Positions 1-64,000 of a stretch of DNA of 64,000 nucleotides are shown piece after piece. Source of the DNA: a virus; the IMG/VR virus record IMGVR_UViG_3300032213_001813, positions 62,001 through 126,000 of that record; one strand, written 5' to 3'. The translations under genes were made by a program, and so were the position numbers. The notes beneath the pieces are model-generated. The model had not been told where the DNA came from and made no database searches. It worked only from the letters and a program-made list of their open reading frames with translations. The number at the start of each line of letters is the position of its first letter. The first letter of the stretch is position 1.

Positions 1-2
1 AG

Positions 3-1283
3 TTTAATATTGGCAATCGAACTATTTCAAAGGAGAATTTAGAAAAGTTATTTAAGGAAACCAATTATTCAGTATCATCAAATGGTGTAATGTATAGAAC
101 CGATAAGCCAGGCTGTATTCCTGATATTTTGGATTTGTGGTTTGACCAAAGGGTTGAATTCCGTAAGTTGGAAAAGAAATTTGGTGAAGCTGGTGATAAA
201 GAAAAATATGCATTCTATAAGAAAAGGCAGTTAGTTCAGAAAATTCTACTTAACTCACTATACGGAGTATTGGGATTACCTGCATTCCGTTTTTATGATG
301 TGGATAATGCTGAAGCTGTAACAACATCAGGTCAAACTGTAATTAAATCCACAGCTGATATGGCTAATATTAAATACAATAAAGAATTAGGAACTAAAGG
401 AGAGGATTTCAATATCTACATTGATACGGATTCGGTATTCTTTTCAGCAGTACCAATTCTAAACCATAGATATGAGGATTGGAAATCAGAAAACGATACT
501 GAAATTGCATTAAAAGTGGATGCTATTGCTGGTGAAACGCAAGATTTCTTAAATAACTTCTATGATATATTATCCGAAAAGGTATTCAAAGTAGATAAAA
601 CCAAACATCGTTTCCAAATCAAAAAGGAGTTTGTATCTAAATCAGGTATTTGGATTGCTAAAAAGAGATATGCACAATGGATTATTGCGGAAAATGGTAT
701 TCCGTGTGATAGATTGGATGTTAAAGGATTGGACGTAGTTCGTTCATCATATCCTGCCCAATTCCGTAAGTTTATGAGTGAGGTTTTGATTGATATTCTA
801 AGAGGTGTAGGTGAAGATGAAATGACGGATAAGATATATGATTTTAAGAAAGCATTATCGGAAATGGAAGTAGTATCTATCGCTAAGAATTCAGCAGTTA
901 AAGAGTTATCTAAATACATACCAAAGAAAAAGGATAATAGGGCAATGTTCCAATTCAATAGTGGAACTCCTGCACACGTTAAGGCAGCAATTGCACATAA
1001 CCAACTAATTGCTCACTTTAATATTCAAAAGTGTGAACCAATGAGAGATGGTGATAAAATTAAATGGGTGTATCTAAAACAAAATCCATATGGTTTAGAT
1101 GGGCTTGGATTTAAAGGTTACGAAGACCCAGACGAAATTATGGATTTGGTAAAAACTTACATTGATTACGATAAAATCTTTGAAAGGGAACTACTAAAGA
1201 AGTTAGAAGATTTCTATGGAGCATTGGGTTGGGGTGAAGTTCTTTCTTCACAAAAAACAGCTGAAAAGTTTTTCTCTTTTTAG
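3..1283 (+). CDS. 43: Family B DNA polymerase, C-terminal part (left-truncated)
   Basis: Replicative DNA polymerase of the T4 gp43 type; the reading frame is open to the left edge, so only the C-terminal polymerase region is present. The polymerase motif B is seen as KILLNSLYG (near nt 240-266) and the catalytic motif C as IDTDS (near nt 420-434), whose two Asp residues bind the catalytic metals. The thumb and C-terminal tail follow. It is followed directly by the sliding clamp gene under its own promoter, the same functional block as in T4-like phages. The internal ATG at 90 is not a likely start, because coding sequence continues upstream of it in the same frame. Confidence 0.93.
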   Translation, partial: FNIGNRTISKENLEKLFKETNYSVSSNGVMYRTDKPGCIPDILDLWFDQRVEFRKLEKKFGEAGDKEKYAFYKKRQLVQKILLNSLYGVLGLPAFRFYDVDNAEAVTTSGQTVIKSTADMANIKYNKELGTKGEDFNIYIDTDSVFFSAVPILNHRYEDWKSENDTEIALKVDAIAGETQDFLNNFYDILSEKVFKVDKTKHRFQIKKEFVSKSGIWIAKKRYAQWIIAENGIPCDRLDVKGLDVVRSSYPAQFRKFMSEVLIDILRGVGEDEMTDKIYDFKKALSEMEVVSIAKNSAVKELSKYIPKKKDNRAMFQFNSGTPAHVKAAIAHNQLIAHFNIQKCEPMRDGDKIKWVYLKQNPYGLDGLGFKGYEDPDEIMDLVKTYIDYDKIFERELLKKLEDFYGALGWGEVLSSQKTAEKFFSF

Positions 1284-1314
1284 TTGGAATATTCGGAAAA
1301 TATTCGTATCTTTG
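1284..1314 (+). promoter_or_regulatory. Bacteroidota-type promoter before the clamp gene
   Basis: TTG at 1284-1286, a 20-base spacer, then TATCTTTG at 1307-1314. This matches the Bacteroidota -33 (TTG) and -7 (TAnnTTTG) boxes. The leader to the ATG at 1355 is A-rich with no Shine-Dalgarno sequence, as is usual in that phylum. Confidence 0.8.
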
Positions 1315-1354
1315 TAAACGAATATAAAATAAATAAAACAATAAATAAACAATT

Positions 1355-2050
1355 ATGAACAGAAGCAAATTTGATGGTTTCGTTGGTCGTTACAACTTAG
1401 GTGGTGAGATTGAATCCGTTATGGTAAAATCCGATGATAATACATTATCGGTAAGAATGATTTCAGATGATAAAACTCTATTAGGTGATGTAAGTGTTGC
1501 AGAATCGGATTTTCCAAATGGTGAGTTTGGCATTTATACAACATCACAATTAAAAGGTTTGTTATCAGTATTAGGTGATGCTATCACTATTGAAGAAGTG
1601 ACTGGAGCATTAAAGTTTTCGGATAAGAAAACTAAAGTACAATATATGTTAGCTGCACCATCAGTTATCCCTGCGGTACCTGATTTGAAAGCACTTCCTC
1701 CATTTGATGCAGAAATTACATTAGATGATGATTTTGTAAATACATTTATCAAATCAAAAGGTGTGTTATCGGATGCGGATACATTTACATTTATTCACAA
1801 AGGTGGTAAGGGTGAGATTATTTTAGGATACTCTTCAATCAACTCCAACCGAATTTCATTGGATGTGGATTCAACTGCAACTAATGATATCGAACCAATT
1901 GCATTCTCTGCAAAGTATTTGAAAGCTATCTTAATGGCTAACAAAGGTTCTAAAACATCTTCATTGAAAATCTCTTCAAAAGGATTATCGCACGTATCAT
2001 TTACGGATGGAGATTATGTATCAAACTATTATCTTGTAGAGATTAAATAA
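1355..2050 (+). CDS. 45: DNA polymerase sliding clamp (T4 gp45-like)
   Basis: A 231-residue protein matching the size and layout of the T4 gp45 clamp, which forms a trimeric ring that tethers the polymerase to DNA. It shows the beta-rich clamp pattern, including a SLKISSKGLSHVSF segment near the C-terminus and the terminal YLVEIK strand. It sits directly between the polymerase and the clamp-loader genes and has its own host-type promoter, so it is probably expressed strongly and early. Identification rests on sequence style, length and neighbourhood; alternative functions are unlikely. Confidence 0.85.
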   Translation: MNRSKFDGFVGRYNLGGEIESVMVKSDDNTLSVRMISDDKTLLGDVSVAESDFPNGEFGIYTTSQLKGLLSVLGDAITIEEVTGALKFSDKKTKVQYMLAAPSVIPAVPDLKALPPFDAEITLDDDFVNTFIKSKGVLSDADTFTFIHKGGKGEIILGYSSINSNRISLDVDSTATNDIEPIAFSAKYLKAILMANKGSKTSSLKISSKGLSHVSFTDGDYVSNYYLVEIK

Positions 2051-2051
2051 G

Positions 2052-2231
2052 ATGGCAAATCAGCACTATACTGTACTTGAAGAACCACAAATACTAATAG
2101 ATGATTATCTTTATGTTTGTGAGGAATGGGATATGAACTTGAAAGAGTTCCTTGTAAAGAATGCTGGTAAAGAACTTTATATCTACGGACCATCAATAGT
2201 AACTAATAAAATTGTAGCAATCGTAAAATAA
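2052..2231 (+). CDS. Small hypothetical protein (59 aa)
   Basis: A short ATG-to-TAA frame that begins one base after the clamp stop codon and fills the gap before the next gene, so it is very probably a real gene of the same operon. It is acidic and shows no motif that I recognise. Starts MANQHYTVLEE and ends IVAIVK. Confidence 0.6.
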   Translation: MANQHYTVLEEPQILIDDYLYVCEEWDMNLKEFLVKNAGKELYIYGPSIVTNKIVAIVK

Positions 2232-2237
2232 TATAAT

Positions 2238-3452
2238 ATGAGCTTTTGGGATAGTGAACCGGAGAAACCTGTATTTGACTTTGATAGAGAGAAGGCAAAT
2301 CTAATAGAAAATATGGATTACCTACTTACTATGAGTGTGGAGGAACAAACTCTATACAAAAAATGGGTAGAATTACAGGGAGATACAATGATTAAGGATA
2401 AATCTCTCATAGCTTCATATTACGATTCTCAATGGAAACCAACTGATATCAACAATAAGGAGCTAACGATAAAAGAAATTGAATCGTTAGACCCTTACGT
2501 TGAGATTGTAGATGATAATCCAAAAGAATCTACTAAATGGGCACAAATCCGTAGGATGATTCACACAATGGATTTTACAGCAAACCCTGGCAGAAATGTT
2601 AAGATTAATGTGAAAGATAGAGTGAGTGGAAAGTTGTTGGGACAGATTTCATTGGCATCTGATGTTACTTCAATGGGTGTTAGAGATAAATTCATTGGTT
2701 GGAGTAAAGATAATAAATTTGTGGATGGTAAGTTAAACCATACTACAATCGCATCTACTATCGTATGTACACAACCATTAGGATATAATTTCTTAGGTGG
2801 TAAGTTGGTTGCTATGATGACTACTGTTCCGGAGGTTAGAAATCATTGGAAAACAAAATATGGTCAAACTCTTATAGCAGTTGGTACAACATCACTTTAT
2901 GGTATTCACTCACAATATAATGGTATTCCACTTTTTAAAACATTAGGAGAATCAGCTGGTAAGATTAGTTTGAAGCCAGAGGATAAGTTTTATGACCCGT
3001 GGCATCATTGGTTAAAGGAGAACAGAGCAGAATGGTATAAGCAAAATATATCAGATGAAAGAGCTCGTAATGGTGCTAATATGGGTTATGAAGCTAATGG
3101 ACCTGTAAGTGGTATTAAACAAAAGATATTAGGTCAAATCTTCAAAGAGTGTGGTATCAAAGCAAACGAATACCATCACGGATTTAAGAGGGGTGTATAT
3201 CTTGCTATGATGTATGAGAACGGAAGAGAGTTTTTATGTAAGCAAATTGAAGAGGATGCGTTGATATTAAAACCTAAATTTGAGCAAGGTATCGATTACA
3301 TTAACAAATGGTGGAAGAAGCATGCTATTAGTAGATACTCTAAGTTGTATGATGAAGGTAGAATTAAACCCGAACATTTATTCTATATTGAAGGTATCGG
3401 AATGGGTTGGGATGAATTCAAAGCAAAATATTTAAAAGAAGTAGGAAGATAA
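2238..3452 (+). CDS. DUF4338 / DruA-like protein
   Basis: A 404-residue protein whose central part (about residues 125-240) resembles the DUF4338 domain also found in DruA of the Druantia defence system: a GKLLGQISLASD strand, an RDKFIGW turn, an LGGKLVAMM segment, then HWKTKYGQ and a VGTTSLYG turn where DruA has a Gly-Thr-x-Tyr element. The C-terminal third, rich in Trp, His and Lys, is not recognised. It lies in the replication block between clamp and dUTPase, so a DNA-related housekeeping role is more likely than defence. The family call is from memory of the motif pattern and is moderate. Confidence 0.5.
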   Translation: MSFWDSEPEKPVFDFDREKANLIENMDYLLTMSVEEQTLYKKWVELQGDTMIKDKSLIASYYDSQWKPTDINNKELTIKEIESLDPYVEIVDDNPKESTKWAQIRRMIHTMDFTANPGRNVKINVKDRVSGKLLGQISLASDVTSMGVRDKFIGWSKDNKFVDGKLNHTTIASTIVCTQPLGYNFLGGKLVAMMTTVPEVRNHWKTKYGQTLIAVGTTSLYGIHSQYNGIPLFKTLGESAGKISLKPEDKFYDPWHHWLKENRAEWYKQNISDERARNGANMGYEANGPVSGIKQKILGQIFKECGIKANEYHHGFKRGVYLAMMYENGREFLCKQIEEDALILKPKFEQGIDYINKWWKKHAISRYSKLYDEGRIKPEHLFYIEGIGMGWDEFKAKYLKEVGR

Positions 3453-3775
3453 TGGGAAAACAATTAGAGTTATTTGAGGATATTGAATATTCTCCAAAAC
3501 AATCAATCAATATAAAACAACCAAATAAATACGAAGAGTGTGAGTGGTGTTTTCAATTTGATGATAACCAACCACAAGTATTTGCATGGACTGATGAAAA
3601 TATGGGTGATGATGAACCACAAGTTCAATTCACTATATCTAATAATGAACATTCAAATATAACATTTACCCATAATGATGGGAAGGTGTTTAAGATATTT
3701 GCAAGAGAGATGACAGAGAAAGGTAGAGAAATGCAACAAAAACAAAAATTATTTACACATGAAAGTAAAAATTAA
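3452..3775 (+). CDS. Hypothetical protein (107 aa)
   Basis: Starts on the last base of the previous stop codon and overlaps the dUTPase start by 17 bases, so it is translationally coupled to both. The N-terminus MGKQLELFEDIEY is followed by a compact acidic domain containing CEWCFQFDD, possibly beta-rich. No family is recognised. Confidence 0.65.
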   Translation: MGKQLELFEDIEYSPKQSINIKQPNKYEECEWCFQFDDNQPQVFAWTDENMGDDEPQVQFTISNNEHSNITFTHNDGKVFKIFAREMTEKGREMQQKQKLFTHESKN

Positions 3776-4184
3776 AAAAGTACATCCTGATGCGGTAAAA
3801 CCAAAATACGCAAAAGAAAGTGATGCTGGGATGGATTTGGTAGCAACATCTATTATAGAAAATACATCATTTCAAATAACATATGGGTTGGGTATTGCAA
3901 TGGAGATACCTGATGGAATGGTTGGATTAGTTTTTCCTCGTTCATCTATACGAAACACCGAATTGATATTAAGTAATTCAGTTGGCGTTATTGATGCTGG
4001 ATATAGGGGAGAATTACAAGCAACTTTTAATAAGTTGAATGGGTTGGATTCTATTGCATATAATGTGGGAGATAGAATTGCACAAATAATAATCGTACCA
4101 CACCCAATTGTTCAGATTGTAGAGGTAGATGAATTAAGTGAAAGTAAGAGAGGTATCGGTGGATTTGGTAGTACAGGTAAATAA
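3759..4184 (+). CDS. dut: dUTPase (dUTP diphosphatase)
   Basis: Trimeric dUTPase that hydrolyses dUTP to dUMP and diphosphate, keeping uracil out of DNA and feeding thymidylate synthesis. All five family motifs are visible: DAGMDL (22-27), PRSSI (60-64), GVIDAGYRGE (76-85), GDRIAQIII (104-112) and RGIGGFGSTGK (131-141). The length of 141 residues is normal. It overlaps the preceding gene and is followed after six bases by the clamp loader gene. Confidence 0.97.
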   Translation: MKVKIKKVHPDAVKPKYAKESDAGMDLVATSIIENTSFQITYGLGIAMEIPDGMVGLVFPRSSIRNTELILSNSVGVIDAGYRGELQATFNKLNGLDSIAYNVGDRIAQIIIVPHPIVQIVEVDELSESKRGIGGFGSTGK

Positions 4185-4190
4185 AATAAT

Positions 4191-5135
4191 ATGTCTTTTA
4201 TAGAACAAACAAAAGAAAAAGTAAACAATAGCTTATGGGTAGAAAAATATCGCCCATCTAAGTTATCGGAGTATGTAGGTAATGACCACCTAAAAGCCAA
4301 AGTAGAAGGTTATTTAGAAAGTGGAGATGTACCACATTTGTTATTGTATGGTAGAGCTGGTACTGGTAAAACCACATTAGCAAAGTTAATCGTAAATTCA
4401 ATTGAATGTGATTATATGATTATCAACGCATCATCGGAGAACAACGTAGATACAGTCCGTAACAAAGTAACCAACTTTGCATCTTCTATGGGATTCAAAC
4501 CATTTAAGATTATCATTTTGGATGAGTTTGATTATATGACTCACAACGCACAGGCAATCTTGCGTAATTTAATGGAAACATTCTCAGCACACTGCCGATT
4601 CATTCTAACGTGTAACTATGTGGAGAAGGTAATTGAACCTATCCAAAGTAGATGCCAAACATTCCAAATCATCCCACCTACAAAGAAAGATGTGGCAATC
4701 CAAATCAGTAACATCTTAAAAGCTGAAGAGATTGAGTTTGATATTAAGGATTTAGTACCTATCATAGATGCTGCATATCCTGATATTCGTAAGGTTATCA
4801 ATACTTGCCAACTTAACTCTAACAAAGGAAAGTTGAAAGTAGATGTTCAGAATCTATTAGAAAACGATTACAAAATCAAAGTATTGGATATCTTAAAATC
4901 TAATGATGATAAGAGAAACAAATATATGAATGTGAGACAGGCATTAATTGATTCAAAGGTATCTGATTTTACGGAACTATACACTTTACTATATGATAAA
5001 GTGGAAGAATATGCTGGAGAAAATACCGCTAATGTAATTCTTTTATTAGGAGATGGTGCTTATAAATCAGCATTGGTAATTGATAAAGAAATAACTGCGG
5101 CAGCAACACTTATACAAATATTAAACGCAATTTAA
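4191..5135 (+). CDS. 44: Clamp loader large subunit (T4 gp44-like AAA+ ATPase)
   Basis: ATPase subunit that opens the sliding clamp and loads it at primer ends. The 314-residue protein has Walker A GRAGTGKT (54-61), Walker B with DEFD (111-114) instead of the commoner DExD/H form, and the clamp-loader SRC motif with the arginine finger at 153-155. The N-terminal WVEKYRPSKLSEYVG is the classical RFC/gp44 opening. The gp62-like partner follows after a small zinc-ribbon gene. Confidence 0.95.
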   Translation: MSFIEQTKEKVNNSLWVEKYRPSKLSEYVGNDHLKAKVEGYLESGDVPHLLLYGRAGTGKTTLAKLIVNSIECDYMIINASSENNVDTVRNKVTNFASSMGFKPFKIIILDEFDYMTHNAQAILRNLMETFSAHCRFILTCNYVEKVIEPIQSRCQTFQIIPPTKKDVAIQISNILKAEEIEFDIKDLVPIIDAAYPDIRKVINTCQLNSNKGKLKVDVQNLLENDYKIKVLDILKSNDDKRNKYMNVRQALIDSKVSDFTELYTLLYDKVEEYAGENTANVILLLGDGAYKSALVIDKEITAAATLIQILNAI

Positions 5136-5136
5136 A

Positions 5137-5397
5137 ATGGCAGGAATTATAGGAGCAGATGGTAAAGCATTAACACCACAAGAAGATGCACCATTGGATT
5201 TAACAAAAACAAACCCAATCGAATGTAAAGGTTGTGGTGGTGAGGTTTTTGTACAAGGGTTTTCATTTCGTAAAACATCTAAATTATTGACAGGTGGTAC
5301 TGAAGATGAGGTTATTCCAATCGAAGTATTTTTATGTGGAGATTGTGGTGAGTTGTTAAATGAATTATTACCAAAAGGATTAAAGGTAGAAGAATAA
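5137..5397 (+). CDS. Small zinc-ribbon protein between clamp-loader genes
   Basis: An 86-residue protein with CKGCGG near residue 30 and CGDCGE near residue 70, a four-Cys zinc ribbon with a long beta insert between the pairs. It sits between the gp44-like and gp62-like genes, sharing close spacing with both. A role in the replisome or in late transcription through the clamp is possible but is inference from position only. Confidence 0.7.
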   Translation: MAGIIGADGKALTPQEDAPLDLTKTNPIECKGCGGEVFVQGFSFRKTSKLLTGGTEDEVIPIEVFLCGDCGELLNELLPKGLKVEE

Positions 5398-5846
5398 TGG
5401 CAAAAGGATTGTTTGATTACATTAAGGCAATTACTAATGAACAAGACCCTAACTTTTGGGATACATTGGATGAATCGGATAAAAAAGGATGGAGTACCTA
5501 TATGGTAATTCGTTATATGACAATGAATCCCCAATGGGTAGAGTTAATAGCTGATGTACAGCCATATCTTCAGGAAGCACCACCAAAAGCAGTTTATAAA
5601 GCATTGATTGGATTACTACCAAAGAGTAGAACTTTCTTAAAATATATGAAAGCAGCTTCTTCGGAGAAGTATGAGGATTGGTTGGTTAAGTTAGTAATGC
5701 GAAAGTACGAAGTATCTGATACGGAAGCGGAAGAGTATCTTAAAATACTATATTCAACCAAAACAGGCAAAGAGCATATAAAAGAGATTGCAGAAATGTA
5801 TGGAACTGACCCTAAAATTATAACAAAATTAAAATTAGGGATTTAG
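5397..5846 (+). CDS. 62: Clamp loader small subunit (T4 gp62-like)
   Basis: A 149-residue, mostly helical protein in the gp62 position after gp44. The segment WLVKLVMRKYEVSDTEAEEY (residues about 96-115) resembles the T4 gp62 stretch around IIKLLAKRYQVNTNDA. The family is poorly conserved, so the call rests on this segment, on length (T4 gp62 is 187 residues) and on position. Its start overlaps the previous stop. Confidence 0.7.
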   Translation: MAKGLFDYIKAITNEQDPNFWDTLDESDKKGWSTYMVIRYMTMNPQWVELIADVQPYLQEAPPKAVYKALIGLLPKSRTFLKYMKAASSEKYEDWLVKLVMRKYEVSDTEAEEYLKILYSTKTGKEHIKEIAEMYGTDPKIITKLKLGI

Positions 5847-5877
5847 TAGGAATTATCAACATTTTTACATATCTTTG
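5847..5877 (+). promoter_or_regulatory. Host-type promoter before the nuclease gene
   Basis: TATCTTTG at 5870-5877 with TAG (in place of TTG) at 5847-5849, keeping the 20-base spacer. The same TAGGAA variant of the upstream box recurs at 52082 and 63969. Confidence 0.65.
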
Positions 5878-5893
5878 TATATAAATAAAAAAT

Positions 5894-6760
5894 ATGGCTA
5901 GAGTTAGTTTTTCTCAATATGGTATGTGGAGTTCTTGCCCACAACAATACAAATTGAATTACATAGACAAGTTAGGAGAGAGTTCATCTAACATTCACAC
6001 AATTTTCGGCAGCAGCATGCACGAAACAATCCAACACTACCTTTCGGTGATGTATGGTGTTTCTAAAAAGCAAGCAGATGAAATCAATGTGGATAAACTC
6101 TTATTGGAGAGAATGAGAGAAAACTACAAAGTAGAGGTAGAGAAGATGAGTGAGGGAACACCTTGTTCGCAGGAGGAGTTGGAAGAGTTTTTTGGTGATG
6201 GTAGACGTATTTTAGAATGGTTTATGAAACATATCGGAAAGTTCTACTCTAAATCAGGATATGAATTAGTTGGTATTGAGATTCCATTAAATAAAGAGAT
6301 TAAGAAGGGTGTACATTTCATTGGTTATATTGATATTGTATTAAAAGATATTGCGGAGAACGCAATCGTAATCATTGACTTAAAGACCTCTACAATGGGG
6401 TGGAATAAGTATCAAAAGGAAGATAGATTAAAGAACTCACAAATTCTATTATATAAGAAATACTATTCTGAATTGTTTAATATACCATTAACAAAAATCA
6501 GAGTAGAGTTCCAAATCATGCGTAGGAAACTTCCTGAAGATTCACCATATCCTGTCCCTCGTATTTCAAAACACATTCCACCAAATGGTTCTCCATCGGT
6601 AAACAAAGTGTATGATGAATTTATGAGTTTCATTGATATTGTGTTTGATGATGAAGGTAACTTTAGAGATATTCCGTATCCAAAAGTACCAGGCAACGCT
6701 AAAAAGAATTGCAAATGGTGTGAGTTCTCTGTTAGGGGATTGTGTGATGGTAAACCTTAA
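5894..6760 (+). CDS. PD-(D/E)XK nuclease with Fe-S cysteines (Cas4/AddB-like)
   Basis: RecB-family nuclease. The catalytic core is visible as an early His in SSMHETIQ, an Asp in GYIDIV, and IIDLKTS providing the Asp-x-Lys pair. One Cys at residue 15 (SSCPQQY) and a C-terminal C273-x2-C276-x7-C284 cluster match the four-cysteine iron-sulfur site of Cas4 and AddB type exonucleases. Its place next to the replisome, with its own host-type promoter, suggests a role in DNA recombination, repair or host DNA degradation. No CRISPR genes are nearby, so it is not evidence of CRISPR. Confidence 0.88.
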   Translation: MARVSFSQYGMWSSCPQQYKLNYIDKLGESSSNIHTIFGSSMHETIQHYLSVMYGVSKKQADEINVDKLLLERMRENYKVEVEKMSEGTPCSQEELEEFFGDGRRILEWFMKHIGKFYSKSGYELVGIEIPLNKEIKKGVHFIGYIDIVLKDIAENAIVIIDLKTSTMGWNKYQKEDRLKNSQILLYKKYYSELFNIPLTKIRVEFQIMRRKLPEDSPYPVPRISKHIPPNGSPSVNKVYDEFMSFIDIVFDDEGNFRDIPYPKVPGNAKKNCKWCEFSVRGLCDGKP

Positions 6761-6787
6761 TCCATAATTTTTCGTTTTTTTAAAATG

Positions 6788-6800
6788 TTTATATTTATAT
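6788..6800 (+). promoter_or_regulatory. Candidate phage-specific promoter motif
   Basis: TTTATATTTATAT, 26 bases before the ATG at 6827. One of about ten copies found just upstream of genes, mostly virion-type; see findings. Confidence 0.5.
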
Positions 6801-6826
6801 ATACAAATATATAAAACGAAATAACT

Positions 6827-7030
6827 ATGGGTCAAAATGAAAACACAAAACTGACAACCGTAAAAATTTTGAAAGATGTGTATTCAAGTTTCAAAAAAGT
6901 ATCATTTGATTCCGATGTAACACTACAAAAGCTAGTTAATAGAACTGTGGAAAGATATGTTAGAGATGATGATTTCAGAAACGAAATGAATGAGTACTTA
7001 CAACTTCAAATAAGCGGTTCACAATTTTAA
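6827..7030 (+). CDS. Small ribbon-helix-helix-like DNA-binding protein
   Basis: A 67-residue protein with the pattern of a ribbon-helix-helix fold: a short strand (TTVKILK), helix one (VYSSFKKVSFD) and helix two (TLQKLVNRTVERYV). Such proteins act as dimeric transcription regulators. It is preceded by a candidate phage promoter and followed by glycosyltransferase genes. A regulatory role is inferred from the fold only. Confidence 0.65.
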   Translation: MGQNENTKLTTVKILKDVYSSFKKVSFDSDVTLQKLVNRTVERYVRDDDFRNEMNEYLQLQISGSQF

Positions 7031-7047
7031 AAATTATTAAATAAGTT

Positions 7048-8433
7048 ATGGCAAAAAAGAAAAAGATTTTATTACTATCCGATGACTTAAGAATGGCAAG
7101 TGGTATTGCTACAATGTCAAAAGAGTTAGTATTAGGAACGGTAGATAAATACGATTGGTTTCAGGTAGGAGCCGCAATCAATCACCCCGATGCTGGGAAA
7201 ATATTAGATGTAAGTGAAGATATTCGTAAAAACTATGGTGTAGCGGATGCCAATGTTAAGATTCTTCCTTGGAATGGTTATGGTAATGCGGATTTAATCC
7301 GTCAACTGATTAACACCGAACAACCCGATGCTATTCTACACTTTACTGACCCTCGTTATTGGACTTGGTTGTATGATATAGAGCATGAGATTAGACAGAA
7401 TGTTCCACTTTTATTCTACGCAATTTGGGATGATTTACCTGACCCATTATACAATCGTAACTTCTATGAAAGTTCAGATTGGATTGGTTGCATCTCTCGT
7501 CAAACTTATGGTATTATCAAACGTTTATCTGCATTAGATGATAAACCAACTTGGAAACCTAAAGCAGATTGGCAGGTAGGTTATGTACCACATGGTATTA
7601 ACTCAAACATTTACAAACCTGCGGATGTACCTGATGAGTTCCGTAATAAAATCTTAAAAGGTAAGGAGTACGATTTTGTATTATATTGGTCAAATCGTAA
7701 CATCAGAAGAAAACAACCAGCAGATGTAATCCATGCATTCAAAGTATTTTGTGATAAGATTGGTAAAGAGAAAGCTGAAAGGGTTTGTTTACTAATGCAT
7801 ACACAACCTGTGGATGAAAACGGAACTGATTTACCAGCAGTAGTTGATGCAATTGCACCTGAATACAACATTGTATTTTCAGATAGTAGATTATCGGTAG
7901 AAGAACTTAATCTTCTTTACAATATGGCAGATTGTACTATTAACATAGCAAACAACGAAGGATTCGGATTAGCAACTGCAGAATCGGTAGTAGCTGGAAC
8001 ACCAATCATTGTAAACGTAACTGGTGGATTGCAGGACCAATGTGGATTTAAATTAGATGGTAAATATCTAACGCATGAAGATTATATTAAGATTGGTTCA
8101 CTTCACCAATGGAGAGAGTGGGAAGGTAAGTTAGAGCATGGTGATTGGGCATATCCAATTTGGAGTAGAGCATTGGCATTAGCTGGTTCAGTACCAACTC
8201 CATACATTTGGGATGATAGAGTTGATAACTACGAAGTTGCGGAAGTAATTGAGAAAGTTTACAACACACCAAAACCTGAACGGAAAGCTGCCGGTTTAAG
8301 AGGTAGAGAAGAATTTTTAGGAAATATGGGATTATCTCATACAAATATGTGTGATACATTAGTAGAAGGTATAGAAACTACATTCGAAAATTGGAAACCA
8401 AGAGAAAGATTTGAAGTATTTAAAATTAAATAA
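7048..8433 (+). CDS. GT-B glycosyltransferase (GT4/group 1 type)
   Basis: A 461-residue glycosyltransferase. The C-terminal domain carries the E-x7-E region as NEGFGLATAESVVAGTP and a sugar-nucleotide loop GGLQDQ, typical of group 1 retaining transferases. The N-terminal domain begins with a Rossmann-like strand (KILLLSDD). It is followed after three bases by a second GT-B gene, so the two may act in sequence, perhaps glycosylating a virion protein such as the collagen-like protein downstream. The acceptor cannot be seen. Confidence 0.87.
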   Translation: MAKKKKILLLSDDLRMASGIATMSKELVLGTVDKYDWFQVGAAINHPDAGKILDVSEDIRKNYGVADANVKILPWNGYGNADLIRQLINTEQPDAILHFTDPRYWTWLYDIEHEIRQNVPLLFYAIWDDLPDPLYNRNFYESSDWIGCISRQTYGIIKRLSALDDKPTWKPKADWQVGYVPHGINSNIYKPADVPDEFRNKILKGKEYDFVLYWSNRNIRRKQPADVIHAFKVFCDKIGKEKAERVCLLMHTQPVDENGTDLPAVVDAIAPEYNIVFSDSRLSVEELNLLYNMADCTINIANNEGFGLATAESVVAGTPIIVNVTGGLQDQCGFKLDGKYLTHEDYIKIGSLHQWREWEGKLEHGDWAYPIWSRALALAGSVPTPYIWDDRVDNYEVAEVIEKVYNTPKPERKAAGLRGREEFLGNMGLSHTNMCDTLVEGIETTFENWKPRERFEVFKIK

Positions 8434-8436
8434 GTT

Positions 8437-9729
8437 ATGAACAAACCTACATTAGTATTTCAAGGACCTATATTCACTCGTAGTGGATATGGTGACCATT
8501 GTAGAGATTTAATGAAATCCCTACGAAAAATGGATAAATACGATATTAAAATTATACCTTTAAGATGGGGAAGTACTCCACAAAACCAAGTAGACCCATC
8601 AACTGAATTTGGAAAATGGATGTTAGAAAGAGTCATTGGTGAAATTGGTGATAAACCCGATGTATTCTTCCAAGTTTCAGTAGCAAATGAGTTTGAACCA
8701 AAGGGGCACTATAACATTGGTGTAACTGCTGGTGTTGAAACTACAATAGCACCAAAAGATTTTATCGATGGTATGAATAAGATGGATTTAATATTAGTTC
8801 CATCGGAGTTTACAAAGCAAGTTATGGCTGGTACTGTTTATCAGCATCAAGACCAAGCTTCTGGGCAGGTTGTTGGAGAGACTAGATTAACTAAACCTTG
8901 TGAAGTCCTTTTTGAAGGAGTTGATGTTGATGTGTTTTTAAATCCATTTGGTAAAGATGTATTGGCAAATGTAAAAGAGGATTTCAACTTCTTAATTGTA
9001 GGACATTGGTTAAAAGGAGATTTGGGACAGGATAGAAAAGATATTGGTATGGCAATTAAAACATTTGCTACCGTATTCCAATATCTACCAAAGGAGAAAC
9101 GACCAGGTCTTATTGTTAAAACATCGCACGCTGGGTTTAGTGTAATTGATAGAGAAGTAACTAGAGAAAAATTAGAAGCTGTATTAAAACCATTAGGAGA
9201 TAAGTGTCCATCTGTGTATCTATTACATGGAGATATGGAAGAAAGTGATATGGCTAATCTATACCATCATCCTAAAGTTAAAGCAATGATTTCATTTGCA
9301 AAAGGTGAAGGATATGGTAGACCTATGGCTGAATTTACTTTGACAGGAAAACCAATTATAGCAAGTGGTTGGAGTGGACAGGTAGATTTTTTACCAAAAG
9401 ATAATGCAGTTCTATTGGAAGGTTCTCTAACACAGGTACATGAATCAGCAGCTGACCAATTTTGTATGAAAGAATCACAATGGTTTAGTGTAAATTATAG
9501 TTTGGCTGCAAATAAAATATATGATGTATTTAACAAATATGATATTTATATAGAGAAATCCAAAGGGTTAAAAGATAATACTCTTAAAAACTTTACATTG
9601 GATAAAATGCATGAGAAGTTTACTCAAATTATGGATGGTAATGTGAAAGCAGCTCCAAAGGTTGTACCATTTAATCTTCCAAAATTAAACAAATCACCAA
9701 TGCAGATACCAAAATTAAATAAAGTGTAA
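8437..9729 (+). CDS. GT-B glycosyltransferase (GT4/group 1 type)
   Basis: A 430-residue group 1 glycosyltransferase. The signature GEGYGRPMAEFTLTGKP and the following SGWSGQVDF loop form the donor-binding site. The N-terminus (QGPIFTRSGYGDH) gives the Gly-rich acceptor-side loop. Pairs with the preceding glycosyltransferase gene. The tail after residue 400 is a proline/lysine-rich extension with repeats of LPKLNK type. Confidence 0.85.
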   Translation: MNKPTLVFQGPIFTRSGYGDHCRDLMKSLRKMDKYDIKIIPLRWGSTPQNQVDPSTEFGKWMLERVIGEIGDKPDVFFQVSVANEFEPKGHYNIGVTAGVETTIAPKDFIDGMNKMDLILVPSEFTKQVMAGTVYQHQDQASGQVVGETRLTKPCEVLFEGVDVDVFLNPFGKDVLANVKEDFNFLIVGHWLKGDLGQDRKDIGMAIKTFATVFQYLPKEKRPGLIVKTSHAGFSVIDREVTREKLEAVLKPLGDKCPSVYLLHGDMEESDMANLYHHPKVKAMISFAKGEGYGRPMAEFTLTGKPIIASGWSGQVDFLPKDNAVLLEGSLTQVHESAADQFCMKESQWFSVNYSLAANKIYDVFNKYDIYIEKSKGLKDNTLKNFTLDKMHEKFTQIMDGNVKAAPKVVPFNLPKLNKSPMQIPKLNKV

Positions 9730-9730
9730 A

Positions 9731-10249
9731 ATGTCATATTCAAGACAGTATTTAAAATTTGTTGAAAGTGAATACAAAGTAGGTAAGGGAATGGTAAAAC
9801 CAAGAAATATCTATAAAATACAGTCTTACGAATATGCGGATGGTAGTACAAAAACACTAACAGGTCCAAATTCAAATTATATTTTTGTATTTGGTATTTT
9901 TAATAAAAAATTATTGGGAATAAAATTTACGGAAGTATCCCCTGATAGATTTAAAGTTTGGTTTAAGACTTTATTTAGAGGCGGCTTAACGGAAAGTGAT
10001 ATTGATAATGCTAAAGAGTTATCGGAATTAATTAAAAAAAGTGGACGAGATGGTAGTGAAATGTTCAGTTCTCATATAAAAGGAAAACCTATATATGAGG
10101 GAAAGATTGAAACTTATAGAACATATAATATTGAAAGTATAAAACAAATTAAAATTGTTAATCTTAATAAAGATTACATTAAATTAATAAATAATATAAC
10201 ACCAACTCCGTTGTCTGATAAACCCAACGAAGATACTAATACTAAATAA
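9731..10249 (+). CDS. Hypothetical protein (172 aa)
   Basis: Separated by one base from the preceding glycosyltransferase. The N-terminal half contains PRNIYKIQSYEYADG and FVFGIFNKKLLGIKFTEV, a beta-rich segment; the rest is helical and lysine-rich. Not recognised. Position just upstream of the collagen-like structural gene suggests a virion-assembly role, with low certainty. Confidence 0.6.
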   Translation: MSYSRQYLKFVESEYKVGKGMVKPRNIYKIQSYEYADGSTKTLTGPNSNYIFVFGIFNKKLLGIKFTEVSPDRFKVWFKTLFRGGLTESDIDNAKELSELIKKSGRDGSEMFSSHIKGKPIYEGKIETYRTYNIESIKQIKIVNLNKDYIKLINNITPTPLSDKPNEDTNTK

Positions 10250-10267
10250 TTACTAATTTAAGGTTTG

Positions 10268-10278
10268 TTTATATTTAT
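10268..10278 (+). promoter_or_regulatory. Candidate phage-specific promoter motif
   Basis: TTTATATTTAT followed by CTATATAAG, 33 bases before the start of the collagen-like gene at 10312. Confidence 0.5.
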
Positions 10279-10311
10279 CTATATAAGAATTGATTTTTAT
10301 AGAATAACGAT

Positions 10312-11316
10312 ATGGCATTAGTTAAAAGATTAGAAAAAGGAGCTCCATTGACCGCTTTGGAAATGGATGATAACCTAGATTATTTATATGGATTAATAGG
10401 TGTTGGTACATCTGGTACTGGTGGTACATCTGGTACAACCGGTTCATCTGGTACAACCGGTAGTTCTGGAAAAGATGGTACTTCTGGTACATCCGGAACA
10501 AGCGGAACAAACGGAACTGCTGGAAGTGGTGGAACAAACGGAACTGCTGGGAGTGGTGGTACTTCTGGAACATCTGGAACATCTGGTGCAAACGGAATTA
10601 ATGGTACTAACTTTGGAACTGCTGGTACATCTGGGACGAGTGGTAGTAGTGGAACATCTGCGGTAGGTTCATCTGGTTCAGCAGGAACATCTGGTACTTC
10701 TGGGACATCTGGTTCATCGGGTTCATCTGGTGTATCTGGATTTAATGGATTACCCGGTTCGTCTGGTTCGTCCGGTTTAACTGGAACATCTGGTACATCT
10801 GGTGTAAATGGTGGAAGTGGCTCAAATGGCACATCTGGTACATCTGGTTTAAACGGAACATCTGGAAAGGATGGGAGTGGTACTTCTGGTTCGTCTGGTA
10901 TAAGTGGTACATCTGGGAATGGTACTAATGGAACAGCTGGTACGTCTGGTACATCTGGATTAAGTGGAACAAATGGTGTAGCCGCAGTAGCTTCAACAAG
11001 TGGTACTTCTGGTACATCTGGTATAGCCGTTGCCGGTTCAGCTGGTTCAAGTGGAGTATCTGGAACTTCTGGTTCATCTGGTAGTTCGGTTACAATAGCC
11101 GGTTCTCCAACAAATGATGGTATTGCAACTTATGATTCAACTGCAGGTACTATTTTAATTGAAAGCGGATTTTTATTTACCGATAGTGTACTTCAAATGC
11201 CAATAAGAACATCCAATCCAGCAATACCTGTAAATGGTATGATTATGGTATCTGGTAGTGGTGCTACTGCAAAACCATATTATTATAATGGTAGTGTATG
11301 GAACGCATTCTACTAA
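10312..11316 (+). CDS. Collagen-like Gly-Thr-Ser repeat virion protein
   Basis: A 334-residue protein with three parts. The N-terminus (about 1-33, MALVKRLEKGAPLTALEMDD) looks like a phage fibre anchor. Residues about 34-262 are almost entirely Gly-X-Y triplets, dominated by GTS and GSS, with interruptions such as GKDG and GFNGLPG. The C-terminus (about 263-334) is a small non-repetitive domain ending YYYNGSVWNAFY, a likely trimerisation knob. Collagen-like triple helices occur in phage tail fibres and capsid decorations. The Y-position Thr/Ser would suit O-glycosylation by the adjacent glycosyltransferases (inference). Confidence 0.85.
   Translation: MALVKRLEKGAPLTALEMDDNLDYLYGLIGVGTSGTGGTSGTTGSSGTTGSSGKDGTSGTSGTSGTNGTAGSGGTNGTAGSGGTSGTSGTSGANGINGTNFGTAGTSGTSGSSGTSAVGSSGSAGTSGTSGTSGSSGSSGVSGFNGLPGSSGSSGLTGTSGTSGVNGGSGSNGTSGTSGLNGTSGKDGSGTSGSSGISGTSGNGTNGTAGTSGTSGLSGTNGVAAVASTSGTSGTSGIAVAGSAGSSGVSGTSGSSGSSVTIAGSPTNDGIATYDSTAGTILIESGFLFTDSVLQMPIRTSNPAIPVNGMIMVSGSGATAKPYYYNGSVWNAFY
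10409..11094 (+). repeat. Coding tandem Gly-X-Y triplet repeat
   Basis: Imperfect nine-base units of the form GGTACATCT (Gly-Thr-Ser) and variants run through most of the collagen-like gene. The repeat is in frame and coding; it also creates long spurious open frames on both strands. Confidence 0.9.
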
Positions 11317-11337
11317 AATAAAATAAATAAAAATAAG

Positions 11338-11369
11338 ATGGGTAATTTTGAAAAAAGTTACCCATTTTT
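11338..11369 (+). terminator. Rho-independent terminator after the collagen-like gene
   Basis: Perfect 8-bp stem ATGGGTAA (11338-11345) with TTACCCAT (11358-11365), a 12-base loop and a following T-run. It ends the transcription unit before the sugar gene block. Confidence 0.85.
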
Positions 11370-11388
11370 TTATGTTTTATTTAAAAAC

Positions 11389-11400
11389 TTTATATTTATA
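11389..11400 (+). promoter_or_regulatory. Candidate phage-specific promoter motif
   Basis: TTTATATTTATA directly after the terminator and upstream of a host-type promoter, so the sugar block may have tandem promoters of two classes. Confidence 0.5.
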
Positions 11401-11427
11401 TATACATATATAAAGAACGAAATATGT

Positions 11428-11458
11428 TTGGATAATTAAAAAATTATTCGTATCTTTG
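11428..11458 (+). promoter_or_regulatory. Host-type promoter of the sugar gene block
   Basis: TTG at 11428-11430, 20-base spacer, TATCTTTG at 11451-11458. The spacer sequence GATAATTAAA...ATTATTCG is nearly identical to that of the promoter at 44736. No other promoter of this class is seen until 33176, so it may drive the whole 11.5-31.3 kb block. Confidence 0.82.
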
Positions 11459-11476
11459 TAAAATATAAAATAAGTT

Positions 11477-12109
11477 ATGATAAATATTACCTATGCGGTT
11501 ACGGTTTGTAATGAGTTGGAAGAAATTACAAAACTAATAAATTTCCTACATCCAAGAATCAAATCAGAGGATGAAATATTAATACAATATGATTCGGATT
11601 CAACTACTGATGCTGTAAAACAATATCTACTGATTATATCTCAATTACACAACACAAATATTAGGGTTATATCATACCCACTTAACAACGATTTTGCTGC
11701 ATTCAAAAATAACTTAAAGGATAATGCAAATGGAATATTCATTTTTCAAATTGATGCAGATGAAATTCCATCCGAATATTTGGTAGAAAACCTTTCGGAT
11801 TTCATAGAATACAATAAAGATGTAGACCTTTTCTTTGTTCCTCGTATTAATACTGTTAGTGGATTAACACCAACGCATGTTAAGAAATGGGGATGGAATG
11901 TATCTCAAAATGGTTGGGTAAATTTTCCTGACTATCAAACTAGAATATATCGTAGAACATCTGAAATTGAATGGGTTGGTAACGTACATGAAAGAATAGT
12001 TGGTTATAATACACTTTCAGTATTACCCGCTGAAGAGGATTATTGTCTATATCATCCTAAACAAATCGAAAGACAGGAAAGACAAAACGCATATTACGAT
12101 ACACTATGA
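11477..12109 (+). CDS. GT2-family glycosyltransferase
   Basis: A 210-residue GT-A fold transferase. The N-terminus (INITYAVTVCNELEEI) and QYDSDSTTD fit a family 2 nucleotide-binding site, and QIDADEIP gives the metal-binding D-x-D. It resembles WaaE/KdtX-like transferases in size. First gene of the sugar block. Confidence 0.83.
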   Translation: MINITYAVTVCNELEEITKLINFLHPRIKSEDEILIQYDSDSTTDAVKQYLLIISQLHNTNIRVISYPLNNDFAAFKNNLKDNANGIFIFQIDADEIPSEYLVENLSDFIEYNKDVDLFFVPRINTVSGLTPTHVKKWGWNVSQNGWVNFPDYQTRIYRRTSEIEWVGNVHERIVGYNTLSVLPAEEDYCLYHPKQIERQERQNAYYDTL

Positions 12110-13086
12110 GAATAGCATTCTTAACTGAAATGGGATTTGTTGGTAAAATTCCAGCCAATCACCCAAATATGAGAACGGAGTTTGCTTGGATGCATGCGTT
12201 AGATGCTGACCACTATAACATTAGAAATATTGAAAATGTTAGGGATTATGAGCATGTGTTTGTTATATTCCCAAAAGGTAAATTATTTTTAAGTGCAGAG
12301 GGTAGTACGATACAAAATGGAGTAAACCCAATTTCAGATTTATTACAATTTCCGTTAATACAAACTCTAAAACAAAACAACTCAAAGGTACATTATGTGC
12401 AAGAAGGACCTCATTGGTGGTGGAATGATTATGAAATTTCAGACCAAATTGGATTCTATAATATGTTATCCGAATGTGATAGTATATTTGCCCATAACGA
12501 ATCCGATGTTCCCTATTATAAGGGGTTATTTCCTACCAAAGAAGTACAAAGTATCTATTCACTAATGATAGATGATTACGTCAAAGATATAGTACCAACT
12601 AAAGAGGATAAAGTAATCATTGGAGGTAACTTTGCAAGATGGTATGGTGGGTTTGAAAGTTATATGGTAGCTCAAAAGTTTGATGTACCAATTTGGGTGC
12701 AAGATTCGCATGCTAAAAGAGAGAACGAAGAGTATATGGATGGATTAAATCATCTACCAAGACTTATATGGAATGATTGGATGAGGGAATTATCAACTTA
12801 CAAATATGCAGTACATCTAATGCCAACGGTAGCAGCTGGTACATTCTCACTTAATTGTGCATACTTTGGAATTCCTTGTATTGGTAACATAGAAGTTGAT
12901 ACCCAACGATTATGTCATTCAGTACTATCGATTGATGTTAAGAATATAGATAAGGCTAAATCAATGGCTGGTTTATTGGCAAAAGATAAAGATTTTTATA
13001 ATAGTTGTAGTAGTTTGGCAAAAAGAAACTATGAAGAAAACTATTCATTAAAAGTTTGGACAGAAAGAATAAAAAAACACTTATGA
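12106..13086 (+). CDS. Putative GT-B glycosyltransferase-like protein
   Basis: A 326-residue protein overlapping the previous stop by four bases. It has a Rossmann-like start (MRIAFLTEMGFVG) and a C-terminal half with MPTVAAGTFSLNCAYFGIPCIGN, which resembles the donor-side loop of GT-B enzymes where a Gly-x-Pro element sits after the acidic residue. No clear E-x7-E motif is visible, so the assignment stays tentative. Confidence 0.55.
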   Translation: MRIAFLTEMGFVGKIPANHPNMRTEFAWMHALDADHYNIRNIENVRDYEHVFVIFPKGKLFLSAEGSTIQNGVNPISDLLQFPLIQTLKQNNSKVHYVQEGPHWWWNDYEISDQIGFYNMLSECDSIFAHNESDVPYYKGLFPTKEVQSIYSLMIDDYVKDIVPTKEDKVIIGGNFARWYGGFESYMVAQKFDVPIWVQDSHAKRENEEYMDGLNHLPRLIWNDWMRELSTYKYAVHLMPTVAAGTFSLNCAYFGIPCIGNIEVDTQRLCHSVLSIDVKNIDKAKSMAGLLAKDKDFYNSCSSLAKRNYEENYSLKVWTERIKKHL

Positions 13087-13853
13087 TAACAGTTATATTA
13101 AATGGTTACAAAAGAGGGGAGAATCTAAATGAACAAATGGAAGCTCTCAAAAATCAAACACTACCACCCGATGAGATATTAGTATGGTATAACAATCCCG
13201 GTGATAATGATTTGATTAACTACGATATCGGTACGGAAGTTCCTGTTGCCTATTGTAATTACAACTTTGGAGTTTGGGCAAGATTTGGTTTTGCTATAAA
13301 TGCAAGAAATCCTTATGTATGTGTGTTTGATGATGATACCATTCCCGGTAAAAAATGGTTGGAGAATTGTATGAACACAATGAAAGAAGAGGAAGGATTG
13401 ATGGGAACTGTTGGATTATTATATCCAAATCCATTACCACCCGAACATTCATCTTACTACGAACACTACTTACGTTTTGGTTGGCCTGATTTGGGTAACA
13501 ATGATAAGAAAGTAGAAGTTGATTTAGTGGGGCATAGTTGGTTCTTTAAGAAAGAGTGGTTATCTCATTTCTTCAGAGAGTTACCTGACCCAAAATATAA
13601 TACTTGTGGTGAGGATATGCACTTTTCTTATATGCTACAAAAGTATGCTGGTATTAAAACATTTGTACCACCACACCCTCGTTCAGATATAGAATTATGG
13701 GGTAGCACTAAAGGTCCAACTTATGGGGGTGATGCTAACTCATTGTGGGAATCAAATCAAAGAAGTATAGATGGAATACCATTCAAAGAATTAATGAATG
13801 AGTATTTTCACAATCAACGTAAAAAAGGCTGGAAATTAGTAAATGAAAAATAA
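13083..13853 (+). CDS. GT2-family glycosyltransferase
   Basis: GT-A glycosyltransferase of about 256 residues. The ATG at 13083 is chosen because it forms an ATGA overlap with the upstream stop and begins the family strand MITVILNGYKRGENL. It shows LPPDEILVWYNNPGD and FDDDTIPGKKW, the D-x-D site for the metal and nucleotide sugar, and GEDMHFSYML, the ED motif of an inverting transferase with its catalytic base. Confidence 0.85.
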   Translation: MITVILNGYKRGENLNEQMEALKNQTLPPDEILVWYNNPGDNDLINYDIGTEVPVAYCNYNFGVWARFGFAINARNPYVCVFDDDTIPGKKWLENCMNTMKEEEGLMGTVGLLYPNPLPPEHSSYYEHYLRFGWPDLGNNDKKVEVDLVGHSWFFKKEWLSHFFRELPDPKYNTCGEDMHFSYMLQKYAGIKTFVPPHPRSDIELWGSTKGPTYGGDANSLWESNQRSIDGIPFKELMNEYFHNQRKKGWKLVNEK

Positions 13854-14841
13854 ACCAATTTTAATATGTTTTGGTACTAGACCCGAATGGTTAAAAGTAA
13901 AACCACTAATTGATTTGATGCATAAAAACGAATATCGTTTATTATTTACAGGTCAACATATGGACTTACTTAAAGATGTACAAGTAGATTATCGAATAAA
14001 GATATCCGATAATTCAAATCGTTTAGATAGTGTAGTAAGTGATTGCTTATTACAATTTCCAAACGGAGATTTTAAAGGTGTTTTGGTGCAAGGTGATACT
14101 GCATCTGCTTTTGCGTGTGCATTGGCAGCATTTAATAGAGAACTCAAAATTTATTATATGGAAGCTGGATTGCGAAGCCACAACTTAAAACACCCATATC
14201 CTGAAGAAGCATATCGTCAAATGATTGCACGGATTTCCGATGTAAACTTTGCACCAACCAAACGTTCAGAAATGAATCTAAGAGATGAAAGTGTGAATGG
14301 TGCAATTTATGTGACAGGAAATACGGTATTGGATAACTTAACTAAATATGAAGCACCAACATATGGTAAGAAGATATTAGTTACATTACATCGTAGAGAG
14401 AATCATCACATAATGAAGGAGTGGTTTGAAGAGATTGATAAGTTAGCAACTGAATATTCAGATTACGAATTTATCTTACCAATACATCCAAATCCAAATG
14501 TACAAAAGCACAAAAACTTACTTAAAAATGTAAGTGTAGTTGAACCATTATCGCATGATGAAACTATGAAAATATTAAGAGAGTGTAGTTTGGTAATAAG
14601 TGATAGTGGTGGGTTACAAGAGGAAGGTACATTCTTTAATAAAAAGGTTATTGTATGTAGATTAACTACCGAAAGACCGGAAGGAATTGAAACAGGTCAC
14701 TTACATTTATGTGCCGAACCAAATAAATTAGAGGTTTTATTTGGAAATTTGATAAAAAAACCTTATCTTTACACAACCTGTCCCTATGGTGATGGTAAAG
14801 CTGCACAAAAAATTAAAAAAATATTAGATGAAGAACTTTAG
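13843..14841 (+). CDS. wecB: UDP-N-acetylglucosamine 2-epimerase (WecB-like)
   Basis: Converts UDP-GlcNAc to UDP-ManNAc. Family features seen: FGTRPEWLKVKPL at the N-terminus, VQGDTASAFACALAAF, MEAGLRSHNLKHPYPEE, HRRENHH, LPIHPNPNV, and SDSGGLQEEG near residue 248. At 332 residues it is slightly shorter than usual bacterial enzymes (about 370). It supplies an activated ManNAc-type sugar to the surrounding transferases. Overlaps both neighbours. Confidence 0.93.
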   Translation: MKNKPILICFGTRPEWLKVKPLIDLMHKNEYRLLFTGQHMDLLKDVQVDYRIKISDNSNRLDSVVSDCLLQFPNGDFKGVLVQGDTASAFACALAAFNRELKIYYMEAGLRSHNLKHPYPEEAYRQMIARISDVNFAPTKRSEMNLRDESVNGAIYVTGNTVLDNLTKYEAPTYGKKILVTLHRRENHHIMKEWFEEIDKLATEYSDYEFILPIHPNPNVQKHKNLLKNVSVVEPLSHDETMKILRECSLVISDSGGLQEEGTFFNKKVIVCRLTTERPEGIETGHLHLCAEPNKLEVLFGNLIKKPYLYTTCPYGDGKAAQKIKKILDEEL

Positions 14842-15604
14842 AGAGCATTTTTCCAAATTCACCGAAATGATAAGAAACGATGAGCATTTTGCTTTCGCTA
14901 GATATTCGGATGGTGAATTATATATTTTACAAAATAAAGAGCTGGTATTAGACTCAAATCTAATTCAGATTGGAGACCAAAAGCAAGGTGGAGTTTATCA
15001 AGCTCCTGATTTCAAACACTATGACCCAAAAGAACATGGATTCTATCAACAAAAGTTAGTAGAAGCATATCAGTATAGACAACCAAATTACTACAAAGGT
15101 ATTAGTTGTAGTTGTTGCGTTGGTAAAGAAGCATTTGATTGGCAGATTGATTTACATGGTGGAGATGATGAGAGTTTAAGTTGGGCAAATCTATGGGTAA
15201 ACGGAAACTATCCTCAATTTATATTTCAGACCCTACCTATTTTTTATAGTAAGAATGTGGTAATGGTATGTAATGAAAATGCTAACTTAGATAAACTACC
15301 ATTTGTTATAAAAGATTTCAGAGTTGGGTATAACGCAATGATTAACGATTATGGCAAGATTGAAGACATCAAAAGCTGGATAAGAGATAATAACATAAAA
15401 AACCACCTATTCTTATTTTCAGCTTCAACATTCTCAAATTTGGCAATCTATGAATTGTTCAAAGAATTTCCTGAAAACTCTTATGTTGATATTGGAACTT
15501 GTTTGACACCAATGATGGATATGCCAACTGAAAGAGGTTACTTACAAGCATTTTGGAATTATAGAGGTGGGCAGGATATTCAAAAAGTATGTGTATGGAA
15601 TTAG
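14828..15604 (+). CDS. Possible GT-D-like glycosyltransferase
   Basis: A 258-residue protein opening with MIRNDEHFAFARYSDGEL; the R(Y/F)xDGE element resembles the D-x-E motif of the GT-D (DUF1792) glycosyltransferases. Later segments include SCSCCVGKEAF and VDIGTCLTPMMDMPTERGYL. Function is uncertain, but the setting among sugar genes supports a transferase. Confidence 0.45.
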   Translation: MKNFREHFSKFTEMIRNDEHFAFARYSDGELYILQNKELVLDSNLIQIGDQKQGGVYQAPDFKHYDPKEHGFYQQKLVEAYQYRQPNYYKGISCSCCVGKEAFDWQIDLHGGDDESLSWANLWVNGNYPQFIFQTLPIFYSKNVVMVCNENANLDKLPFVIKDFRVGYNAMINDYGKIEDIKSWIRDNNIKNHLFLFSASTFSNLAIYELFKEFPENSYVDIGTCLTPMMDMPTERGYLQAFWNYRGGQDIQKVCVWN

Positions 15605-15975
15605 TAGATTGTACAAAAAAGTATTGGGAGTTTGTTAGAAATCTCCGTAATGATGAAAGAGTTAAGGATGGTTTTATTAAATCAACTTACATCACCGAAG
15701 ATATGCAGGAAGCGTATATGACTGTTCACTACAAATATTATAGAATCGCATTGATTGATAATGCACCTGTTGGATATATTGGTGTGATTGATGATGATAT
15801 TCGTATATGTGTACATCCTGCGTTCCAAAAAAGAGGAGTTGGAAAGTTTATGATTGAGGAAGGTATGAAAATATGGCCTAATGCGGAGGGCAAAGTTAAG
15901 TTAGGTAATGAAGCAAGTATGAATCTTTTTAAATCTTGTGGATTCAAAGAAGCATATGTAATATTCAAAAAATGA
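15589..15975 (+). CDS. GNAT-family N-acetyltransferase
   Basis: A 128-residue acetyltransferase. VHPAFQKRGVGKFMIEEG is the acetyl-CoA pyrophosphate loop (motif A, R/Q-x-x-G-x-G/A), and NEASMNLFKSCGFKEA is motif B. It most likely N-acetylates an amino sugar made by the aminotransferases in the block, or an aminoacyl or ribosomal target. The first ATG overlaps the previous gene; a second in-frame ATG lies at 15595. Confidence 0.88.
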   Translation: MCMELVDCTKKYWEFVRNLRNDERVKDGFIKSTYITEDMQEAYMTVHYKYYRIALIDNAPVGYIGVIDDDIRICVHPAFQKRGVGKFMIEEGMKIWPNAEGKVKLGNEASMNLFKSCGFKEAYVIFKK

Positions 15976-16187
15976 TGACAAACTTAAAGAGTTCAATTAC
16001 AAAAAAAGGAAAATATGTTTCTCAAATACTACACTTTGTGGGAGGTGAGAAACGGACATTCAATAACGTAGATACAGAATCCATTAAGCAAGGACAGTTT
16101 ACTAAATTTGAAACAAAGGATGGTAGATTGGTAATGGTAAATGATAAAAATATACTTTGCATTGAAATAATTAAAGAAGAAGAATAA
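15972..16187 (+). CDS. Small hypothetical protein (71 aa)
   Basis: The start at 15972 is preferred over an upstream ATG at 15936 because it makes an ATGA overlap with the GNAT stop. It is a beta-rich small protein with KYVSQILHFVGGEKRTF and a run of acidic residues at the end. Not recognised. Confidence 0.6.
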   Translation: MMTNLKSSITKKGKYVSQILHFVGGEKRTFNNVDTESIKQGQFTKFETKDGRLVMVNDKNILCIEIIKEEE

Positions 16188-16188
16188 T

Positions 16189-16815
16189 ATGTTACACAAT
16201 CCATATAAAGTAGTAAGAATGTTTGAGGAGGAAATAGCTGCATATACCGGCGCTCCTTACGCTATTTCAATTGATAGTTGTACTAATGCATTGTTTCTAA
16301 TGTGTAAGTACAATGAAGTTAAAGAAGTAACCATCCCATCCAAAACGTATCTATCAGTACCACAATCAATTATACACGCTGGTGGTGAAGTTATCTTTGA
16401 TAAGAGACCTGAAACGAATCATTGGGTAGGTGCATACCAATTAAAACCATATCCAATTTGGGATGCGGCTAAGAGATTAACAAAGGATATGTACATGCCC
16501 GGAACATTTATGGGATTATCATTTCACATCAAAAAGATTCTTCCAATTTGGAAAGGTGGTATGATTCTAACTGATAACGCTGACGCAGCTGATTGGTTTA
16601 AGAAAGCTCGTTACGAAGGTAGAAGTGAAAAATATTACAAAGAAGATGATATCACATTCAATGGTTGGAATATGTATATGACTCCACAACAGGCAGCACA
16701 TGGATTGGCAATGTTTCAAAACCTACCACTACATAATTCGGACCAGGGTGAATTAAATGGTTATAGAGATTTAACCGAATTTACTGTATTCAAAAATAAT
16801 AAAGTTATAGAATAA
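16189..16815 (+). CDS. Short DegT/DnrJ/EryC1-type aminotransferase
   Basis: PLP-dependent sugar aminotransferase of the DegT family, but only 208 residues against about 370 normally. The N-terminal substrate loop (TGAPYAISIDSCTNAL), the Asp that binds PLP (WDAAKRL), and FHIKKILPIWKGGM with the likely Schiff-base lysine are present. The small C-terminal domain is reduced to about 50 residues. Both ends are clean, so it looks like a compact form rather than a frameshift, although loss of activity cannot be excluded. Confidence 0.75.
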   Translation: MLHNPYKVVRMFEEEIAAYTGAPYAISIDSCTNALFLMCKYNEVKEVTIPSKTYLSVPQSIIHAGGEVIFDKRPETNHWVGAYQLKPYPIWDAAKRLTKDMYMPGTFMGLSFHIKKILPIWKGGMILTDNADAADWFKKARYEGRSEKYYKEDDITFNGWNMYMTPQQAAHGLAMFQNLPLHNSDQGELNGYRDLTEFTVFKNNKVIE

Positions 16816-17795
16816 TGAAGGTAGTTAAACACTTTGGTGGAGATGCACCCTATGGTATTATACCATATATACAAACAATATTTGATAAATTATCAGATGA
16901 AAACTCAAACGATTTATTCTTTAATGGAGTTCAGTTTATAGATGCCCCATATATGTTAGGTCAATATGAGGAAACTGGTAGAAGAGCATTATTAGCACAT
17001 TGGTCTCCTTGTGAGTTTTTAGTAACTCCAAATTATTACTATTTGGATGCATATGAACACTTTACTGAAGTATATTGTGTTTGTCCATTTACTTGTGATT
17101 TTATGAACAAATACTATGGTTACGAAAAGTTTATATACGTTCCATATCCATATACAAATCATACATTAAAATCATTTGGAGAATATGATTCAGTATCTTC
17201 TTGGTTTGGTTCTATAAATGGAGATGAGCATGCTGGGGCAATTGATGTTATTAGTAAATTTCCTTACAAATATATTACATCACAGCAAAATACTTGGTTA
17301 CATCATCCATATGAATATAACAAATGTACGCATGTTAATATTTCAACGGAAGATAAATTGAAAGAAGTAAGTAAGTGCAAAAGTTCACTTACATTTAATA
17401 AATTGTACAAATCACCCAATAGTCAATACAATCCTGGTATTGAGGGTAACAAACTTAAAATTTGGGAGCATAAATCGGAGGAGATATTACCTCAATTTAA
17501 AGTAAGAACACATGAAATTGCAACTTGTAAATCATTAATACTATGTAAAAAAGACCCTTGGAATTTGATTGAGGATTTTTACGAACCTGATAAGGATTTC
17601 ATCTACTTTGATAACTTATCAGAATTAGAAGACATTTTACATGATGTGGATACTAACTTTGAAAAATATGTACCAATAATAGAAAGTGCATATCAGACGG
17701 TACAAAAATATTCAGTAGAGAATTTTTTTGAATTCGTAAAAACAAAAGACAAAAACTTAATAAATTGGAAAAATAAAAATTATGGCATACTTTAA
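16815..17795 (+). CDS. Putative GT-B glycosyltransferase (CgeB-like C-terminus)
   Basis: A 326-residue protein. The C-terminal part (PQFKVRTHEIATCKSLILC followed by DKDFIYFDNLSELEDIL) has the arrangement of CgeB-like glycosyltransferase domains, in which an R-x-x-E element precedes a short region contacting the donor. The N-terminal half is not recognised. Context in the sugar block supports a transferase. Confidence 0.55.
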   Translation: MKVVKHFGGDAPYGIIPYIQTIFDKLSDENSNDLFFNGVQFIDAPYMLGQYEETGRRALLAHWSPCEFLVTPNYYYLDAYEHFTEVYCVCPFTCDFMNKYYGYEKFIYVPYPYTNHTLKSFGEYDSVSSWFGSINGDEHAGAIDVISKFPYKYITSQQNTWLHHPYEYNKCTHVNISTEDKLKEVSKCKSSLTFNKLYKSPNSQYNPGIEGNKLKIWEHKSEEILPQFKVRTHEIATCKSLILCKKDPWNLIEDFYEPDKDFIYFDNLSELEDILHDVDTNFEKYVPIIESAYQTVQKYSVENFFEFVKTKDKNLINWKNKNYGIL

Positions 17796-18789
17796 AGAAA
17801 AAAATGTATTAGTAACCGGCGGTACTGGACTTGTTGGTAGAGAATTAGTAGAACTATTGGTAAAAGATGGTGCAAAAGTTACATCAATATCATTGGATGA
17901 TAATAACTTTGAATCGGATTGGGATGTAAACTACATCAAAGGAGATATTAGAGATTTCCAAACTTGCGTAGATGTAGTTAAAGGACAACAATATGTATTC
18001 CACATTGCTGGTATCAAAGGTTCTCCTGTATTGGTAAAAGAATTACCTTATGTATTCTTTACTAACTTTATTCAAATGAACACATCTATGATTGCAGCTA
18101 TGAACGCATCTGAAGATATGGAGTGGGGATTGTACACATCAACGGTTGGAACTTATGGACCGGCTGATGTATTCTATGAAGATAAATTGTGGGACCAAAT
18201 GCCATCTCGTAATGATTGGTTCGCTGGTTGGTCAAAAAGAATGGGTGAGGTTATGATTGATGCATATCAACAACAAACTGGAAAGAGAAACATTTCAATT
18301 ATCAAACCTGTAAACATTTATGGTAAGTTTGATAACTTTGATTTAAGAACTTCAACTTTAATTCCATCATTGGTAAGAAAGATTTCAGAGGCAACTGATA
18401 CGGTTGATGTGTGGGGAACTGGGTTATCTAAAAGAGATATCATTCACGCTAGAGATGTTGCTAGAGCAGCAATGCATATGGTAGAACATAAAGTTGATTA
18501 TTCAGTAAACATTGGTAAAGGTGAAGGTATTACAATTAGAGAGGTTGTAGAAACTGCAATTAAAGTATCTGGAAAGAGTTTAGATGTTGTATTGGATTCT
18601 ACTAAACCAACTGGTGATGATGCTAGAGTTGCTAACATTGATAAATTAAATGGAACTGGTTTTGTTCCAACTGTATCATTGGAAGATGGGATTAGAGAAA
18701 CTTATGAATGGTATCAACAAAACAAAAATTACAATGGAAGATATGATGCTTTCCACACAAACGATTACACAAATAAAATAGAAGAATAA
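17782..18789 (+). CDS. NAD-dependent nucleotide-sugar epimerase/dehydratase (SDR) with altered active site
   Basis: Extended SDR of 335 residues. The NAD-binding TGGTGLVG is at residues 13-20, followed by a GDIRD element and a TSTVGTYGP segment at the usual Ser/Thr position. The catalytic YxxxK site reads A-G-W-S-K, so the expected Tyr is Ala with the Lys kept. The protein may use another acid, bind without turnover, or catalyse a different step. Overlaps the previous gene by 14 bases. Confidence 0.85.
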   Translation: MAYFKEKNVLVTGGTGLVGRELVELLVKDGAKVTSISLDDNNFESDWDVNYIKGDIRDFQTCVDVVKGQQYVFHIAGIKGSPVLVKELPYVFFTNFIQMNTSMIAAMNASEDMEWGLYTSTVGTYGPADVFYEDKLWDQMPSRNDWFAGWSKRMGEVMIDAYQQQTGKRNISIIKPVNIYGKFDNFDLRTSTLIPSLVRKISEATDTVDVWGTGLSKRDIIHARDVARAAMHMVEHKVDYSVNIGKGEGITIREVVETAIKVSGKSLDVVLDSTKPTGDDARVANIDKLNGTGFVPTVSLEDGIRETYEWYQQNKNYNGRYDAFHTNDYTNKIEE

Positions 18790-19475
18790 TGGCATATTAC
18801 AATTGGTTTAATGAGTATTTTAAGGAGAAGCACAAAAACTCAACAACGGAAGAAATATTAGATGATGTATTTTTGATGTTAGAAAAAAGAGGTGGTGAAT
18901 ATTTGAAACACAACTATGAGAGTTATAAACAACTTTGGATTGACCCGCAAGAAGATATTGTGAATAGTAAACCACAAGTAATTCAGCAGATTAGAGAAGA
19001 GTTATATGATTTTCTTAAATTGTTAATTGAAAACAATGTTAAGAAGGTATTACAAATTGGATTGGGACACTTTGGTTCAACTCAATTTTGTTTAAGTTTG
19101 ATTTGTGATGAGATTGTTACTGTTGAGTATGATATTAAAAACATAGCAAATTACGCAAATAGAGAGTTATTATATAACCAAAACAAAGAGCATTTTATCT
19201 ATGGTGATTCTGCTGATGTTAATGTAATATCACAAGCTGCTAACTATGGTAGATTTGATGCAGTATTCATTGATGGTAATCATAGTTACGAATATGTTAA
19301 AAGTGATTACCAACACTATTCACCATTTGTAAAGCAAGGTGGTATTGTTGCATTTCACGATGCTTGTTTGGATGCAGATAGATATGGTACTCCAAAAGTT
19401 ATTTCAGAGTTACAAAGAGAGGTAACACTTATTAAACATTCAAACGAAGTTGGTATAGCTTATTACATTAATTAA
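18789..19475 (+). CDS. Class I SAM-dependent methyltransferase-like protein
   Basis: A 228-residue protein with a Rossmann methyltransferase core: VLQIGLGHFGSTQFCLSL as motif I, VTVEYDI with the acidic residue that contacts SAM, and AVFIDGNHSYEYVKSDYQHY, typical of Methyltransf_24-like enzymes acting on sugars. The first Gly-rich motif is somewhat divergent. Confidence 0.75.
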   Translation: MAYYNWFNEYFKEKHKNSTTEEILDDVFLMLEKRGGEYLKHNYESYKQLWIDPQEDIVNSKPQVIQQIREELYDFLKLLIENNVKKVLQIGLGHFGSTQFCLSLICDEIVTVEYDIKNIANYANRELLYNQNKEHFIYGDSADVNVISQAANYGRFDAVFIDGNHSYEYVKSDYQHYSPFVKQGGIVAFHDACLDADRYGTPKVISELQREVTLIKHSNEVGIAYYIN

Positions 19476-19476
19476 T

Positions 19477-20442
19477 ATGAAAAATTTACTAATATGTGGA
19501 GGTAGTGGGTTCATTGGGAGAAATTGCGTTGAGCATTTCTCCAAAGACCCAAACTATAAAATAACTGCTACTTATTTCTCCGAACAAAAATACGAACCAA
19601 TTGATGGTGTTGAATTTGTTAAGGTTGATTTAAGAGATGAAGCAGCTGTAAAAGAGTTGATGAAAGGTATGGATATTGTTATTCAGGCAGCAGCAACTAC
19701 AACTGGTGCAAAGGATGTAATCAACAGTCCATATTTGCATGTTACTGATAATGCGGTGATGAACTCTTGGATTTTTAGAGAAGCTGTATTAAATAAAGTA
19801 GAACATCTAATTTTCTTTAGTTGTACAGTTATGTATCAATCGAAAGATGTAGCTCAATCGGAAAATGATTGGTCAGCATCTGATAGAATCTATAAGAACT
19901 ATTTTGGAGTTGGTAATACTAAAGTATATTTGGAGAATATGTGTGATTTCTATTCTCAAATCGGAGATACTAAATTTACTGCAATCAGACACTCAAATGT
20001 ATTTGGACCATATGATAAGTATGATTTAGATAAATGCCATGTAGTACCTGCATTTGTTAATAAGATTATCAATTCTGAAAAAACATTAGAGGTGTGGGGT
20101 AATGGTGAAGCTAAGAGAGATGTTGTTTATATTGATGATTTAGTTGATATGGTTCAGAAAGTAATAGATAAGCAAGATAACAAATACGAACTATTCAATT
20201 GCGGTGTAGGTAGAGCATATTCAATTAGAGAATTGGCTGATGTATTGATGGAAGTTAATAATAAAGAATTGAAAATGCAATATGATGCATCTAAACCAAA
20301 CATACCAACAACTGTAATATTAGATTGCCAAAAAGCAAAAGATGTATTAGGTTGGACACCAACTACTTCAATTACTGATGGTATGCGGAAGACAAGTGAA
20401 TGGTATAAAGCAAATTACAAAGGAAGTACATTTATAAAATAA
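19477..20442 (+). CDS. NAD-dependent nucleotide-sugar epimerase/dehydratase (SDR) with altered active site
   Basis: A 321-residue extended SDR with CGGSGFIG at the N-terminus, VDLRD, and a C-terminal GWTPTTSITDGMRKT typical of the family. At the YxxxK position the sequence is V-G-N-T-K, so the Tyr is replaced by Val while Lys is kept, as in the SDR two genes upstream. A close functional link between these two altered SDRs is plausible. Confidence 0.83.
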   Translation: MKNLLICGGSGFIGRNCVEHFSKDPNYKITATYFSEQKYEPIDGVEFVKVDLRDEAAVKELMKGMDIVIQAAATTTGAKDVINSPYLHVTDNAVMNSWIFREAVLNKVEHLIFFSCTVMYQSKDVAQSENDWSASDRIYKNYFGVGNTKVYLENMCDFYSQIGDTKFTAIRHSNVFGPYDKYDLDKCHVVPAFVNKIINSEKTLEVWGNGEAKRDVVYIDDLVDMVQKVIDKQDNKYELFNCGVGRAYSIRELADVLMEVNNKELKMQYDASKPNIPTTVILDCQKAKDVLGWTPTTSITDGMRKTSEWYKANYKGSTFIK

Positions 20443-20446
20443 AATT

Positions 20447-21067
20447 ATGATAACGAATCATACAGAAAAAACACTTATTAAGTTTGAAGAGAGAGTATGT
20501 GATACTTTTATGAACAAAGAGATATTAGCTCCTGTTCACTTATATAGTGGTAATGAAAAACAAATGATTGATATATTTCAGAACATCAAAGAAGAAGATT
20601 GGCTTTTTTGTTCTTGGAGAAGTCATTATCAATGTTTACTAAAAGGAGTATCTGAAGAATTGTTGATGGATGAAATTAAAAAAGGACATTCAATCTCATT
20701 AAACTTCAAAGATTACAAAATATTCTCAACTGCAATTGTAACGGGAAATATTCCAATCGCAACTGGTGTTGCTTTATCTAACAAATTAAAAGATAATGGT
20801 GAGCATGTATATTGTTTTGTTGGAGATATGACATCTGAAACTGGATGTTTTTCTGAAAACTACAAATATGCATTGAACTACGATTTACCAATTACATTTG
20901 TGATAGAAGATAATAGTAAATCAGTATGTACGGATACTTTAAAAACGTGGAAGCAGGATAAACTTACATATGAATCTGAAAGTGGAACGGAGTTTGATAA
21001 AATTATTTATTACAAATACGAAAATAAATATCCTCACGCTGGAACTGGTGTAAGAATACAATTTTAA
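20447..21067 (+). CDS. Thiamine-diphosphate enzyme, ThDP-binding half (E1-alpha/transketolase-N-like)
   Basis: A 206-residue protein with the ThDP motif GDMTSETGCFSENYKYALNY continuing to ITFVIEDN, that is GD with the Asn about 30 residues later, which bind the diphosphate-metal unit. Upstream ITGVAL-type helix is present as PIATGVALSNKL. The pyrimidine-binding half is encoded by the next gene, so the two probably form a heteromeric enzyme. It may transfer a two-carbon unit to a keto sugar (inference from context). Confidence 0.8.
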   Translation: MITNHTEKTLIKFEERVCDTFMNKEILAPVHLYSGNEKQMIDIFQNIKEEDWLFCSWRSHYQCLLKGVSEELLMDEIKKGHSISLNFKDYKIFSTAIVTGNIPIATGVALSNKLKDNGEHVYCFVGDMTSETGCFSENYKYALNYDLPITFVIEDNSKSVCTDTLKTWKQDKLTYESESGTEFDKIIYYKYENKYPHAGTGVRIQF

Positions 21068-21078
21068 AAATTAGAAAG

Positions 21079-21609
21079 ATGAAATATTTTGATGAATTAA
21101 AAAGGTCAATGGAGTGGTTAGGTGAACAACCGAATACTATTTTTTTAGGACAAGCGGTTGAATACGCTGGAACTGCAATGACTAATACATTAAAGGATGT
21201 GAATCCTAACAAATTAATGGAAATGCCTGTTACTGAAGATATGCAAATGGGTATTACTAATGGGTTATCTATAAGTGGTTATGTACCAATTTCAATATAT
21301 CCTAGATGGAACTTTTTGTTGTTAGCTGTAAATCAATTGGTTAATCATTTAGATAAACTACCATTGATATCGGATTACAATACAAAGGTAATCATTAGAA
21401 CGGGTATTGGTTCGGAAAGACCGTTACATCCACAATTTCAACACATAGGTGATTATACTGAAGCATTTCAAAAAATGTTACCTAATGTTGAAGTTATTAG
21501 ATTGGATGAACCTGAACAAATTTTTGAAGCATATCAAAAGGCTTATAATAGAACGGATGGTAAATCAACTATTTTGGTTGAGTGGGGAGATTTTTACAAC
21601 GAAAAATAA
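21079..21609 (+). CDS. Thiamine-diphosphate enzyme, pyrimidine-binding half (E1-beta/transketolase-like)
   Basis: A 176-residue protein matching the pyrimidine domain: FLGQAVEYAGTAM, PVTEDMQMGITNGLSISGYVPI with the Glu that activates the aminopyrimidine, and a following IYPRWNFLLLAVNQLVNH helix. The C-terminal domain usual in E1-beta and transketolase is missing or reduced. It follows its ThDP-binding partner after 11 bases. Confidence 0.8.
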   Translation: MKYFDELKRSMEWLGEQPNTIFLGQAVEYAGTAMTNTLKDVNPNKLMEMPVTEDMQMGITNGLSISGYVPISIYPRWNFLLLAVNQLVNHLDKLPLISDYNTKVIIRTGIGSERPLHPQFQHIGDYTEAFQKMLPNVEVIRLDEPEQIFEAYQKAYNRTDGKSTILVEWGDFYNEK

Positions 21610-21612
21610 ATT

Positions 21613-22800
21613 ATGGAAAACAATTTTAAAATGCCTTTGATGACCGATAATATCTTTAGAGATGATATCAATAATCTAATAGAGTTTCTTCAACAAGACC
21701 CAATTCCAAGACTTACTAATGGTCCGAAGATTTTCGAATTTGAACAAAAATGGAATGAGTGGTTGGGTACAAAGTATAGTGTGATGGTAAATTCAGGAGC
21801 ATCTGCAAATGAATTAACTATGTTAGCATTAAGTTATATACATGGTAACGATGGAGAAATTATTGTACCACCATTGACTTGGATTTCTGATATATCATCT
21901 GTTGTATTTAGTGGATTCAAACCTGTGTTTTGTGATATCAATATGAAAAATCTTTCATTTGATATGGATAAGTTAATGGGTGTGATTACTGATAAAACAA
22001 AAGCAATATTTGTAACTCACGTTTTGGGATTAAATGCATTAACTGATGAGTTAATTGAATTATGTAATGAAAGGGGTATATTACTAATTGAAGATTGCTG
22101 TGAATCGCATGGAGCAACATTCAAAGGACAGAAAGTTGGTTCAATTGGATATGCTAGTAATTTTAGTTTTTACTTTGCACATCATATGAGTACTATTGAG
22201 GGTGGTATTATTAGTACAAATGATTACGAGTTTTATCAGATTCTTAGAGCATTACGTTCGCATGGAATGGCTAGGGAAATGAGTGATGAAACAATGAGAC
22301 AAAAGTATATTGATGATAACCCAATGTTATCCAAAGATTTTATTTTCATAACACCATCTCACAATTTTAGAACAACCGAAATAAATGCAGTATTGGGATT
22401 AAGTCAATTACCTAAGTTAGATATTCAAAATCTAAATCGTGTTAGGAATTTTAATCACTTTATTGGTAATATAGATTCTGATAAATTTATAACTGATTTG
22501 GATATCGAAGGACAATCCAATTACGCATTTATTTTGATTATGAAAGATAAATCATTTGAATTAAGAGATAAGATTGAAAATACTTTATCAGAGCATGGTA
22601 TTGAATTTAGAAGAGGATTATCTGGTGGTGGTAATCAATTATTACAACCATATATAAGAAAGAATTTTGATATCAATCACGTAGATTTTCCTAATATGGA
22701 ACATATACATAACTTTAGTTGGTATATTGGAAATCACCCACATTTAGAAATGGAAAAAATTGATTCATTGGTAAACCTATTAAACGAAACAGTAAAATAA
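21613..22800 (+). CDS. DegT-family PLP enzyme, ColD/RfbH-like sugar 3-dehydratase
   Basis: A 395-residue DegT-fold enzyme. The PLP-contacting EDCCESHG (160-167) is present, but the Schiff-base lysine is replaced by His in FAHHMSTIEGG (His190-His191). This His-for-Lys change is the mark of GDP-4-keto-6-deoxymannose 3-dehydratase (ColD) and related 3-dehydrases such as RfbH, which remove the 3-hydroxyl group to make 3,6-dideoxy sugars. Full length for the family. It lies next to the split ThDP enzyme, which would fit a branched deoxysugar route (inference). Confidence 0.86.
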   Translation: MENNFKMPLMTDNIFRDDINNLIEFLQQDPIPRLTNGPKIFEFEQKWNEWLGTKYSVMVNSGASANELTMLALSYIHGNDGEIIVPPLTWISDISSVVFSGFKPVFCDINMKNLSFDMDKLMGVITDKTKAIFVTHVLGLNALTDELIELCNERGILLIEDCCESHGATFKGQKVGSIGYASNFSFYFAHHMSTIEGGIISTNDYEFYQILRALRSHGMAREMSDETMRQKYIDDNPMLSKDFIFITPSHNFRTTEINAVLGLSQLPKLDIQNLNRVRNFNHFIGNIDSDKFITDLDIEGQSNYAFILIMKDKSFELRDKIENTLSEHGIEFRRGLSGGGNQLLQPYIRKNFDINHVDFPNMEHIHNFSWYIGNHPHLEMEKIDSLVNLLNETVK

Positions 22801-23660
22801 TGATAACTTTTCACAAATTAGGGGAATTGGGTAGGTTAGGTAATCAGTTATTTCAATATGCTGCATTAAAAGGATTGGGTTTACGGAACGGATATGAGGT
22901 AGTAATACCAAATCCACAAACAATGAATTGGCATGGGCAGACTTGTTTATTAGACCAATTTAACATTGAAGCTGGGTATTTGGATGACCAGAATATGTCC
23001 CAAATCCAATATATGTATTCAGAACCAAATTGGAATAAATATGACCCTACCTTTTTTGAAATACCCGATGGCAGTACAATCGAAGGTTTCTTTCAGAGTA
23101 CTTTTTATTTTGAAGGATTTGAAGAGCAAATTAAGAAAGAGCTAACGCCTAAATCGGAATTAGTTGAACAAAATAGAGAGTTCATAAATAAGATTAAATC
23201 TGAAAATGAAGGTTATGAAATAGTAAGTGTGCATGTTAGGAGAGGAGATAATATGACTAATGGTCAGACTGGTTTGATACAAGCATTTGAACCGGGTGGG
23301 ATGTATGAACAATACTTTAACAATGCTAAAAAAGTTTTTGATGGTAAGAATGTAAAGTTTTTAGTGTTTACTGGAGGACAGAGATTCAACGAAGATAATT
23401 CAACTGATGTAGAGTGGTGTAAAAACTTCTTCAAAGGAGATGAGTTTTTGTTTTCGGAAGGTCAGCCACAAATAGATGATTTTTGTAGAATTATGTTATG
23501 TGACCACAATATACTTTCGCACGCTAGTAGTTTTGGTTGGTGGGCAGCATATGTAAATCCAAATCCAAATAAAATAGTAGTAGCTCCTGAATACTACCAT
23601 CCAGATGAACCTGGTTTGAAAAGGGATAAGTTTTATCCAACGGAGTTTGTACAAGTTTAA
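22800..23660 (+). CDS. GT11-family (alpha-1,2-fucosyltransferase-like) glycosyltransferase
   Basis: A 286-residue GT11 enzyme. The N-terminal GRLGNQLFQYAALKGL, central VSVHVRRGDN (the HxRRGD donor-binding motif) and C-terminal SHASSFGWWAAYVNPNPNK are the three family blocks. It would transfer fucose or a related sugar from a GDP donor, consistent with the GDP-fucose synthase-like gene downstream. Starts on the last base of the preceding stop. Confidence 0.92.
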   Translation: MITFHKLGELGRLGNQLFQYAALKGLGLRNGYEVVIPNPQTMNWHGQTCLLDQFNIEAGYLDDQNMSQIQYMYSEPNWNKYDPTFFEIPDGSTIEGFFQSTFYFEGFEEQIKKELTPKSELVEQNREFINKIKSENEGYEIVSVHVRRGDNMTNGQTGLIQAFEPGGMYEQYFNNAKKVFDGKNVKFLVFTGGQRFNEDNSTDVEWCKNFFKGDEFLFSEGQPQIDDFCRIMLCDHNILSHASSFGWWAAYVNPNPNKIVVAPEYYHPDEPGLKRDKFYPTEFVQV

Positions 23661-23671
23661 CAAAATAAATT

Positions 23672-24373
23672 ATGAATTTAATATTTGATATAGGTTACAA
23701 TGAAGGAGAATTTACTGAAGTTTGTTTTAGTAAATATCCAAACGCAAGTGTGATAGCGGTAGAAGCTAATCCAAATTTATGTAGTATGTTGAAAAGAGAA
23801 TTTTCGGTAAATTACAACTTTTTATTACTAAACAATTTAGTATCCAATGTTGTAGGTGAAGAAATTGATTTTTATATATCTCACGAATCAACCGGAGTAT
23901 CTACGGCATCTACCGAATTTATGAATAATTCCCGATTTACAAAGGGTAGTAAAAATGTAGGAGCTAATTCGGTAAATTGGGCACCTCCTGTTAAAATAGA
24001 ATCCATAACAATTGATTCTATGATTGAAACATATGGTATACCTGATTTAATTAAAATTGATGTTGAGGGGTATGAATATACTGTGTTAAGTGGATTAACT
24101 CAAAAAGCTAGTGATATTTGCTTTGAGTGGCATGAGGAAGAAAAGGATAGTTTATACAAAATATTAGACCATTTACAAAGTATAGGTTACACACAATTTG
24201 GTGTAATTGGGTGGTTTGATGAAGGTGATGTATTTCCAAAAGCAACATTTTCTGATAAGGGAGACCCTTATTTAGAATACCCAAAAAACTTCTATACTTT
24301 GGAAGAATTAGAATTAGATAAATTAATACAACCAGAAAGAAGAGTAAATTACGGAATGTTTTTTGCACGATAA
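23672..24373 (+). CDS. FkbM-family methyltransferase
   Basis: A 233-residue SAM-dependent O-methyltransferase. LIFDIGYNEGEFTE is motif I, IAVEANPNLCSML the ribose-binding acidic strand, and IPDLIKIDVEGYEYTVLSG the typical FkbM core. Probably methylates a sugar hydroxyl group. Confidence 0.9.
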   Translation: MNLIFDIGYNEGEFTEVCFSKYPNASVIAVEANPNLCSMLKREFSVNYNFLLLNNLVSNVVGEEIDFYISHESTGVSTASTEFMNNSRFTKGSKNVGANSVNWAPPVKIESITIDSMIETYGIPDLIKIDVEGYEYTVLSGLTQKASDICFEWHEEEKDSLYKILDHLQSIGYTQFGVIGWFDEGDVFPKATFSDKGDPYLEYPKNFYTLEELELDKLIQPERRVNYGMFFAR

Positions 24374-24386
24374 ATAAAAACAAATT

Positions 24387-25340
24387 ATGAATATAGAACA
24401 ATTTAAAAACAAAAAGATTTTAATTACTGGAGCAGGTGGGTTTGTTGGCAGTAATTTAGTTACTGAATTAAAAACTCAAGGATTTACAAACCTATTAACA
24501 CCAGCAACATCCGAACTTAATTTAATTAACCAATCGGAAGTTGAAAAATATTTTGAAGAAAATAAACCCGAAGTTGTATTACACATTGCTGGTTTGGTTG
24601 GTGGTATTGCGGCTAACAAAGCTAGACCAGGTGAGTTCTTCTACAACAATGCAATGGTTGGTATTAACATAACCCATTTTGCTTATAAATACGGAGCAGA
24701 AAAAGTGGTATCCTTAGCAGCGGGTTGTGGTTATCCAAAAGAAATACCCGTACCATTTTCGGAAGATGATTTTTGGAATGGATTACCTGATATGAATTCT
24801 TATGGATATTCATTGGCTAAGAAAAACTTAATAGTACAGGGTTGGGCATATAAACAACAATATGGATTTAATACAACGGTATTGATTCCTGCTAACTTAT
24901 ACGGACCTTATGATAACTTCCATTTAGAAAATTCGCATGTTGTACCAGCGTTGATTAGAAAGTTTTTGGCAGCTAAAGAATCCAACTCACCAACTGTTGA
25001 AGTTTGGGGAACTGGTAAAGCAACTAGAGAATTCCTTTTTGTAGATGATACGGTTAGAGCAATCATAGATGCTATGGCTTGTGATGAAGTAGGTCCTTTT
25101 AATTTGGGAACTGGTGTTGAGACATCTATCAAAGAATTAAACGAAACCATAGCTAAATTAATAGGTTATGAAGGTGAGATTGTTTGGGATACAACTAGAC
25201 CGGATGGACAACCTAAGAGATTCTATGATATGAGTAAATTTAAAGAAACATTTGGTTATGTACCATCAACTCCATTAGAGGATGGATTGAAAAAAACAAT
25301 TGATTGGTATTTGAACAATAAAGAAACCGCTAGATTATAA
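24387..25340 (+). CDS. GDP-L-fucose synthase-like SDR (WcaG/Fcl type)
   Basis: A 317-residue SDR that closely follows GDP-fucose synthase: LITGAGGFVGSNL, the VGGIAANKARPGEFFY block, a Ser-rich AAGCGYP turn and YSLAKK with the catalytic Tyr-x3-Lys intact, then FLFVDDTVRA. It would epimerise and reduce a GDP-4-keto-6-deoxymannose-type substrate. A GDP-mannose dehydratase is not obvious in the window. Confidence 0.88.
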   Translation: MNIEQFKNKKILITGAGGFVGSNLVTELKTQGFTNLLTPATSELNLINQSEVEKYFEENKPEVVLHIAGLVGGIAANKARPGEFFYNNAMVGINITHFAYKYGAEKVVSLAAGCGYPKEIPVPFSEDDFWNGLPDMNSYGYSLAKKNLIVQGWAYKQQYGFNTTVLIPANLYGPYDNFHLENSHVVPALIRKFLAAKESNSPTVEVWGTGKATREFLFVDDTVRAIIDAMACDEVGPFNLGTGVETSIKELNETIAKLIGYEGEIVWDTTRPDGQPKRFYDMSKFKETFGYVPSTPLEDGLKKTIDWYLNNKETARL

Positions 25341-26131
25341 TGAAAGAAATTAATTTAAAATATGAGATACCACAAAATGTAACCAAAGCTAGAATAGATG
25401 TGGGCATGTGTATGACATCCCCACATGCGGCTTTATGGTTTCATAAATATGATAATATATGTGTTATTGGTGTAGAACCAAATCCATATAATTACGAAAG
25501 ATTATTTGATGGTGAAAACGGAATAAATGATTACAAAGTGGTAGTAAACGAAAATGCAGTAAAAATAAATAATGAAACTGTATGTAATTATGTTGAAAAG
25601 GGTAATTACTTTTTTCCAATTGAAGCCGCAATTGATAATGTGGATGAGGTTTGTACAAAAACATTCTATTGTACATCAATGTTAAATACAGGATGTTCAT
25701 CTTTGCATAAACCAATAGATGGTTCAGCTGGATTGAATGGTGTTACTACTGAAAGTGAGGTTGATGTAAATGTTATTTCATTGAAAATGGTATTAGATAA
25801 TTTTCCTTGGGATAGAATACCTGCAATAGAATTATTAAAAACCGATACTCAATCAAACGATTTGAATGTAATCAAAAGTTGTAAAGAGTATTTAAGTAAA
25901 ATATGTTTTATACATTCTGAATATTATGCACATTCTTCATACGATGGTGAAAAATCACAAAATGAATGCTTTGTAGAGTTTGACAATTATATGAAAGAAA
26001 ATAATTTTAGATGTTATTATAATAGTGCTACTGATGCTAGTTATATAAACAACGATTTATTAGAATACATATTTGCAAACAGCGTACTCAATGATGTGTT
26101 TGAATTTCAAAATGGTTATAATTTTATATAA
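25340..26131 (+). CDS. FkbM-like methyltransferase
   Basis: A 263-residue protein with ARIDVGMCMTSPHA and VIGVEPNPYNYERL, a FkbM-like SAM-binding arrangement, and LLKTDTQSNDLNVIKSC in place of the usual KIDVEGxExxVL. The Gly-rich loop is divergent, so activity is less sure than for the FkbM gene at 23672. Starts on the last base of the previous stop. Confidence 0.7.
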   Translation: MKEINLKYEIPQNVTKARIDVGMCMTSPHAALWFHKYDNICVIGVEPNPYNYERLFDGENGINDYKVVVNENAVKINNETVCNYVEKGNYFFPIEAAIDNVDEVCTKTFYCTSMLNTGCSSLHKPIDGSAGLNGVTTESEVDVNVISLKMVLDNFPWDRIPAIELLKTDTQSNDLNVIKSCKEYLSKICFIHSEYYAHSSYDGEKSQNECFVEFDNYMKENNFRCYYNSATDASYINNDLLEYIFANSVLNDVFEFQNGYNFI

Positions 26132-26134
26132 AAT

Positions 26135-27112
26135 ATGAAGAGAGTTTTAATTACAGGTGGAGCTGGTTTTATTGGTTCGCATCTTACAAAAAGATTAGTT
26201 AAAGAAGGTTACAATATTACGGTAATCGATAATTTGGAAAGAGGTAAGGCTGAATTTATATCAGATGTAATAAATGATATTAAATTTGTTCAAGCTGATT
26301 TAAGAGTTTGGGATGATGTAAAGGATTTGTTTTTAGATAAGGATATAATAATCCACTTAGCTTCTAAAGTTGGTGGTATTGGTACTTACTTATCTAAACC
26401 ATATGATGTGATGAACGCTAATATGGAAATGGACAGTAACGTATTAAGGGGTATCATTGAAAATAAAATCACTAAATACTTTTACGCATCATCAGCACAC
26501 ATTTATCCAAAGGAATTGCAAACGATAGCCGATTCTCCAATGATTAAAGAATCAGATGCATATCCAGCCAATCCAGAACTAACATATGGTTGGGCAAAGT
26601 TAATTGGTGAAAAGGCAATTGAATCTGCGGTAGTTGAGTATGATTGGATGAATGTAGCAATTGCAAGATTCATTGGTATCTACGGACCAAATCAAGATTT
26701 CCAATTAGAGACAGGTTCGGTTATTCCGGTGTTTTCACATAGAGGTGTGAAGTATCCCGAAGTACCATTTAGAATTTGGGGAACTGGAACTGAAACCCGT
26801 TCGTATTGTTTCATTGAAGATGCATTGGATTGTATTCAAAAAATGGTTGAAGCATTGGATACTAAGCAATTGGTTGGACCTTACAATGTTGGAAAGGGTG
26901 AGAGATGTACCATATCAGATATAGCAGAGACTGTTGTTGATATTAGTGGTAAATACATCCAAATAGAATACGATACAACAAAGAACACAGTAATTTGGGG
27001 ACAGTGGTGTGATTGTAGTTTAGTAAAAGAAGAGTTGGGATGGGAAGCAAAGACTTCGTTGAGAGAGGGATTGGAAGTAGTATATAACGATATAAAAAAT
27101 AGATTAGTATGA
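26135..27112 (+). CDS. NAD-dependent nucleotide-sugar epimerase/dehydratase
   Basis: A 325-residue extended SDR with TGGAGFIGSHL, SKVGGIGTYLSKP, an SSAHIYP turn and an intact YGWAK catalytic site, then RSYCFIEDALDCI. The overall pattern resembles GDP-mannose 3,5-epimerase-type enzymes, but substrate specificity cannot be set from sequence alone. Confidence 0.87.
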   Translation: MKRVLITGGAGFIGSHLTKRLVKEGYNITVIDNLERGKAEFISDVINDIKFVQADLRVWDDVKDLFLDKDIIIHLASKVGGIGTYLSKPYDVMNANMEMDSNVLRGIIENKITKYFYASSAHIYPKELQTIADSPMIKESDAYPANPELTYGWAKLIGEKAIESAVVEYDWMNVAIARFIGIYGPNQDFQLETGSVIPVFSHRGVKYPEVPFRIWGTGTETRSYCFIEDALDCIQKMVEALDTKQLVGPYNVGKGERCTISDIAETVVDISGKYIQIEYDTTKNTVIWGQWCDCSLVKEELGWEAKTSLREGLEVVYNDIKNRLV

Positions 27113-28053
27113 GCAAAGAAAAAGTTTTAATTACCGGCGGTGCTGGGTATTTAGGTTCTACATTAACGGAGCACCTATTAAATGAAGGTTATTCAGTAAC
27201 GGTATTGGATAATCTATCTTACAAACAATTATCACTATTACACCTTTTCAAAAGAGAAGGTTTTAAATTTGAGATGGGTGATGTAAGAAACAAAGAATTA
27301 CTACAAAAGTTAGTAGGGGAGCATGATGTGATTATTCCATTAGCTGCAATCGTTGGAATGCCGGCATGTAAAGCAAACCCTGATTTGACAATAGCAGTAA
27401 ATTATCAGCAGGTAGTTGATGTGATTGAAGTCCTAAGAGATAACCAAAAGTTAATCTTACCAAATACTAATTCACAATATGGTTCATCTGATTCAATCAT
27501 TACCGAAGACTCACCATTTAATCCATTATCATTATACGCAGAAACAAAATGTAATGCGGAGAATGCTTTATTAGCAAATGGAAATGGTGTATCATTGAGA
27601 TTGGCAACGGTGTTTGGTGTATCACCTCGAATGAGACAGGATTTGTTGGTAAATGATTTCGTTTATAAAAGTGCAGTAGATGGTTACTTAGTGTTGTTTG
27701 AAGGACACTTTAAGAGAAACTACATTCACGTTCAGGACATAGCTAGAACATTCCAATTCATCATTGAGAATTATGATGCTTGTAAGGGCGAGGCATTCAA
27801 CGTAGGATTATCAACTGCTAACTTATCAAAGTTGGAATTGGCAGAAAAGATTAAATCACATATACCATCTTTGGTTATTAAGGAAGATGATTTCAAAGAA
27901 GATTTTGATAAAAGAAACTATATCGTATCAAATGATAAGTTAGAGAGTAGAGGTTGGAAACCTATTTACGATTTAGATTATGGTATCAAACAATTGTTAG
28001 AAGCATACAAAGTAATTATTAAATATAACAACAAAAACTTTACAAATTTATAA
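27109..28053 (+). CDS. NAD-dependent nucleotide-sugar epimerase/dehydratase
   Basis: A 314-residue extended SDR with TGGAGYLGSTL, VLDNLSY, an intact YAETK catalytic site and NYIHVQDIARTF. It overlaps the preceding gene by four bases. Closest in style to UDP-glucose 4-epimerase-like enzymes of sugar clusters. Confidence 0.87.
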   Translation: MSKEKVLITGGAGYLGSTLTEHLLNEGYSVTVLDNLSYKQLSLLHLFKREGFKFEMGDVRNKELLQKLVGEHDVIIPLAAIVGMPACKANPDLTIAVNYQQVVDVIEVLRDNQKLILPNTNSQYGSSDSIITEDSPFNPLSLYAETKCNAENALLANGNGVSLRLATVFGVSPRMRQDLLVNDFVYKSAVDGYLVLFEGHFKRNYIHVQDIARTFQFIIENYDACKGEAFNVGLSTANLSKLELAEKIKSHIPSLVIKEDDFKEDFDKRNYIVSNDKLESRGWKPIYDLDYGIKQLLEAYKVIIKYNNKNFTNL

Positions 28054-28054
28054 T

Positions 28055-28459
28055 ATGGAAGAGAGAAAATATTTACCAACATTAAGTGAATTGATTGATA
28101 GATTATCTATTGTTCAATTAAAAGAAGTATTCATTACAGACCACAAAGCAGAATATGCTGAAGAGATTGCAGCAATTGTGCATGATATTCAATTGTATTT
28201 GGATGAGAGTACGGAAGCTGTAACTGCCGAAACTATTAGAGCAGTTGTAGTTCTTTCACAAATGAACTTACATATTTGGCATAATGAATCCAACTATCGT
28301 AAAGGAATCAGAGATGGTAACAACTTGGAATTAACACATGGATTAAATGGTATTCGTAACGTAGCTAAGAACAAAATCCAAGAGGTGAATGGTGGTAGAA
28401 AAGATTACAAAATTGATTGCTTAGCAGCAGAATTTAAAGATTGGGAAATTAGTTGGTAA
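28055..28459 (+). CDS. Hypothetical helical protein in the sugar block (134 aa)
   Basis: Helical protein with TLSELIDRLSIVQLKEVF near the N-terminus and ELTHGLNGIRNVAKNKI in the C-terminal half. I recall similar proteins beside sugar-kinase or transferase genes in other phages, but I cannot give a function. Tight spacing on both sides shows it is part of the operon. Confidence 0.65.
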   Translation: MEERKYLPTLSELIDRLSIVQLKEVFITDHKAEYAEEIAAIVHDIQLYLDESTEAVTAETIRAVVVLSQMNLHIWHNESNYRKGIRDGNNLELTHGLNGIRNVAKNKIQEVNGGRKDYKIDCLAAEFKDWEISW

Positions 28460-28460
28460 T

Positions 28461-29213
28461 ATGAATATATTAGTTATAGGAGATAGTTGTATTGATGTTT
28501 ATGTTTATGGTAAAGCAGATAGACTTTGCCCTGAAGCACCCGTTCCTGTGTTTATCCCTAAAAGGGAGACACGGACGGGTGGTATGGCAGCTAATGTATT
28601 TGAAAACATAGAATCATTGGAAGTGGACGTTCATTTAGTTACCAATGAGAATCCGGTAACTAAAACCCGATATGTGGAAGAAAAGACAAATCACCAAATC
28701 ATACGAATAGATTCCGAAACATCCGCTATCCCAAGAATTAAAAATTTGGATAAGATTAAGTTTGAGGATTATGATGCAGTTATTATATCGGACTACAATA
28801 AAGGGTTATTAACATATGAAGATATTCAGTTCATTTGTAAATCACATCCATCGGTTTTCATAGATACTAAAAAGATTGTCAATGAATATATGTTAGATGC
28901 CAAATTCATTAAGATAAACGAATACGAATATGCAAACAACATAGCAGCTGGACAGTATTTCAAAGAGTTCTATGATAAGTTAATTGTAACTATGAGTGGA
29001 AAGGGATGTAAGTATATGGAAACCGAATACAATGTAGATGAGGTGGAGGTTAGAGATAATAGTGGAGCTGGTGATACATTCATATCAGGTTTAGTAGTTG
29101 AGTGGTGTAGGAGTGGTGATATTGGTAAAGCAATATTATACGCAAACGAATGTGCTACGATAGTGGTACAACACAAAGGAGTAACAAAAGTAGGAAATTA
29201 TATTAAGAAATGA
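28461..29213 (+). CDS. PfkB-family sugar kinase, HldE/RfaE N-terminal-like
   Basis: A 250-residue kinase. The opening VIGDSCIDVYVYG and the Gly-rich GGMAANV strongly resemble the heptose-7-phosphate kinase domain of HldE, and RDNSGAGDTFISGL is the PfkB signature with the catalytic Asp. It is shorter than the usual kinase domain (about 315-330 residues), with the middle reduced. It may phosphorylate a heptose or similar sugar at C1, feeding the nucleotide-sugar enzymes. Confidence 0.88.
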   Translation: MNILVIGDSCIDVYVYGKADRLCPEAPVPVFIPKRETRTGGMAANVFENIESLEVDVHLVTNENPVTKTRYVEEKTNHQIIRIDSETSAIPRIKNLDKIKFEDYDAVIISDYNKGLLTYEDIQFICKSHPSVFIDTKKIVNEYMLDAKFIKINEYEYANNIAAGQYFKEFYDKLIVTMSGKGCKYMETEYNVDEVEVRDNSGAGDTFISGLVVEWCRSGDIGKAILYANECATIVVQHKGVTKVGNYIKK

Positions 29214-30442
29214 CAAAGAACCAACCAATAAGTTTTATTATACCCTGCCGAAATAACTTACCTTATTTAAAGCAGGCAGTTAGTAGTATTGAAAAACACT
29301 ATGGAACATATCACCACATCATTATATTAGATGATGCATCAACCGATGGTACTTGGGAGTGGATAAACTCGTTAGAGGGAGAACACTATACAAAATATCG
29401 TAATGAATCATCAGATAGAGTTGGACATACAGTTTTATATGATGTTGGTATTAAATTGGCAACAACACCGATTGTTACAATTTTACATTCGGATATGGTA
29501 GTTACTGAAAACTATGTTGGTAATATGTTAAAGCACCTAAAACCGATGACGGTAGTGAGTGCTACTCGTATAGAACCACCACTACACCCACCGGGACCCG
29601 AAAAGTATGTAATGAACTTTGGATTGGAAGTTGATGAATTTTTTGCAAAAGAAGATGCATTTACACACTTTGTTGCTACATTGGAAACTCAAAATGAAGG
29701 GTTGGTAACATATGGTATATTTGCACCTTGGATGTTATACAAAGAAGATTTTACATCAATAGGTGGACATGATTTATTGTTTGCACCTATGGAGTTGGAA
29801 GATTCGGATATATTCAATAGAATGGATTTAGCTGAATATAAGTTGGTACAAAGTAGAGATGCATTTGTATATCATATGACTTGTAGAGGTAGTAGATTCA
29901 AAGATGGTATTGAAATTGAAAGAGAGATACCACTACCGGATGGAACAATTTGGTACAAACCCAAAGATTCGGTAGAATATACAAAATTAAGAGAGAATAA
30001 GTTCAGAGAGTGGTGGAGAAAATGGCATACAAATGTGTTGCACGATGATAATATGCTACCAATAGTACCAAATAGATATGATACTACGTTTGTAATTATA
30101 AATTGTACACCACAATTACTTTCTGTATTAGAACCTTGGTGTGATAGAATATATGTAGATTGTGAATATAATTCCTATATTGAAAGTGAAAGTAAAGAAA
30201 CTATGTTTGATATATCTAAAAAAGTTTATTCGGTAAATGATGAATTGTTTGGAGATGTGGTAGTTAAATTTGATGGTTCTAAATTAACGCAAGAACATTA
30301 TCAGCAATTTATTATGAATCTGCCATTTGTAATTCAACAAAACGATTCAGTTGGTACATTTGATTGGGATATATTTGAAATAGAGATATATAAATTAACA
30401 ACAAAAGATATGATTAAGCCATTCTTTAAAAACGTATTTTAA
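29210..30442 (+). CDS. GT2-family glycosyltransferase with C-terminal extension
   Basis: A 410-residue protein. The first 270 residues form a family 2 GT-A domain: SFIIPCRNNLPYLKQAVSSI, ILDDASTDGTWEW, LHSDMVVTENY as the D-x-D region, and LEDSDIFNRM as the ED motif. The remaining about 140 residues are unrecognised and end in a helical tail. Overlaps the kinase gene by four bases. Confidence 0.85.
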   Translation: MTKNQPISFIIPCRNNLPYLKQAVSSIEKHYGTYHHIIILDDASTDGTWEWINSLEGEHYTKYRNESSDRVGHTVLYDVGIKLATTPIVTILHSDMVVTENYVGNMLKHLKPMTVVSATRIEPPLHPPGPEKYVMNFGLEVDEFFAKEDAFTHFVATLETQNEGLVTYGIFAPWMLYKEDFTSIGGHDLLFAPMELEDSDIFNRMDLAEYKLVQSRDAFVYHMTCRGSRFKDGIEIEREIPLPDGTIWYKPKDSVEYTKLRENKFREWWRKWHTNVLHDDNMLPIVPNRYDTTFVIINCTPQLLSVLEPWCDRIYVDCEYNSYIESESKETMFDISKKVYSVNDELFGDVVVKFDGSKLTQEHYQQFIMNLPFVIQQNDSVGTFDWDIFEIEIYKLTTKDMIKPFFKNVF

Positions 30443-30443
30443 A

Positions 30444-31337
30444 ATGAAAAAAAGAACATTAGTTTGCATACACGTAATGCCATCCGAATTAGAGATGTTT
30501 GAACGATTTATGCAACAATATCATAAAGCATTTCAATATTTGGATGAGAACGATGATGTGACACTTAAAGTAACACTTAACTTAAATCCAGAACTAACTG
30601 ATTGGGATAACAGTGAATTTAAGCAAGGATATTTTGTTGCAAGATTTGGTGTATTATTCAATGGTGTTAAAAATATAAATGAGGTAATATTAGATACATC
30701 ATGTTGGGGAACTACACAACAAAAAAGAGAAAGTTATAAGTTAGATTATGACCAATTTATATTTGTGGATACTGATATTTTGATGCATGAGCATATGTTA
30801 AAATATCAATTAAATGTATCTTATCAATTGGATGGTATTTACATATTATCACCATCATTACCAAAATGGTGGGATGATAGTTGGGAGGATTTATGCCATT
30901 CTGATTACAAAGATAAGCCATATGGTTATGCTATGGATGATAAAGGGGTTGCTGATAACACATTGGTTCAAGAAATAAAAGCTGTAACTGCAAGAGAAAT
31001 CGCAACTATTAAATTTGGATGTGGTATGCATACTCTATACTCTAAATCATTTTGGGAATTGGTTGGTATACCTGAATCATTTAAAGGTTATGGACCTGAA
31101 GATACATACGGAATGGCGGCATCAACGGTAGGTAATAAGTTGGGAGCTGGTATTAGACAATTTGTGTTAGATGGGGTGTATATTACCGAAGATTATTTTA
31201 ATAGAACTCCATCATATTCGGATAAAATTAAACCAATTGATAAAAAGAAAGAGTTTTATGATGCCGCACATGAATTGGGACAGGAAGAGGTAAAGAAATT
31301 TGTAGCAAAACTTATCGAAAATCAATCGAATAATTAA
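30444..31337 (+). CDS. Putative GT-A glycosyltransferase
   Basis: A 297-residue protein with FIFVDTDILMHEHML, a D-x-D site at the end of a strand as in GT-A enzymes, and YGPEDTYGM which resembles the galactosyltransferase-type GxxxED motif. N-terminal strand RTLVCIHVMPSELEMF. Last gene of the sugar block. Confidence 0.65.
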   Translation: MKKRTLVCIHVMPSELEMFERFMQQYHKAFQYLDENDDVTLKVTLNLNPELTDWDNSEFKQGYFVARFGVLFNGVKNINEVILDTSCWGTTQQKRESYKLDYDQFIFVDTDILMHEHMLKYQLNVSYQLDGIYILSPSLPKWWDDSWEDLCHSDYKDKPYGYAMDDKGVADNTLVQEIKAVTAREIATIKFGCGMHTLYSKSFWELVGIPESFKGYGPEDTYGMAASTVGNKLGAGIRQFVLDGVYITEDYFNRTPSYSDKIKPIDKKKEFYDAAHELGQEEVKKFVAKLIENQSNN

Positions 31338-31340
31338 ATT

Positions 31341-31353
31341 TTTATATTTATAT
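31341..31353 (+). promoter_or_regulatory. Candidate phage-specific promoter motif
   Basis: TTTATATTTATAT at the boundary between sugar genes and virion-type genes, 26 bases before the start at 31380. Confidence 0.55.
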
Positions 31354-31379
31354 CTATAAAATTAGGTAAAATAAGTAGA

Positions 31380-32846
31380 ATGGGACAAAAGATATCAGAA
31401 AAACAAATGAAGGAGGAAATCCGTTCAGTAGTTAGACAAAATATAAAAGAAGTAACTACAAATGATTGGCACTACAAAGCAATCATGTCAATATGGGATA
31501 AGGGTGGTTCATTCACTCGTAAAAAAATTGGAGCAGTAATATGTGCTGACCCAAAAGCAGATAGAAGAGATGTTGAAGATGCATTAAGAAACTCTGGATA
31601 TGATGAAGTTACCAATGTTACTGATAGATTAAGAATTGAAGGTGTGATTAAAGAAGAAGATTCAATTCCCGGTGGTTTAGCAAAAGGAATGACTCTTAAT
31701 GATATTGCAGAGAAGCACGGAATGAGTGTTGATATGTTAGTAGCAGAATTTAAGAAAGGTATCCAAACCGAAATGGAACACACAACGGATAGAGAGATGG
31801 CTAAGGAAATCACAATGGACCACCTATTCGAAGACCCACAATATTATACAAAGTTAGCAACGGTAGAGGAATATGTTGATGATAAAGGTGTAGAACACGT
31901 TGCAGCAGCATTACCACAAACTGAAGAAGAGCCAATCAAAGAAGGAGAAGATTCCGAAGAAACACTAAGAGGTTTGAAAGAAATGGCAATGGGTGATTTG
32001 GAAAGAATTGCCGATTATGCAAATATGATTTTGGAAAGAATGGGAGAAGGACAGAACTTAGATTCTTGGATGTATTCTCAAATCACATTAGCAGTAGACC
32101 AATTAAATTCAGTACACGATACAATGGATGGTACTGATGGTAAGAAAGAAGAAGTGAAGGAAGGTAAGATAAACGAACTAACTGGAAACGAAAGGCAAAT
32201 TAAAAACGGAAATCCTAATAATATATTTTATATATTCTATAAAGGGCAATTTGCAGCAGAATATTGGGCAATGAATCCCAGTAATTTGTTTAGAATATAT
32301 TGGGATAAATTCAAAGTAAGAAGACCAGCTGGTTCTCAATTCAAATTAAATCCAGAATTTATAATTGTCCCTAAAAAAGAGTATGATAATAGTACATCAA
32401 ATCGTTACGCAAAATTAAAACCATATGTAGATGAGTTTTGGGATAAATTACAAAACGAATCGGTAAACGAAAACTTAGATAACTATTCTAAAGATGCAAT
32501 AACTGATATGATTGTAAACCTTAGTAGATATGAGGGTAATGAGAAATTAATTGCAGATTTAAAAAAAATACTAAAACAAAGAAGTTTAGGTAAACTAAAA
32601 AAAGAACAATCGGTAAATGAAGGAACTGAATCTGATATCATAGCTCAAATCAAAAATATTGCAAAGACTCATCAAAACAATATAGTAATAGACCCGAAGA
32701 GTGGTAAGAAAATGAGAGTAGATGCATTTTCAGCATCCGCAATCGCAACGGTATATGATGCATTAAGTGATTCTAATAAAGAAAAGTTCTTAGCATCTGG
32801 GTTATTGGGAATGCAACAAATGGCAATGAAATTACTAAAAAAATAA
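31380..32846 (+). CDS. DUF5661-containing multi-module protein, probable virion/prohead protein
   Basis: A 488-residue protein. Residues about 100-160 contain a DUF5661-like module (LNDIAEKHGMSVDMLVAEF, then EHTTDREMAKEITMDHL and DPQYYTKL), a domain I know from virion proteins of marine T4-like phages. Residues about 195-250 are a helical unit. After this come three modules, each preceded by a hydrophobic-Asn-Glu site: INE at 264-266, VNE at 362-364 and VNE at 412-414. These look like prohead-protease sites, so the product may be a polyprotein cut in the capsid (inference). Confidence 0.65.
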   Translation: MGQKISEKQMKEEIRSVVRQNIKEVTTNDWHYKAIMSIWDKGGSFTRKKIGAVICADPKADRRDVEDALRNSGYDEVTNVTDRLRIEGVIKEEDSIPGGLAKGMTLNDIAEKHGMSVDMLVAEFKKGIQTEMEHTTDREMAKEITMDHLFEDPQYYTKLATVEEYVDDKGVEHVAAALPQTEEEPIKEGEDSEETLRGLKEMAMGDLERIADYANMILERMGEGQNLDSWMYSQITLAVDQLNSVHDTMDGTDGKKEEVKEGKINELTGNERQIKNGNPNNIFYIFYKGQFAAEYWAMNPSNLFRIYWDKFKVRRPAGSQFKLNPEFIIVPKKEYDNSTSNRYAKLKPYVDEFWDKLQNESVNENLDNYSKDAITDMIVNLSRYEGNEKLIADLKKILKQRSLGKLKKEQSVNEGTESDIIAQIKNIAKTHQNNIVIDPKSGKKMRVDAFSASAIATVYDALSDSNKEKFLASGLLGMQQMAMKLLKK

Positions 32847-33157
32847 TGGATAATAATATATACTCGGTATTAATTACAGCAATCACAGTCTTAGGTGGAG
32901 CATCGGCTTGGAGATTCTACGAAAGAAAAGCAGATAATAGACAAAAAGATGAAGATTTTATCAGACACGATTGTAGAGATAGAATTTCAAAGTTAGAAGC
33001 ATTATTATCATCATCATCAGCTGAAAAAGATGAACTTCGTAAAATGATTATTGAGATGACTGCACAGGTTGCAGAGTTGAGAGTTAAGGTTGAGTTCTTA
33101 ACTGCGGAGAATCAAAAGTTATCTAAGCCTGCTAGTAAAAAAATATTAAACGGTTAA
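32846..33157 (+). CDS. Membrane-anchored coiled-coil protein (spanin-like?)
   Basis: A 103-residue protein with one N-terminal membrane segment (YSVLITAITVLGGASAW) followed by a charged coiled coil (KLEALLSSSSAEKDELRK and onward). This topology fits an inner-membrane spanin or another membrane-tethered phage protein. No lipoprotein partner is seen next to it, so lysis function is only a possibility. Confidence 0.6.
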   Translation: MDNNIYSVLITAITVLGGASAWRFYERKADNRQKDEDFIRHDCRDRISKLEALLSSSSAEKDELRKMIIEMTAQVAELRVKVEFLTAENQKLSKPASKKILNG

Positions 33158-33175
33158 AAATAATCGATAAAATAT

Positions 33176-33206
33176 TTGGTAATGTAAAATAAATTACTTA
33201 CCTTTA
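33176..33206 (+). promoter_or_regulatory. Possible host-type promoter before the HAD gene
   Basis: TTG at 33176-33178, 20-base spacer and TACCTTTA at 33199-33206. The ATG follows only five bases later, so transcription from here would give a nearly leaderless message. Weaker than the others for that reason. Confidence 0.4.
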
Positions 33207-33210
33207 GTAT

Positions 33211-33744
33211 ATGATAAGTAGAACCCTATTTTTAGAAAGCAAGAAACTTCGAGTGTACGATTTTGATGATACTTTAGTATTTACAAACTCATTTATTTAC
33301 ATTACACACTCAAACGGAGGTAAATCCAAACTAACACCCGCACAATACGCAACTTATAATGCTAAGCCGGGTGATGTATATGACTTCTCTGATTTTGAGA
33401 AAGTTAAAAATCCAAAAATTATTAAGGGAGTATTTGAACTCCTAAAGAGAATGACTGAAAAGGATAGGGGTGATAGAGGTGTTTACATCTTAACCGCCCG
33501 AAGTGCTTACAAACCTGTCTACGATTTCATTCGCCAAAGTGGTATTAGAGGTGTTAATGTAATTGCATTGGGTGATAACAATCCTGAAAAGAAAGCAGAT
33601 TGGATAGAACAACAAATTAGAGATGAGGGATACGATGATGTGTTCTTTATCGATGATTCACTCAAAAACATTCATGCAGTACGAAACCGATTAAAGAAGT
33701 ATCCAAACGTAAAGCAAAAGATTCAGCACATAAAGCACGACTAG
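33211..33744 (+). CDS. HAD-superfamily phosphatase
   Basis: A 177-residue HAD-fold hydrolase: motif I RVYDFDDTL with the nucleophile Asp, motif II ILTARS, and motif IV VFFIDDS. The first 14 residues (MISRTLFLESKKLR) resemble the short leader, hydrophobic then Glu, of the following gene cluster but are a weaker match. HAD proteins of this type occur in phages as nucleotidases or 3'-phosphatases. It may belong to the same packaged set as its downstream neighbours (inference). Confidence 0.85.
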   Translation: MISRTLFLESKKLRVYDFDDTLVFTNSFIYITHSNGGKSKLTPAQYATYNAKPGDVYDFSDFEKVKNPKIIKGVFELLKRMTEKDRGDRGVYILTARSAYKPVYDFIRQSGIRGVNVIALGDNNPEKKADWIEQQIRDEGYDDVFFIDDSLKNIHAVRNRLKKYPNVKQKIQHIKHD

Positions 33745-33760
33745 TAGTTAAATTAAAAAG

Positions 33761-33773
33761 TTTATATTTATAT
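33761..33773 (+). promoter_or_regulatory. Candidate phage-specific promoter motif before the leader-gene cluster
   Basis: TTTATATTTATAT, 13 bases before the ATG at 33787. It appears to drive six tandem genes with a shared N-terminal leader. Confidence 0.55.
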
Positions 33774-33786
33774 TATATAACCAAAG

Positions 33787-34080
33787 ATGATGATAAAATT
33801 AACTCAAATATTAACTGAAGCAACCGATTTCAAAGTATATCACAAATCTTATACGGAAGCAATCCAAACCGCTAAAGAATACGCTTTGAAAAAAGGGTAT
33901 ATGGTAGATGATGATGATTCCTTTAGAAAGATTGGAATGGGTCCTCGTAAACCATCTGAAGGTAAGAGTGTTAGAGTTTCGGTAGAGTTGACAAAAGGTG
34001 ATAAACCAACAAAAAAACAATTACACATTCAGGTATACGGAATGAAAAACGGATACGAACTTAACTGCTATATAAACTAA
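33787..34080 (+). CDS. Small leader-bearing protein 1 (97 aa)
   Basis: First of six tandem genes starting MIKL and reaching a (L/I)-x-E by residue 10: here MMIKLTQILTEATD. The second ATG (33790) aligns best with the family. The body is a small lysine-rich alpha/beta domain with SVRVSVELTKGDKP and KKQLHIQVYG; not recognised. The leader resembles the capsid-targeting peptide of T4 internal proteins, so packaging and cleavage after the Glu are proposed. Confidence 0.7.
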   Translation: MMIKLTQILTEATDFKVYHKSYTEAIQTAKEYALKKGYMVDDDDSFRKIGMGPRKPSEGKSVRVSVELTKGDKPTKKQLHIQVYGMKNGYELNCYIN

Positions 34081-34562
34081 TGATAAAATTAAAAAACTTA
34101 TTGAACGAATCTACCGAATCGGATAAAGCAAAGGATGTATATAATAAAGCTGTTGATATTCAAAAAGAAATAGATTCATTGGAAAAACAAAAAAACTCTC
34201 TTGTAAATCAATATACTGATTTGCGTAAAGGTTTATTAAATGCCGAATATGATACATTGATTTCTAATGCAAAAAAACTATATCCAAACGCAAAAAGTGT
34301 GAAAAAAGTTGGAGATGGGGTATTGGTTCAATTACCAAAAGGTGAATTTATTGAAAAACCATTTGATGTAGCAACTAAACTTTCATCCGAAACAGGAACT
34401 TCTTCATCGGTAAAAGTTGCAGGTAAATATGACATGGCTAAACCAGGTTCATATTCTGCTACTGTATTTAATGGGTTTTTTGCAGAGTTTAGTGTTCCAT
34501 ATATTAAATCGGTAACAAATTTACCAATATTTGATGCAAGATTTCCTAAAAATATAAACTAA
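34080..34562 (+). CDS. Small leader-bearing protein 2 (160 aa)
   Basis: Begins MIKLKNLLNESTES, with the predicted cut after LNE. A coiled coil follows (about residues 20-50, DIQKEIDSLEKQKNSLVNQY), then a small beta domain with KKVGDGVLVQLPKGEFIEKP. Starts on the last base of the previous stop (TAATG), so translation is coupled through the cluster. Body not recognised. Confidence 0.7.
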   Translation: MIKLKNLLNESTESDKAKDVYNKAVDIQKEIDSLEKQKNSLVNQYTDLRKGLLNAEYDTLISNAKKLYPNAKSVKKVGDGVLVQLPKGEFIEKPFDVATKLSSETGTSSSVKVAGKYDMAKPGSYSATVFNGFFAEFSVPYIKSVTNLPIFDARFPKNIN

Positions 34563-34831
34563 TGATAAAATTAACACAACTAAACGAAGCATCAGAAGTT
34601 CAATTAACTGATTTACAGCCAACGCAACAAAAGCAAGTTAAAGCGTTTGAACAATTGTTAGGTGGTAAAGTAGATTCTATATTCGATGGTATTCACGGAT
34701 TTATCGTAGAAATAAAAGTAAGTGGAGGACACGGACCTTATAGATTTGATGCGGATGATTTGAAAAAATTAATAGCATTAAAAATTCGTTGGGTAGAGGC
34801 AGATGGTGATTATATTTCAGTAGCATTCTAG
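34562..34831 (+). CDS. Small leader-bearing protein 3 (89 aa)
   Basis: Begins MIKLTQLNEASE, a slightly shorter form of the shared leader. The body has VKAFEQLLGGKVDSIFDG and YRFDADDLKKLIALK, a compact alpha/beta domain with no recognised family. TAATG overlap with the previous gene. Confidence 0.68.
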   Translation: MIKLTQLNEASEVQLTDLQPTQQKQVKAFEQLLGGKVDSIFDGIHGFIVEIKVSGGHGPYRFDADDLKKLIALKIRWVEADGDYISVAF

Positions 34832-35367
34832 TGATAAAACTAAAATCCATATTGAGTGAAGACCTATTTGGAACATCTCTAAAAATGAAACCACACGAAG
34901 CCTTAATGGTTAAATCGGTGGTTTCTTTTATGATGGATAAGTATAATTTTACTGCAAAGATAATAATAAAGAAAAAGGATAAAGTGGGGATGATTGGTGA
35001 TATATCCTTAAACTCAAATTCGGTAGATGGGAATAAATTTTATTTACATTTCAATCCCAATCAATCCTATAAGAGAATTATCCAATCTATGATACACGAA
35101 TTAACTCACGTTAAGCAGGTATCCAAAAATGAGTTACTACCAAACAAAGATTATACTTCTATCTTATGGAAAGGTAAAGAGTATATAACAGCAAAGGATT
35201 ATGGTAAGTTAATGAAATCCGATATCCAAACATATATGAAACTGCCGTGGGAAGTTGAAGCAAACGGAAATATGAATAGTTTATATTCTACTTTTATTGG
35301 TTCTAAACATTGGAAAGAATTAAAAGGTAAAGATGATACAATGGATTATATAATTGATAATATTTAA
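34831..35367 (+). CDS. Leader-bearing zinc metallopeptidase-like protein
   Basis: A GTG start at 34831 is supported because it restores the shared leader MIKLKSILSED and overlaps the preceding TAG. The 178-residue protein carries HELTH at residues 89-93, the HExxH zinc site, within SMIHELTHVKQ, and a later PWEVEAN whose Glu can be the third ligand. It is a probable single-domain metalloprotease. If packaged and ejected, it would be a protease delivered to the host cell (inference). Confidence 0.78.
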   Translation: MIKLKSILSEDLFGTSLKMKPHEALMVKSVVSFMMDKYNFTAKIIIKKKDKVGMIGDISLNSNSVDGNKFYLHFNPNQSYKRIIQSMIHELTHVKQVSKNELLPNKDYTSILWKGKEYITAKDYGKLMKSDIQTYMKLPWEVEANGNMNSLYSTFIGSKHWKELKGKDDTMDYIIDNI

Positions 35368-35371
35368 TAGT

Positions 35372-35914
35372 ATGATAAAGTTAAAAGATTTACTTTTTGA
35401 AAGGGAGATTGATATTCCAAAAAACAAATGGACTCCTATAATGAGGTCAGAATTACCTGATTTCAAACAACAAATATACGATTTGATTTCAACTGCTTAT
35501 GCTCCCATAGGTGGACACTCAAATGTGAAAGATAAAGATGATTTGCCGGGTGAAGGTGATTTCTTCGATGTGATAGATGTAGATGGTGATGATGAGATAG
35601 ATGCAGCAACGGTAGCAAAACACAAATCAGCTGGTAAGAAGTTTGTGGCATTAGGACACGATGGTTCTTCGGCAGGTAAATCTGCAGCAGTAAATCATCA
35701 AGTAGATAAACTAAAAGGTAGTGGATACTTTGTAGAGGTATCTGGTAAGATGAAAGATATTCTAATGGGTAAGGGATTACAACCAGTTACCGATGAGAAG
35801 ACAGTTCGTAAGGCTCTACCTAACAAAGATATTAAGTGGAATGGTGATGGTACATACGATAGAAAGATTGGTGGTACTATACACACTAAAATGATGTTTG
35901 GAAAACCAAGATGA
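35372..35914 (+). CDS. Leader-bearing protein 5, paralogue of the next gene
   Basis: The start at 35372 (not an upstream in-frame ATG at 35354) gives MIKLKDLLFEREID, matching the family leader. The body resembles the next gene: an IYDLISTAYAP helix, FFDVIDVDGDDEIDAATV, a KSAGKKFVALG strand, GSGYFVEVSGKMKDIL, and a shared FGKPR ending. The fold looks like a GNAT-type alpha/beta domain but no acetyl-CoA loop is clear. Confidence 0.72.
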   Translation: MIKLKDLLFEREIDIPKNKWTPIMRSELPDFKQQIYDLISTAYAPIGGHSNVKDKDDLPGEGDFFDVIDVDGDDEIDAATVAKHKSAGKKFVALGHDGSSAGKSAAVNHQVDKLKGSGYFVEVSGKMKDILMGKGLQPVTDEKTVRKALPNKDIKWNGDGTYDRKIGGTIHTKMMFGKPR

Positions 35915-36462
35915 TAAAGTTAGGTAACATAATGAACGAATTGGAAATCCCCTCCGGAAAATGGGTGGATATGAAAATGAGTGATATTGATGCATCTGGA
36001 ATGAAACTTATTTGGTCAATGTACAAAACTGCATACAAAGGACAGGGTTTGGACTTATCAGCAGGTAGTGCTAGTGAAATGCAATCAAAGTACAAAGCAA
36101 TTATGTTAATAGATGTGGATGATGATAAACAACCTGATGCATTCATTGTATATAAAATAACACCATTTGGTAAAAAAATAGCATTACTTGCAGCTAATAT
36201 AAAGAAGCAAGATGCTAAACGAGCAGTAGTTAAGAAATCAATAGAATTAGCAAAGACAAGTGGTTGGTACATTGAGGCAAGTGCAAAGATGGAAGATATA
36301 ATGAATTCCGCAAATGCACCTGTTGTGAGAGATGAAGAAAAGATACTTGCTATATTAGGAAACGAAAAGAAACCCGAATTTGTAGGTGATGGATACTACA
36401 CTCGTTCACTATCTAAAGTGGATAAACGTATCACAAAAAGAATCTACGGAAAACCAAAGTAA
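35911..36462 (+). CDS. Leader-bearing protein 6, paralogue of the previous gene
   Basis: Begins MIKLGNIMNELEIP. The body parallels the preceding protein: IWSMYKTAYKG, IMLIDVDDDKQPDAFIVYK, GWYIEASAKMEDIM and a final YGKPK. ATGA overlap with its paralogue. The pair probably arose by tandem duplication and has diverged strongly. Function unknown. Confidence 0.72.
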   Translation: MIKLGNIMNELEIPSGKWVDMKMSDIDASGMKLIWSMYKTAYKGQGLDLSAGSASEMQSKYKAIMLIDVDDDKQPDAFIVYKITPFGKKIALLAANIKKQDAKRAVVKKSIELAKTSGWYIEASAKMEDIMNSANAPVVRDEEKILAILGNEKKPEFVGDGYYTRSLSKVDKRITKRIYGKPK

Positions 36463-36486
36463 TCCTAACACCTTTTTATTAAAACT

Positions 36487-36499
36487 CTTATATTTATAT
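36487..36499 (+). promoter_or_regulatory. Candidate phage-specific promoter motif before the fibre gene
   Basis: CTTATATTTATAT, 31 bases before the ATG of the long fibre gene at 36531. Confidence 0.5.
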
Positions 36500-36530
36500 A
36501 GTGAAGAACTATACATAAGAATTTTATATA

Positions 36531-39500
36531 ATGGCGAATAAAAAAATAACCGAATTACCTTTAATCCATCGAGTATCTGGTTCAGTTGGGTATCTACCAG
36601 GTGATTTAAAATCCGTAATACCAATTGTTGTTGCTGGAACTACTACTCAAATGATAGCTGAGGACTTTAGTAAGTTTGTAAATGCATATAATGCACATAC
36701 TGGTTCAGCTGGTAACACATTCAAAGGACCTCAAACAATTCAATCAACTTTATCGGTAACACAAAATGCGTATGTTGGTGGTAATTTAGTTGTATCTGGT
36801 ACATTAACTGCGCAAGAATACTATTCAGAAATAACATCGGCATCCATAATTTATTCCGAAGGTTCGACTATATTTGGTAATACTTGGGATGATACTCATA
36901 CATTTACTGGTTCTATTATACTAAATGGTATATCTTTAAATAATCAAAGTAATAGAATAAATCAAGCAACTGCATCTTTGCAAGCATTTAGTGCTTCTCA
37001 AGATGATAGAAATTTTGTTTTAGGTATTGTAACTGGTTCAATAAATAGGGCAACCGCATCTTTACAAACATTTACCGCTTCTCAAGCTGATAGAAATTTT
37101 GTATTATCGATTGTAACTGGTTCAATAAATCAAGCAACTGCTTCAATACAAGCTCAAACTGCATCTTTATTACAATTTACCGCTTCTCAGGATAGTAGAA
37201 ATTTTACATTATCACAAGTAACTGGTTCATTTAACTATTTTTATCAAGCATCGGCATCTTTACAAACATTTACCGCATCACAAGCTGATAGGAATTTAGT
37301 ACTATCTACTGTAACTGGTTCAATAAATCAAGCAACTGCTTCAATACAATTACAAACCGCATCATTATTAGCATTTACTGCTTCGCAAGATGGTAGAAAC
37401 TTTACATTATCTCAAGTAACTGCTTCATTTAACTATTTTTATCAAGCAACTGCATCTTTGCAAGCATTTAGTTCTTCACAAGCTGATAGAAATTTGATAT
37501 TATCTACCGTAACTGGTTCGATAAATCAAGCAACCGCATCGATACAAACACAAACTGCATCATTATTGGCATTTACCGCTTCGCAAGATGGTAGAAATTT
37601 AACACTTTCAACTGTAACTGGTTCTCTTATAGGAATCACAAATGGTTTGATGGCATTTACTGCGGCATTGGATAATACATACGCAACTGATGCACAATTA
37701 TACCAATTATATCAGGCAACTCGTTCATTAGAATTACATAGTGGTTCAATGGTAGGTGTGACAAATGATTTGATGCAATATACAGCTTCTTTGAAGAATA
37801 GTACAATAGTATCTTCATCAACTCAAATATTTACTGGGTATGATTACGAAATTCACGTTAGTCAAGTAGACGGAAACGATACAACTGGTAATGGTGATTT
37901 ACTTACTCCGGTTGCAAGTATTACAAAGGCTTTACAAATTGTTTCTTCATCGTACTTATCAACTGATAGAAGAACGATTATTATACATCCCGGAACTTAT
38001 ACCGAAAGTCCAACCGTTACTTTAGCAAACACTTATATCTTTGCTTTGGGATTATTGGGAGCTAATACGGCAATTGCTGGAACTCTAACAATAAACGCAG
38101 CGTGTCGTGTTTCTGGTATAAAAATGACTAATTTAGTTGTAAACACTACATCACCTGTATATATCAATAACACAACAGTAGATACTCAAATGACGGTTAC
38201 TAATACCGGTTACTTAGAAACTACGGGTTGTTCTTTCCAATGTCCTAGTGGGGTAACGGTTAGTGGAGCAGCACCAGGTGTAGTATTTAATTCTACTACA
38301 TTATGGGGTCTTGTTGTAAATAACGCTTCGGCTGTTGTAGTAGTAAGAAATTCTCCGCAAGTGTTAGTTGCTACGGTAACTGCTGGAAATTTAGCACTAT
38401 CCAATACTTTATTATTTTCATCTACTCCTACTGGAAACGCAATTACTACAAGCGCTGGTTCGGTTGTAACCTTATCTAATTTAAATATTCTTGATAATAC
38501 TGGATTGGCGGTTGCTAGAGTAAGTCTTTCAGGCTTTTATTCAATTATTGATGTTGTATATGATAAACCAAATTCAACTTTAGTGGCTTTATCGGGAACT
38601 GGTGGCCCTCTTAACGCAATTGATTATTTCCAATACATAAACGCTGATAAATTTATTACGCAAGGTGGGACGGGTTATCAATTTCTAAAAGGAGATGGTT
38701 CTCTTGATTCTACAATGCCATCATCATTACAACAAACAACGGCATCATTAAATTTAACTACTGGTTCAATCAAAGGTGAGATAGCTGGTATAGAAGCATA
38801 TACATCATCGTTAAAAGCAGCAATAAGTGTAAGTGGTACTAATGTTCAAATTATTGGAGATTTGAATGTAAACAAATTAAACGTACAATATATATCATCT
38901 TCAGTATTAGTAACATCTGGTTCTAACATATTTGGTGACCAATCTACGGATAAGCATGAGTTTACTGGTTCGGTATATTTACAAAACTCTTTGATATTAG
39001 GTACTGAAGTATTGGGTAATGCTGGGTTGAATTCAGTTAGTAGTTCATTGATTGGTATTACAAATGGTTTGATGACATTGACAGCATCATTAAAATCACA
39101 ATCTATATTAAGTGGTAGTGGTTTAACAAATTATATTCCAATTTACAATGGTACTACCGCATTAAGTAGTAGTATAATATTCCAATCTACGGGAAGTATT
39201 GGAACGGGTGGTAAGGGTATTACTATTGGTAGTGATGTAGCAATGTATAAGTTTGCAGTAAATCCTATTGCTAATACATATTTTGGTATAGGGTACACCG
39301 ATACCGATAGTGTATTTATGACTGCAGTGGATAACACTTATTTACCAAAACCAATCGTTTATGCTGCATCATCTTACAAATGGTACGCCAACTCATTGAC
39401 AAGTACATACAATTTAACAATGGTTATCCAATCAGCATCACTAAATGTAGGATTTGGTGGTATTGAGAATCCATTACATAAAGTTGATATTAGTGGTAGT

Positions 39501-39701
39501 GCTAGAGTATCGAATGGAATGACGGTTAGTGGCTCATTATTAGCAAGTGGTTCATCTCACACAATACAAAATGGTTATGTAATACTTCAACAAGTTTCAC
39601 AAAGTTTGAATTTTGTAGATGATACGGCAGCAGCAGCTGGTGGTGTACCATTGGGTGGATTGTATAGAAATGGAAACTTCATAGTAATTAGAATAGTATA
39701 A
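36531..39701 (+). CDS. Long tail-fibre/appendage protein with repeats and beta-helix
   Basis: A 1056-residue virion protein. The N-terminus MANKKITELPLI is a fibre anchor seen in other phages. Residues about 140-370 hold seven copies of an F-x-A-S-Q-x-x-R-N...V-T-G-S repeat, probably a trimeric coiled or beta-spiral shaft. Residues about 440-680 contain DGNDTTGNGDLLTPVASITK and HPGTYTESPTV, the pattern of a right-handed parallel beta-helix. The C-terminal 300 residues have repeated GSGLTNYIPIYNG and FTGSVYLQ elements typical of fibre tips. No catalytic motif is seen. Confidence 0.85.
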   Translation: MANKKITELPLIHRVSGSVGYLPGDLKSVIPIVVAGTTTQMIAEDFSKFVNAYNAHTGSAGNTFKGPQTIQSTLSVTQNAYVGGNLVVSGTLTAQEYYSEITSASIIYSEGSTIFGNTWDDTHTFTGSIILNGISLNNQSNRINQATASLQAFSASQDDRNFVLGIVTGSINRATASLQTFTASQADRNFVLSIVTGSINQATASIQAQTASLLQFTASQDSRNFTLSQVTGSFNYFYQASASLQTFTASQADRNLVLSTVTGSINQATASIQLQTASLLAFTASQDGRNFTLSQVTASFNYFYQATASLQAFSSSQADRNLILSTVTGSINQATASIQTQTASLLAFTASQDGRNLTLSTVTGSLIGITNGLMAFTAALDNTYATDAQLYQLYQATRSLELHSGSMVGVTNDLMQYTASLKNSTIVSSSTQIFTGYDYEIHVSQVDGNDTTGNGDLLTPVASITKALQIVSSSYLSTDRRTIIIHPGTYTESPTVTLANTYIFALGLLGANTAIAGTLTINAACRVSGIKMTNLVVNTTSPVYINNTTVDTQMTVTNTGYLETTGCSFQCPSGVTVSGAAPGVVFNSTTLWGLVVNNASAVVVVRNSPQVLVATVTAGNLALSNTLLFSSTPTGNAITTSAGSVVTLSNLNILDNTGLAVARVSLSGFYSIIDVVYDKPNSTLVALSGTGGPLNAIDYFQYINADKFITQGGTGYQFLKGDGSLDSTMPSSLQQTTASLNLTTGSIKGEIAGIEAYTSSLKAAISVSGTNVQIIGDLNVNKLNVQYISSSVLVTSGSNIFGDQSTDKHEFTGSVYLQNSLILGTEVLGNAGLNSVSSSLIGITNGLMTLTASLKSQSILSGSGLTNYIPIYNGTTALSSSIIFQSTGSIGTGGKGITIGSDVAMYKFAVNPIANTYFGIGYTDTDSVFMTAVDNTYLPKPIVYAASSYKWYANSLTSTYNLTMVIQSASLNVGFGGIENPLHKVDISGSARVSNGMTVSGSLLASGSSHTIQNGYVILQQVSQSLNFVDDTAAAAGGVPLGGLYRNGNFIVIRIV
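36955..37640 (+). repeat. In-frame tandem repeats in the fibre shaft
   Basis: Seven imperfect units recognised by SQ-x-x-RN followed by VTGS or VTAS. Units of shorter and longer type partly alternate, suggesting stepwise duplication of a two-unit block. Confidence 0.85.
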
Positions 39702-39722
39702 AAACAATAAAATAATACGAAT

Positions 39723-40409
39723 ATGCCTTTAATATTATCAGGTTCAGTAGACATAAGTGGTTCAATGACCGCAACAACAATAATAGTATCCGCAGCAGGT
39801 GGAGGAGGGATGGTATCATCTTCACAACAAATACAAAACTATAATCTATTTGCGGTAACATCATCGGCAAATACATTCTATGGTAATCAAAGAATAACTG
39901 GTTCACTAAATGTAAGTGGAAGTTTAATAGTTGGTGGAACGGATGTTACGCATTATATTGGTGAATCATATGGAGGGGGAATTGTATTTTATGTATATGA
40001 TGGTGGTAAGCATGGGTTAATAGCAGCAACATCAGACCAATCTTCTGGAACAACTTGGTATAATGGTGGTTATGCAGCTGCAAATACGCCATTTGATGGT
40101 ATTAATGCTGGTATAAGAAATACTATAAGTATCACATCCGTTTATCAAACAGGAAGTTACGCTGCTGAAATATGTGCATTTTTTAATGGTGGAAATTTTG
40201 GTGATTGGTATTTACCAAGTAAATATGAGTTAAATTTACTATATCAACAAAAAACAATTGTAGGTGGATTTGCAAATGATTCTTATTGGAGTTCTACGGA
40301 GTTACATCCAAATAATGCTAGAGCATCAACTCAAGCATTTACAAATGGAGTTCAAAACAACCACGATAAAAGTTCTACATTCCCTGTCCGTGCCATCCGT
40401 GCTTTTTAA
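39723..40409 (+). CDS. Fibre protein with Lcl/DUF1566-like C-type-lectin-like domain
   Basis: A 228-residue protein. The first 75 residues are fibre-like (SGSVDISGSMTATTI, ITGSLNVSGSLIVGG), matching the C-terminal style of the preceding fibre. The rest is a DUF1566-type domain: GGGIVFYVYDGGKHGLIAA, FGDWYLPSKYELNLLYQ, YWSSTE and a final FPVRAIRAF. Such domains bind surface ligands, so this may be the receptor-binding tip. Confidence 0.85.
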   Translation: MPLILSGSVDISGSMTATTIIVSAAGGGGMVSSSQQIQNYNLFAVTSSANTFYGNQRITGSLNVSGSLIVGGTDVTHYIGESYGGGIVFYVYDGGKHGLIAATSDQSSGTTWYNGGYAAANTPFDGINAGIRNTISITSVYQTGSYAAEICAFFNGGNFGDWYLPSKYELNLLYQQKTIVGGFANDSYWSSTELHPNNARASTQAFTNGVQNNHDKSSTFPVRAIRAF

Positions 40410-40434
40410 TTATTGGAAAACAACTAATTAACCA

Positions 40435-42036
40435 ATGAAAGAATATAATGTTGCATTAAAAGCCGGAGTAGATTACGATGGATTTTGGGAAGATATGGAG
40501 ACCGAAAATGATGGACTCCTATACATTCCAAATCGTAAGGTAGAGTTTACAAATGAAAGACCTTCTTCTCTTCGTCAATGTTGGTATTTGCTGACAGATG
40601 AAGAAGCAGAATCACTAAGAGGAGATGAAAGAGTATTTTGTGTAGAGATACCACCCGAACATAGGGATGATATCGTAATGGGGTTTAGAGCAACTCAAAT
40701 CGCAGACTTTACCAAAACCACATCAGATAGTGGGGCATTTACCAATTGGGGTTTAATTCGTTCATCAAATACAACAAACGTTTATGGTACTGGTACAACT
40801 ACCGCATTAAACTACGATTACACATTGGATGGAACTGGTGTGGATGTGGTTATTCAGGATAGTGGATTACAAGTTGACCATCCCGAATTTACGGATGTCA
40901 ATAATAATACTAGAGTCCAACAACTAAATTGGGGTACATATAGTGGTGGGGCATTTACACAAAACGCAAATCATTATAGAGATTACGATGGACATGGAAC
41001 TCACGTAGCAGGTACTGCTTGTGGTAAAACATATGGTTGGGCAAAGGGAGCACAAATATATTCTCAAAAGTTAAGTGGATTAGAGGGAAGTGGTGATAGT
41101 GGTACTGGTATTAGTATTACTTACGCATTTGATGCTATTAAGACTTGGCATAGTTCTAAGGCGGGAGCTAGACCTACGGTGGTTAATATGAGTTGGGGAT
41201 ATGGTACATTTTACAATACCGTAACCTCATTAACTTATAGAGGTACAACATATTCGGATGCTAACACAACTGGAAACTCAAGTTATCGTTTAACTAATTA
41301 CGGATTATACCCATCTTCTGGTGCATATGGGGGATACACTTATGTTACCAATGTTAGAATAGGTTCGGTAGATACTGATATTGAAGAAATGATTGCGGCT
41401 GGAATTGTAGTTTGTATAGCAGCTGGTAATCGTTCTCATAAAATCGATGTTAGTGGTGGTTCAGATTATAATAACTATGTAAGTACCGACCAGGGTACTA
41501 AATACTACAATAGAGGTTCATCTCCTTATAGTGATAATGCATTTATGGTAGGTTCTATGGATAGTACTACATTTAGTGCAGAATTTGACCAAAAGGCAAC
41601 TTATTCCGAAACTGGACCAGGTGTTAATATTTGGGCACCTGGTACTGATATTATGAGTGCTACATCAAATACAAACGCATTTAGTGGACAGAATTATCAT
41701 TTGAACGCATCCTTTAAGCAAGTTAATATTAGTGGTACATCAATGGCATCACCGCAAGTAGCTGGAGTGGCTGCATTATATTTACAAAAATACCCAACAG
41801 CAACACCCTCATATACTAAATTGCAGTTACAATTGGCTACGGGTAATAAAATATACACTACGGGGGTGAGTATTGATTATTCGGATAGTAGAAGTTTATT
41901 AGGTTCATATCAATATGTATTATATAGTGCATTCCAAGCAGAATCATCAACTTCTCCATTGTATACTGTACAACCCGATTTGGTATTTGGAGGTACTAAC
42001 ATATCATTTGGTGGTGCTGGACTTAGTTTTGTATAG
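40435..42036 (+). CDS. Subtilisin-like serine protease (S8 family)
   Basis: A 533-residue protein with an intact catalytic triad: Asp142 in VIQDSGLQVDHP, His187 in DGHGTHVAGTA, and Ser436 in SGTSMASPQVAG; the oxyanion Asn is Asn332 in AAGN. There is no signal peptide, and residues 1-120 form an N-terminal region that is not a standard propeptide. The last 75 residues form a short beta tail. Placed straight after the fibre genes, it is probably a virion-associated protease that cleaves host surface proteins or processes fibres (inference). Confidence 0.92.
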   Translation: MKEYNVALKAGVDYDGFWEDMETENDGLLYIPNRKVEFTNERPSSLRQCWYLLTDEEAESLRGDERVFCVEIPPEHRDDIVMGFRATQIADFTKTTSDSGAFTNWGLIRSSNTTNVYGTGTTTALNYDYTLDGTGVDVVIQDSGLQVDHPEFTDVNNNTRVQQLNWGTYSGGAFTQNANHYRDYDGHGTHVAGTACGKTYGWAKGAQIYSQKLSGLEGSGDSGTGISITYAFDAIKTWHSSKAGARPTVVNMSWGYGTFYNTVTSLTYRGTTYSDANTTGNSSYRLTNYGLYPSSGAYGGYTYVTNVRIGSVDTDIEEMIAAGIVVCIAAGNRSHKIDVSGGSDYNNYVSTDQGTKYYNRGSSPYSDNAFMVGSMDSTTFSAEFDQKATYSETGPGVNIWAPGTDIMSATSNTNAFSGQNYHLNASFKQVNISGTSMASPQVAGVAALYLQKYPTATPSYTKLQLQLATGNKIYTTGVSIDYSDSRSLLGSYQYVLYSAFQAESSTSPLYTVQPDLVFGGTNISFGGAGLSFV

Positions 42037-42085
42037 AATAATTTAAAAAGAGAATACTTATAATTGTTATAAATAAAGACAAGTT

Positions 42086-42550
42086 ATGATATATTGGTTT
42101 ACGGGACAGTCTGGTGCAGGTAAAACTGTATTAGCTACTAAATTAAAAGAATTTCTTCAAACGGAAAAACGAAATTGGAGAAAGGATGTATTTCAAATCG
42201 ATGGTGATATTGTAAGAGAACTCACCAATAATCAAGACCAATCCGAAGTAGGGAATATCGAAAACATAAAGGATACACAACTAATAGCCGAATACATACA
42301 TAATTCAGGTTCAGATGTAGTTGTATCAATGGTAACTCCATACAAAGAATTAAGAGAAGGGTTTAAGGCACAAATCGGTGAAAGGATAGTAGAGATATAT
42401 GTGTACACTACAAAAAAGAAATTAGTACAATCCCCATCAGATTACGAAACGCCGGAGGAAAACTTCTTTGAAATCAATACAACATCAGATAACCCAACCC
42501 AATCATTTTCCAAGCTAATAAATTATCTAAAAGATATAGATAAATTGTAA
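42086..42550 (+). CDS. Adenylylsulfate kinase-like P-loop kinase
   Basis: A 154-residue P-loop protein. The N-terminal IYWFTGQSGAGKTVLA and FQIDGDIVREL follow APS kinase (CysC), which phosphorylates adenylylsulfate at the 3'-OH to give PAPS. The C-terminal half is reduced and lacks a clear lid motif. In a phage it may instead act on another nucleotide or on a sugar or phosphate group. No sulfotransferase is seen nearby. Confidence 0.78.
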   Translation: MIYWFTGQSGAGKTVLATKLKEFLQTEKRNWRKDVFQIDGDIVRELTNNQDQSEVGNIENIKDTQLIAEYIHNSGSDVVVSMVTPYKELREGFKAQIGERIVEIYVYTTKKKLVQSPSDYETPEENFFEINTTSDNPTQSFSKLINYLKDIDKL

Positions 42551-42566
42551 GAAAAAATAAAAATGA

Positions 42567-42578
42567 TATACTTATATA
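42567..42578 (+). promoter_or_regulatory. Possible divergent copy of the phage promoter motif
   Basis: TATACTTATATA, 29 bases before the ATG at 42608. One mismatch from the core of the other copies. Confidence 0.35.
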
Positions 42579-42607
42579 AAAGAATAAATTAGTATATCAA
42601 TTTAGTT

Positions 42608-43168
42608 ATGGAAGAAGAATTGGAGGATGATGGGTTTTCGAACTACAATCCAAAGAAAAAAAATCATTATTTTATACCAACCAATCGTAAGAGGGGTGTT
42701 GGTGCAAAACCACTATTAGAATCCGAAATCAAAGAGGTTCAAAAGAAAGCACGTTCCGCAATGGAAGCTGCTCGTTTCTTAGGTGTATCTTATAACACCT
42801 ATAAAAAATACGCAAGAATGTATGGGATATTTGATGTACTGAAGAATCCATCTGGGTATGGTATTCGTAAGGGAGTTGGTATGCCTGGTCATAACAATTT
42901 AGATGATATCCTAAGTGGTAAACATCCAAACTATCCTGTATGGAAATTAAAACGTAGAATTCTATCACATGGTTATATGTTGGAAAAGTGTAACAATTGT
43001 GGATTTGAAGAAAGAAGAGTAACAGACCACAAAGTTCCGCTTGTGTTGGATTTTTTAGATGGAAATAGGAAGAACTTCGAATATGACAATTTGCGTATGT
43101 TATGCTTCAACTGTTCGTTCTTAATCAACGGAAATCTTACAGGTCCTCGTAAAGATTATGACTATTAA
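42608..43168 (+). CDS. HNH-type endonuclease or DNA-binding protein with helix-turn-helix
   Basis: A 186-residue protein. Residues about 45-80 (KKARSAMEAARFLGVSYNTYKKYARMYG) contain a helix-turn-helix. The C-terminal part has CNNCGF, TDHKVPLVLDFLDGN, then NLRMLCFNCS, the zinc-bound beta-beta-alpha layout of HNH nucleases with two Cys pairs. It may be a free-standing homing endonuclease or a DNA-processing factor. The basic His-Asn-His residues are only partly clear. Confidence 0.72.
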   Translation: MEEELEDDGFSNYNPKKKNHYFIPTNRKRGVGAKPLLESEIKEVQKKARSAMEAARFLGVSYNTYKKYARMYGIFDVLKNPSGYGIRKGVGMPGHNNLDDILSGKHPNYPVWKLKRRILSHGYMLEKCNNCGFEERRVTDHKVPLVLDFLDGNRKNFEYDNLRMLCFNCSFLINGNLTGPRKDYDY

Positions 43169-43169
43169 T

Positions 43170-43200
43170 TTGGAAATCTAAAATATTATTAGTATCTTTG
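43170..43200 (+). promoter_or_regulatory. Host-type promoter
   Basis: TTG at 43170-43172, 20-base spacer, TATCTTTG at 43193-43200; start codon at 43221. Confidence 0.8.
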
Positions 43201-43220
43201 TAAATTATAAACCAAAAAGT

Positions 43221-43253
43221 ATGTTTTTAAAAAATCTATTTAAAAAGAAAAAG
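43221..43253 (+). repeat. 33-base direct repeat, copy 1
   Basis: Identical to 43980-44012; covers the first eleven codons of each member of the duplicate gene pair. Confidence 0.9.
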
Positions 43254-43976
43254 CTAAAGTTTACTGCCTATACTTATTTTGAATATTCGGAAAGAATGTA
43301 TCCAATTAAGATGGCAAAAAAACAAATGCCTGAATTGTTTTCAGCAACACCATTATATAATACAAACGTAACATCAACTTGTCCATATACAAAATTAACA
43401 AAAATACTTAGATTAGATAATAAAACAATAAGGCATTGTGATGGTATTTTGGACTTATGGGCAAATTCTATGGTAGTGGTTGCACCATTTGATTTGGCAA
43501 TTAATATTAAAGATAATAAAGTAGAATTTACAACAACATATCCATCGGCATTGCAGGTTGTACAGCATGACCCCGCTCAATACAATAAAATGTTTCCAAA
43601 CTATGTTAATTTGAAATTCTTATCATCTTGGAGAATGTTTTCAAATAAAAATGTAAATTGTATGTTCACCCCAGCATTCTATCATATGGATGAAAGTATT
43701 CGTGAAGATGTGATAATTGCACCAGGTACCATAAATTATAAACTTGGACCGGATATCAATATTAATATGTTTGTTAAGAAACAATTTCTACAAAAGGTAA
43801 TTCACATTAAAGCAGGAACTCCATTGGTTTATATAACACCAATGACAACCGAACCATTTGAATTGGAAACCAAATTAATACCTAAAGAAAATTGGGAAAG
43901 TAGACATAGTGGTTTCTTTTCATTTAAATCAAATTACAAACAACATAAAATAGAAGAACATAACGAAAATAAATAA
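43221..43976 (+). CDS. Hypothetical protein, first of a tandem duplicate pair
   Basis: A 251-residue protein of unknown family. It shares with its neighbour the blocks CPYTKLTK, HCDGILDLW, APFDLAINIKDNKV, MFPNYVN, RMFSNK and FVKKQFLQKVIHIKAGTP. The N-terminus MFLKNLFKKKKL is lysine-rich. The dense conserved aromatic and Cys residues suggest a globular enzyme-like or binding domain. It has its own host-type promoter. Confidence 0.7.
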   Translation: MFLKNLFKKKKLKFTAYTYFEYSERMYPIKMAKKQMPELFSATPLYNTNVTSTCPYTKLTKILRLDNKTIRHCDGILDLWANSMVVVAPFDLAINIKDNKVEFTTTYPSALQVVQHDPAQYNKMFPNYVNLKFLSSWRMFSNKNVNCMFTPAFYHMDESIREDVIIAPGTINYKLGPDININMFVKKQFLQKVIHIKAGTPLVYITPMTTEPFELETKLIPKENWESRHSGFFSFKSNYKQHKIEEHNENK

Positions 43977-43979
43977 AAT

Positions 43980-44012
43980 ATGTTTTTAAAAAATCTATTT
44001 AAAAAGAAAAAG
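43980..44012 (+). repeat. 33-base direct repeat, copy 2
   Basis: Identical to 43221-43253. Confidence 0.9.
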
Positions 44013-44747
44013 TTAGAATTTACCGCATATACTTTCTTTGAATATGTACATAGATTGTATCCAATTGAAATGGCTAAACGTAAGATACCAAATTCATTTT
44101 CATCATTACCAAATTTTCATAGTGGTGCTGATAAAGTAACATGTCCATATACAAAATTAACAAAGGTTTGGAGAAATTTTAAAACAATTAAACATTGTGA
44201 TGGTATTTTAGATTTATGGTCAACTGCTATGATATTACCCGCACCATTTGATTTGGCAATTAATATTAAAGACAACAAAGTTACGTTTGAAACCGCACAA
44301 CCAAATGCATTATCGGTTGTTGTACACCAAGAGGCAATATATGGTGATATGTTTCCAAATTATGTGAATATGAAATTCATATCACCATATAGAATGTTTT
44401 CAAATAAGCACGTAAATTGTCTTTTAGTACCTGCATTTTATCATTTGGAAGATAATTTGAGGGAAGATTTAATAATACCAATGGGGGTTGTTAATTTTGC
44501 AATAGGACAGGAACTTAATATTAACTTTTTTGTTAAGAAGCAATTTCTACAAAAAGTAATTCATATTAAAGCAGGAACTCCAATGTATTATATTATACCA
44601 ATGACTGATGATGAATTTGATGTAAAATCAGAACTAATATCAAAAGAGGAATGGGATACTAAAAGTAGTTTTGCTTTTTCTTTCAAATCGCTTTACAAAA
44701 AATATAAGCAAGGAGAAAAAAGAAAAGCTAAAAATTTGGATAATTAA
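43980..44747 (+). CDS. Hypothetical protein, second of a tandem duplicate pair
   Basis: A 255-residue paralogue of the preceding gene, three bases downstream. The first 33 bases are identical in both genes, while the rest has diverged to roughly half identity, which suggests either gene conversion or selection on the start region. Function unknown. Confidence 0.7.
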   Translation: MFLKNLFKKKKLEFTAYTFFEYVHRLYPIEMAKRKIPNSFSSLPNFHSGADKVTCPYTKLTKVWRNFKTIKHCDGILDLWSTAMILPAPFDLAINIKDNKVTFETAQPNALSVVVHQEAIYGDMFPNYVNMKFISPYRMFSNKHVNCLLVPAFYHLEDNLREDLIIPMGVVNFAIGQELNINFFVKKQFLQKVIHIKAGTPMYYIIPMTDDEFDVKSELISKEEWDTKSSFAFSFKSLYKKYKQGEKRKAKNLDN

Positions 44748-44766
44748 AATATTATTCGTATATTTG
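44736..44766 (+). promoter_or_regulatory. Host-type promoter
   Basis: TTG at 44736-44738, 20-base spacer, TATATTTG at 44759-44766. The upstream half lies inside the end of the preceding gene. Spacer nearly identical to that at 11428. Confidence 0.78.
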
Positions 44767-44793
44767 TAACATTATAAACTAAAATAAATCAAT

Positions 44794-45006
44794 ATGAGCA
44801 AATTTTTTGAAGTAACAGTAGAAGTTGTAGTTGCCATGCAAAAGAATGGTAAGGAAAAGAAAAACAAAGAAATCTATTTAGTAGATGCACAATCCGTTAC
44901 TGAAGCAGAATCAAGAGTTGTACAAGACTTTACTGAAGCTGGTGTGCAAATTGAGTACAAAGTAAGTGGTGCAAAAGAAAGTAGAATCATTAGAGTTATT
45001 GAATAA
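44794..45006 (+). CDS. DUF4494-like protein
   Basis: A 70-residue protein matching the DUF4494 pattern: FEVTVEV, a Gly-Lys-rich turn, EIYLVDAQSVTEAESRV and a terminal beta strand RIIRVIE. I know this family from Bacteroidota genomes and their phages, which supports the host assignment. Function unknown. Confidence 0.72.
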   Translation: MSKFFEVTVEVVVAMQKNGKEKKNKEIYLVDAQSVTEAESRVVQDFTEAGVQIEYKVSGAKESRIIRVIE

Positions 45007-45263
45007 TGACGGTTGAAACTAAAATAGAAGAAACCAAAGAAGTAGTATTAAAGCGTGTACCGCCGGGGGATAGATGGTCTCCCGTTGGTTCACCATCTAC
45101 AACTTTGGAATCCCTAACGGATGCATTAGAATACCATTTTCAAAACAATGGAGAAACACAATTCTTTTTGGATGCTAGAAAAGGGACAGTTGAGATTATT
45201 AAAACGCAAGAAGTTAAGGTTGAGAAACCTGTAACTAAGTACTCCCTATATGGTGAGGAATAG
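45006..45263 (+). CDS. Hypothetical protein (85 aa)
   Basis: Starts on the last base of the preceding stop codon. Contains VPPGDRWSPVGSPSTTLESL and ends KPVTKYSLYGEE. Acidic, not recognised. Confidence 0.6.
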   Translation: MTVETKIEETKEVVLKRVPPGDRWSPVGSPSTTLESLTDALEYHFQNNGETQFFLDARKGTVEIIKTQEVKVEKPVTKYSLYGEE

Positions 45264-45279
45264 TGTAAAAACAAAAACA

Positions 45280-45292
45280 ATTATATTTATAT
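45280..45292 (+). promoter_or_regulatory. Candidate phage-specific promoter motif
   Basis: ATTATATTTATAT, 21 bases before the ATG at 45314. Confidence 0.45.
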
Positions 45293-45313
45293 TTAATAAA
45301 ACAAAAAACAATT

Positions 45314-45610
45314 ATGACAGGATTAATTATTGTAGTTGGGGTTATATTGGTAGCAGCATTGGTTACATATTTCCTAACTAAATCAGGCAAAATCAAAGAT
45401 GCGGATGGAAACGGAATTCCAGATGTAATCGAAGAAAAGGTAGAGGAAGTAGTAACGCAAACAAAAGCAAGAGCTAAGAGAGTTAAAGAAGAAGTTGCAG
45501 ATGTAGTAACTGCTACTAAAGAAGTTGTGAAGCAAGTAAAGGATGTTACTGATGCAGCTAAAGGAAAAGCTCCTATACGCAAAGGTAGAAAGCCATCTAC
45601 TAAAAAATAA
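45314..45610 (+). CDS. Small membrane-anchored protein with helical basic tail
   Basis: A 98-residue protein. One N-terminal membrane segment (LIIVVGVILVAALVTYFL), then DADGNGIPD, a calcium-binding-loop-like motif, a long helix of EEVVTQTKARAKRVKEEV type and a very basic end (RKGRKPSTKK). Function unknown; the basic tail could contact DNA or the membrane surface. Confidence 0.68.
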   Translation: MTGLIIVVGVILVAALVTYFLTKSGKIKDADGNGIPDVIEEKVEEVVTQTKARAKRVKEEVADVVTATKEVVKQVKDVTDAAKGKAPIRKGRKPSTKK

Positions 45611-45614
45611 TAGA

Positions 45615-45719
45615 ATGTTCGATAAACTTATTTTATTCGTCAAAATGTTACTAAATAGTAATCCTACAATTAAGGAAGCTAAAAAAACCATAGTAGTAAA
45701 GAAAAAGAAAAAGAAATAA
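45615..45719 (+). CDS. Very small basic protein (34 aa)
   Basis: ATG to TAA frame four bases after the previous stop, with a hydrophobic first half (FDKLILFVKMLL) and a Lys-only C-terminal run. Plausible as a gene because of its position, but too short for certainty. Confidence 0.4.
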   Translation: MFDKLILFVKMLLNSNPTIKEAKKTIVVKKKKKK

Positions 45720-45803
45720 TATGTAAGCCTTTTAAGGCAAATATTATTTAATAAGTTATTTCAATAGGTTACGTTGTAAGTTTTATATAAAATGTAACAA
45801 CAA

Positions 45804-45938
45804 ATGGCAAAGGCTAAAAGTTCAGTTGGTAACAGCAACAAAAAAGTAACTTTCGGAAAGAGAGGAAAAGGTAAAGCAAAGAAATCATTTTCTAAGTACG
45901 AAGAGAAACCAAAGAAATACAGAGGACAAGGAAGATAA
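45804..45938 (+). CDS. Small very basic protein (44 aa)
   Basis: Lys/Arg/Gly-rich protein beginning MAKAKSSVGNSNKK and ending KKYRGQGR. Similar tiny basic proteins occur in T4-like phages, possibly binding nucleic acid. Fills an otherwise empty gap. Confidence 0.5.
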   Translation: MAKAKSSVGNSNKKVTFGKRGKGKAKKSFSKYEEKPKKYRGQGR

Positions 45939-45949
45939 TACTTTTGAGT

Positions 45950-46108
45950 ATGAAGAATGAAAAGGCATATCTGAAAAAGATGATGTTTGATGAGATGGAG
46001 GAAGAAGAAAACCAACAACGTAAAACATCTAAAAGTAAAATGGGTAATAAACCCAAACCTATCTCAAAGAAACCACAACGAAAGGATAAGTGGGATAGTT
46101 TATCGTAA
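45950..46108 (+). CDS. Small charged protein (52 aa)
   Basis: ATG to TAA frame, acidic N-terminal helix (MKNEKAYLKKMMFDEMEEE) and basic C-terminus. Fits the tight gene spacing of the region. Chosen over a longer overlapping frame at 45987 whose composition is not gene-like. Confidence 0.5.
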   Translation: MKNEKAYLKKMMFDEMEEEENQQRKTSKSKMGNKPKPISKKPQRKDKWDSLS

Positions 46109-46119
46109 AATAAGTAGTT

Positions 46120-46530
46120 ATGAAAAAATGGTTATGGAGGGCATTGGGCCTGTTATTTGTAGGTTGTGCTTACATCGGAGCAATAATTCCCGGTGTACCA
46201 ATGACTACATTCGTTATATTGGCTGCTTGGGCATTCGCTAAGAGTTCACCCGCATTGAATGAGTGGTTACACACACATCCAACATTCTCCCCACATTTAA
46301 TCCGCTGGGAAGAGAAGAGTATTTATCCAACAAAAGTAAAGTATATAATGTTGATTAGTTGTATTGTAAGTTATACAATCATACTATTCACTATAACCAA
46401 ACCAGCCGCATTAATTGGTATTTGGGTATTTATGTGCTTTTGGTTGGTATGGGCTTGGAGATTTCCCGGTTCGGAAGCAGAGTGGGAACGTAGAAAGAAA
46501 GCAGGACAAAAAATCGGTTGGTTGAAGTAA
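46120..46530 (+). CDS. DUF454 (YbaN-like) inner-membrane protein
   Basis: A 136-residue membrane protein. The N-terminal LWRALGLLFVGCAYIGAIIP-GVP and LAAWAFAKSSPALNEWL blocks are typical of DUF454/YbaN. Two further membrane segments follow (about 86-101 and 106-122), and the C-terminus is charged. Function of the family is unknown; unusual in a phage. Confidence 0.82.
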   Translation: MKKWLWRALGLLFVGCAYIGAIIPGVPMTTFVILAAWAFAKSSPALNEWLHTHPTFSPHLIRWEEKSIYPTKVKYIMLISCIVSYTIILFTITKPAALIGIWVFMCFWLVWAWRFPGSEAEWERRKKAGQKIGWLK

Positions 46531-46931
46531 TGAAAATACATCCACCACATAAAGTATATGTTAGTAAAAGTCCTATACATGGGTATGGGGTTTTTGCTAA
46601 CGAACGCATTTATGAGGGTGAGGTAATTGAAGAAACTCCACTATTGGATTTAGAAATATCACAGGGAGAATCCACTTCCCTAATGATTGATTATCGATTC
46701 AATTGGCCACAAGGTAGTGGTGGTAATTGGGAAAAGCAAGTTCTACCTTGGGGATATGGTTGTATATATAATCATTCCAATGAAGCAAACGCATTTTGGA
46801 GGTCTAATTTGGAAAAACAAACATTTGAATTTGTTGCCAATAGAGTGATAGATAAGGATGAAGAGATATGTACATACTATGGTGGTGTTTCATATTGGGA
46901 GGATGGTAGAACAAATACTGAAGTAAAATAA
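46530..46931 (+). CDS. SET-domain protein (lysine methyltransferase-like)
   Basis: A 133-residue SET domain. The ATG at 46530 is preferred because it overlaps the previous stop (TAATG). The N-terminal SPIHGYGVFANERIYEGEVI, the central CIYNHSNEANA (NHS motif) and the terminal DEEICTYYGG (the ExxxxYY/F-G element) are the SET core, which binds SAM and forms the knot. It may methylate a host or phage protein lysine. Confidence 0.87.
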   Translation: MKIHPPHKVYVSKSPIHGYGVFANERIYEGEVIEETPLLDLEISQGESTSLMIDYRFNWPQGSGGNWEKQVLPWGYGCIYNHSNEANAFWRSNLEKQTFEFVANRVIDKDEEICTYYGGVSYWEDGRTNTEVK

Positions 46932-46959
46932 AAAAAACCTATATTTAATTGAAAATATA

Positions 46960-47136
46960 ATGGCTAATAAAATGACTACAACAGAAAGAATCTCCGATAT
47001 TATTGCAATGTTGGAAGATGGAATTTCATTCGAAGACTGGGGGGCAATTGAGGGGGCTGTGAAGGAGTTAAATTTCTTATATGAGGAAATGGACTCATCT
47101 TTCCCTTTGGATAACTACGAAAACGAATTCGAATAA
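46960..47136 (+). CDS. Small acidic protein (58 aa)
   Basis: ATG to TAA frame in the gap before the MoxR/VWA module, with a helical start (TTERISDIIAMLEDGISF) and an acidic end. No family recognised. A partial copy of the phage motif (TATATTTAATT, 46940-46950) lies just upstream. Confidence 0.55.
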   Translation: MANKMTTTERISDIIAMLEDGISFEDWGAIEGAVKELNFLYEEMDSSFPLDNYENEFE

Positions 47137-47156
47137 AAATAAATATCACAAAAGAC

Positions 47157-47187
47157 TTGACTTTTTGATTGGAATTACATATCTTTA
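47157..47187 (+). promoter_or_regulatory. Host-type promoter
   Basis: TTG at 47157-47159, 20-base spacer, TATCTTTA at 47180-47187. Upstream of a 29-codon frame at 47215. Confidence 0.65.
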
Positions 47188-47214
47188 CTATGTAATAAAA
47201 ATCAATATTGTCCT

Positions 47215-47304
47215 ATGAATGACCAATCGGTAACTGACCAGCAAATTGAGGAGGCTGAAATCCTTAACACTTATTTACTACAATGCAATATTTTGGGATA
47301 TTAA
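47215..47304 (+). CDS. Possible 29-residue peptide
   Basis: Short ATG to TAA frame beginning MNDQSVTDQQIEEAE, between two host-type promoters. It may be a leader peptide or a small gene; coding status is uncertain. Confidence 0.35.
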   Translation: MNDQSVTDQQIEEAEILNTYLLQCNILGY

Positions 47305-47324
47305 AAAAATATTTCACAAAAAGC

Positions 47325-47355
47325 TTGTTTATATCAATTTTTTTTCGTAGTTTTA
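47325..47355 (+). promoter_or_regulatory. Host-type promoter of the VWA gene
   Basis: TTG at 47325-47327, 20-base spacer, TAGTTTTA at 47348-47355; start codon at 47381. Confidence 0.6.
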
Positions 47356-47380
47356 CTATGTACTTAAAGATAACCCCATT

Positions 47381-49537
47381 ATGACTAAATACACTTCTTA
47401 CGGAAACTCTTCTTGGTGGTTGAAACCATTCACCACTACCTCTGAATTTGAAGATGAATTCTTATCCGAAAAAGAGATTGTTTCTAAAAACCTTTATAAG
47501 TTGGCAGCCAATCGTAGAGCGATTTCCAACTTCGTTTCCATTGTAACTGGTAAAAACATCCCCGTTCGTTTCTCCACTAAAGGTGATTCTTATACGGATG
47601 GTGAGACAGTTACCATTTCTTCTAAAATTACTGACCCTGCCGAATTTGATGTGGCAGTTGGTTTAGCATTGCATGAAGGTTCTCACATTAAGTTATCCAA
47701 CTTCAAAGCCTTACAAAATCTGGCAAATGAAATCAATAAGATTACCAATTATGGTGATTTAGATGATTTGGCTAAAACAAAAGATGTGACTACATTACGA
47801 ACTATCAAAGATATCCTTAACTGGGTAGAAGATAGACGTATTGACCAATTCATTTATAGTTCAGCTCCCGGTTATAGAGAGTATTATCGTTCAATGTATG
47901 ATAAGTACTTTAATGACCCTTTAATTGATAAAGGACTTCAATCAGAAACTCTTACTGAAGAGACAATTGATTCTTATATGTTCCGTTTGATTAACTTACA
48001 ATCCAAATACACAAAGTTGAACGGATTGAAAGCTCTTCCGGCAATCTCTAAGGTGGCTAACCTTAATAACATCTCTCGTTTGAAATCTACGGAAGATGCG
48101 TTGGTAGTTGCAGTTGATATCTTCAAATTGATTCTTAACGCTTTACCTGATGTAACTCCATCAAACTCACAAAGTGGTGATGATGGTGAAGGTGAGAGTG
48201 GTGAGGGGCAAGAAGGAGAAGGACAGGGTGGTTCTGAAGGTGACGGTTCTGAAGGTGATGGTAATGAGAACGGACAAACCCAAATGAGTGGTGATATGGA
48301 TGGTGATGGTGATGGTGATGGAATGGGTTCTGATATGGAAGCTGAAGGTAGTTCAAATGGAGGTTCTTATTCAGAATCAAAATCGAAAGAATCTAACTCA
48401 ACTGCATCTGGTTCTACTTCAAAATCTAAAGGTGGTACTCCTACTGAATTATCAGATAAGCAGAAGAAAATGCTTGAAAAGAAAATTCAAAAGCAGAAGG
48501 ATTTTATGAATGGTGATATTAAGAAAGCAACTGTTACTAAAACGGAGCAATCTACATTAGATACCATTGAGCAATCAGGCGCTGAAACCAAAGTGGTTGG
48601 ACAAGATGTGAAAAACCATTGGGGTGTAGTTCAAAAAGGTATTGAGTGTATCTTAGTTAAGAAAATGACTAGAGCATTGATGGAAACGGATGAATTCCCA
48701 CTTACAAATAGAATGTGGGATGCTGATTTACGTTCTTATAAATTACATAACTCTTACCAAACTGAAGTTGAGGAAGGGATTCGTTTGGGTACTGTTTTAG
48801 GTAAGAGATTACAAACTCGTTCTGAAAGTAGAGAAACAATCTTCAATCGCCAAAAGGTTGGTAGAATGGATAAACGAATGGTTTCTTCATTAGGATTCGG
48901 AAACGAAAACGTTTTCTTCACTAAAGAGATTGATGCTTACAAAAAAGCTAACCTACACATTTCGGTTGATGCTTCTGGTTCAATGCATGGTGATAAGTGG
49001 AGAAAAACTTTGACTAACGTAGTAGCATTGTGTAAAGCAGTGGATATGATTTCTAACCTTAACATTCAGGTTACATTCCGTACCACTTCTAACGCTGAAC
49101 TTCCTTATGTGGTTGTTGCTTACGATTCACGTGTTGATAAGTTTATGAAAGTTAAAACCTTATTCCCATCATTAACTGCCGGAGGTACTACTCCTGAAGG
49201 TTTGTGTTTTGAGGCTCTGATGAAAGAAATGGTTGCAACTGGAACTGATTCTGATTCTTACTTCTTAAACATTTCAGATGGTGAACCATACTTTGGTGGT
49301 CGTGGGATGGATTATTCGGGTCAGGCAGCAGCATCCCACACTAAAAAGATGGTGGATAAGATTGCCGGAATGGGAATCAAAGTTCTTTCTTACTTTGTGG
49401 CTGACCACAATATGGGAGAAGCATCTCAATCAGGCAGAATCTTTAGAAGTTGTTACGGGAAAGCCGCCAAATACATTAACGTTACCAATGTGGTAGAAGT
49501 AACAAAGACTATGAACGGATTGTTTATGGAAAAATAA
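47381..49537 (+). CDS. VWA-domain protein with N-terminal metallopeptidase-like domain (CobT/DUF2201-like)
   Basis: A 718-residue protein in three parts. Residues about 30-250 hold HEGSH (98-102), an HExxH-type zinc site, and WVEDRRID (near 150), which resembles the EDxRxE element of such domains. Residues about 260-360 are a low-complexity Gly/Glu/Asp/Ser region. The C-terminal part has a von Willebrand A domain with an intact MIDAS: SVDASGSMHG (near 527-536), GGTTPEG and ISDGEP. VWA proteins of this type work with MoxR ATPases, one of which is encoded downstream, usually to remodel or insert a metal into a target protein. Confidence 0.85.
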   Translation: MTKYTSYGNSSWWLKPFTTTSEFEDEFLSEKEIVSKNLYKLAANRRAISNFVSIVTGKNIPVRFSTKGDSYTDGETVTISSKITDPAEFDVAVGLALHEGSHIKLSNFKALQNLANEINKITNYGDLDDLAKTKDVTTLRTIKDILNWVEDRRIDQFIYSSAPGYREYYRSMYDKYFNDPLIDKGLQSETLTEETIDSYMFRLINLQSKYTKLNGLKALPAISKVANLNNISRLKSTEDALVVAVDIFKLILNALPDVTPSNSQSGDDGEGESGEGQEGEGQGGSEGDGSEGDGNENGQTQMSGDMDGDGDGDGMGSDMEAEGSSNGGSYSESKSKESNSTASGSTSKSKGGTPTELSDKQKKMLEKKIQKQKDFMNGDIKKATVTKTEQSTLDTIEQSGAETKVVGQDVKNHWGVVQKGIECILVKKMTRALMETDEFPLTNRMWDADLRSYKLHNSYQTEVEEGIRLGTVLGKRLQTRSESRETIFNRQKVGRMDKRMVSSLGFGNENVFFTKEIDAYKKANLHISVDASGSMHGDKWRKTLTNVVALCKAVDMISNLNIQVTFRTTSNAELPYVVVAYDSRVDKFMKVKTLFPSLTAGGTTPEGLCFEALMKEMVATGTDSDSYFLNISDGEPYFGGRGMDYSGQAAASHTKKMVDKIAGMGIKVLSYFVADHNMGEASQSGRIFRSCYGKAAKYINVTNVVEVTKTMNGLFMEK

Positions 49538-49560
49538 TTAAAAAATAAATGGGGATTTGT

Positions 49561-49591
49561 TTGGAATTCTCATTTATTTTACCTATCTTTA
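49561..49591 (+). promoter_or_regulatory. Host-type promoter
   Basis: TTG at 49561-49563, 20-base spacer, TATCTTTA at 49584-49591; start codon at 49637. Confidence 0.7.
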
Positions 49592-49636
49592 TTATGTGGT
49601 GCTGGAGTTAGTACCACTTCACTAAAACCCCCTATT

Positions 49637-49882
49637 ATGAGTTACATTAAGTTTGATAGACACGCTAATATGACTTCGGAAACCCGAAGAGAAATTATGG
49701 ACATCCTGAAAGAGGTTGATTTCAATACTGGATTTGACCTTATGAATATGTTGTACGGATTATTCGATGGCTACCTTTATGATGATTTACTTCCAGTAAC
49801 TCAAAACGCTGATTCTACACTTTACAATAGAGTAAAGGAGGTAGTTTCAACCATCAAAAAATATCCAAAAATAAATGGATAA
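49637..49882 (+). CDS. Hypothetical protein inside the MoxR/VWA module (81 aa)
   Basis: Small acidic helical protein (MSYIKFDRHANMTSETRRE, then DILKEVDFNTGFDLMNMLYG). It has its own host-type promoter and lies between the VWA and MoxR genes, so it may be a module subunit or regulator. No family recognised. Confidence 0.65.
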   Translation: MSYIKFDRHANMTSETRREIMDILKEVDFNTGFDLMNMLYGLFDGYLYDDLLPVTQNADSTLYNRVKEVVSTIKKYPKING

Positions 49883-49886
49883 AAGC

Positions 49887-49917
49887 TTGACATTCTCAAT
49901 AATTTTACTTATCTTTA
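49887..49917 (+). promoter_or_regulatory. Host-type promoter of the MoxR gene
   Basis: TTG at 49887-49889, 20-base spacer, TATCTTTA at 49910-49917; start codon at 49956. Confidence 0.7.
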
Positions 49918-49955
49918 ATATATAATTAAGAAACACACATTTAACCCCAATTGTT

Positions 49956-51146
49956 ATGAAATCTGAAAAATCCCCTCTTGTTTTCAAAGTACAAAAATTT
50001 GGTAACTCATTCAAAATGATTAATACCGCCGGTAAAAAGGTAGGTACATTAGGTGTAGGTACTGTAACTCGTAAGAACGCTTACGAAGCTGGTAAAGCTC
50101 TCCGCCAGGTTGTTGGTAAGGGAGGCAAAATCTCATATCGTTCTGTACCAATGAGTGAATACTCTAATTTAGTTGCTCCGTTAAAAACTAACGCGGAGGT
50201 TAATGTTGAGGTGAAAAAGACTCACGAAGATATTAAGAACTTCATCCACAACAAATCGGTGGAATTGAAGCCCGAATCAATCGTAATGACTGATTTGAAA
50301 TGGAAGTACCTTATTCGTTCCGCAGTTCGTGCGAAGAACATTATGATGACCGGACCTGCTGGTTGTGGTAAAACTATGGCCGCTAAGGCTTTGGTTAAGG
50401 GATTAAATCGTCCTGATTACTACTTTAACTTAGGAGCTACGCAGGATGCTAGAGCAACCTTAATTGGTAACACTCACTTCGATTCTAAGAAGGGTACGTT
50501 CTTCTCCGATTCGGCATTCGTTAAAGCAATCAAAACCGAAAATGCGGTTATCTTATTAGATGAGTTAAGTAGAGCACACCCTGATGCTTGGAATATCTTA
50601 ATGACAGTGTTAGACCAGGGCCAACGTTACTTACGTTTGGATGAGGCGGAAGGTTCTCCAATCGTTAATGTGGCTGAAGGTGTAACTTTCATCGCTACCG
50701 CCAACATTGGTACTGAATATACATCAACGCGTGTTATGGACCGTGCCATCTTAGACCGATTCACAATCATCGAAATGGATGTTTTGAATCAGGAGCAGGA
50801 ATTCGGATTATTAAAGTATATGTATCCAGAAGTTTCCGATGAAGACTTGACAGCTGTGGCTGAAATCGCTCACCACACACGTGAGATTTCTAAAGGTGAG
50901 ACGGGTAAATTAACTAATATGATTTCCACTCGTGCTAGTGTGGAGTTCGCTGGGTTGATTTATGATGGTTTCAATTTGTTCGAAGCAGCTGAGATTTCGG
51001 TTTTCCCATTCTTCTCTACGGATGGTGGTGTGGATTCTGAAAGAACTTATATTACTCAATTAGTTCAGAAGTATGTGAAGGATGATAAAGCTGATGAGGC
51101 GTTATTCTCTGAACCAACCGATGATTCTGAAAGCATTGTTTGGTAA
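49956..51146 (+). CDS. MoxR-type AAA+ ATPase (CbbQ/NorQ-like)
   Basis: A 396-residue ATPase. Walker A GPAGCGKT (133-140), Walker B VILLDE (198-203), sensor-1 Asn250 in ATAN and the arginine finger in RAILDRF (R268) are intact. MoxR ATPases act with VWA partners, here the protein encoded at 47381, to remodel client proteins. Residues 1-110 form an extra N-terminal region with a compact beta-rich start (FKVQKFGNSFKMINTAGKK), perhaps for client binding. Transcription ends at the strong hairpin downstream. Confidence 0.9.
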   Translation: MKSEKSPLVFKVQKFGNSFKMINTAGKKVGTLGVGTVTRKNAYEAGKALRQVVGKGGKISYRSVPMSEYSNLVAPLKTNAEVNVEVKKTHEDIKNFIHNKSVELKPESIVMTDLKWKYLIRSAVRAKNIMMTGPAGCGKTMAAKALVKGLNRPDYYFNLGATQDARATLIGNTHFDSKKGTFFSDSAFVKAIKTENAVILLDELSRAHPDAWNILMTVLDQGQRYLRLDEAEGSPIVNVAEGVTFIATANIGTEYTSTRVMDRAILDRFTIIEMDVLNQEQEFGLLKYMYPEVSDEDLTAVAEIAHHTREISKGETGKLTNMISTRASVEFAGLIYDGFNLFEAAEISVFPFFSTDGGVDSERTYITQLVQKYVKDDKADEALFSEPTDDSESIVW

Positions 51147-51172
51147 TGGTTGGGGGGTTAGCCATACCAAAC

Positions 51173-51205
51173 AGGTGGGGGGTTCATTCCTCCCACCTTT
51201 CTTAT
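51173..51205 (+). terminator. Strong GC-rich terminator after the MoxR gene
   Basis: A 10-bp stem, 51173-51182 (AGGTGGGGGG) pairing with 51189-51198 (CCTCCCACCT) with one G-T pair, a six-base loop and a following T-rich tract. It is much more GC-rich than its surroundings. Confidence 0.88.
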
Positions 51206-51227
51206 TAACCCAAAATATTAAAAAATT

Positions 51228-51311
51228 ATGAAAGAAATTAAAACACCATTAGTACTTTTTATAGTTGGATTCGCTTTATGCTTTTTGGTATTGCACTGTG
51301 CAACTATGTAA
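51228..51311 (+). CDS. Tiny membrane peptide (27 aa)
   Basis: ATG to TAA frame with a single hydrophobic helix (LVLFIVGFALCFLVLHC). Located between the terminator and folE. Could be a small membrane protein; coding status is uncertain. Confidence 0.4.
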   Translation: MKEIKTPLVLFIVGFALCFLVLHCATM

Positions 51312-51329
51312 TATAAATCTAAATAAAAT

Positions 51330-51956
51330 ATGTTAAGTAAAGCAAACGAAAATCAGATAGTAACTCCCGAAGAAAAGGAAACGATGTTGTTTAACGCATC
51401 TCATTACTATGGTGAGTTTCTAAAAGCATTAGGTTTTGATTACACCAAAGACCCACAAACGATTGATACTCCAAAGAGAGTAGCAAAGGCTTGGGTTGAT
51501 GATTTGGTTAGAGGTAGTATGAGTGAAGCACCATCAATTACCACATTCCCAAATGAGGACAGTTATGATGGTATTGTAATCCAAACAGGCATTAAGGTAA
51601 ACTCTATGTGTGCCCATCACAACTTACCATTTTATGGATACGCAGCAATCGCTTATATTCCAAAGAGTAAGGTGATTGGGTTATCTAAATTAAATCGTAT
51701 CGTAGATTGGTTCTCTCGTAGACCTCAAATGCAGGAATCACTTACTGCACAAATCCACAAATTCGTAACTGATAAGTTAGAGTGCGATGATGTGGCAGTT
51801 TCAATTAGTGGGCATCACCTATGTTGTGGTATGAGAGGTATCCAACACCCAGATTCAATGATGACAACAAATAAATTCAGCGGAGCATTCTTAGAAAAGA
51901 ACAACTTAGTTAGAGAAGAGTTTATGCACGCTATCACTAAAAACAATTTAAGTTAA
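51330..51956 (+). CDS. folE: GTP cyclohydrolase I
   Basis: Converts GTP to 7,8-dihydroneopterin triphosphate, the first step of folate and of 7-deazaguanine (queuosine-type) synthesis. Zinc ligands are visible in CAHHNLPFYG and in HHLCCGMRGI, and KVIGLSKLNRIVDWFSRRPQ is the family core. Length of 208 residues is normal. Other deazaguanine genes (queC, queD, queE) are not seen in this window, so the phage may use it for folate or for DNA modification with genes elsewhere. Confidence 0.95.
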   Translation: MLSKANENQIVTPEEKETMLFNASHYYGEFLKALGFDYTKDPQTIDTPKRVAKAWVDDLVRGSMSEAPSITTFPNEDSYDGIVIQTGIKVNSMCAHHNLPFYGYAAIAYIPKSKVIGLSKLNRIVDWFSRRPQMQESLTAQIHKFVTDKLECDDVAVSISGHHLCCGMRGIQHPDSMMTTNKFSGAFLEKNNLVREEFMHAITKNNLS

Positions 51957-52084
51957 TGGCAAAGCAAGATGAATGGATGGAGAAGTTAGTTAAGAACTAC
52001 ATCCTACCAGAACAAAAAGAAAAGGAAGCTCCTAAGAAAATGCTAACGGAGGCTCAAAAGAAAATCATTTCCAGCAAATCGTAG
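51956..52084 (+). CDS. Small hypothetical protein (42 aa)
   Basis: Begins on the last base of the folE stop (TAATG). Short lysine-rich helical protein starting MAKQDEWMEKLVKNY. Likely real because of translational coupling. Confidence 0.5.
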   Translation: MAKQDEWMEKLVKNYILPEQKEKEAPKKMLTEAQKKIISSKS

Positions 52085-52112
52085 GAATTACGGAATCTTT
52101 TTTGTATATTTG
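52082..52112 (+). promoter_or_regulatory. Host-type promoter (TAG variant)
   Basis: TATATTTG at 52105-52112 with TAGGAATTA beginning at 52082, the same upstream variant as at 5847, and the usual 20-base spacer. Start codon at 52142. Confidence 0.65.
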
Positions 52113-52141
52113 TAAAACATAAAATCATAAAATCATAAACA

Positions 52142-52525
52142 ATGAAACTAAGAGGTTTAGGTAGAGCAACTTATTCTAAAGACAAGGTTAAACAATTACG
52201 GAAAAACCGAATGTCTTTGAAAGCAAAAGATTCCAATGTGCAGGATATGTACATTCGTAAAGTTGGTGAGTTACGGGCAGCTGGACATATGGTTGTTAAG
52301 GGGTTTCGGAAACTTATCAAATCAGAACACAATGAACTTGCATTTGATAAAGGTAAAATTTACGAAACACAATTATCATTTCAAACTCTTCAAAAGAATG
52401 GGTTGGGTGATGCACCACATATCGAAGGATACTTGGAATCGGCATCAGATGCGGATAATAGACCTTATAGATTGAAAGGTTGGTTTAATGAAGATGGTTC
52501 AGTTAGAATTGAAATCGTACAATAA
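52142..52525 (+). CDS. Hypothetical protein (127 aa)
   Basis: A basic N-terminal half (MKLRGLGRATYSKDKVKQLRK) followed by a beta-rich domain (KIYETQLSFQTLQKNGLG, YRLKGWFNEDGSVRIEIVQ). Own host-type promoter. Not recognised. Confidence 0.65.
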   Translation: MKLRGLGRATYSKDKVKQLRKNRMSLKAKDSNVQDMYIRKVGELRAAGHMVVKGFRKLIKSEHNELAFDKGKIYETQLSFQTLQKNGLGDAPHIEGYLESASDADNRPYRLKGWFNEDGSVRIEIVQ

Positions 52526-53016
52526 TGGGATATAACAAATATAGATGGTACACAAAGGGTAGACCTAATAAGCCATTAAATGAAGATGCTCCTCTATTAC
52601 TTAAAATCCGTAACGGAGACTTTGAGTATTCGTATATGTTTAAGGAGGCTGAAGATACCAAAGCTGAAGCACAACGAACGTATGACCTAACATATAAGAA
52701 CTATAAAGGAACGGATGAAAAGAACCGCATTTACGAAGCATTGGAGGCGGGAAGAATGAAGAGAATTAAAGCCGTAAAGTTGATGCTGGAAGCAGGTTCG
52801 CAGGAGCAGAAAATCCTATGGAAATTGCAGGGTGAACTGAAGAAAGAATTCGAAAAGGATTTGTGGGAGAAGGCAATGGAGAGAAAAAGAGGAAAAGGTA
52901 CAACCGAAGATATTTATTGGTGGTACAAAACACAGGTCAAAGAAGTGATGACCAAAAGTGAGATGGCAATCAAACTTAAACGAGCTTCAACAAAAGGACT
53001 CGAACGCTTATTTTAA
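52525..53016 (+). CDS. Hypothetical helical protein (163 aa)
   Basis: Starts on the last base of the previous stop. Rich in Lys, Glu and Trp with helices such as QEQKILWKLQGELKKEFEKD. No motif recognised. Confidence 0.62.
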   Translation: MGYNKYRWYTKGRPNKPLNEDAPLLLKIRNGDFEYSYMFKEAEDTKAEAQRTYDLTYKNYKGTDEKNRIYEALEAGRMKRIKAVKLMLEAGSQEQKILWKLQGELKKEFEKDLWEKAMERKRGKGTTEDIYWWYKTQVKEVMTKSEMAIKLKRASTKGLERLF

Positions 53017-53043
53017 TTATTTATTAACCAAACCAAAACAACA

Positions 53044-53319
53044 ATGGAAATTGTAAAAAGTAGATACGGCTTAGACCGTTCAATTCAAAGAGTGGACTTT
53101 CAAAGGTTGAGAGTTATGGGTGAATCACAAATGGTACGTCAATCCAAAGGTAGGGATGGGAGTACAACTCTCTTTGATTTCGAAGGAGGACCTTGCTACA
53201 CTGTTGGTGGTAAGTTACACTTTGAGAAAATGAATTGGAAGATTGTGGGTATCAAACCATACCAAAATTCCAACGAAGGTTTATATGAGTGTATTTTAAG
53301 TGTACTACCTATTTATTAA
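53044..53319 (+). CDS. Hypothetical protein (91 aa)
   Basis: Beta-rich small protein with TLFDFEGGPCYTVGGKLHF and a C-terminal VGIKPYQNSNEGLYECIL. Possibly a small barrel-like domain. Not recognised. Confidence 0.6.
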   Translation: MEIVKSRYGLDRSIQRVDFQRLRVMGESQMVRQSKGRDGSTTLFDFEGGPCYTVGGKLHFEKMNWKIVGIKPYQNSNEGLYECILSVLPIY

Positions 53320-53322
53320 TAT

Positions 53323-53691
53323 ATGGAGGATGAAGAACGCCAGGTAATGGAGTTAAGTATCCCCTCTTCGGAGGTGGAAAGTTTTATGAAGGACAATCGT
53401 GCTTTAATGGTTGCCGAAACGCTTTCTGCTTCCGAAGAACTAATTTACAAAGATTTGGATAGTATAGAAGTTATCCGAATCAATATCATACAACCGAGAG
53501 GTAGGACGGTATTAGATTGTAAGTTAAAAAAAGAAGATGTAACGGATGGAGTTGAAAAGTTGATGGAATGGGCATTGGAAAACGAAGAATACGAAATGTG
53601 CCATCGAATCAAATTATTAACCGAATACATTAATAGACCCAAAGAAGATGTTCGAAGAAAGACAAGAGGAAGACCTAAGAAGGCTAAATGA
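53323..53691 (+). CDS. Hypothetical protein (122 aa)
   Basis: Acidic helical protein with a basic C-terminal tail (RRKTRGRPKKAK) resembling an AT-hook-like GRPKK, which could bind AT-rich DNA. Overlaps the next gene by 44 bases. Confidence 0.6.
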   Translation: MEDEERQVMELSIPSSEVESFMKDNRALMVAETLSASEELIYKDLDSIEVIRINIIQPRGRTVLDCKLKKEDVTDGVEKLMEWALENEEYEMCHRIKLLTEYINRPKEDVRRKTRGRPKKAK

Positions 53692-53836
53692 TTTGATTCT
53701 TTCACAATCCATTCAGCACGAAGCAACACCATCAAATAAGAAAATGTTCAATCCCCAAACAGGTGAATTAACACTATGGGTTGATAATGGTAGAGGTGGT
53801 GCAAAGTTCGCATCTATAAACCTATTCGGAGATTAA
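53648..53836 (+). CDS. Small hypothetical protein (62 aa)
   Basis: Overlaps the end of the preceding gene by 44 bases if the first ATG is used; an alternative ATG lies at 53744. Contains FNPQTGELTLWVDNGRGG. Not recognised. Confidence 0.5.
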   Translation: MFEERQEEDLRRLNDLILSQSIQHEATPSNKKMFNPQTGELTLWVDNGRGGAKFASINLFGD

Positions 53837-53888
53837 CGAACGAATCCCTTTGGGGGATGAGTCGAAAGGAAAAAATTTTTGATAGTAC

Positions 53889-53899
53889 TATATTTATAT
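53889..53899 (+). promoter_or_regulatory. Candidate phage-specific promoter motif
   Basis: TATATTTATAT flanked by GTAC on both sides, 51 bases before the ATG at 53951. It lies in the 114-base gap after 53836, in which I see no other signal. Confidence 0.42.
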
Positions 53900-53950
53900 G
53901 TACAAGCTACACAAGCTATTCCGTTTTGGGGTGGGGGTTGGTTGATAGAT

Positions 53951-54034
53951 ATGAAAATATTAATGATAAAGATATATGCCGGAATCCTAACATTTGGGAT
54001 GGGTATGTATGAATACTACAAAAATTTTAGATAA
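53951..54034 (+). CDS. Tiny hydrophobic peptide (27 aa)
   Basis: ATG to TAA frame with a hydrophobic segment (LMIKIYAGILTFGMGMY), overlapping the next start as TAATG. Supported by coupling only. Confidence 0.4.
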   Translation: MKILMIKIYAGILTFGMGMYEYYKNFR

Positions 54035-54339
54035 TGGAAAAAGTAACCGATTACTTAATGCCGTTTATAATGGCAGGATTGATGTTCATCGTAGTATGGC
54101 AGGATGGAAAACGTAACGAACGATTGAAGAGGTTAGAATCGACTCACACCCATAAGCAAGTTGATTCCCTACAAACTCTTTTAGATAATACCAAAGTGGA
54201 ATGGATGAATGATAAAATGGATTTAGATAAATATAAAGCCGCAAGAGAGAAGTTTAGAGAGTACAATCCCCTTGCCGCACAAGAGTATGAGAATATATAT
54301 AACTCCATAGAAACCCAATGGAAAACCGAAGCGGAATGA
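54034..54339 (+). CDS. Membrane-anchored helical protein (101 aa)
   Basis: One N-terminal membrane segment (LMPFIMAGLMFIVVW) followed by a long charged coiled-coil-like region (KRLESTHTHKQVDSLQTLLD and onward). Topology resembles that of the protein at 32846. A lysis-related or membrane-scaffold role is possible but not shown. Confidence 0.6.
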   Translation: MEKVTDYLMPFIMAGLMFIVVWQDGKRNERLKRLESTHTHKQVDSLQTLLDNTKVEWMNDKMDLDKYKAAREKFREYNPLAAQEYENIYNSIETQWKTEAE

Positions 54340-54974
54340 TGAACTTTAAAGATTTAGTAGAAGTGGAAGGATATTATTCCGTACAACAATTAGAACCACT
54401 ACCTTACGAATACGATGCCTTAGAACCAATCATCGATGAGGAGACAATGAGGGAACACCACACAAAGCATCTGAAGAAATATGTGGAAACCTACAACTCT
54501 CTAATCGATGGAACTCCGGCATCCCAACGTACCTTAGAAGAAGTTCTTTCTGATATACGTTCATATGGAGATGGAATCCGAAATAATGGAGGTGGGATAT
54601 GGAATCACAATTTTTTCTTTAGGTTATTGACTCCTAACAAAAAAACACCCAATGGAAACCTATCTCTTTCGATTGGTAAAAAGTGGGGTAGTATGGAATC
54701 CTTTATCGAAAAGTTTAAAGAATCAGGTCTAAAAAGATTTGGTTCGGGTTGGGTTTGGTTAGTAAAGGATAGTGGGGGAGAGTTATCCATAATAACAACT
54801 CAAAATCAGGACAATCCACTAATGTTTCCAAATAACCAATACATACCAATTATAGGATGTGATTTGTGGGAGCATTCGTATTACCTAAAGCATAAGAGTA
54901 ATAGGGGCGGGTGGATAGATTCATTCTTTGAGTGTTTGAATTGGGATGAAGCCCAAAAAAATTACGAAGGATGA
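54336..54974 (+). CDS. sod: Superoxide dismutase, Mn/Fe type
   Basis: Converts superoxide to hydrogen peroxide and oxygen. The start at 54336 makes an ATGA overlap with the previous gene. The metal ligands are visible: His in REHHTKH, His in IWNHNFF, and Asp plus His in DLWEHSYY. NNGGG before the second ligand and NQDNPL later are closer to the Mn-type. SGWVWL is also conserved. Length (212 residues) is full. No signal peptide, so it acts in the cytoplasm. An unusual phage gene. Confidence 0.95.
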   Translation: MMNFKDLVEVEGYYSVQQLEPLPYEYDALEPIIDEETMREHHTKHLKKYVETYNSLIDGTPASQRTLEEVLSDIRSYGDGIRNNGGGIWNHNFFFRLLTPNKKTPNGNLSLSIGKKWGSMESFIEKFKESGLKRFGSGWVWLVKDSGGELSIITTQNQDNPLMFPNNQYIPIIGCDLWEHSYYLKHKSNRGGWIDSFFECLNWDEAQKNYEG

Positions 54975-55171
54975 GAAAGTTATTCAAATGGTTATTGATT
55001 AAGGGTGTAGTTGGAACGTTGGTTCTACTCCTATCGATATCGGTTGTAGTATCTCTAATATGTTGGTTTCTATTGTGGCCATTTGTGTATATGGTTAGGT
55101 TAATTTTTGTTAATATAGATAGAAATGGGGATTTCATCTCAAAAAGGGATTGGAATGATTGGATTGCCTAA
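54971..55171 (+). CDS. Small membrane protein (66 aa)
   Basis: Overlaps the SOD stop as ATGA. Two adjacent hydrophobic stretches (LLIKGVVGTLVLLLSISVVV and ICWFLLWPFVYMVRLI). Function unknown. Confidence 0.55.
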   Translation: MRKLFKWLLIKGVVGTLVLLLSISVVVSLICWFLLWPFVYMVRLIFVNIDRNGDFISKRDWNDWIA

Positions 55172-55209
55172 ATGGGGTAATAGTTATTATTAAACTAAAC
55201 AAAATAATT

Positions 55210-55581
55210 ATGAAAGGATTAATTTTAACAATCGGGTTATTGATGAGTATTGGGGGGTATGCTCAAACGACAGGATTTCCAACAACAGCAGATAAGTGGG
55301 TTGCACCCATACAATCAAACCAAATTAATAGGGAAGTGGAAGTTCTCCGTAGAGGACAAAGACCTGAAATTCTTCCGAACCAACGTCATTTGGATGAGAT
55401 TAATCGTAATCAAAATATTATAATACTTATGGTTAATGAAAATCAAATCAGAAACTTTAACCGTTGGAGAATATGGCACAGACTAAAAGAGAGAAGAAGA
55501 TTTCGAATCGTAAGAAGATGGCAAAAAGAACACGAAGAGAACAACACAAAGCCGGAATTTTTAAGAAGAAGACATAGATAA
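55210..55581 (+). CDS. Secreted basic protein with signal peptide
   Basis: About 123 residues. The ATG at 55210 is chosen because it gives a standard signal peptide (MKGLILTIGLLMSIGGYAQ) with cleavage after GYA; the upstream ATG at 55159 would add an unlikely extension. The mature part is Arg/Asn-rich and ends RRRHR. No family recognised. It ends at a terminator. Confidence 0.65.
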   Translation: MKGLILTIGLLMSIGGYAQTTGFPTTADKWVAPIQSNQINREVEVLRRGQRPEILPNQRHLDEINRNQNIIILMVNENQIRNFNRWRIWHRLKERRRFRIVRRWQKEHEENNTKPEFLRRRHR

Positions 55582-55607
55582 CCAAAACCTTGCATGCCGT
55601 GCGTAAG

Positions 55608-55644
55608 ACCTTCTAATAATAACCAAAAATTAGGAGGTTTTTTA
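55608..55644 (+). terminator. Rho-independent terminator
   Basis: Ten-bp stem, 55608-55617 with 55629-55638 (one G-T pair), an 11-base loop and a T-run. Confidence 0.82.
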
Positions 55645-55645
55645 T

Positions 55646-55676
55646 TTGGAAAAGTGAAAATAATTTTGTATATTTG
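55646..55676 (+). promoter_or_regulatory. Host-type promoter
   Basis: TTG at 55646-55648, 20-base spacer, TATATTTG at 55669-55676. The ATG at 55680 follows after only three bases, so the first gene would be leaderless or read from a later start. Confidence 0.68.
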
Positions 55677-55679
55677 TAT

Positions 55680-55817
55680 ATGATTTTTGAAGAACAATTG
55701 GTATTAGAAGCTCAAATATATGGTGTACTATCTTTGGTACTCATAGGTGTGATGCTTTGGATGGTAATTGCTGAAAAACGAAAATACGATAAGACAAATG
55801 GAAAACGGAAAAAGTAA
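55680..55817 (+). CDS. Small single-pass membrane protein (45 aa)
   Basis: Contains one membrane helix (GVLSLVLIGVMLWMVIA) and a basic tail. Its ATG lies almost on the transcription start predicted from the adjacent promoter. Overlaps the next gene by 20 bases. Confidence 0.5.
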   Translation: MIFEEQLVLEAQIYGVLSLVLIGVMLWMVIAEKRKYDKTNGKRKK

Positions 55818-55953
55818 GTTCGATAGGGATAATACCTTAATTTGGGTTCTGATAGGTTTATTGATTTGTATAACTATTCAGATGGTTGGTGTAATGCATT
55901 TAAAAGAGGATATTAAAGAAAAAGAAGCAATAATCAAAAAGTTACAAAAATGA
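55798..55953 (+). CDS. Small single-pass membrane protein with coiled-coil tail (51 aa)
   Basis: The ATG at 55798 (MENGKSKFDRDN) is preferred over one at 55768. Membrane segment TLIWVLIGLLICITIQMVGV, then a charged helix KEDIKEKEAIIKKLQK. Overlaps the hydrolase gene by four bases (ATGA). Confidence 0.55.
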   Translation: MENGKSKFDRDNTLIWVLIGLLICITIQMVGVMHLKEDIKEKEAIIKKLQK

Positions 55954-56540
55954 AAATAACCCTTATAATCCTTTTGTGTGTGATTCTATTGATAATGGGA
56001 TTCGTACAAAAAGAAGAGAGAATCCTATTCGTTGGTGATTCTTTAACCGCATATAATGGTGGGTGGCAACATCAAGTTGGTAGAATGAGACAAATAAAGT
56101 ATGATAACATCGCAAAGGGTGGGAAACGTACTAAATGGATGTTGAACCAATTAAAACAATATTCACATAAAGTAGGTAGATATACAAAGGTAATCATATA
56201 TGGTGGTATCAATGATTCATTTAGTAGTGTTAAAGAAGATGATACGATAGAGAACATTCAAAAGATGGTGGATATTGTAAGGGAGATGGGAGCTGAACCT
56301 ATTGTGGTAGTTGGATACAATCCACAAAGAGTGATACAAGCAACATCATATCCATCTGAAATTGAAACTAAATCCCGTAATCGATACATTGAATTACAAA
56401 AGAGAATCGTAACTGATATAAAAAGATGTACTATAATTCCTATGGAAAATGGAATTGGTAGAACTGATTCAGATGATGGAATACACTTAAAGGATAGTGG
56501 TCATAGAAAGTTTGCAAATTGGATATTAGAAAATTTATAA
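55950..56540 (+). CDS. SGNH/GDSL-family hydrolase
   Basis: A 196-residue esterase/lipase-fold protein. Block I FVGDSLTA holds the nucleophile Ser, block III is GGIND with the oxyanion Asn, and block V is DGIHL with the catalytic Asp and His. An N-terminal hydrophobic stretch (ITLIILLCVILLIMGFV) is a signal or membrane anchor, so it acts in the periplasm or at the membrane. Possible substrates are O-acetyl groups on host polysaccharide or lipids. Confidence 0.9.
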   Translation: MKITLIILLCVILLIMGFVQKEERILFVGDSLTAYNGGWQHQVGRMRQIKYDNIAKGGKRTKWMLNQLKQYSHKVGRYTKVIIYGGINDSFSSVKEDDTIENIQKMVDIVREMGAEPIVVVGYNPQRVIQATSYPSEIETKSRNRYIELQKRIVTDIKRCTIIPMENGIGRTDSDDGIHLKDSGHRKFANWILENL

Positions 56541-56543
56541 AAC

Positions 56544-57791
56544 ATGTCAAAACAAAGAATTAAGCTTAAAAGTGCGGAAGAACTCAAAGCAGTATTGGGT
56601 GAGGAATTGTATAGAGAAGTTGCTGATGCAATTGATGAAACTCGTACTACCAAGAATAAACCTGAATATAAAAGATATCAAGACCCCGCATCATCATCTA
56701 TTGTAACTCAATATTATAGATTATCGGATACGGATGATTTTCCATATGGTACATACATTCATCAAAAGACGGGTGAGTTGATATCACAACATTTCAGAGT
56801 AGGTGATGGGTTGACTATAACTCAAACTGCAATGCAGGGGTGGGTATCTAAAAGTAAGTTTACCAAACTACATACAAAAGATTATGTTACCAAAGGTGAA
56901 TTCTTTTCTACTTTAGTGTATGAGATGGAATCTGAAGGTGGTGTTTTACTTCTAACAGTTCAAGACTATTTGGTAGATTTTCCAAAGAACAAAGCAAAGA
57001 TTGGTAAGAACGAAATATATGTTTCCCTAACAGGTAACATTGCTGAAAGTATATACAAAGAGGTAACGGATTCAATTGTTGCTCTAACTACATCAAAGAA
57101 GCAGGAAGCAAATAATGTGGCATTAGTAATCCAAACACAAAGAGGATACGATACACAAACGTTTGAGTTACCAAAGCAGAAGTTAGATATTGATTTGAAC
57201 TATGGTAAGGATTTCAAACCGGTCCACGAAAAGATTATCAAACAACTAAATGAACCAAATGGTAAAGGATTGGTTCTATTGCATGGAGTGCCGGGTGGAG
57301 GTAAGACCCATTACTTAAAGTATTTGGCATCAAAGATTAAAGATAAGCAGGTCCTTTTCATTCCACCATACCTAGCCGATTTTATTACATCGCCGGAGAT
57401 GACACCATTTCTAATCCAAAATAGTAATTCGGTTCTCTTCATTGAGGATGCGGAGAATGTAATTACTGATAGAAATATACATGGTTCAAATGGTGTATCT
57501 AATATTCTAAACATTACCGATGGTATCCTATCTGATATCTTAAAGATTCAGGTAGTTGCTACCTTTAATATGGATAAGGCAAAGATTGATTCAGCCCTAT
57601 TAAGAAAGGGTAGATTGATTGCCGAACATAAGTTTGATGCCCTACCTATGGATGATGCCAATGCGTTATTAAAACATTTAGGTAAGGAAGAGAACGCAAC
57701 AAAAGAAATGACACTAACTGAAATCTACAATGTGGATGAGGAAGAATTTAAAAGTGAAGATGGTAAACCAAAGATTGGATTTGGACGATGA
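56544..57791 (+). CDS. AAA ATPase (BCS1/proteasomal-ATPase-like)
   Basis: A 415-residue protein. The N-terminal half (1-225) is a beta-rich unknown region. The C-terminal half has Walker A GVPGGGKT, Walker B VLFIEDAE (with Glu-Asp in place of Asp-Glu), a sensor-1-like VVATFN and LLRKGR as a second-region-of-homology-like arginine motif. The ATPase resembles BCS1-type remodelling enzymes. Its partner is not evident; the next gene is a glycosyltransferase. Confidence 0.83.
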   Translation: MSKQRIKLKSAEELKAVLGEELYREVADAIDETRTTKNKPEYKRYQDPASSSIVTQYYRLSDTDDFPYGTYIHQKTGELISQHFRVGDGLTITQTAMQGWVSKSKFTKLHTKDYVTKGEFFSTLVYEMESEGGVLLLTVQDYLVDFPKNKAKIGKNEIYVSLTGNIAESIYKEVTDSIVALTTSKKQEANNVALVIQTQRGYDTQTFELPKQKLDIDLNYGKDFKPVHEKIIKQLNEPNGKGLVLLHGVPGGGKTHYLKYLASKIKDKQVLFIPPYLADFITSPEMTPFLIQNSNSVLFIEDAENVITDRNIHGSNGVSNILNITDGILSDILKIQVVATFNMDKAKIDSALLRKGRLIAEHKFDALPMDDANALLKHLGKEENATKEMTLTEIYNVDEEEFKSEDGKPKIGFGR

Positions 57792-58549
57792 ACAAAGATA
57801 AGATAATGATAATGGTTACGGGAACTATGATATCCCCTTACGATGAGAATTGGAAGGAGTGTTATAGGACTTGGATTCCGGAGTTAAAGAAGTTAGGGTA
57901 TCATATATTAATTGCAATTGGTAAACCTGATTTGGAAACTGAATGGAAGTTAGATGGCGATTTCATTTACTTTAGAGCTGAAGATACAAAGATGGGGTTG
58001 TATGATAAATCAATTCGTTTACCTATCAAATGGATTTTGGAAGAAACTGATTATGAATACTACTTTAGAATCGATTCAGACTCATTTGTTGCGCCCATTA
58101 GGTTTGATAGAATGATGCATCACAACTTCCAAGACTATGGTAAGATAGATTATATGGGATGTATTCATCCTTTTGATGGTTGGAATCCCCATAGATTTCT
58201 ACGAAGATTATTTTCACCAAACGTTGGATATATAGCAAGTGGGTGTGGATATATGGTATCAAGGGATTCTATGAAACTTGCATTAGATAAGATGCGAATC
58301 GTAGAAGACCCATTGGATTATCGAATTGATGATTGGGTATTGGGTAGAGCAATGTGGGAGAACGGTGTAGAGATGTTGCATGATTCAAGGATACTATTTG
58401 AATCTAAACATAAAGAGTTAGTAAGAGACCCAAATGGTATAGGTATACCTGATATAGCAGACCCTCAATCACATCTAGCTCTTCAACATTATATGAATGG
58501 GCATATGGATGAAGCTATGATAACATTGGGATATAAAGATAGAATATGA
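57788..58549 (+). CDS. GT31-like (galactosyltransferase-like) glycosyltransferase
   Basis: A 253-residue GT-A enzyme. YYFRIDSDSFV supplies the D-x-D and follows the beta-1,3-galactosyltransferase pattern, ASGCGYMVSRDSM matches the conserved Gly-rich acceptor loop, and DYRIDDWVLGRAM resembles the ED-x-x-x-G motif. Overlaps both neighbours. Confidence 0.78.
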   Translation: MNKDKIMIMVTGTMISPYDENWKECYRTWIPELKKLGYHILIAIGKPDLETEWKLDGDFIYFRAEDTKMGLYDKSIRLPIKWILEETDYEYYFRIDSDSFVAPIRFDRMMHHNFQDYGKIDYMGCIHPFDGWNPHRFLRRLFSPNVGYIASGCGYMVSRDSMKLALDKMRIVEDPLDYRIDDWVLGRAMWENGVEMLHDSRILFESKHKELVRDPNGIGIPDIADPQSHLALQHYMNGHMDEAMITLGYKDRI

Positions 58550-58884
58550 GTTTAATATATGGAGTATTGTGGGCATTTTTGGGACAGTTATTTTCTTTTA
58601 TGCAAATGCAGGGTGGTATTAAGTATGGTTGGTATGATAAGTACCCAATTATTTTAATACTTTCATCAGTACCATCAACTTGGTTTTATATGAAATCAGT
58701 TCAACATTTGGTGGATGCATTTAATGGAGAATTATGGCCATCCCGATTGATTGGATTTGGTGTAGGTATAATTGTATTTGTTACTTTGAGTATAATACTA
58801 TTTAAAGAACCACTTACAGCAAAGACTTTAGTTTGCTTACTATTAGCAAGTATGATTTTAACAATTCAAATATTTTGGAAATGA
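58546..58884 (+). CDS. Four-helix membrane protein (SMR/EamA-like half)
   Basis: A 112-residue protein with four predicted membrane helices. The last part (ILFKEPLTAKTLVCLLLAS) resembles the Glu-Pro-containing end of EamA or small multidrug-resistance transporters. Transport substrate unknown. Overlaps neighbours as ATGA. Confidence 0.7.
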   Translation: MSLIYGVLWAFLGQLFSFMQMQGGIKYGWYDKYPIILILSSVPSTWFYMKSVQHLVDAFNGELWPSRLIGFGVGIIVFVTLSIILFKEPLTAKTLVCLLLASMILTIQIFWK

Positions 58885-59018
58885 TGGAAACGATAACAGT
58901 AGTTTTATGTGTAGTATTAATGGCATTTCCTGTTAGTATATTATGGCTGGCGGGCATTGAACATATGAAAAAGAATCATCCTGATTATAAAGGTGAAGAT
59001 TTTTTGGATGAGGAATAA
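58881..59018 (+). CDS. Small single-pass membrane protein (45 aa)
   Basis: The start at 58881 makes an ATGA overlap with the previous gene; an upstream ATG at 58833 is less likely. Membrane helix TVVLCVVLMAFPVSILWLAG, then an acidic tail. Confidence 0.55.
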   Translation: MMETITVVLCVVLMAFPVSILWLAGIEHMKKNHPDYKGEDFLDEE

Positions 59019-59035
59019 AAGTTATATGTATTTAT

Positions 59036-59116
59036 GTGTTAATAACTTTTGGAATTTTTATATTTATATTAGTAGTAGCATTAGTAATACTGATGTTCTG
59101 GCTATTCGATGATTAA
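59036..59116 (+). CDS. Possible 26-residue membrane peptide (GTG start)
   Basis: A GTG-started frame that would encode a single hydrophobic helix (FGIFIFILVVALVILMFWL) and overlap the next gene by eight bases. It includes a copy of the TTTATATTTATAT motif, so either the motif is coincidental here or this frame is not translated. Confidence 0.3.
   Translation: MLITFGIFIFILVVALVILMFWLFDD
59057..59069 (+). promoter_or_regulatory. Candidate phage-specific promoter motif
   Basis: TTTATATTTATAT, 39 bases before the ATG at 59109. Overlaps a possible tiny membrane frame. Confidence 0.4.
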
Positions 59117-59504
59117 AAAACAATTTATGCTAAAACCAATACACAAATTAAACGGAGGAAGAGGGGCTACACTCTGTCATACTTGTAGCCGAATTATTAG
59201 TGAAGGACTTACGGGTCAACTTTATTGTGAAGAGCATGGTGGGGAAAAGTGGAAATACTATTTGGAAAGACATGATGGTGTGAAACATAGAGGTAATAGA
59301 GTACAATGGATTGAGTGGAGGGAGAATGGACAGTATAAAGATGAATTCAAAGAACCAGCAATAGGTAGAAGTTTACTAATAGATTTTGCACATGGTGGGT
59401 ACACTTGGATGACAACTGTTGTAACTGAAATCATTGAGGAAACTGCGGATGAGATTCATTTCAAAACTCAAAATAGTGAGTACACACTTAAAATATACAA
59501 ATAA
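59109..59504 (+). CDS. Hypothetical protein with zinc-binding site (131 aa)
   Basis: An N-terminal zinc-knuckle-like CHTCSR...YCEEHGG (about residues 23-44), then a beta-rich domain with GRSLLIDFAHGGYTWMTTVV, where small-barrel style strands follow. May bind RNA or DNA. Not recognised. Confidence 0.65.
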   Translation: MIKKQFMLKPIHKLNGGRGATLCHTCSRIISEGLTGQLYCEEHGGEKWKYYLERHDGVKHRGNRVQWIEWRENGQYKDEFKEPAIGRSLLIDFAHGGYTWMTTVVTEIIEETADEIHFKTQNSEYTLKIYK

Positions 59505-59650
59505 TGTTAAACCAATTGTTATACCTTATAATTGGATTGGCTGTGATAGTTCCAATTCCATTTGGTATTATGTGGGTGGCAATTAAATGGGCAGATATGA
59601 ATGAAAGTGGAATGGGTTATAAAGGAAGATATAAAAAGAAAGAAAAATGA
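59504..59650 (+). CDS. Small single-pass membrane protein (48 aa)
   Basis: Begins on the last base of the previous stop. Membrane helix LYLIIGLAVIVPIPFGIMW and a lysine-rich tail. Overlaps the next start as ATGA. Confidence 0.58.
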   Translation: MLNQLLYLIIGLAVIVPIPFGIMWVAIKWADMNESGMGYKGRYKKKEK

Positions 59651-59880
59651 GTAACGTATCATACAGAATTAAAGTAACAACTGAATTTGATGGTAGTGTT
59701 TGGTACACACCACAAAGTAAGACCGGATTTTTCGGATGTTGGAAAGAAGATTTCGATGGAGATGGAGTAACTGCATCCTATCTAACTGAAGAGGAAGCAA
59801 TAGCTGAAATCGAAGAGTGGAAGTTGATTGCTAAAGCTAGAGCGCATAAAGCAGAAACCCACTACATTAGTGTAGACTAA
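59647..59880 (+). CDS. Hypothetical protein (77 aa)
   Basis: Small protein with an N-terminal beta hairpin (SYRIKVTTEFDGSVWYTPQ) and an acidic helix (TEEEAIAEIEEWKLIA). Not recognised. Confidence 0.6.
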   Translation: MSNVSYRIKVTTEFDGSVWYTPQSKTGFFGCWKEDFDGDGVTASYLTEEEAIAEIEEWKLIAKARAHKAETHYISVD

Positions 59881-59890
59881 CTTAAAAATA

Positions 59891-60841
59891 ATGAAGGTTA
59901 CAATTGTTGTAAGAACATATAATAGACCAGAGTTCCTAAAGGAAGCATTGGCATCAATCCATCTACAAACCCATACTGATTGGGAAGTACTGATATTTGA
60001 TGATGGTGCAACTAATATGAACTTTGATGCTTATAGGCATTTCAAATCTATGAACCCCGATAAGAGGATACTATATCTTACATCATATCAATCCTATGAT
60101 TTGTTCGGTGATTCTTGGTTGATGGCACCCGATTTGGCAAAGGGTGAGTTGATGGTAAGATTGGATGATGATGATATACTTGCAGAAGATTCATTGGAAT
60201 ACCTATCTAACTTATACCATACAAACCAAGAGTTGGAGTTTTCATATGGTTCAGCTATTCTATTTGGGGAAGGTGGATTAAATAGATTGGTAGAAACAAT
60301 AGCACCAACCGAATGCCAACCATCAAGAGATGATTGGGCAGCATATACAATACCAAACAATCATCCTTGGGATAAACCTTGGGCATTCTATAAAGATTTT
60401 CATCCATATCCAAAACAATGGACATCCTTAATACATTGTGCTAAATCAAACATAATGTGTATCTATCATACCTATGTAATGAGAACTGAATCGGTTAGAA
60501 GAGTGAAAGATAAAATCACAGTAACTTCTAACTTTGTAGATGATTTGGAGTTCTTAGGTAGTTTAGATTATTTAGGATTAGGACATGCATCTCTAAAACG
60601 TATTTTAACATATGTAAGAGAGCACGAAGCTGGTAGAGTTAGTGATAATGGTAAAGAGGTATTAGGAACTACTATGTTCAATGAGCACTTCAGAGTTAGA
60701 GATAAGGTAGACCATTTAAGAAGTTCTGGATTCTTCTCAAAGGTAATACCATTAGTAACTGATGGCAACTTTAATGTTGGAGTTACGGATGAGTTAAGAG
60801 AAGAATTTGATATTTATTATAATAAAATAAAAGCGTTATGA
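59891..60841 (+). CDS. GT2-family glycosyltransferase
   Basis: A 316-residue GT-A transferase: VTIVVRTYNRPEFLKEALAS, IFDDGATN, VRLDDDDILAEDSL as the D-x-D region, and NFVDDLEFLGSL as the likely catalytic ED-like site. It lies outside the main sugar block. Confidence 0.85.
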   Translation: MKVTIVVRTYNRPEFLKEALASIHLQTHTDWEVLIFDDGATNMNFDAYRHFKSMNPDKRILYLTSYQSYDLFGDSWLMAPDLAKGELMVRLDDDDILAEDSLEYLSNLYHTNQELEFSYGSAILFGEGGLNRLVETIAPTECQPSRDDWAAYTIPNNHPWDKPWAFYKDFHPYPKQWTSLIHCAKSNIMCIYHTYVMRTESVRRVKDKITVTSNFVDDLEFLGSLDYLGLGHASLKRILTYVREHEAGRVSDNGKEVLGTTMFNEHFRVRDKVDHLRSSGFFSKVIPLVTDGNFNVGVTDELREEFDIYYNKIKAL

Positions 60842-61347
60842 ATATTACCAATGTAAATCATATTGTTGGTGAGAGGTTAGTGATGTTTGGGGTAGAGATG
60901 GATTTTGGAGATGTTATCCAACAGGCTGATACTGAATTTGAATTCAATCTATGTGATAAGTTTGACCATAAACCCCTATTTAGAATTATTATAAATACGA
61001 AAGTTTGGAAAATGTTGGTTGAGGATATAAATAATAAATACCAAAGTACCGAAATCATAACTAAAAAAGATATAAGTAGCATACCAATTTTTATTGAAAC
61101 AATTAGGAATACTATATTAGGACAACCTTTTACAGATTCTTATTTTAATTTATTAGGAGCAATACAAAATGCTAAAAAAATGGGAGTGGGGATTACTAAA
61201 GTAGTTAATACCGCACCAACTGCATCTTTTTCACATTTAAGTGGTTCGTTGGGACAACCTATAAACCCAAACAAAAAAAGATTTCTATCCAAAGCAACGG
61301 CAAAGATGCCTGTTACAATGAGTGTAGTTGATGATGAACTATGGTAA
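60838..61347 (+). CDS. Hypothetical protein (169 aa)
   Basis: Overlaps the previous gene by four bases. Acidic beta-rich N-terminus, a helix, and a basic C-terminal part (KKRFLSKATAKMPV). Not recognised. Confidence 0.6.
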   Translation: MNITNVNHIVGERLVMFGVEMDFGDVIQQADTEFEFNLCDKFDHKPLFRIIINTKVWKMLVEDINNKYQSTEIITKKDISSIPIFIETIRNTILGQPFTDSYFNLLGAIQNAKKMGVGITKVVNTAPTASFSHLSGSLGQPINPNKKRFLSKATAKMPVTMSVVDDELW

Positions 61348-61583
61348 TTACAATTGATACCGATGAATTAGAATCGGAATTTGTTGAAAGTTGGAAGATG
61401 GGATTCATTAGAGACCCACACATAGATTACGCAACCAATTGTATCCATGCCTGGTTTGAAAATAAAGAGGTGATACTATACCGATTTAAAAGTTGTGGAT
61501 GGATAAATGATAATAGAGAGAATACCTATGATATATCAGCCGGACGTGCTGGTATAATGATTAAAATAACTAAAACAATATAA
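61341..61583 (+). CDS. Hypothetical protein (80 aa)
   Basis: Starts within the end of the previous gene. Contains DYATNCIHAWFENKEVILYR and a C-terminal YDISAGRAGIMIKITK. Not recognised. Lies two bases before the heme oxygenase gene. Confidence 0.58.
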   Translation: MVITIDTDELESEFVESWKMGFIRDPHIDYATNCIHAWFENKEVILYRFKSCGWINDNRENTYDISAGRAGIMIKITKTI

Positions 61584-61585
61584 AT

Positions 61586-62101
61586 ATGTTACCATTAAAA
61601 GAAGCAATAGCAGAAAAACATTCATTGGCAGAAAAGATGCCATTTAATCAAAAGATGTTTAGAGGTGAGTTAAATAACGAAGAGTATGTAAACTATTTAA
61701 CACAACAATACGCAATTTTCAATACATTAGAAAAGAATCCACTACCACATCCATCTTTGAATAGAAAGGATTTAGTTGAAGCAGATATTGATGAATTGGT
61801 AGGTGAGGATTTCATTACTCCATTACTATTGGGTACTGCTCAATATTGTGATTACCTAAATACATTAACGGTAGAAGAACAACAACCACATATATATCTT
61901 AACTACCTAGCTATTATGTTTGGTGGGCAGATGATGAAGGAGAAAACGCCGGGTAGTGGTAGAATGTATGAGTTTGAGGATATGAGAGAGGCAGCGGGGA
62001 GTATTAGAGCAATCCAAAAAGATGAGTGGGCTGATGAAGCAAACAAAGCATTGGATTATAACATAGATATATTAGATGAACTACACCGAATATTTGGATG
62101 A
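61586..62101 (+). CDS. Heme oxygenase
   Basis: Cleaves heme to biliverdin, CO and ferrous iron. The proximal-ligand segment AIAEKHSLAEKMPFNQKMF (His12) and GELNNEEYVNYLTQQYAIF match the HO-1/HemO family, and HIYLNYLAIMFGGQMM is the distal helix with its Gly pair over the heme. At 171 residues it is shorter than typical bacterial enzymes (about 200-240). The next gene, overlapping by 26 bases, is a bilin reductase, so the biliverdin is probably passed on. Confidence 0.88.
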   Translation: MLPLKEAIAEKHSLAEKMPFNQKMFRGELNNEEYVNYLTQQYAIFNTLEKNPLPHPSLNRKDLVEADIDELVGEDFITPLLLGTAQYCDYLNTLTVEEQQPHIYLNYLAIMFGGQMMKEKTPGSGRMYEFEDMREAAGSIRAIQKDEWADEANKALDYNIDILDELHRIFG

Positions 62102-62717
62102 GTTAGCAGATAGGTTCTTATCCGTAATGAAACACTCACCTAATTGTAAAGTACTACCTACGGAAGATTTTGGGTGGGTGAATCATCGTTTTGAATCTGA
62201 TGTGTATAGAATGGCACACGTTGAAAGATATGGTGATAGGGCAATTGAGGTACTACACGTTACCACATTCCCACACCCAACATCACCAGAACCTATATAC
62301 GGATTTGATGTCATAACTACTAAATCAGGTGTAACTGGTGTTTATATGGATTTATCACCCGGCATTAAGGAATATAACTTTGATGAAGGTATAGATTTTA
62401 ATGGGAGAAAACCACTACCGCAATGGGCAACTGTCTTTTCGGATAAATTTATTATGATTAAACCCGAATCGGATAGTGAGTTTATTAGGTTTTGTAGTTG
62501 GTCCTTAGAAAAGTACAAATCGTTTTTGAAAGATGGGTTATATTTAAAAGAAGAGGCGAGTGATATTAATAAAGTTATTGATATCCAAAATCGTTATTGT
62601 GAAGTTCAAGCATCAAATCCTCGTACCTTTGGAGCATTGAAAGCAAAAATAGGAGAGGAAAGAGCAAGATACTTTATGGAAAAAATATTATTCCCTAAAA
62701 TAGAAAACAATAATTAG
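62076..62717 (+). CDS. Ferredoxin-dependent bilin reductase (PebS/PcyX/PcyA family)
   Basis: A 213-residue reductase of biliverdin. FGWVNHRFESDVYRMAHVE, AIEVLHVTTFPHP and PIYGFDVITTKSGVTGVYMD followed by LSPG are the core of the family. His61 and Asp78 are 17 residues apart, like catalytic His88 and Asp105 of PcyA. Product (phycocyanobilin, phycoerythrobilin or another) cannot be read from sequence. The gene overlaps the heme oxygenase, as in the ho1-pebS pair of cyanophages. It needs a ferredoxin, which is not seen in the window. Confidence 0.87.
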   Translation: MNYTEYLDELADRFLSVMKHSPNCKVLPTEDFGWVNHRFESDVYRMAHVERYGDRAIEVLHVTTFPHPTSPEPIYGFDVITTKSGVTGVYMDLSPGIKEYNFDEGIDFNGRKPLPQWATVFSDKFIMIKPESDSEFIRFCSWSLEKYKSFLKDGLYLKEEASDINKVIDIQNRYCEVQASNPRTFGALKAKIGEERARYFMEKILFPKIENNN

Positions 62718-62725
62718 ATTACAAT

Positions 62726-63277
62726 ATGAACAAAGTACCATTAGGAGAAAAAACTTATTGCTACGAAGAATTTATAACAAAAGAACAGCAAGACGAACTA
62801 TATAGTTGGGTATTTAATAGTTTTCCTTGGATGAATTTTGCCAATCCTTGCAACGATGAAGAAGACCAGATGGATAATTCGGTTAGACATTTTGCTAGGA
62901 TAGATTTACTACCAACAATACCACCACTATTTTGGGATGTACATGATAAGATAGTAGAGTTAGAAGGTATAAATCCCGTTATAGAAGCACCCCAGAATGG
63001 ACATTGGGTTGGGTTAACTGGTAAAGAAGCTAGAGTAGAACCACATACTGATTGGAACGGAGAAGAGGAAGGGTGGTATTGTAGAAGATATAATTTATTA
63101 GTATCACTGCCAACGGAAGGTGGGCAACCATTGTACGGAGATGAGGTACTGAATGTAAAAGAAAGAATGTTATGGAGGTGTGATGCTGGTTTAGTTGAGC
63201 ATTCATCCATACCAAACGAAGGTAATAGATTAAGAGCTAATATTTCATTTGGTTTCTTAATTCCTGTTGAAAAGTAA
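62726..63277 (+). CDS. 2-oxoglutarate/Fe(II)-dependent oxygenase-like protein
   Basis: A 183-residue protein with EPHTDWN giving the H-x-D iron ligands, and VEHSSIPNEGNRLRANISFG supplying the distal His and the Arg that binds 2-oxoglutarate. The double-stranded beta-helix core fits. Similar oxygenases are common in T4-like phages of marine and fresh waters; substrates are mostly unknown. Confidence 0.82.
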   Translation: MNKVPLGEKTYCYEEFITKEQQDELYSWVFNSFPWMNFANPCNDEEDQMDNSVRHFARIDLLPTIPPLFWDVHDKIVELEGINPVIEAPQNGHWVGLTGKEARVEPHTDWNGEEEGWYCRRYNLLVSLPTEGGQPLYGDEVLNVKERMLWRCDAGLVEHSSIPNEGNRLRANISFGFLIPVEK

Positions 63278-63318
63278 AAAAGGTTATATATATATGTATA
63301 GTTAAACAATAAACAATT

Positions 63319-63777
63319 ATGAAAAAATTAATGTTATTGTTTGTAATGTTATTCGGAATGAGTATCGTTGCAAACGCACAAGAGTGGTTTATTACCGCTA
63401 CCCGTAAGGGTGGACCATCGGATGGTTATATTACCGGTGGATATATGAAAAAAGGTTGGGGTTTCTTCGCTGGACTTCCTTATACTGAAATTAAAGACCA
63501 AAACTCAAGCGGAATTGTACTTCCTCCGGGAGTAAACACTTCAACTGGAACAATCTCTTCCAATATGAAGTTTGGTGTTTTAAGACAATTGAAAGAAGAT
63601 AAGGCAATTGTAGGATTTGGTATCCAACCAACCGCAGGTGGAAACAAACCGAATGCATTTTTAATGTACAACCCATTAAGACCAGGTAGCACACTTAATT
63701 TGTGGACAATTGGTAACTTAGTAGGTAGTGATTTCACATTAGGATTGGGTTTATCTTACAAAATAGGAAAGAAGTAA
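63319..63777 (+). CDS. Secreted beta-rich protein with signal peptide
   Basis: A 152-residue protein with a clear signal peptide (MKKLMLLFVMLFGMSIVANA, cut before QEW). The mature part alternates Gly and aromatic residues (GYITGGYMKKGWGFFAGLP, FTLGLGLSYKIGKK), the pattern of a small outer-membrane beta-barrel. It could change the host surface or block superinfection (inference). Confidence 0.72.
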   Translation: MKKLMLLFVMLFGMSIVANAQEWFITATRKGGPSDGYITGGYMKKGWGFFAGLPYTEIKDQNSSGIVLPPGVNTSTGTISSNMKFGVLRQLKEDKAIVGFGIQPTAGGNKPNAFLMYNPLRPGSTLNLWTIGNLVGSDFTLGLGLSYKIGKK

Positions 63778-63795
63778 AAAAAGATTAAGAAACGT

Positions 63796-63826
63796 TTGGA
63801 TTTATCAAAAAGATTTCGTATCTTTG
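63796..63826 (+). promoter_or_regulatory. Host-type promoter before the tRNA
   Basis: TTG at 63796-63798, 20-base spacer, TATCTTTG at 63819-63826. Confidence 0.8.
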
Positions 63827-63834
63827 TAAACGAT

Positions 63835-63856
63835 AAAGAAAAACGTTTCTTTTTTT
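63835..63856 (+). promoter_or_regulatory. A/T-rich hairpin with T-run in the tRNA leader
   Basis: AAAGAAA (63835-63841) pairs with TTTCTTT (63846-63852) around an AACG loop, followed by four T. It lies between promoter and tRNA and may be an attenuator or processing signal; the stem is weak. Confidence 0.35.
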
Positions 63857-63862
63857 ATACAT

Positions 63863-63934
63863 CGCGGGGAGGTTGTTGGTCACCCACCGGTCTCATAAGC
63901 CAGGTTTACGGCAGTTCGATTCTGTCCCCCGTTA
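63863..63934 (+). tRNA. tRNA with CAT anticodon (Met/fMet-like or Ile2)
   Basis: A 72-base tRNA-like sequence. The acceptor stem CGCGGGG (63863-63869) pairs with CCCCGTT (63927-63933) except at the first pair, which is C-T. The anticodon loop is CTCATAA with anticodon CAT at 63893-63895. The T stem GGCAG/CTGTC encloses TTCGATT. The D arm is short (GGT/ACC likely) and the anticodon stem has one mismatch. An unpaired first position is typical of initiator tRNA. No CCA is encoded. A scan with tRNAscan-SE would settle identity. Confidence 0.75.
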
Positions 63935-63968
63935 CTAAAAAATATTTTGAAAATAATTTACAAAATAT

Positions 63969-63999
63969 TAGGAAATACGAAAAAAGTTTCGTATCTTTG
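63969..63999 (+). promoter_or_regulatory. Host-type promoter at the right edge
   Basis: TATCTTTG at 63992-63999 with TAGGAA starting at 63969 and the usual spacer. Its gene lies outside the window. Confidence 0.65.
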
Positions 64000-64000
64000 A

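Follow-up and report, generated by a model that had tools for sequence, protein, structure and literature searches.

Why should six adjacent phage genes, most of them with unrelated products, open with the same short peptide? The question is raised by a window of 64,000 nucleotides (positions 62,001 to 126,000 of the IMG/VR virus record IMGVR_UViG_3300032213_001813), which belongs to a T4-like phage, probably one that infects Bacteroidota. A preliminary description of this DNA had proposed that the shared start is a T4-style capsid-targeting leader removed by a prohead protease.

Organization of the gene row

Inspection of the ORFs at 33790-36462 on the + strand bore out the described run of six adjacent genes, each of which starts with MIKL and reaches a hydrophobic-x-Glu by residue 9-10. 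The row and its surroundings are as follows (a slash follows the Glu that ends the leader):

31380..32846, + strand: modular string of 488 aa with hydrophobic-x-Glu at the module edges and a DUF5661 module
33211..33744, + strand: HAD-fold phosphatase-like gene, 177 aa, divergent leader MISRTLFLE/SKKLRVYDFDDTL
33763..33772, + strand: TATATTTATA promoter-like motif, upstream of the leader array
33790..34080, + strand: leader gene 1, 96 aa, MIKLTQILTE/ATDFKVYHKS, uncharacterised body
34080..34562, + strand: leader gene 2, 160 aa, MIKLKNLLNE/STESDKAKD, uncharacterised body
34562..34831, + strand: leader gene 3, 89 aa, 9-residue leader MIKLTQLNE/ASEVQ
34831..35367, + strand: leader gene 4, 178 aa, GTG start, MIKLKSILSE/DLFGTS, HELTH (HExxH), phrog_16532/10499
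35372..35914, + strand: leader gene 5, 180 aa, MIKLKDLLFE/REIDIP, paralogue of gene 6
35911..36462, + strand: leader gene 6, 183 aa, MIKLGNIMNE/LEIPSG, GNAT-like fold

The mechanical ORF of gene 1 begins one codon earlier, at 33787 (MMIKL), and that of gene 5 at a TTG at 35354. The genes abut closely or overlap, with TAATGATAAA start-stop overlaps, and each appears to encode a single domain. The TATATTTATA motif recurs at 36489 and, ahead of the 488-aa gene, at 31343; genome-wide there are 18 copies on the + strand and 0 on the - strand, and the motif also precedes the tail sheath and fibre genes.

Genes 1, 2, 3, 5 and 6 have no family match in Pfam or PHROGs. Genes 5 and 6 are 31% identical and form the paralogous pair noted earlier; the other bodies appear unrelated. 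A scan of close relatives queried with gene 6 found nothing. Gene 4 retains the leader despite its GTG start and, as had been described, brings an HExxH into the cargo; its motif HELTHVKQ is nearly invariant, and from its sequence the product is a putative zinc metallopeptidase. The AF2 model of gene 4 has a pLDDT of 87.8 (residues 1-14 below 50), and its best neighbours in a PDB fold search are zincin-type peptidases, at levels that are not significant (E about 0.05 or more). For gene 6 (pLDDT 82; residues 1-11 below 50) the best Foldseek matches are GNAT acetyltransferases with an E-value of 1.8e-4, and the matches listed are GNAT enzymes; the modelled fold of gene 6, together with its paralogue gene 5, is accordingly of the GNAT type, acetyltransferase activity and an acetyl-CoA loop being putative. 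In both models the leader is the only segment under pLDDT 50.

The HAD gene just upstream, at 33211, does carry the weaker leader attributed to it (MISRTLFLE), and it matches phrog_415 polynucleotide kinase (1.3e-7). Its homologues in three related contigs (L054, L105 and L128) bear the canonical leaders MIKLLDILLE/, MIKLKDLLLE/ and MIKLKRLLQE/, which suggests that the HAD gene is cargo too. The homologue in L139 is leaderless (MGKVLRVFDFDDTL).

Conservation of the leader as protein

Chance would give about 0.02 such genes in 250 if their first residues occurred at the frequencies seen in the remaining genes of the genome; 7 are observed genome-wide, 6 of them in a row. The seventh, found in the genome search that the preliminary description had advised, lies 70 kb from the row and has a 10-mer, MIKLKSILSE, identical to that of gene 4. 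A degenerate DNA pattern run over the whole genome gave 6 matches on the + strand and 0 on the - strand, with 0 for the mirror control. One of the 6, at genome position 45371, is out of frame within another ORF and was discarded as chance.

The shared start could be a DNA or RNA element, such as one for translation coupling or the end of a recombination cassette, on a peptide without function. The tight abutting or overlapping of the genes with TAATGATAAA and the exchange of modules by recombination would suit this explanation, but when codons are compared pairwise at positions M1, I2, K3, L4 and E10 in six of the seven genes, each of the 24 differences is synonymous and 0 change a residue (M1 being scored synonymous, since one gene has a GTG start). 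Codons differ and residues do not, so it is the protein rather than the DNA that is conserved; moreover, the Glu and the hydrophobic residue are kept at internal junctions that lack any start codon, and we find the DNA-level account barely credible. Among 35 ORFs starting with MI(K/R)L, from loci picked without regard to the leader, Glu occurs at residue 9-11 in 32, with a hydrophobic residue two before it in 32/32.

In related viral contigs 259 distinct ORFs bear the leader, and their bodies fall into 131 unrelated clusters. Alignment of 122 representatives gave the consensus MIKLKxLLxE, whose constant positions are partly fixed by the search pattern itself, and conservation ends sharply, with almost nothing conserved past Glu10. 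Homologues of gene 1 carry the leaders MIKLKSLLTE and MIKLKSLLKE, and those of gene 3 (L061, L231, L166) retain leader and Glu. One relative (G003) has a cargo array with the MIKL leader. The L138 array has a single other leader gene, of 132 aa, where genes 2 and 3 would be; cargo is swapped between close strains. The alternating Lys and Leu/Ile could also make the N-terminus an amphipathic helix that, unconnected with heads, directs the protein to a membrane or host complex once inside the infected cell, and AF2 does draw a short helix at low confidence. However, such a helix leaves unexplained the invariant Glu, the abrupt end of conservation after it and the same site in polyproteins and the capsid protein (see below), and we consider it most improbable.

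The kinds of cargo found behind the leader include ART, tRNA nucleotidyltransferase, Zeta-type kinase, HAD, HD, NUDIX, Mom and GNAT domains; ART-PolyVal cargo was detected in relatives L118 and L157 (1.3e-27). PADLOC matches to the cargo were few and scattered, so no direct anti-defence function is claimed. The KxDG domain has no Pfam family at cut-off and no significant PDB match, and is called ligase-like solely from its KxDG motif. This diversity bears on whether the tagged proteins, although packaged and cut, might serve as head-core or DNA-condensing parts and not as delivered effectors. T4 core and scaffold proteins are likewise protease substrates (T4 gp22 annotation), several of the small bodies give no enzymatic hint, and a head-module protein of L226 has the leader MKKLKDLLKE; against this, the bodies span enzymes of many unrelated kinds, and cargo turns over among close strains, unlike core structural genes. 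A structural role therefore appears unlikely, albeit the least unlikely of the alternatives weighed here. A literature search found no description of the MIKLK leader, nothing on Mel-JY01 and no virion proteomics of Flavobacterium phage immuto, a cultured relative that encodes an S77 protease, the leader MIKLIDLLTE/SLF (gp231), genes with MKKQILSE and polyprotein-like genes.

Fused forms and modular strings

Cargo domains also occur fused in larger proteins, in which MIKL is lost and the hydrophobic-x-Glu is kept at the domain edge. It is found at about 45 of 50 junctions versus a 10% background, as follows:

KxDG domain, junction site kept in 19/21
P-loop domain, junction site kept in 7/7
domain of the seventh leader gene, junction site kept in 6/7
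HExxH domain, junction site kept in 9/11
gene-1 domain, junction site kept in 4/4

The site is missing in a few non-leader homologues. Fused homologues of gene 1 show the junctions SVNE/A, SVTE/A and SVIKE/A, and comparison of the 488-aa gene with L138 and L166 revealed modules gained, lost and reordered at IKE/, KINE/ and SVNE/ sites.

Prohead protease and capsid protein

A search of this genome with PF03420 gave no match, and MCP, portal and terminase were not found in this record either; since the whole head module is missing from it, the absence of the protease speaks neither for nor against a capsid-targeting role, and the refuting condition named in the preliminary description, a genome with no prohead protease, does not apply to this record. 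Relatives with the HExxH cargo encode an S77 (T4 gp21-type) prohead protease in 8 of 10 cases, and the same 8, G003 included, encode a T4-type capsid protein. S77 was present in 14/24 leader-bearing fragments versus 4/24 controls (Fisher one-sided p=0.003), in a comparison of fragments that differ in length and gene content. The conserved protease motifs are retained (GELDHP-like, SSRG), and the capsid-protein sites of the relatives (QLLSE/A, QIVSE/A and QLISE/A) align with FLTE65/A of T4.

A subtilase gene at 40435-42036 (Peptidase_S8, E 1.9e-30) is an alternative candidate protease. Its presence in the same genome would fit cleavage of the leader by this or a host enzyme, with S77 incidental, but the leader ends in a gp21 site, the one at which the capsid protein of this lineage is matured, and leader genes and S77 co-occur; we rate cleavage by another protease as quite improbable.

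Proposed packaging and delivery

It is highly likely, by analogy with T4, that MIKLKxLLxE is a capsid-targeting propeptide of the internal-protein type, cut by S77, with the cargo delivered along with the DNA. This is the explanation put forward in the preliminary description and the best supported by far, given the S77 protease and T4-type MCP of relatives that share the cargo, the matching capsid maturation site, the retention of the site at fused junctions, the strain-level cargo swaps and the more than 100 unrelated bodies. We infer packaging, cleavage, ejection and cargo functions on these grounds; "ejected" and "effector" are used of the tagged proteins by analogy. During prohead assembly, tagged proteins would enter the core, where the S77 (gp21-type) protease would cut after Glu and free the folded cargo domain inside the head, to pass with the DNA into the next host cell. 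Different cargoes may counter host defences early or modify the host, for example through ADP-ribosylation, RNA end processing, acetylation or proteolysis. The same domains would alternatively travel as strings whose linkers bear the identical cut site, and new cargo could be acquired by putting the leader or the site ahead of a domain. Overall, the genes are best read as encoding internal head proteins of the T4 type behind a new leader, carried either singly with a tag or in strings that are cut.

Judged by comparison across hundreds of viral relatives, the shared start very probably serves as a "pack into head and cut here" signal, by which more than 100 kinds of possibly injected protein can be recognised. 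If it is the counterpart of the T4 tag in another large group of phages, a simple pattern would predict injection for the products of hundreds of phage genes now called hypothetical and offer a handle on first-minute countermeasures to bacterial defence; the short, apparently portable packaging tag could also be a useful tool for such phages. A broader version is plausible, though we hold it at somewhat below even chances: a delivery tag of a large, mostly uncultured T4-like group, with polyvalent-type strings and tagged single genes as exchangeable forms of one protease-released arsenal and a virion-borne RNA repair kit included. The kit would comprise the tRNA nucleotidyltransferase, the kinase and HAD phosphatase and the ligase-like KxDG domain, and would arrive ahead of any phage gene expression.

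Comparison with known systems

T4 injects three internal proteins that have only the leader in common and each block a different restriction enzyme. Internal proteins of the T-even phages are alike only in the leader and inhibit GmrSD enzymes (PMC12373910, PMC3012670). Like IPI, IPII and IPIII, the genes described here have a leader at the N-terminus, some 10 residues long and closed by hydrophobic-x-Glu, bodies that share little else, polymorphic genes, an S77 prohead protease (here in relatives) and small single-domain cargo. Direct comparison with T4 ipII and ipIII, which start MKTYQEFIAE/A, shows equal length and the same hydrophobic-x-Glu, with no clear identity beyond M, the hydrophobic P3, Glu at P1 and length; the leader may work like that of the T4 family, whereas sequence comparison lends no support to descent from it. 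Unlike the T4 proteins, the leader here is MIKLKxLLxE, arrays reach six or more genes, the more than 100 cargo bodies include many enzymes, and the same domains also occur in strings with linker sites. T4 Alt is a virion ADP-ribosyltransferase injected with the DNA (PMC5512222), and the ART-PolyVal cargo of L118 and L157 resembles it in kind, although the ART clade differs and, by sequence, the six-gene row itself contains no ART.

In the giant phage SPN3US, gp245 cuts the propeptides of head proteins, 20-254 residues long, at A-x-E (PMC10052503). Removal of an N-terminal propeptide by a prohead protease that cuts after x-x-Glu is what is proposed here as well; a short leader common to many cargo genes has not been reported for SPN3US.

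Phages and conjugative elements encode polyvalent proteins, which are multi-domain, combine ART, peptidase and nucleic-acid enzymes and are predicted to be injected (Iyer et al. 2017, PMC5512222). The six genes of the row do not appear to join two or more disparate effector domains in one polypeptide; fused multi-domain forms occur in relatives L152, L154 and L167, and those of L152 and L167 resemble polyvalent proteins. Unlike the latter, the strings have a site of the prohead-protease type at domain edges and their domains also exist as separate leader genes, so that a string looks like a precursor for cutting. The junction evidence suggests that some polyvalent proteins are cut into domains inside the head.

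Leader genes of the phage genome

The preliminary description reported six consecutive genes beginning with MIKL, and they are present as described, including the GTG start of the fourth (HExxH) gene:

33790, + strand, first leader gene
34080, + strand, second leader gene
34562, + strand, third leader gene
34831, + strand, fourth leader gene (HExxH), GTG start
35372, + strand, fifth leader gene
35911, + strand, sixth leader gene (gene 6)

The proposed search of the remaining genome yielded one more, at genome position 168790, whose leader (MIKLKSILSE) is identical to that of the HExxH gene. Residue frequencies of the genome's other genes predict about 0.02 such leader genes. Among six of these genes, codon differences at the constant leader positions are all synonymous (counting the GTG start as such), and 32 of 35 ORFs starting MI(K/R)L, a set not ascertained by leader, carry Glu at positions 9–11 and, two positions ahead of it, a hydrophobic residue. 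The sequences thus show a leader that is selected at the protein level. The HAD gene at 33211 was rightly suspected to be cargo, since homologues begin MIKLLDILLE, MIKLKDLLLE and MIKLKRLLQE; its other homologues carry no leader. The HExxH protein and gene 6 give AF2 models that are confident, mainly except at residues 1–14 and 1–11, respectively, and the leader is thus predicted to be a detached tail. The gene 6 model shows a GNAT-like fold, and the structural neighbours of the HExxH protein are zincins (weak, non-significant).

The coding (+) strand of the genome holds the motif TATATTTATA 18 times, the other strand 0 times:

31343, + strand, TATATTTATA
33763, + strand, TATATTTATA
36489, + strand, TATATTTATA
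15 other genome sites, + strand, TATATTTATA

It lies mostly 4–76 bases ahead of genes, including the sheath, fibre genes, a 488-aa module string and the first leader gene. It is a candidate phage promoter, late or general, and its placement is consistent with, not proof of, joint transcription of cargo and structural genes. Directly ahead of the cargo genes, 11,477–31,337 holds ~20 kb of glycosyltransferase-, sugar epimerase- and methyltransferase-like genes.

Breadth and turnover of cargo

A degenerate leader pattern run against viral contigs matched at least 120 stretches. Together with other loci, these gave at least 259 unique leader ORFs, a few of them likely chance matches to the pattern, in at least 131 body clusters. 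Alignment of 122 representatives reads MIKLKxLLxE with almost nothing conserved beyond; the search pattern accounts in part for the constant positions but not for the abrupt end, and the sequences show leader conservation to stop sharply. Among the cargo families are ART-PolyVal, Zeta toxin-like kinase, NT5C HAD, RimK, Mom, poly(A) polymerase/CCA enzyme, HD, RNase T, NUDIX, phosphoribosyltransferase, GNAT and lysozyme; what each cargo does is guessed from its fold or family. Mel-JY01 (L011:10276-12718) has three neighbouring MIKL leader genes whose related bodies open with (I/T)ISDRVWH(L/V)T and may be ADP-ribosyltransferase-like; the two tested against Pfam had no match.

Comparison of related loci shows leader reuse with cargo turnover. 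In L138 the fourth gene is 98% identical to ours, one unrelated leader gene takes the place of two middle cargo genes, and the last paralogue is absent. In L140 a homologue of the remote seventh gene adjoins the HExxH gene, followed by more leader genes. In L155 eight or nine genes stand in a row, most with such leaders, including a HAD phosphatase, tRNA nucleotidyltransferase, P-loop kinase and nucleotidyltransferase.

The Glu site in fused homologues

The HExxH domain lies within a ~1000-aa protein in L152 (starting with a cytidylyltransferase-like domain), L154 and L141, and one 1494-aa protein of L167 holds both this domain and that of the seventh gene. The fused forms have lost the MIKL part and kept LNE↓DLFGTS, FLDE↓DLFGTS and KMTE↓DLRKW (arrow, proposed cut). 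Hydrophobic-x-Glu stands within 3 residues of the domain start, mostly exactly at it, in ~45 of 50 junctions from five domains in fused or non-leader proteins, against 10% of random positions; a few "non-leader" cases in fact have a GTG-start or variant leader missed by the search pattern, and because junctions within one domain share descent the p-value overstates independence, but each of the five unrelated domains shows the same site preference. One domain shows, among others, LLVE↓GGAYGHM, LIKE↓GGAYGHM, ILNE↓GGAYGHM, MISE↓GGAYGHM and IIAE↓GGLGGHM. Against L138 and L166, the 488-aa gene at 31380 is a string of modules inserted, lost or reordered, with edges IKE↓, KINE↓, SINE↓ and SVNE↓. The sequences thus show the site retained at junctions.

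Head module and prohead protease

The window covers positions 62001-126000 of a linear viral record of 188 kb. This record has genes for tail sheath, tube and baseplate hub, all of T4 type, as well as a phage DNA polymerase. By sheath, its closest named relatives are Microcystis phage Mel-JY01 and Flavobacterium phage immuto, an uncultured 484 kb phage ranking between; judging from relatives only, the host group is probably Bacteroidota. Terminase, portal, capsid protein and prohead protease, all upstream of the sheath in Mel-JY01 and immuto, were searched for in the record and none was found; capsid protein and protease are likewise absent from G001 and G002, its two nearest relatives. Because the head genes are jointly absent, the record begins within fibre genes ahead of the sheath and G002 ends inside its terminase gene, we read the record as lacking its head module. 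Elsewhere, a minus-strand gene block contains a 1086-aa ORF similar to TonB-dependent outer-membrane receptors (genome 170583-173843, L007:8583-11843, minus strand), a candidate moron, host gene or assembly join, and four genes at genome 133378-136400 and 140666-143758, with GGGTAGW near the start, are flavin-dependent tryptophan halogenase-like.

The prohead proteases of Mel-JY01 and immuto are Pfam Peptidase_S77, the T4 gp21 type. This family occurs in eight of ten relatives with HExxH cargo, the same eight having the capsid protein, and in 14/24 leader-bearing against 4/24 control fragments; an S77 protease is thus present in relatives. At the column of T4 gp23 Glu65, the established T4 maturation site, their capsid proteins read LLSE↓A, IVSE↓A, LISE↓A, LVSE↓A or LLDE↓A. 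A subtilase near fibre genes (40,435–42,036; Peptidase_S8, E-value = 1.9e-30) may be a second maturation protease.

Comparison with T4 internal proteins

T4 ipII and ipIII start MKTYQEFIAE↓A, with the same length and site logic as the MIKL leader. T-even internal proteins have only the leader in common and are injected (PMC12373910, PMC3012670). By analogy, tagged proteins would enter the head and be cut after Glu, and the cargo would exit alongside the DNA and be active in the host. The earlier proposal of packaged and ejected proteins is supported, for a system larger than first suggested. The kind itself is not new, being the one that T4 internal proteins define; what is new is the leader, how large the range of cargo is, and that tagged genes and cut strings are equivalent. 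Another leader style (MSKTFSEYIKE, MNKTFKEYLKE, MDLIEKIEQVLIE) marks several neighbouring genes at L168:6441-13942; of these leaders, the first two are closer to T4 MKTYQEFIAE.

Follow-up and report, generated by a model that had tools for sequence, protein, structure and literature searches.

A gene pair for a heme oxygenase (HO) and a ferredoxin-dependent bilin reductase (FDBR) is confirmed in a phage of a probable Bacteroidota host. The pair appears to encode a two-enzyme heme-to-bilin pathway, co-inherited as a cassette by large T4-related phages of freshwater Bacteroidota, and we put the probability of this reading, with a PcyA-type product and a benefit from heme breakdown, at about one in two. 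The HO would bind heme via His12 and open it to biliverdin, freeing iron and CO. Host ferredoxin would feed the FDBR, which would reduce the biliverdin, most likely by a PcyA-type reaction towards phycocyanobilin (PCB). The gain for the phage would be heme breakdown, through iron release and heme withdrawal, with the FDBR clearing biliverdin, and not a light-harvesting pigment. The window, which is the whole 64,000-nucleotide stretch of DNA analysed, is part of a 188-kb IMG/VR record of the phage (G000) and holds the following features of the cassette:

61586-62101, plus strand: HO (PF01126), short version, 171 aa; from Pfam, AlphaFold2 and Foldseek
61619-61621, plus strand: codon of HO His12, the proximal heme ligand (human HO-1 His25); from alignment with HmuO and HO-2
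61901-61915, plus strand: HO distal helix N106-Y107-L108-A109-I110; from sequence alignment
62076-62101, plus strand: 26-bp overlap of the HO and FDBR genes; from ORF coordinates
62076-62717, plus strand: FDBR (PF05996), PcyA/PcyX branch, 213 aa; from Pfam, PHROG 7278, AlphaFold2 and Foldseek
62217-62225, plus strand: FDBR H48 and E50, equivalent to Synechocystis PcyA His74 and Glu76; from alignment
62256-62258, plus strand: FDBR H61, equivalent to PcyA His88; from alignment
62307-62309, plus strand: FDBR D78, equivalent to PcyA Asp105; from alignment

The two genes overlap exactly where a preliminary description of this DNA had placed them, and the overlap, which is present in most related loci too, suggests that their translation may be coupled. 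The assignment to HO and FDBR made there is borne out by strong profile and fold matches, and the motifs that it had named (EKHSLAE, FGGQ, PIYGFD and LSPG) are each found in the translations. The HO scores 50.9 bits (E 2e-13) against Pfam Heme_oxygenase, where the cut-off is 23, and its AlphaFold2 model (pLDDT 95.8) matches all-helical HO structures in Foldseek with a TM of about 0.85. The FDBR scores 65.5 bits (E 7e-18) against Pfam Fe_bilin_red, with a cut-off of 31, and gives an E-value of 2e-22 against PHROG 7278; the fold closest to its AlphaFold2 model (pLDDT 89.7) is that of PcyA, with a TM of about 0.84, the PcyX entry 5owg being a truncated model. Both models were built from alignments of phage relatives. 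The Pfam score and the PcyA fold place the reductase within the FDBR family.

The gene at 62726-63277, 3' of the FDBR gene, was considered as a cassette member and rejected, having no Pfam match and not being found at that place in locus L002. Its translation has an HxD...H...R pattern resembling a 2OG-Fe(II) oxygenase. The alaS gene of three-gene cassettes was found in none of 12 records.

The active-site residues His74, Glu76, His88 and Asp105 of PcyA are all present in the FDBR. H61 and D78 are indeed spaced as in PcyA, as had been pointed out before, while the alignment of H48 and E50 with His74 and Glu76 had been missed. These residues, including the Glu, are kept in every member of the lineage. 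Among the best 80 phage loci of the first viral scan, the Glu76 position holds Glu in the group of the window and Asp in all others, including Mosig and PcyX EBK42635. Glu76 is specific to PcyA, is needed for 18-vinyl reduction and is missing from PcyX and pre-PcyA (PMC10151467), and the FDBR of the freshwater phage CB_2, which is without the PcyX Asp, yields phycocyanobilin in vitro (PMC11480375). Because the four residues are kept and the CB_2 enzyme makes PCB, PCB-type chemistry is predicted for the FDBR, and its product would be of the PCB type and not PEB, although the FDBR has not retained Asp220 and Val225 of PcyA. NCBIfam models give the FDBR 84.9 bits for PcyA compared with 16 for PebB and 15.4 for PebA, and PebS and HY2 are weaker fold matches than PcyA.

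That the FDBR makes phycoerythrobilin in the manner of PcyX is rather improbable. This would agree with the phmmer scores, which favour PcyX (65.5 bits) over PcyA (52.2 bits), and with the Asn-Pro at PcyA positions 219-220 that is common to the FDBR and PcyX. Both points weigh against the PcyA-type reading, as does the NCBIfam PcyA score, which is well below the equivalog cut-off of 206. However, every lineage member has Glu in place of the PcyX-specific Asp (Asp55), the nearest fold of the modelled FDBR is PcyA, and PcyX is a separate, supported clade. The Asp-type FDBRs form this single clade (99/99) in a tree that is unrooted and has long branches; the Glu-type FDBRs fall there between it and cyanobacterial and cyanophage PcyA. 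The FDBR is on the PcyA/PcyX branch but outside the PcyX clade; the tree covered Asp-type and Glu-type FDBRs with cyanobacterial and cyanophage PcyA, and PebA, PebB, PebS and HY2 were judged by score and fold. A limited, pattern-based alignment scan found no relatives of the FDBR in bacterial genomes.

In the HO, the proximal His12 is invariant in alignment A6. The HO motifs named in the preliminary description are present, but the distal helix is not canonical: its sequence is NYLAIMFGGQ, compared with RYMGDLSGGQ in human HO-2. The residues Tyr58, Arg136, Gly139 and Asp140 of human HO-1 correspond to F45, N106, A109 and I110, and the canonical distal polar network of Tyr58-Arg136-Asp140 together with Gly139 is absent. 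All HOs of the Bacteroidota-phage lineage have F, N, A and I or L at these positions; a further group (L208-L212) retains the Tyr but shows Ala-Pro. Nearly all PcyX-associated phage HOs keep the Gly-Asp distal motif.

Oxygen activation is attributed to the distal polar network, and the substitutions G139A and D140A alter human HO-1, the latter giving a peroxidase (PMC5623701). An HO without a network held necessary for oxygen activation weighs against the proposed pathway, and the change of all four residues throughout the lineage would fit an HO that is no longer classical, which binds heme but works as a peroxidase, by another cleavage or by a new proton route, the FDBR then using either the HO product or biliverdin from a host HO. 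We consider this doubtful, since a plant HO that lacks Arg136 and Asp140 remains active by means of a replacement network (PMC7948506), and since the phage HO always adjoins an intact FDBR which needs biliverdin, while just 26 of the 199 host-order genomes were found to have an HO. Should the HO prove inactive as an oxygenase, the non-classical alternative would take over. The plant enzyme, GmHO-1, uses Ala149-His150 (PMC7948506), whereas at this place the phage HO carries Ala-Ile/Leu, which leaves it without the His, and it would therefore need another substitute. In the favoured reading the HO is expected to convert heme to biliverdin. A more far-reaching proposal, which is put forward tentatively, is that the HO of Bacteroidota phages dispenses with the canonical distal network in activating oxygen and, being co-inherited with the FDBR, gives a reduced bilin to a phylum whose sampled genomes yielded no FDBR; within it, the HO could rely on peroxidase chemistry, on a new proton route or on cleavage at another site.

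The HO-FDBR pair is found in at least about 16 further contigs of the Bacteroidota-phage lineage, the locus counts of the first viral scan being lower bounds; further relatives of both proteins were gathered by targeted scans. HO adjoins FDBR in nearly all loci. A single branch (97/81) in the HO tree splits the partners of Glu-type FDBRs from the partners of PcyX, and because this split matches the FDBR types, HO and FDBR have been inherited together. Both genes are under purifying selection, with dN/dS values of 0.07-0.19 in most comparisons and 0.40 in one HO pair. The conservation of the pair in many phage contigs together with the low dN/dS shows that the cassette is not a chance occurrence.

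The surroundings of the pair vary. A gene for a RyR-domain protein is directly 5' of HO in two loci (L006:4888-5454 and L007:4888-5448), and in some freshwater PcyX phages this place is taken by a ClpS adaptor gene (L030:5035-5340 and L034:5056-5352). GOLLD RNA and 23 tRNAs (L087:620-6505) start approximately 2.6 kb downstream of the end region of the window, and GOLLD or a tRNA/tmRNA cluster is near HO-FDBR in several related contigs (L004:10345; L202:568). The phage also has a tmRNA gene (L084:17460-17839) and, at 63863-63932 of the window, a tRNA-like sequence with a CAT-type anticodon loop that is not called by ARAGORN or Rfam. Four tryptophan halogenase-like ORFs lie 3' of the tRNA array (L087:7378, 8874, 14666 and 16247; G000 133378-143755), two of them tested by Pfam (PF04820) and two by sequence alone. 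Elsewhere in the window there is a long run of genes resembling glycosyltransferases and nucleotide-sugar enzymes (7048-31337), based on ORF translations and phage glycosyltransferase matches, and a gene for a subtilase-family protease (40435-42036).

Several findings make a freshwater Bacteroidota the very probable host, and probably one near Chitinophagaceae. SD sequences are usually absent in Bacteroidetes (PMC9723584). In G000 an SD motif is found upstream of 4% of the genes, compared with 3% in Flavobacterium phage immuto, 39% in Mel-JY01 and 37% in P-SSM4, both recorded from cyanobacteria, and 67% in Mosig, the last from few genes. The 16 other lineage contigs have SD motifs at 4 of 174 genes, while PcyX-phage loci have them at 373 of 736, a comparison in which some contigs are near-copies and the Fisher p-value is nominal. 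In addition, the phage has a complete TonB-dependent receptor with a carboxypeptidase-regulatory domain:

L089:4586-7840, minus strand: TonB-dependent receptor

This receptor occurs in two related phages (97% and 39% identity) and is 60-65% identical to sequences in freshwater Bacteroidetes/Chitinophagaceae genomes; its 79 matches are nearly all from Bacteroidota. The Bacteroidota host named in the preliminary description is thus upheld by SD depletion and the receptor, but the promoters on which it had been based add modest evidence, Bacteroidota-type sites being modestly enriched in the phage.

A cyanobacterial host, with the bilin serving phycobilisomes, was raised by the tail sheath, for which the top isolate match (50%) is Mel-JY01, a phage recorded from Microcystis elabens. 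This explanation is hardly tenable and was rejected on the low SD usage of G000 compared with Mel-JY01 and P-SSM4 and on the Bacteroidota receptor in the phage and its two relatives. Tail sheaths of Flavobacterium phages are moreover nearly as close (46%), and in Mel-JY01 (PP395634.1, L091-L094) 15 promoter sites of Bacteroidota type lie between genes, against 0.7 expected. Mel-JY01 also carries rpsU, and it may in truth infect a Bacteroidota that was present in the culture, although it uses SD motifs.

FDBR was found in none of 396 sampled Bacteroidota genomes. In a drawn sample of the host order, a PHY domain above cut-off is present in 23 of 199 genomes (about 12%). HO and PHY are often on the same contig there. 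No PHY was found in the seven freshwater Bacteroidota genomes with the nearest receptor genes, which may be incomplete; the eighth genome tested, Mucilaginibacter, has two. In the phage, no PHY domain, phycobiliprotein, ALA synthase match or Fer2 ferredoxin was found, the ferredoxin search covering the Fer2 domain, and this argues against light harvesting and a general phytochrome role. The lack of a Fer2 ferredoxin also counts against the proposed pathway. In some PcyX phages a gene of about 100 aa 5' of HO was considered as a ferredoxin and rejected after being identified as ClpS.

A role in providing bilin as chromophore for a bacteriophytochrome of the host, one of those suggested in the preliminary description, is accordingly weakened and now seems quite unlikely. 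The host-order genomes with PHY and HO, several with both on the same contig, would be in line with it, but neither the phage nor the seven freshwater genomes have PHY. Bacteriophytochromes generally use biliverdin, which requires no FDBR. Redox protection by bilin antioxidants together with the phage SOD, also suggested there, has lost ground as well and is very unlikely: an Fe/Mn SOD gene is present in the same phage (54318-54974), but it is about 6.6 kb upstream of the pair, outside the cassette, and no linkage or shared context was found. With FDBR missing from the sampled genomes of the phylum and phytochromes scarce in the host order, the phage probably profits from breaking down heme as such. 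The simplest role left would be that the HO opens heme and sets iron free while the bilin reductase acts on the product, and a role in iron supply is compatible with the data. 2OG-Fe(II) oxygenases were considered as a common iron-using partner and rejected, because three are present in G000 and none was found in the related phage records, which also weighs against the heme-breakdown reading.

Cassettes of hemO-pcyA/X (-alaS), the CB_2 phage PcyA included, have been described in aquatic phages (PMC11480375), and phages that infect non-photosynthetic bacteria, freshwater phages among them, have been published as carriers of HO-FDBR pairs (PMC11480375; AX clade PMC10151467). Since pelagiphage PcyX and the PcyA of the Methylocystis phage CB_2 are published, the kind is already known. 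CB_2-type cassettes, compared by description only, resemble the present one in that HO adjoins FDBR, in their non-photosynthetic hosts and freshwater origin, and in an FDBR without the PcyX Asp that makes PCB (PMC11480375); CB_2 is however assigned to Methylocystis and not to a Bacteroidota, and here there is no alaS and the HO distal network is lost. Mosig pelagiphage and marine PcyX (PDB 5owg) have the HO-FDBR pair and the Asn-Pro in common with this phage, with 29-33% identity between PcyX and the FDBR, but PcyX phages differ by Asp at the Glu76 site, a Gly-Asp HO and SD usage. Cyanobacterial and cyanophage PcyA share His74, Glu76, His88 and Asp105 with the FDBR and are its top fold match, whereas the identity is about 26%, Asp220 and Val225 are lacking, the host is non-photosynthetic and the FDBR is paired with HO. 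The pre-PcyA enzymes also belong to the PcyA branch, come from non-photosynthetic organisms and are often found with HO, but as defined in PMC10151467 they lack Glu76 and His88, and they occur with bilin-binding globins; neither holds for this FDBR, in which both residues are kept. No report of HO-FDBR pairs in Bacteroidota phages was found in the literature searched, which excludes most subscription papers and preprints. The Bacteroidota-phage lineage, its Glu-type FDBR and an HO that has naturally lost its distal network look new.

On the question of what HO-FDBR pairs are for in phages whose hosts do not photosynthesise, the authors of a previous study state that only speculation is possible (PMC11480375). 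The present lineage puts this question in a phylum where no FDBR was found, and light harvesting drops out as an answer. It also offers a natural HO lacking distal residues that are regarded as critical. Both the mechanism of the HO and the benefit of the cassette to the phage are testable here.
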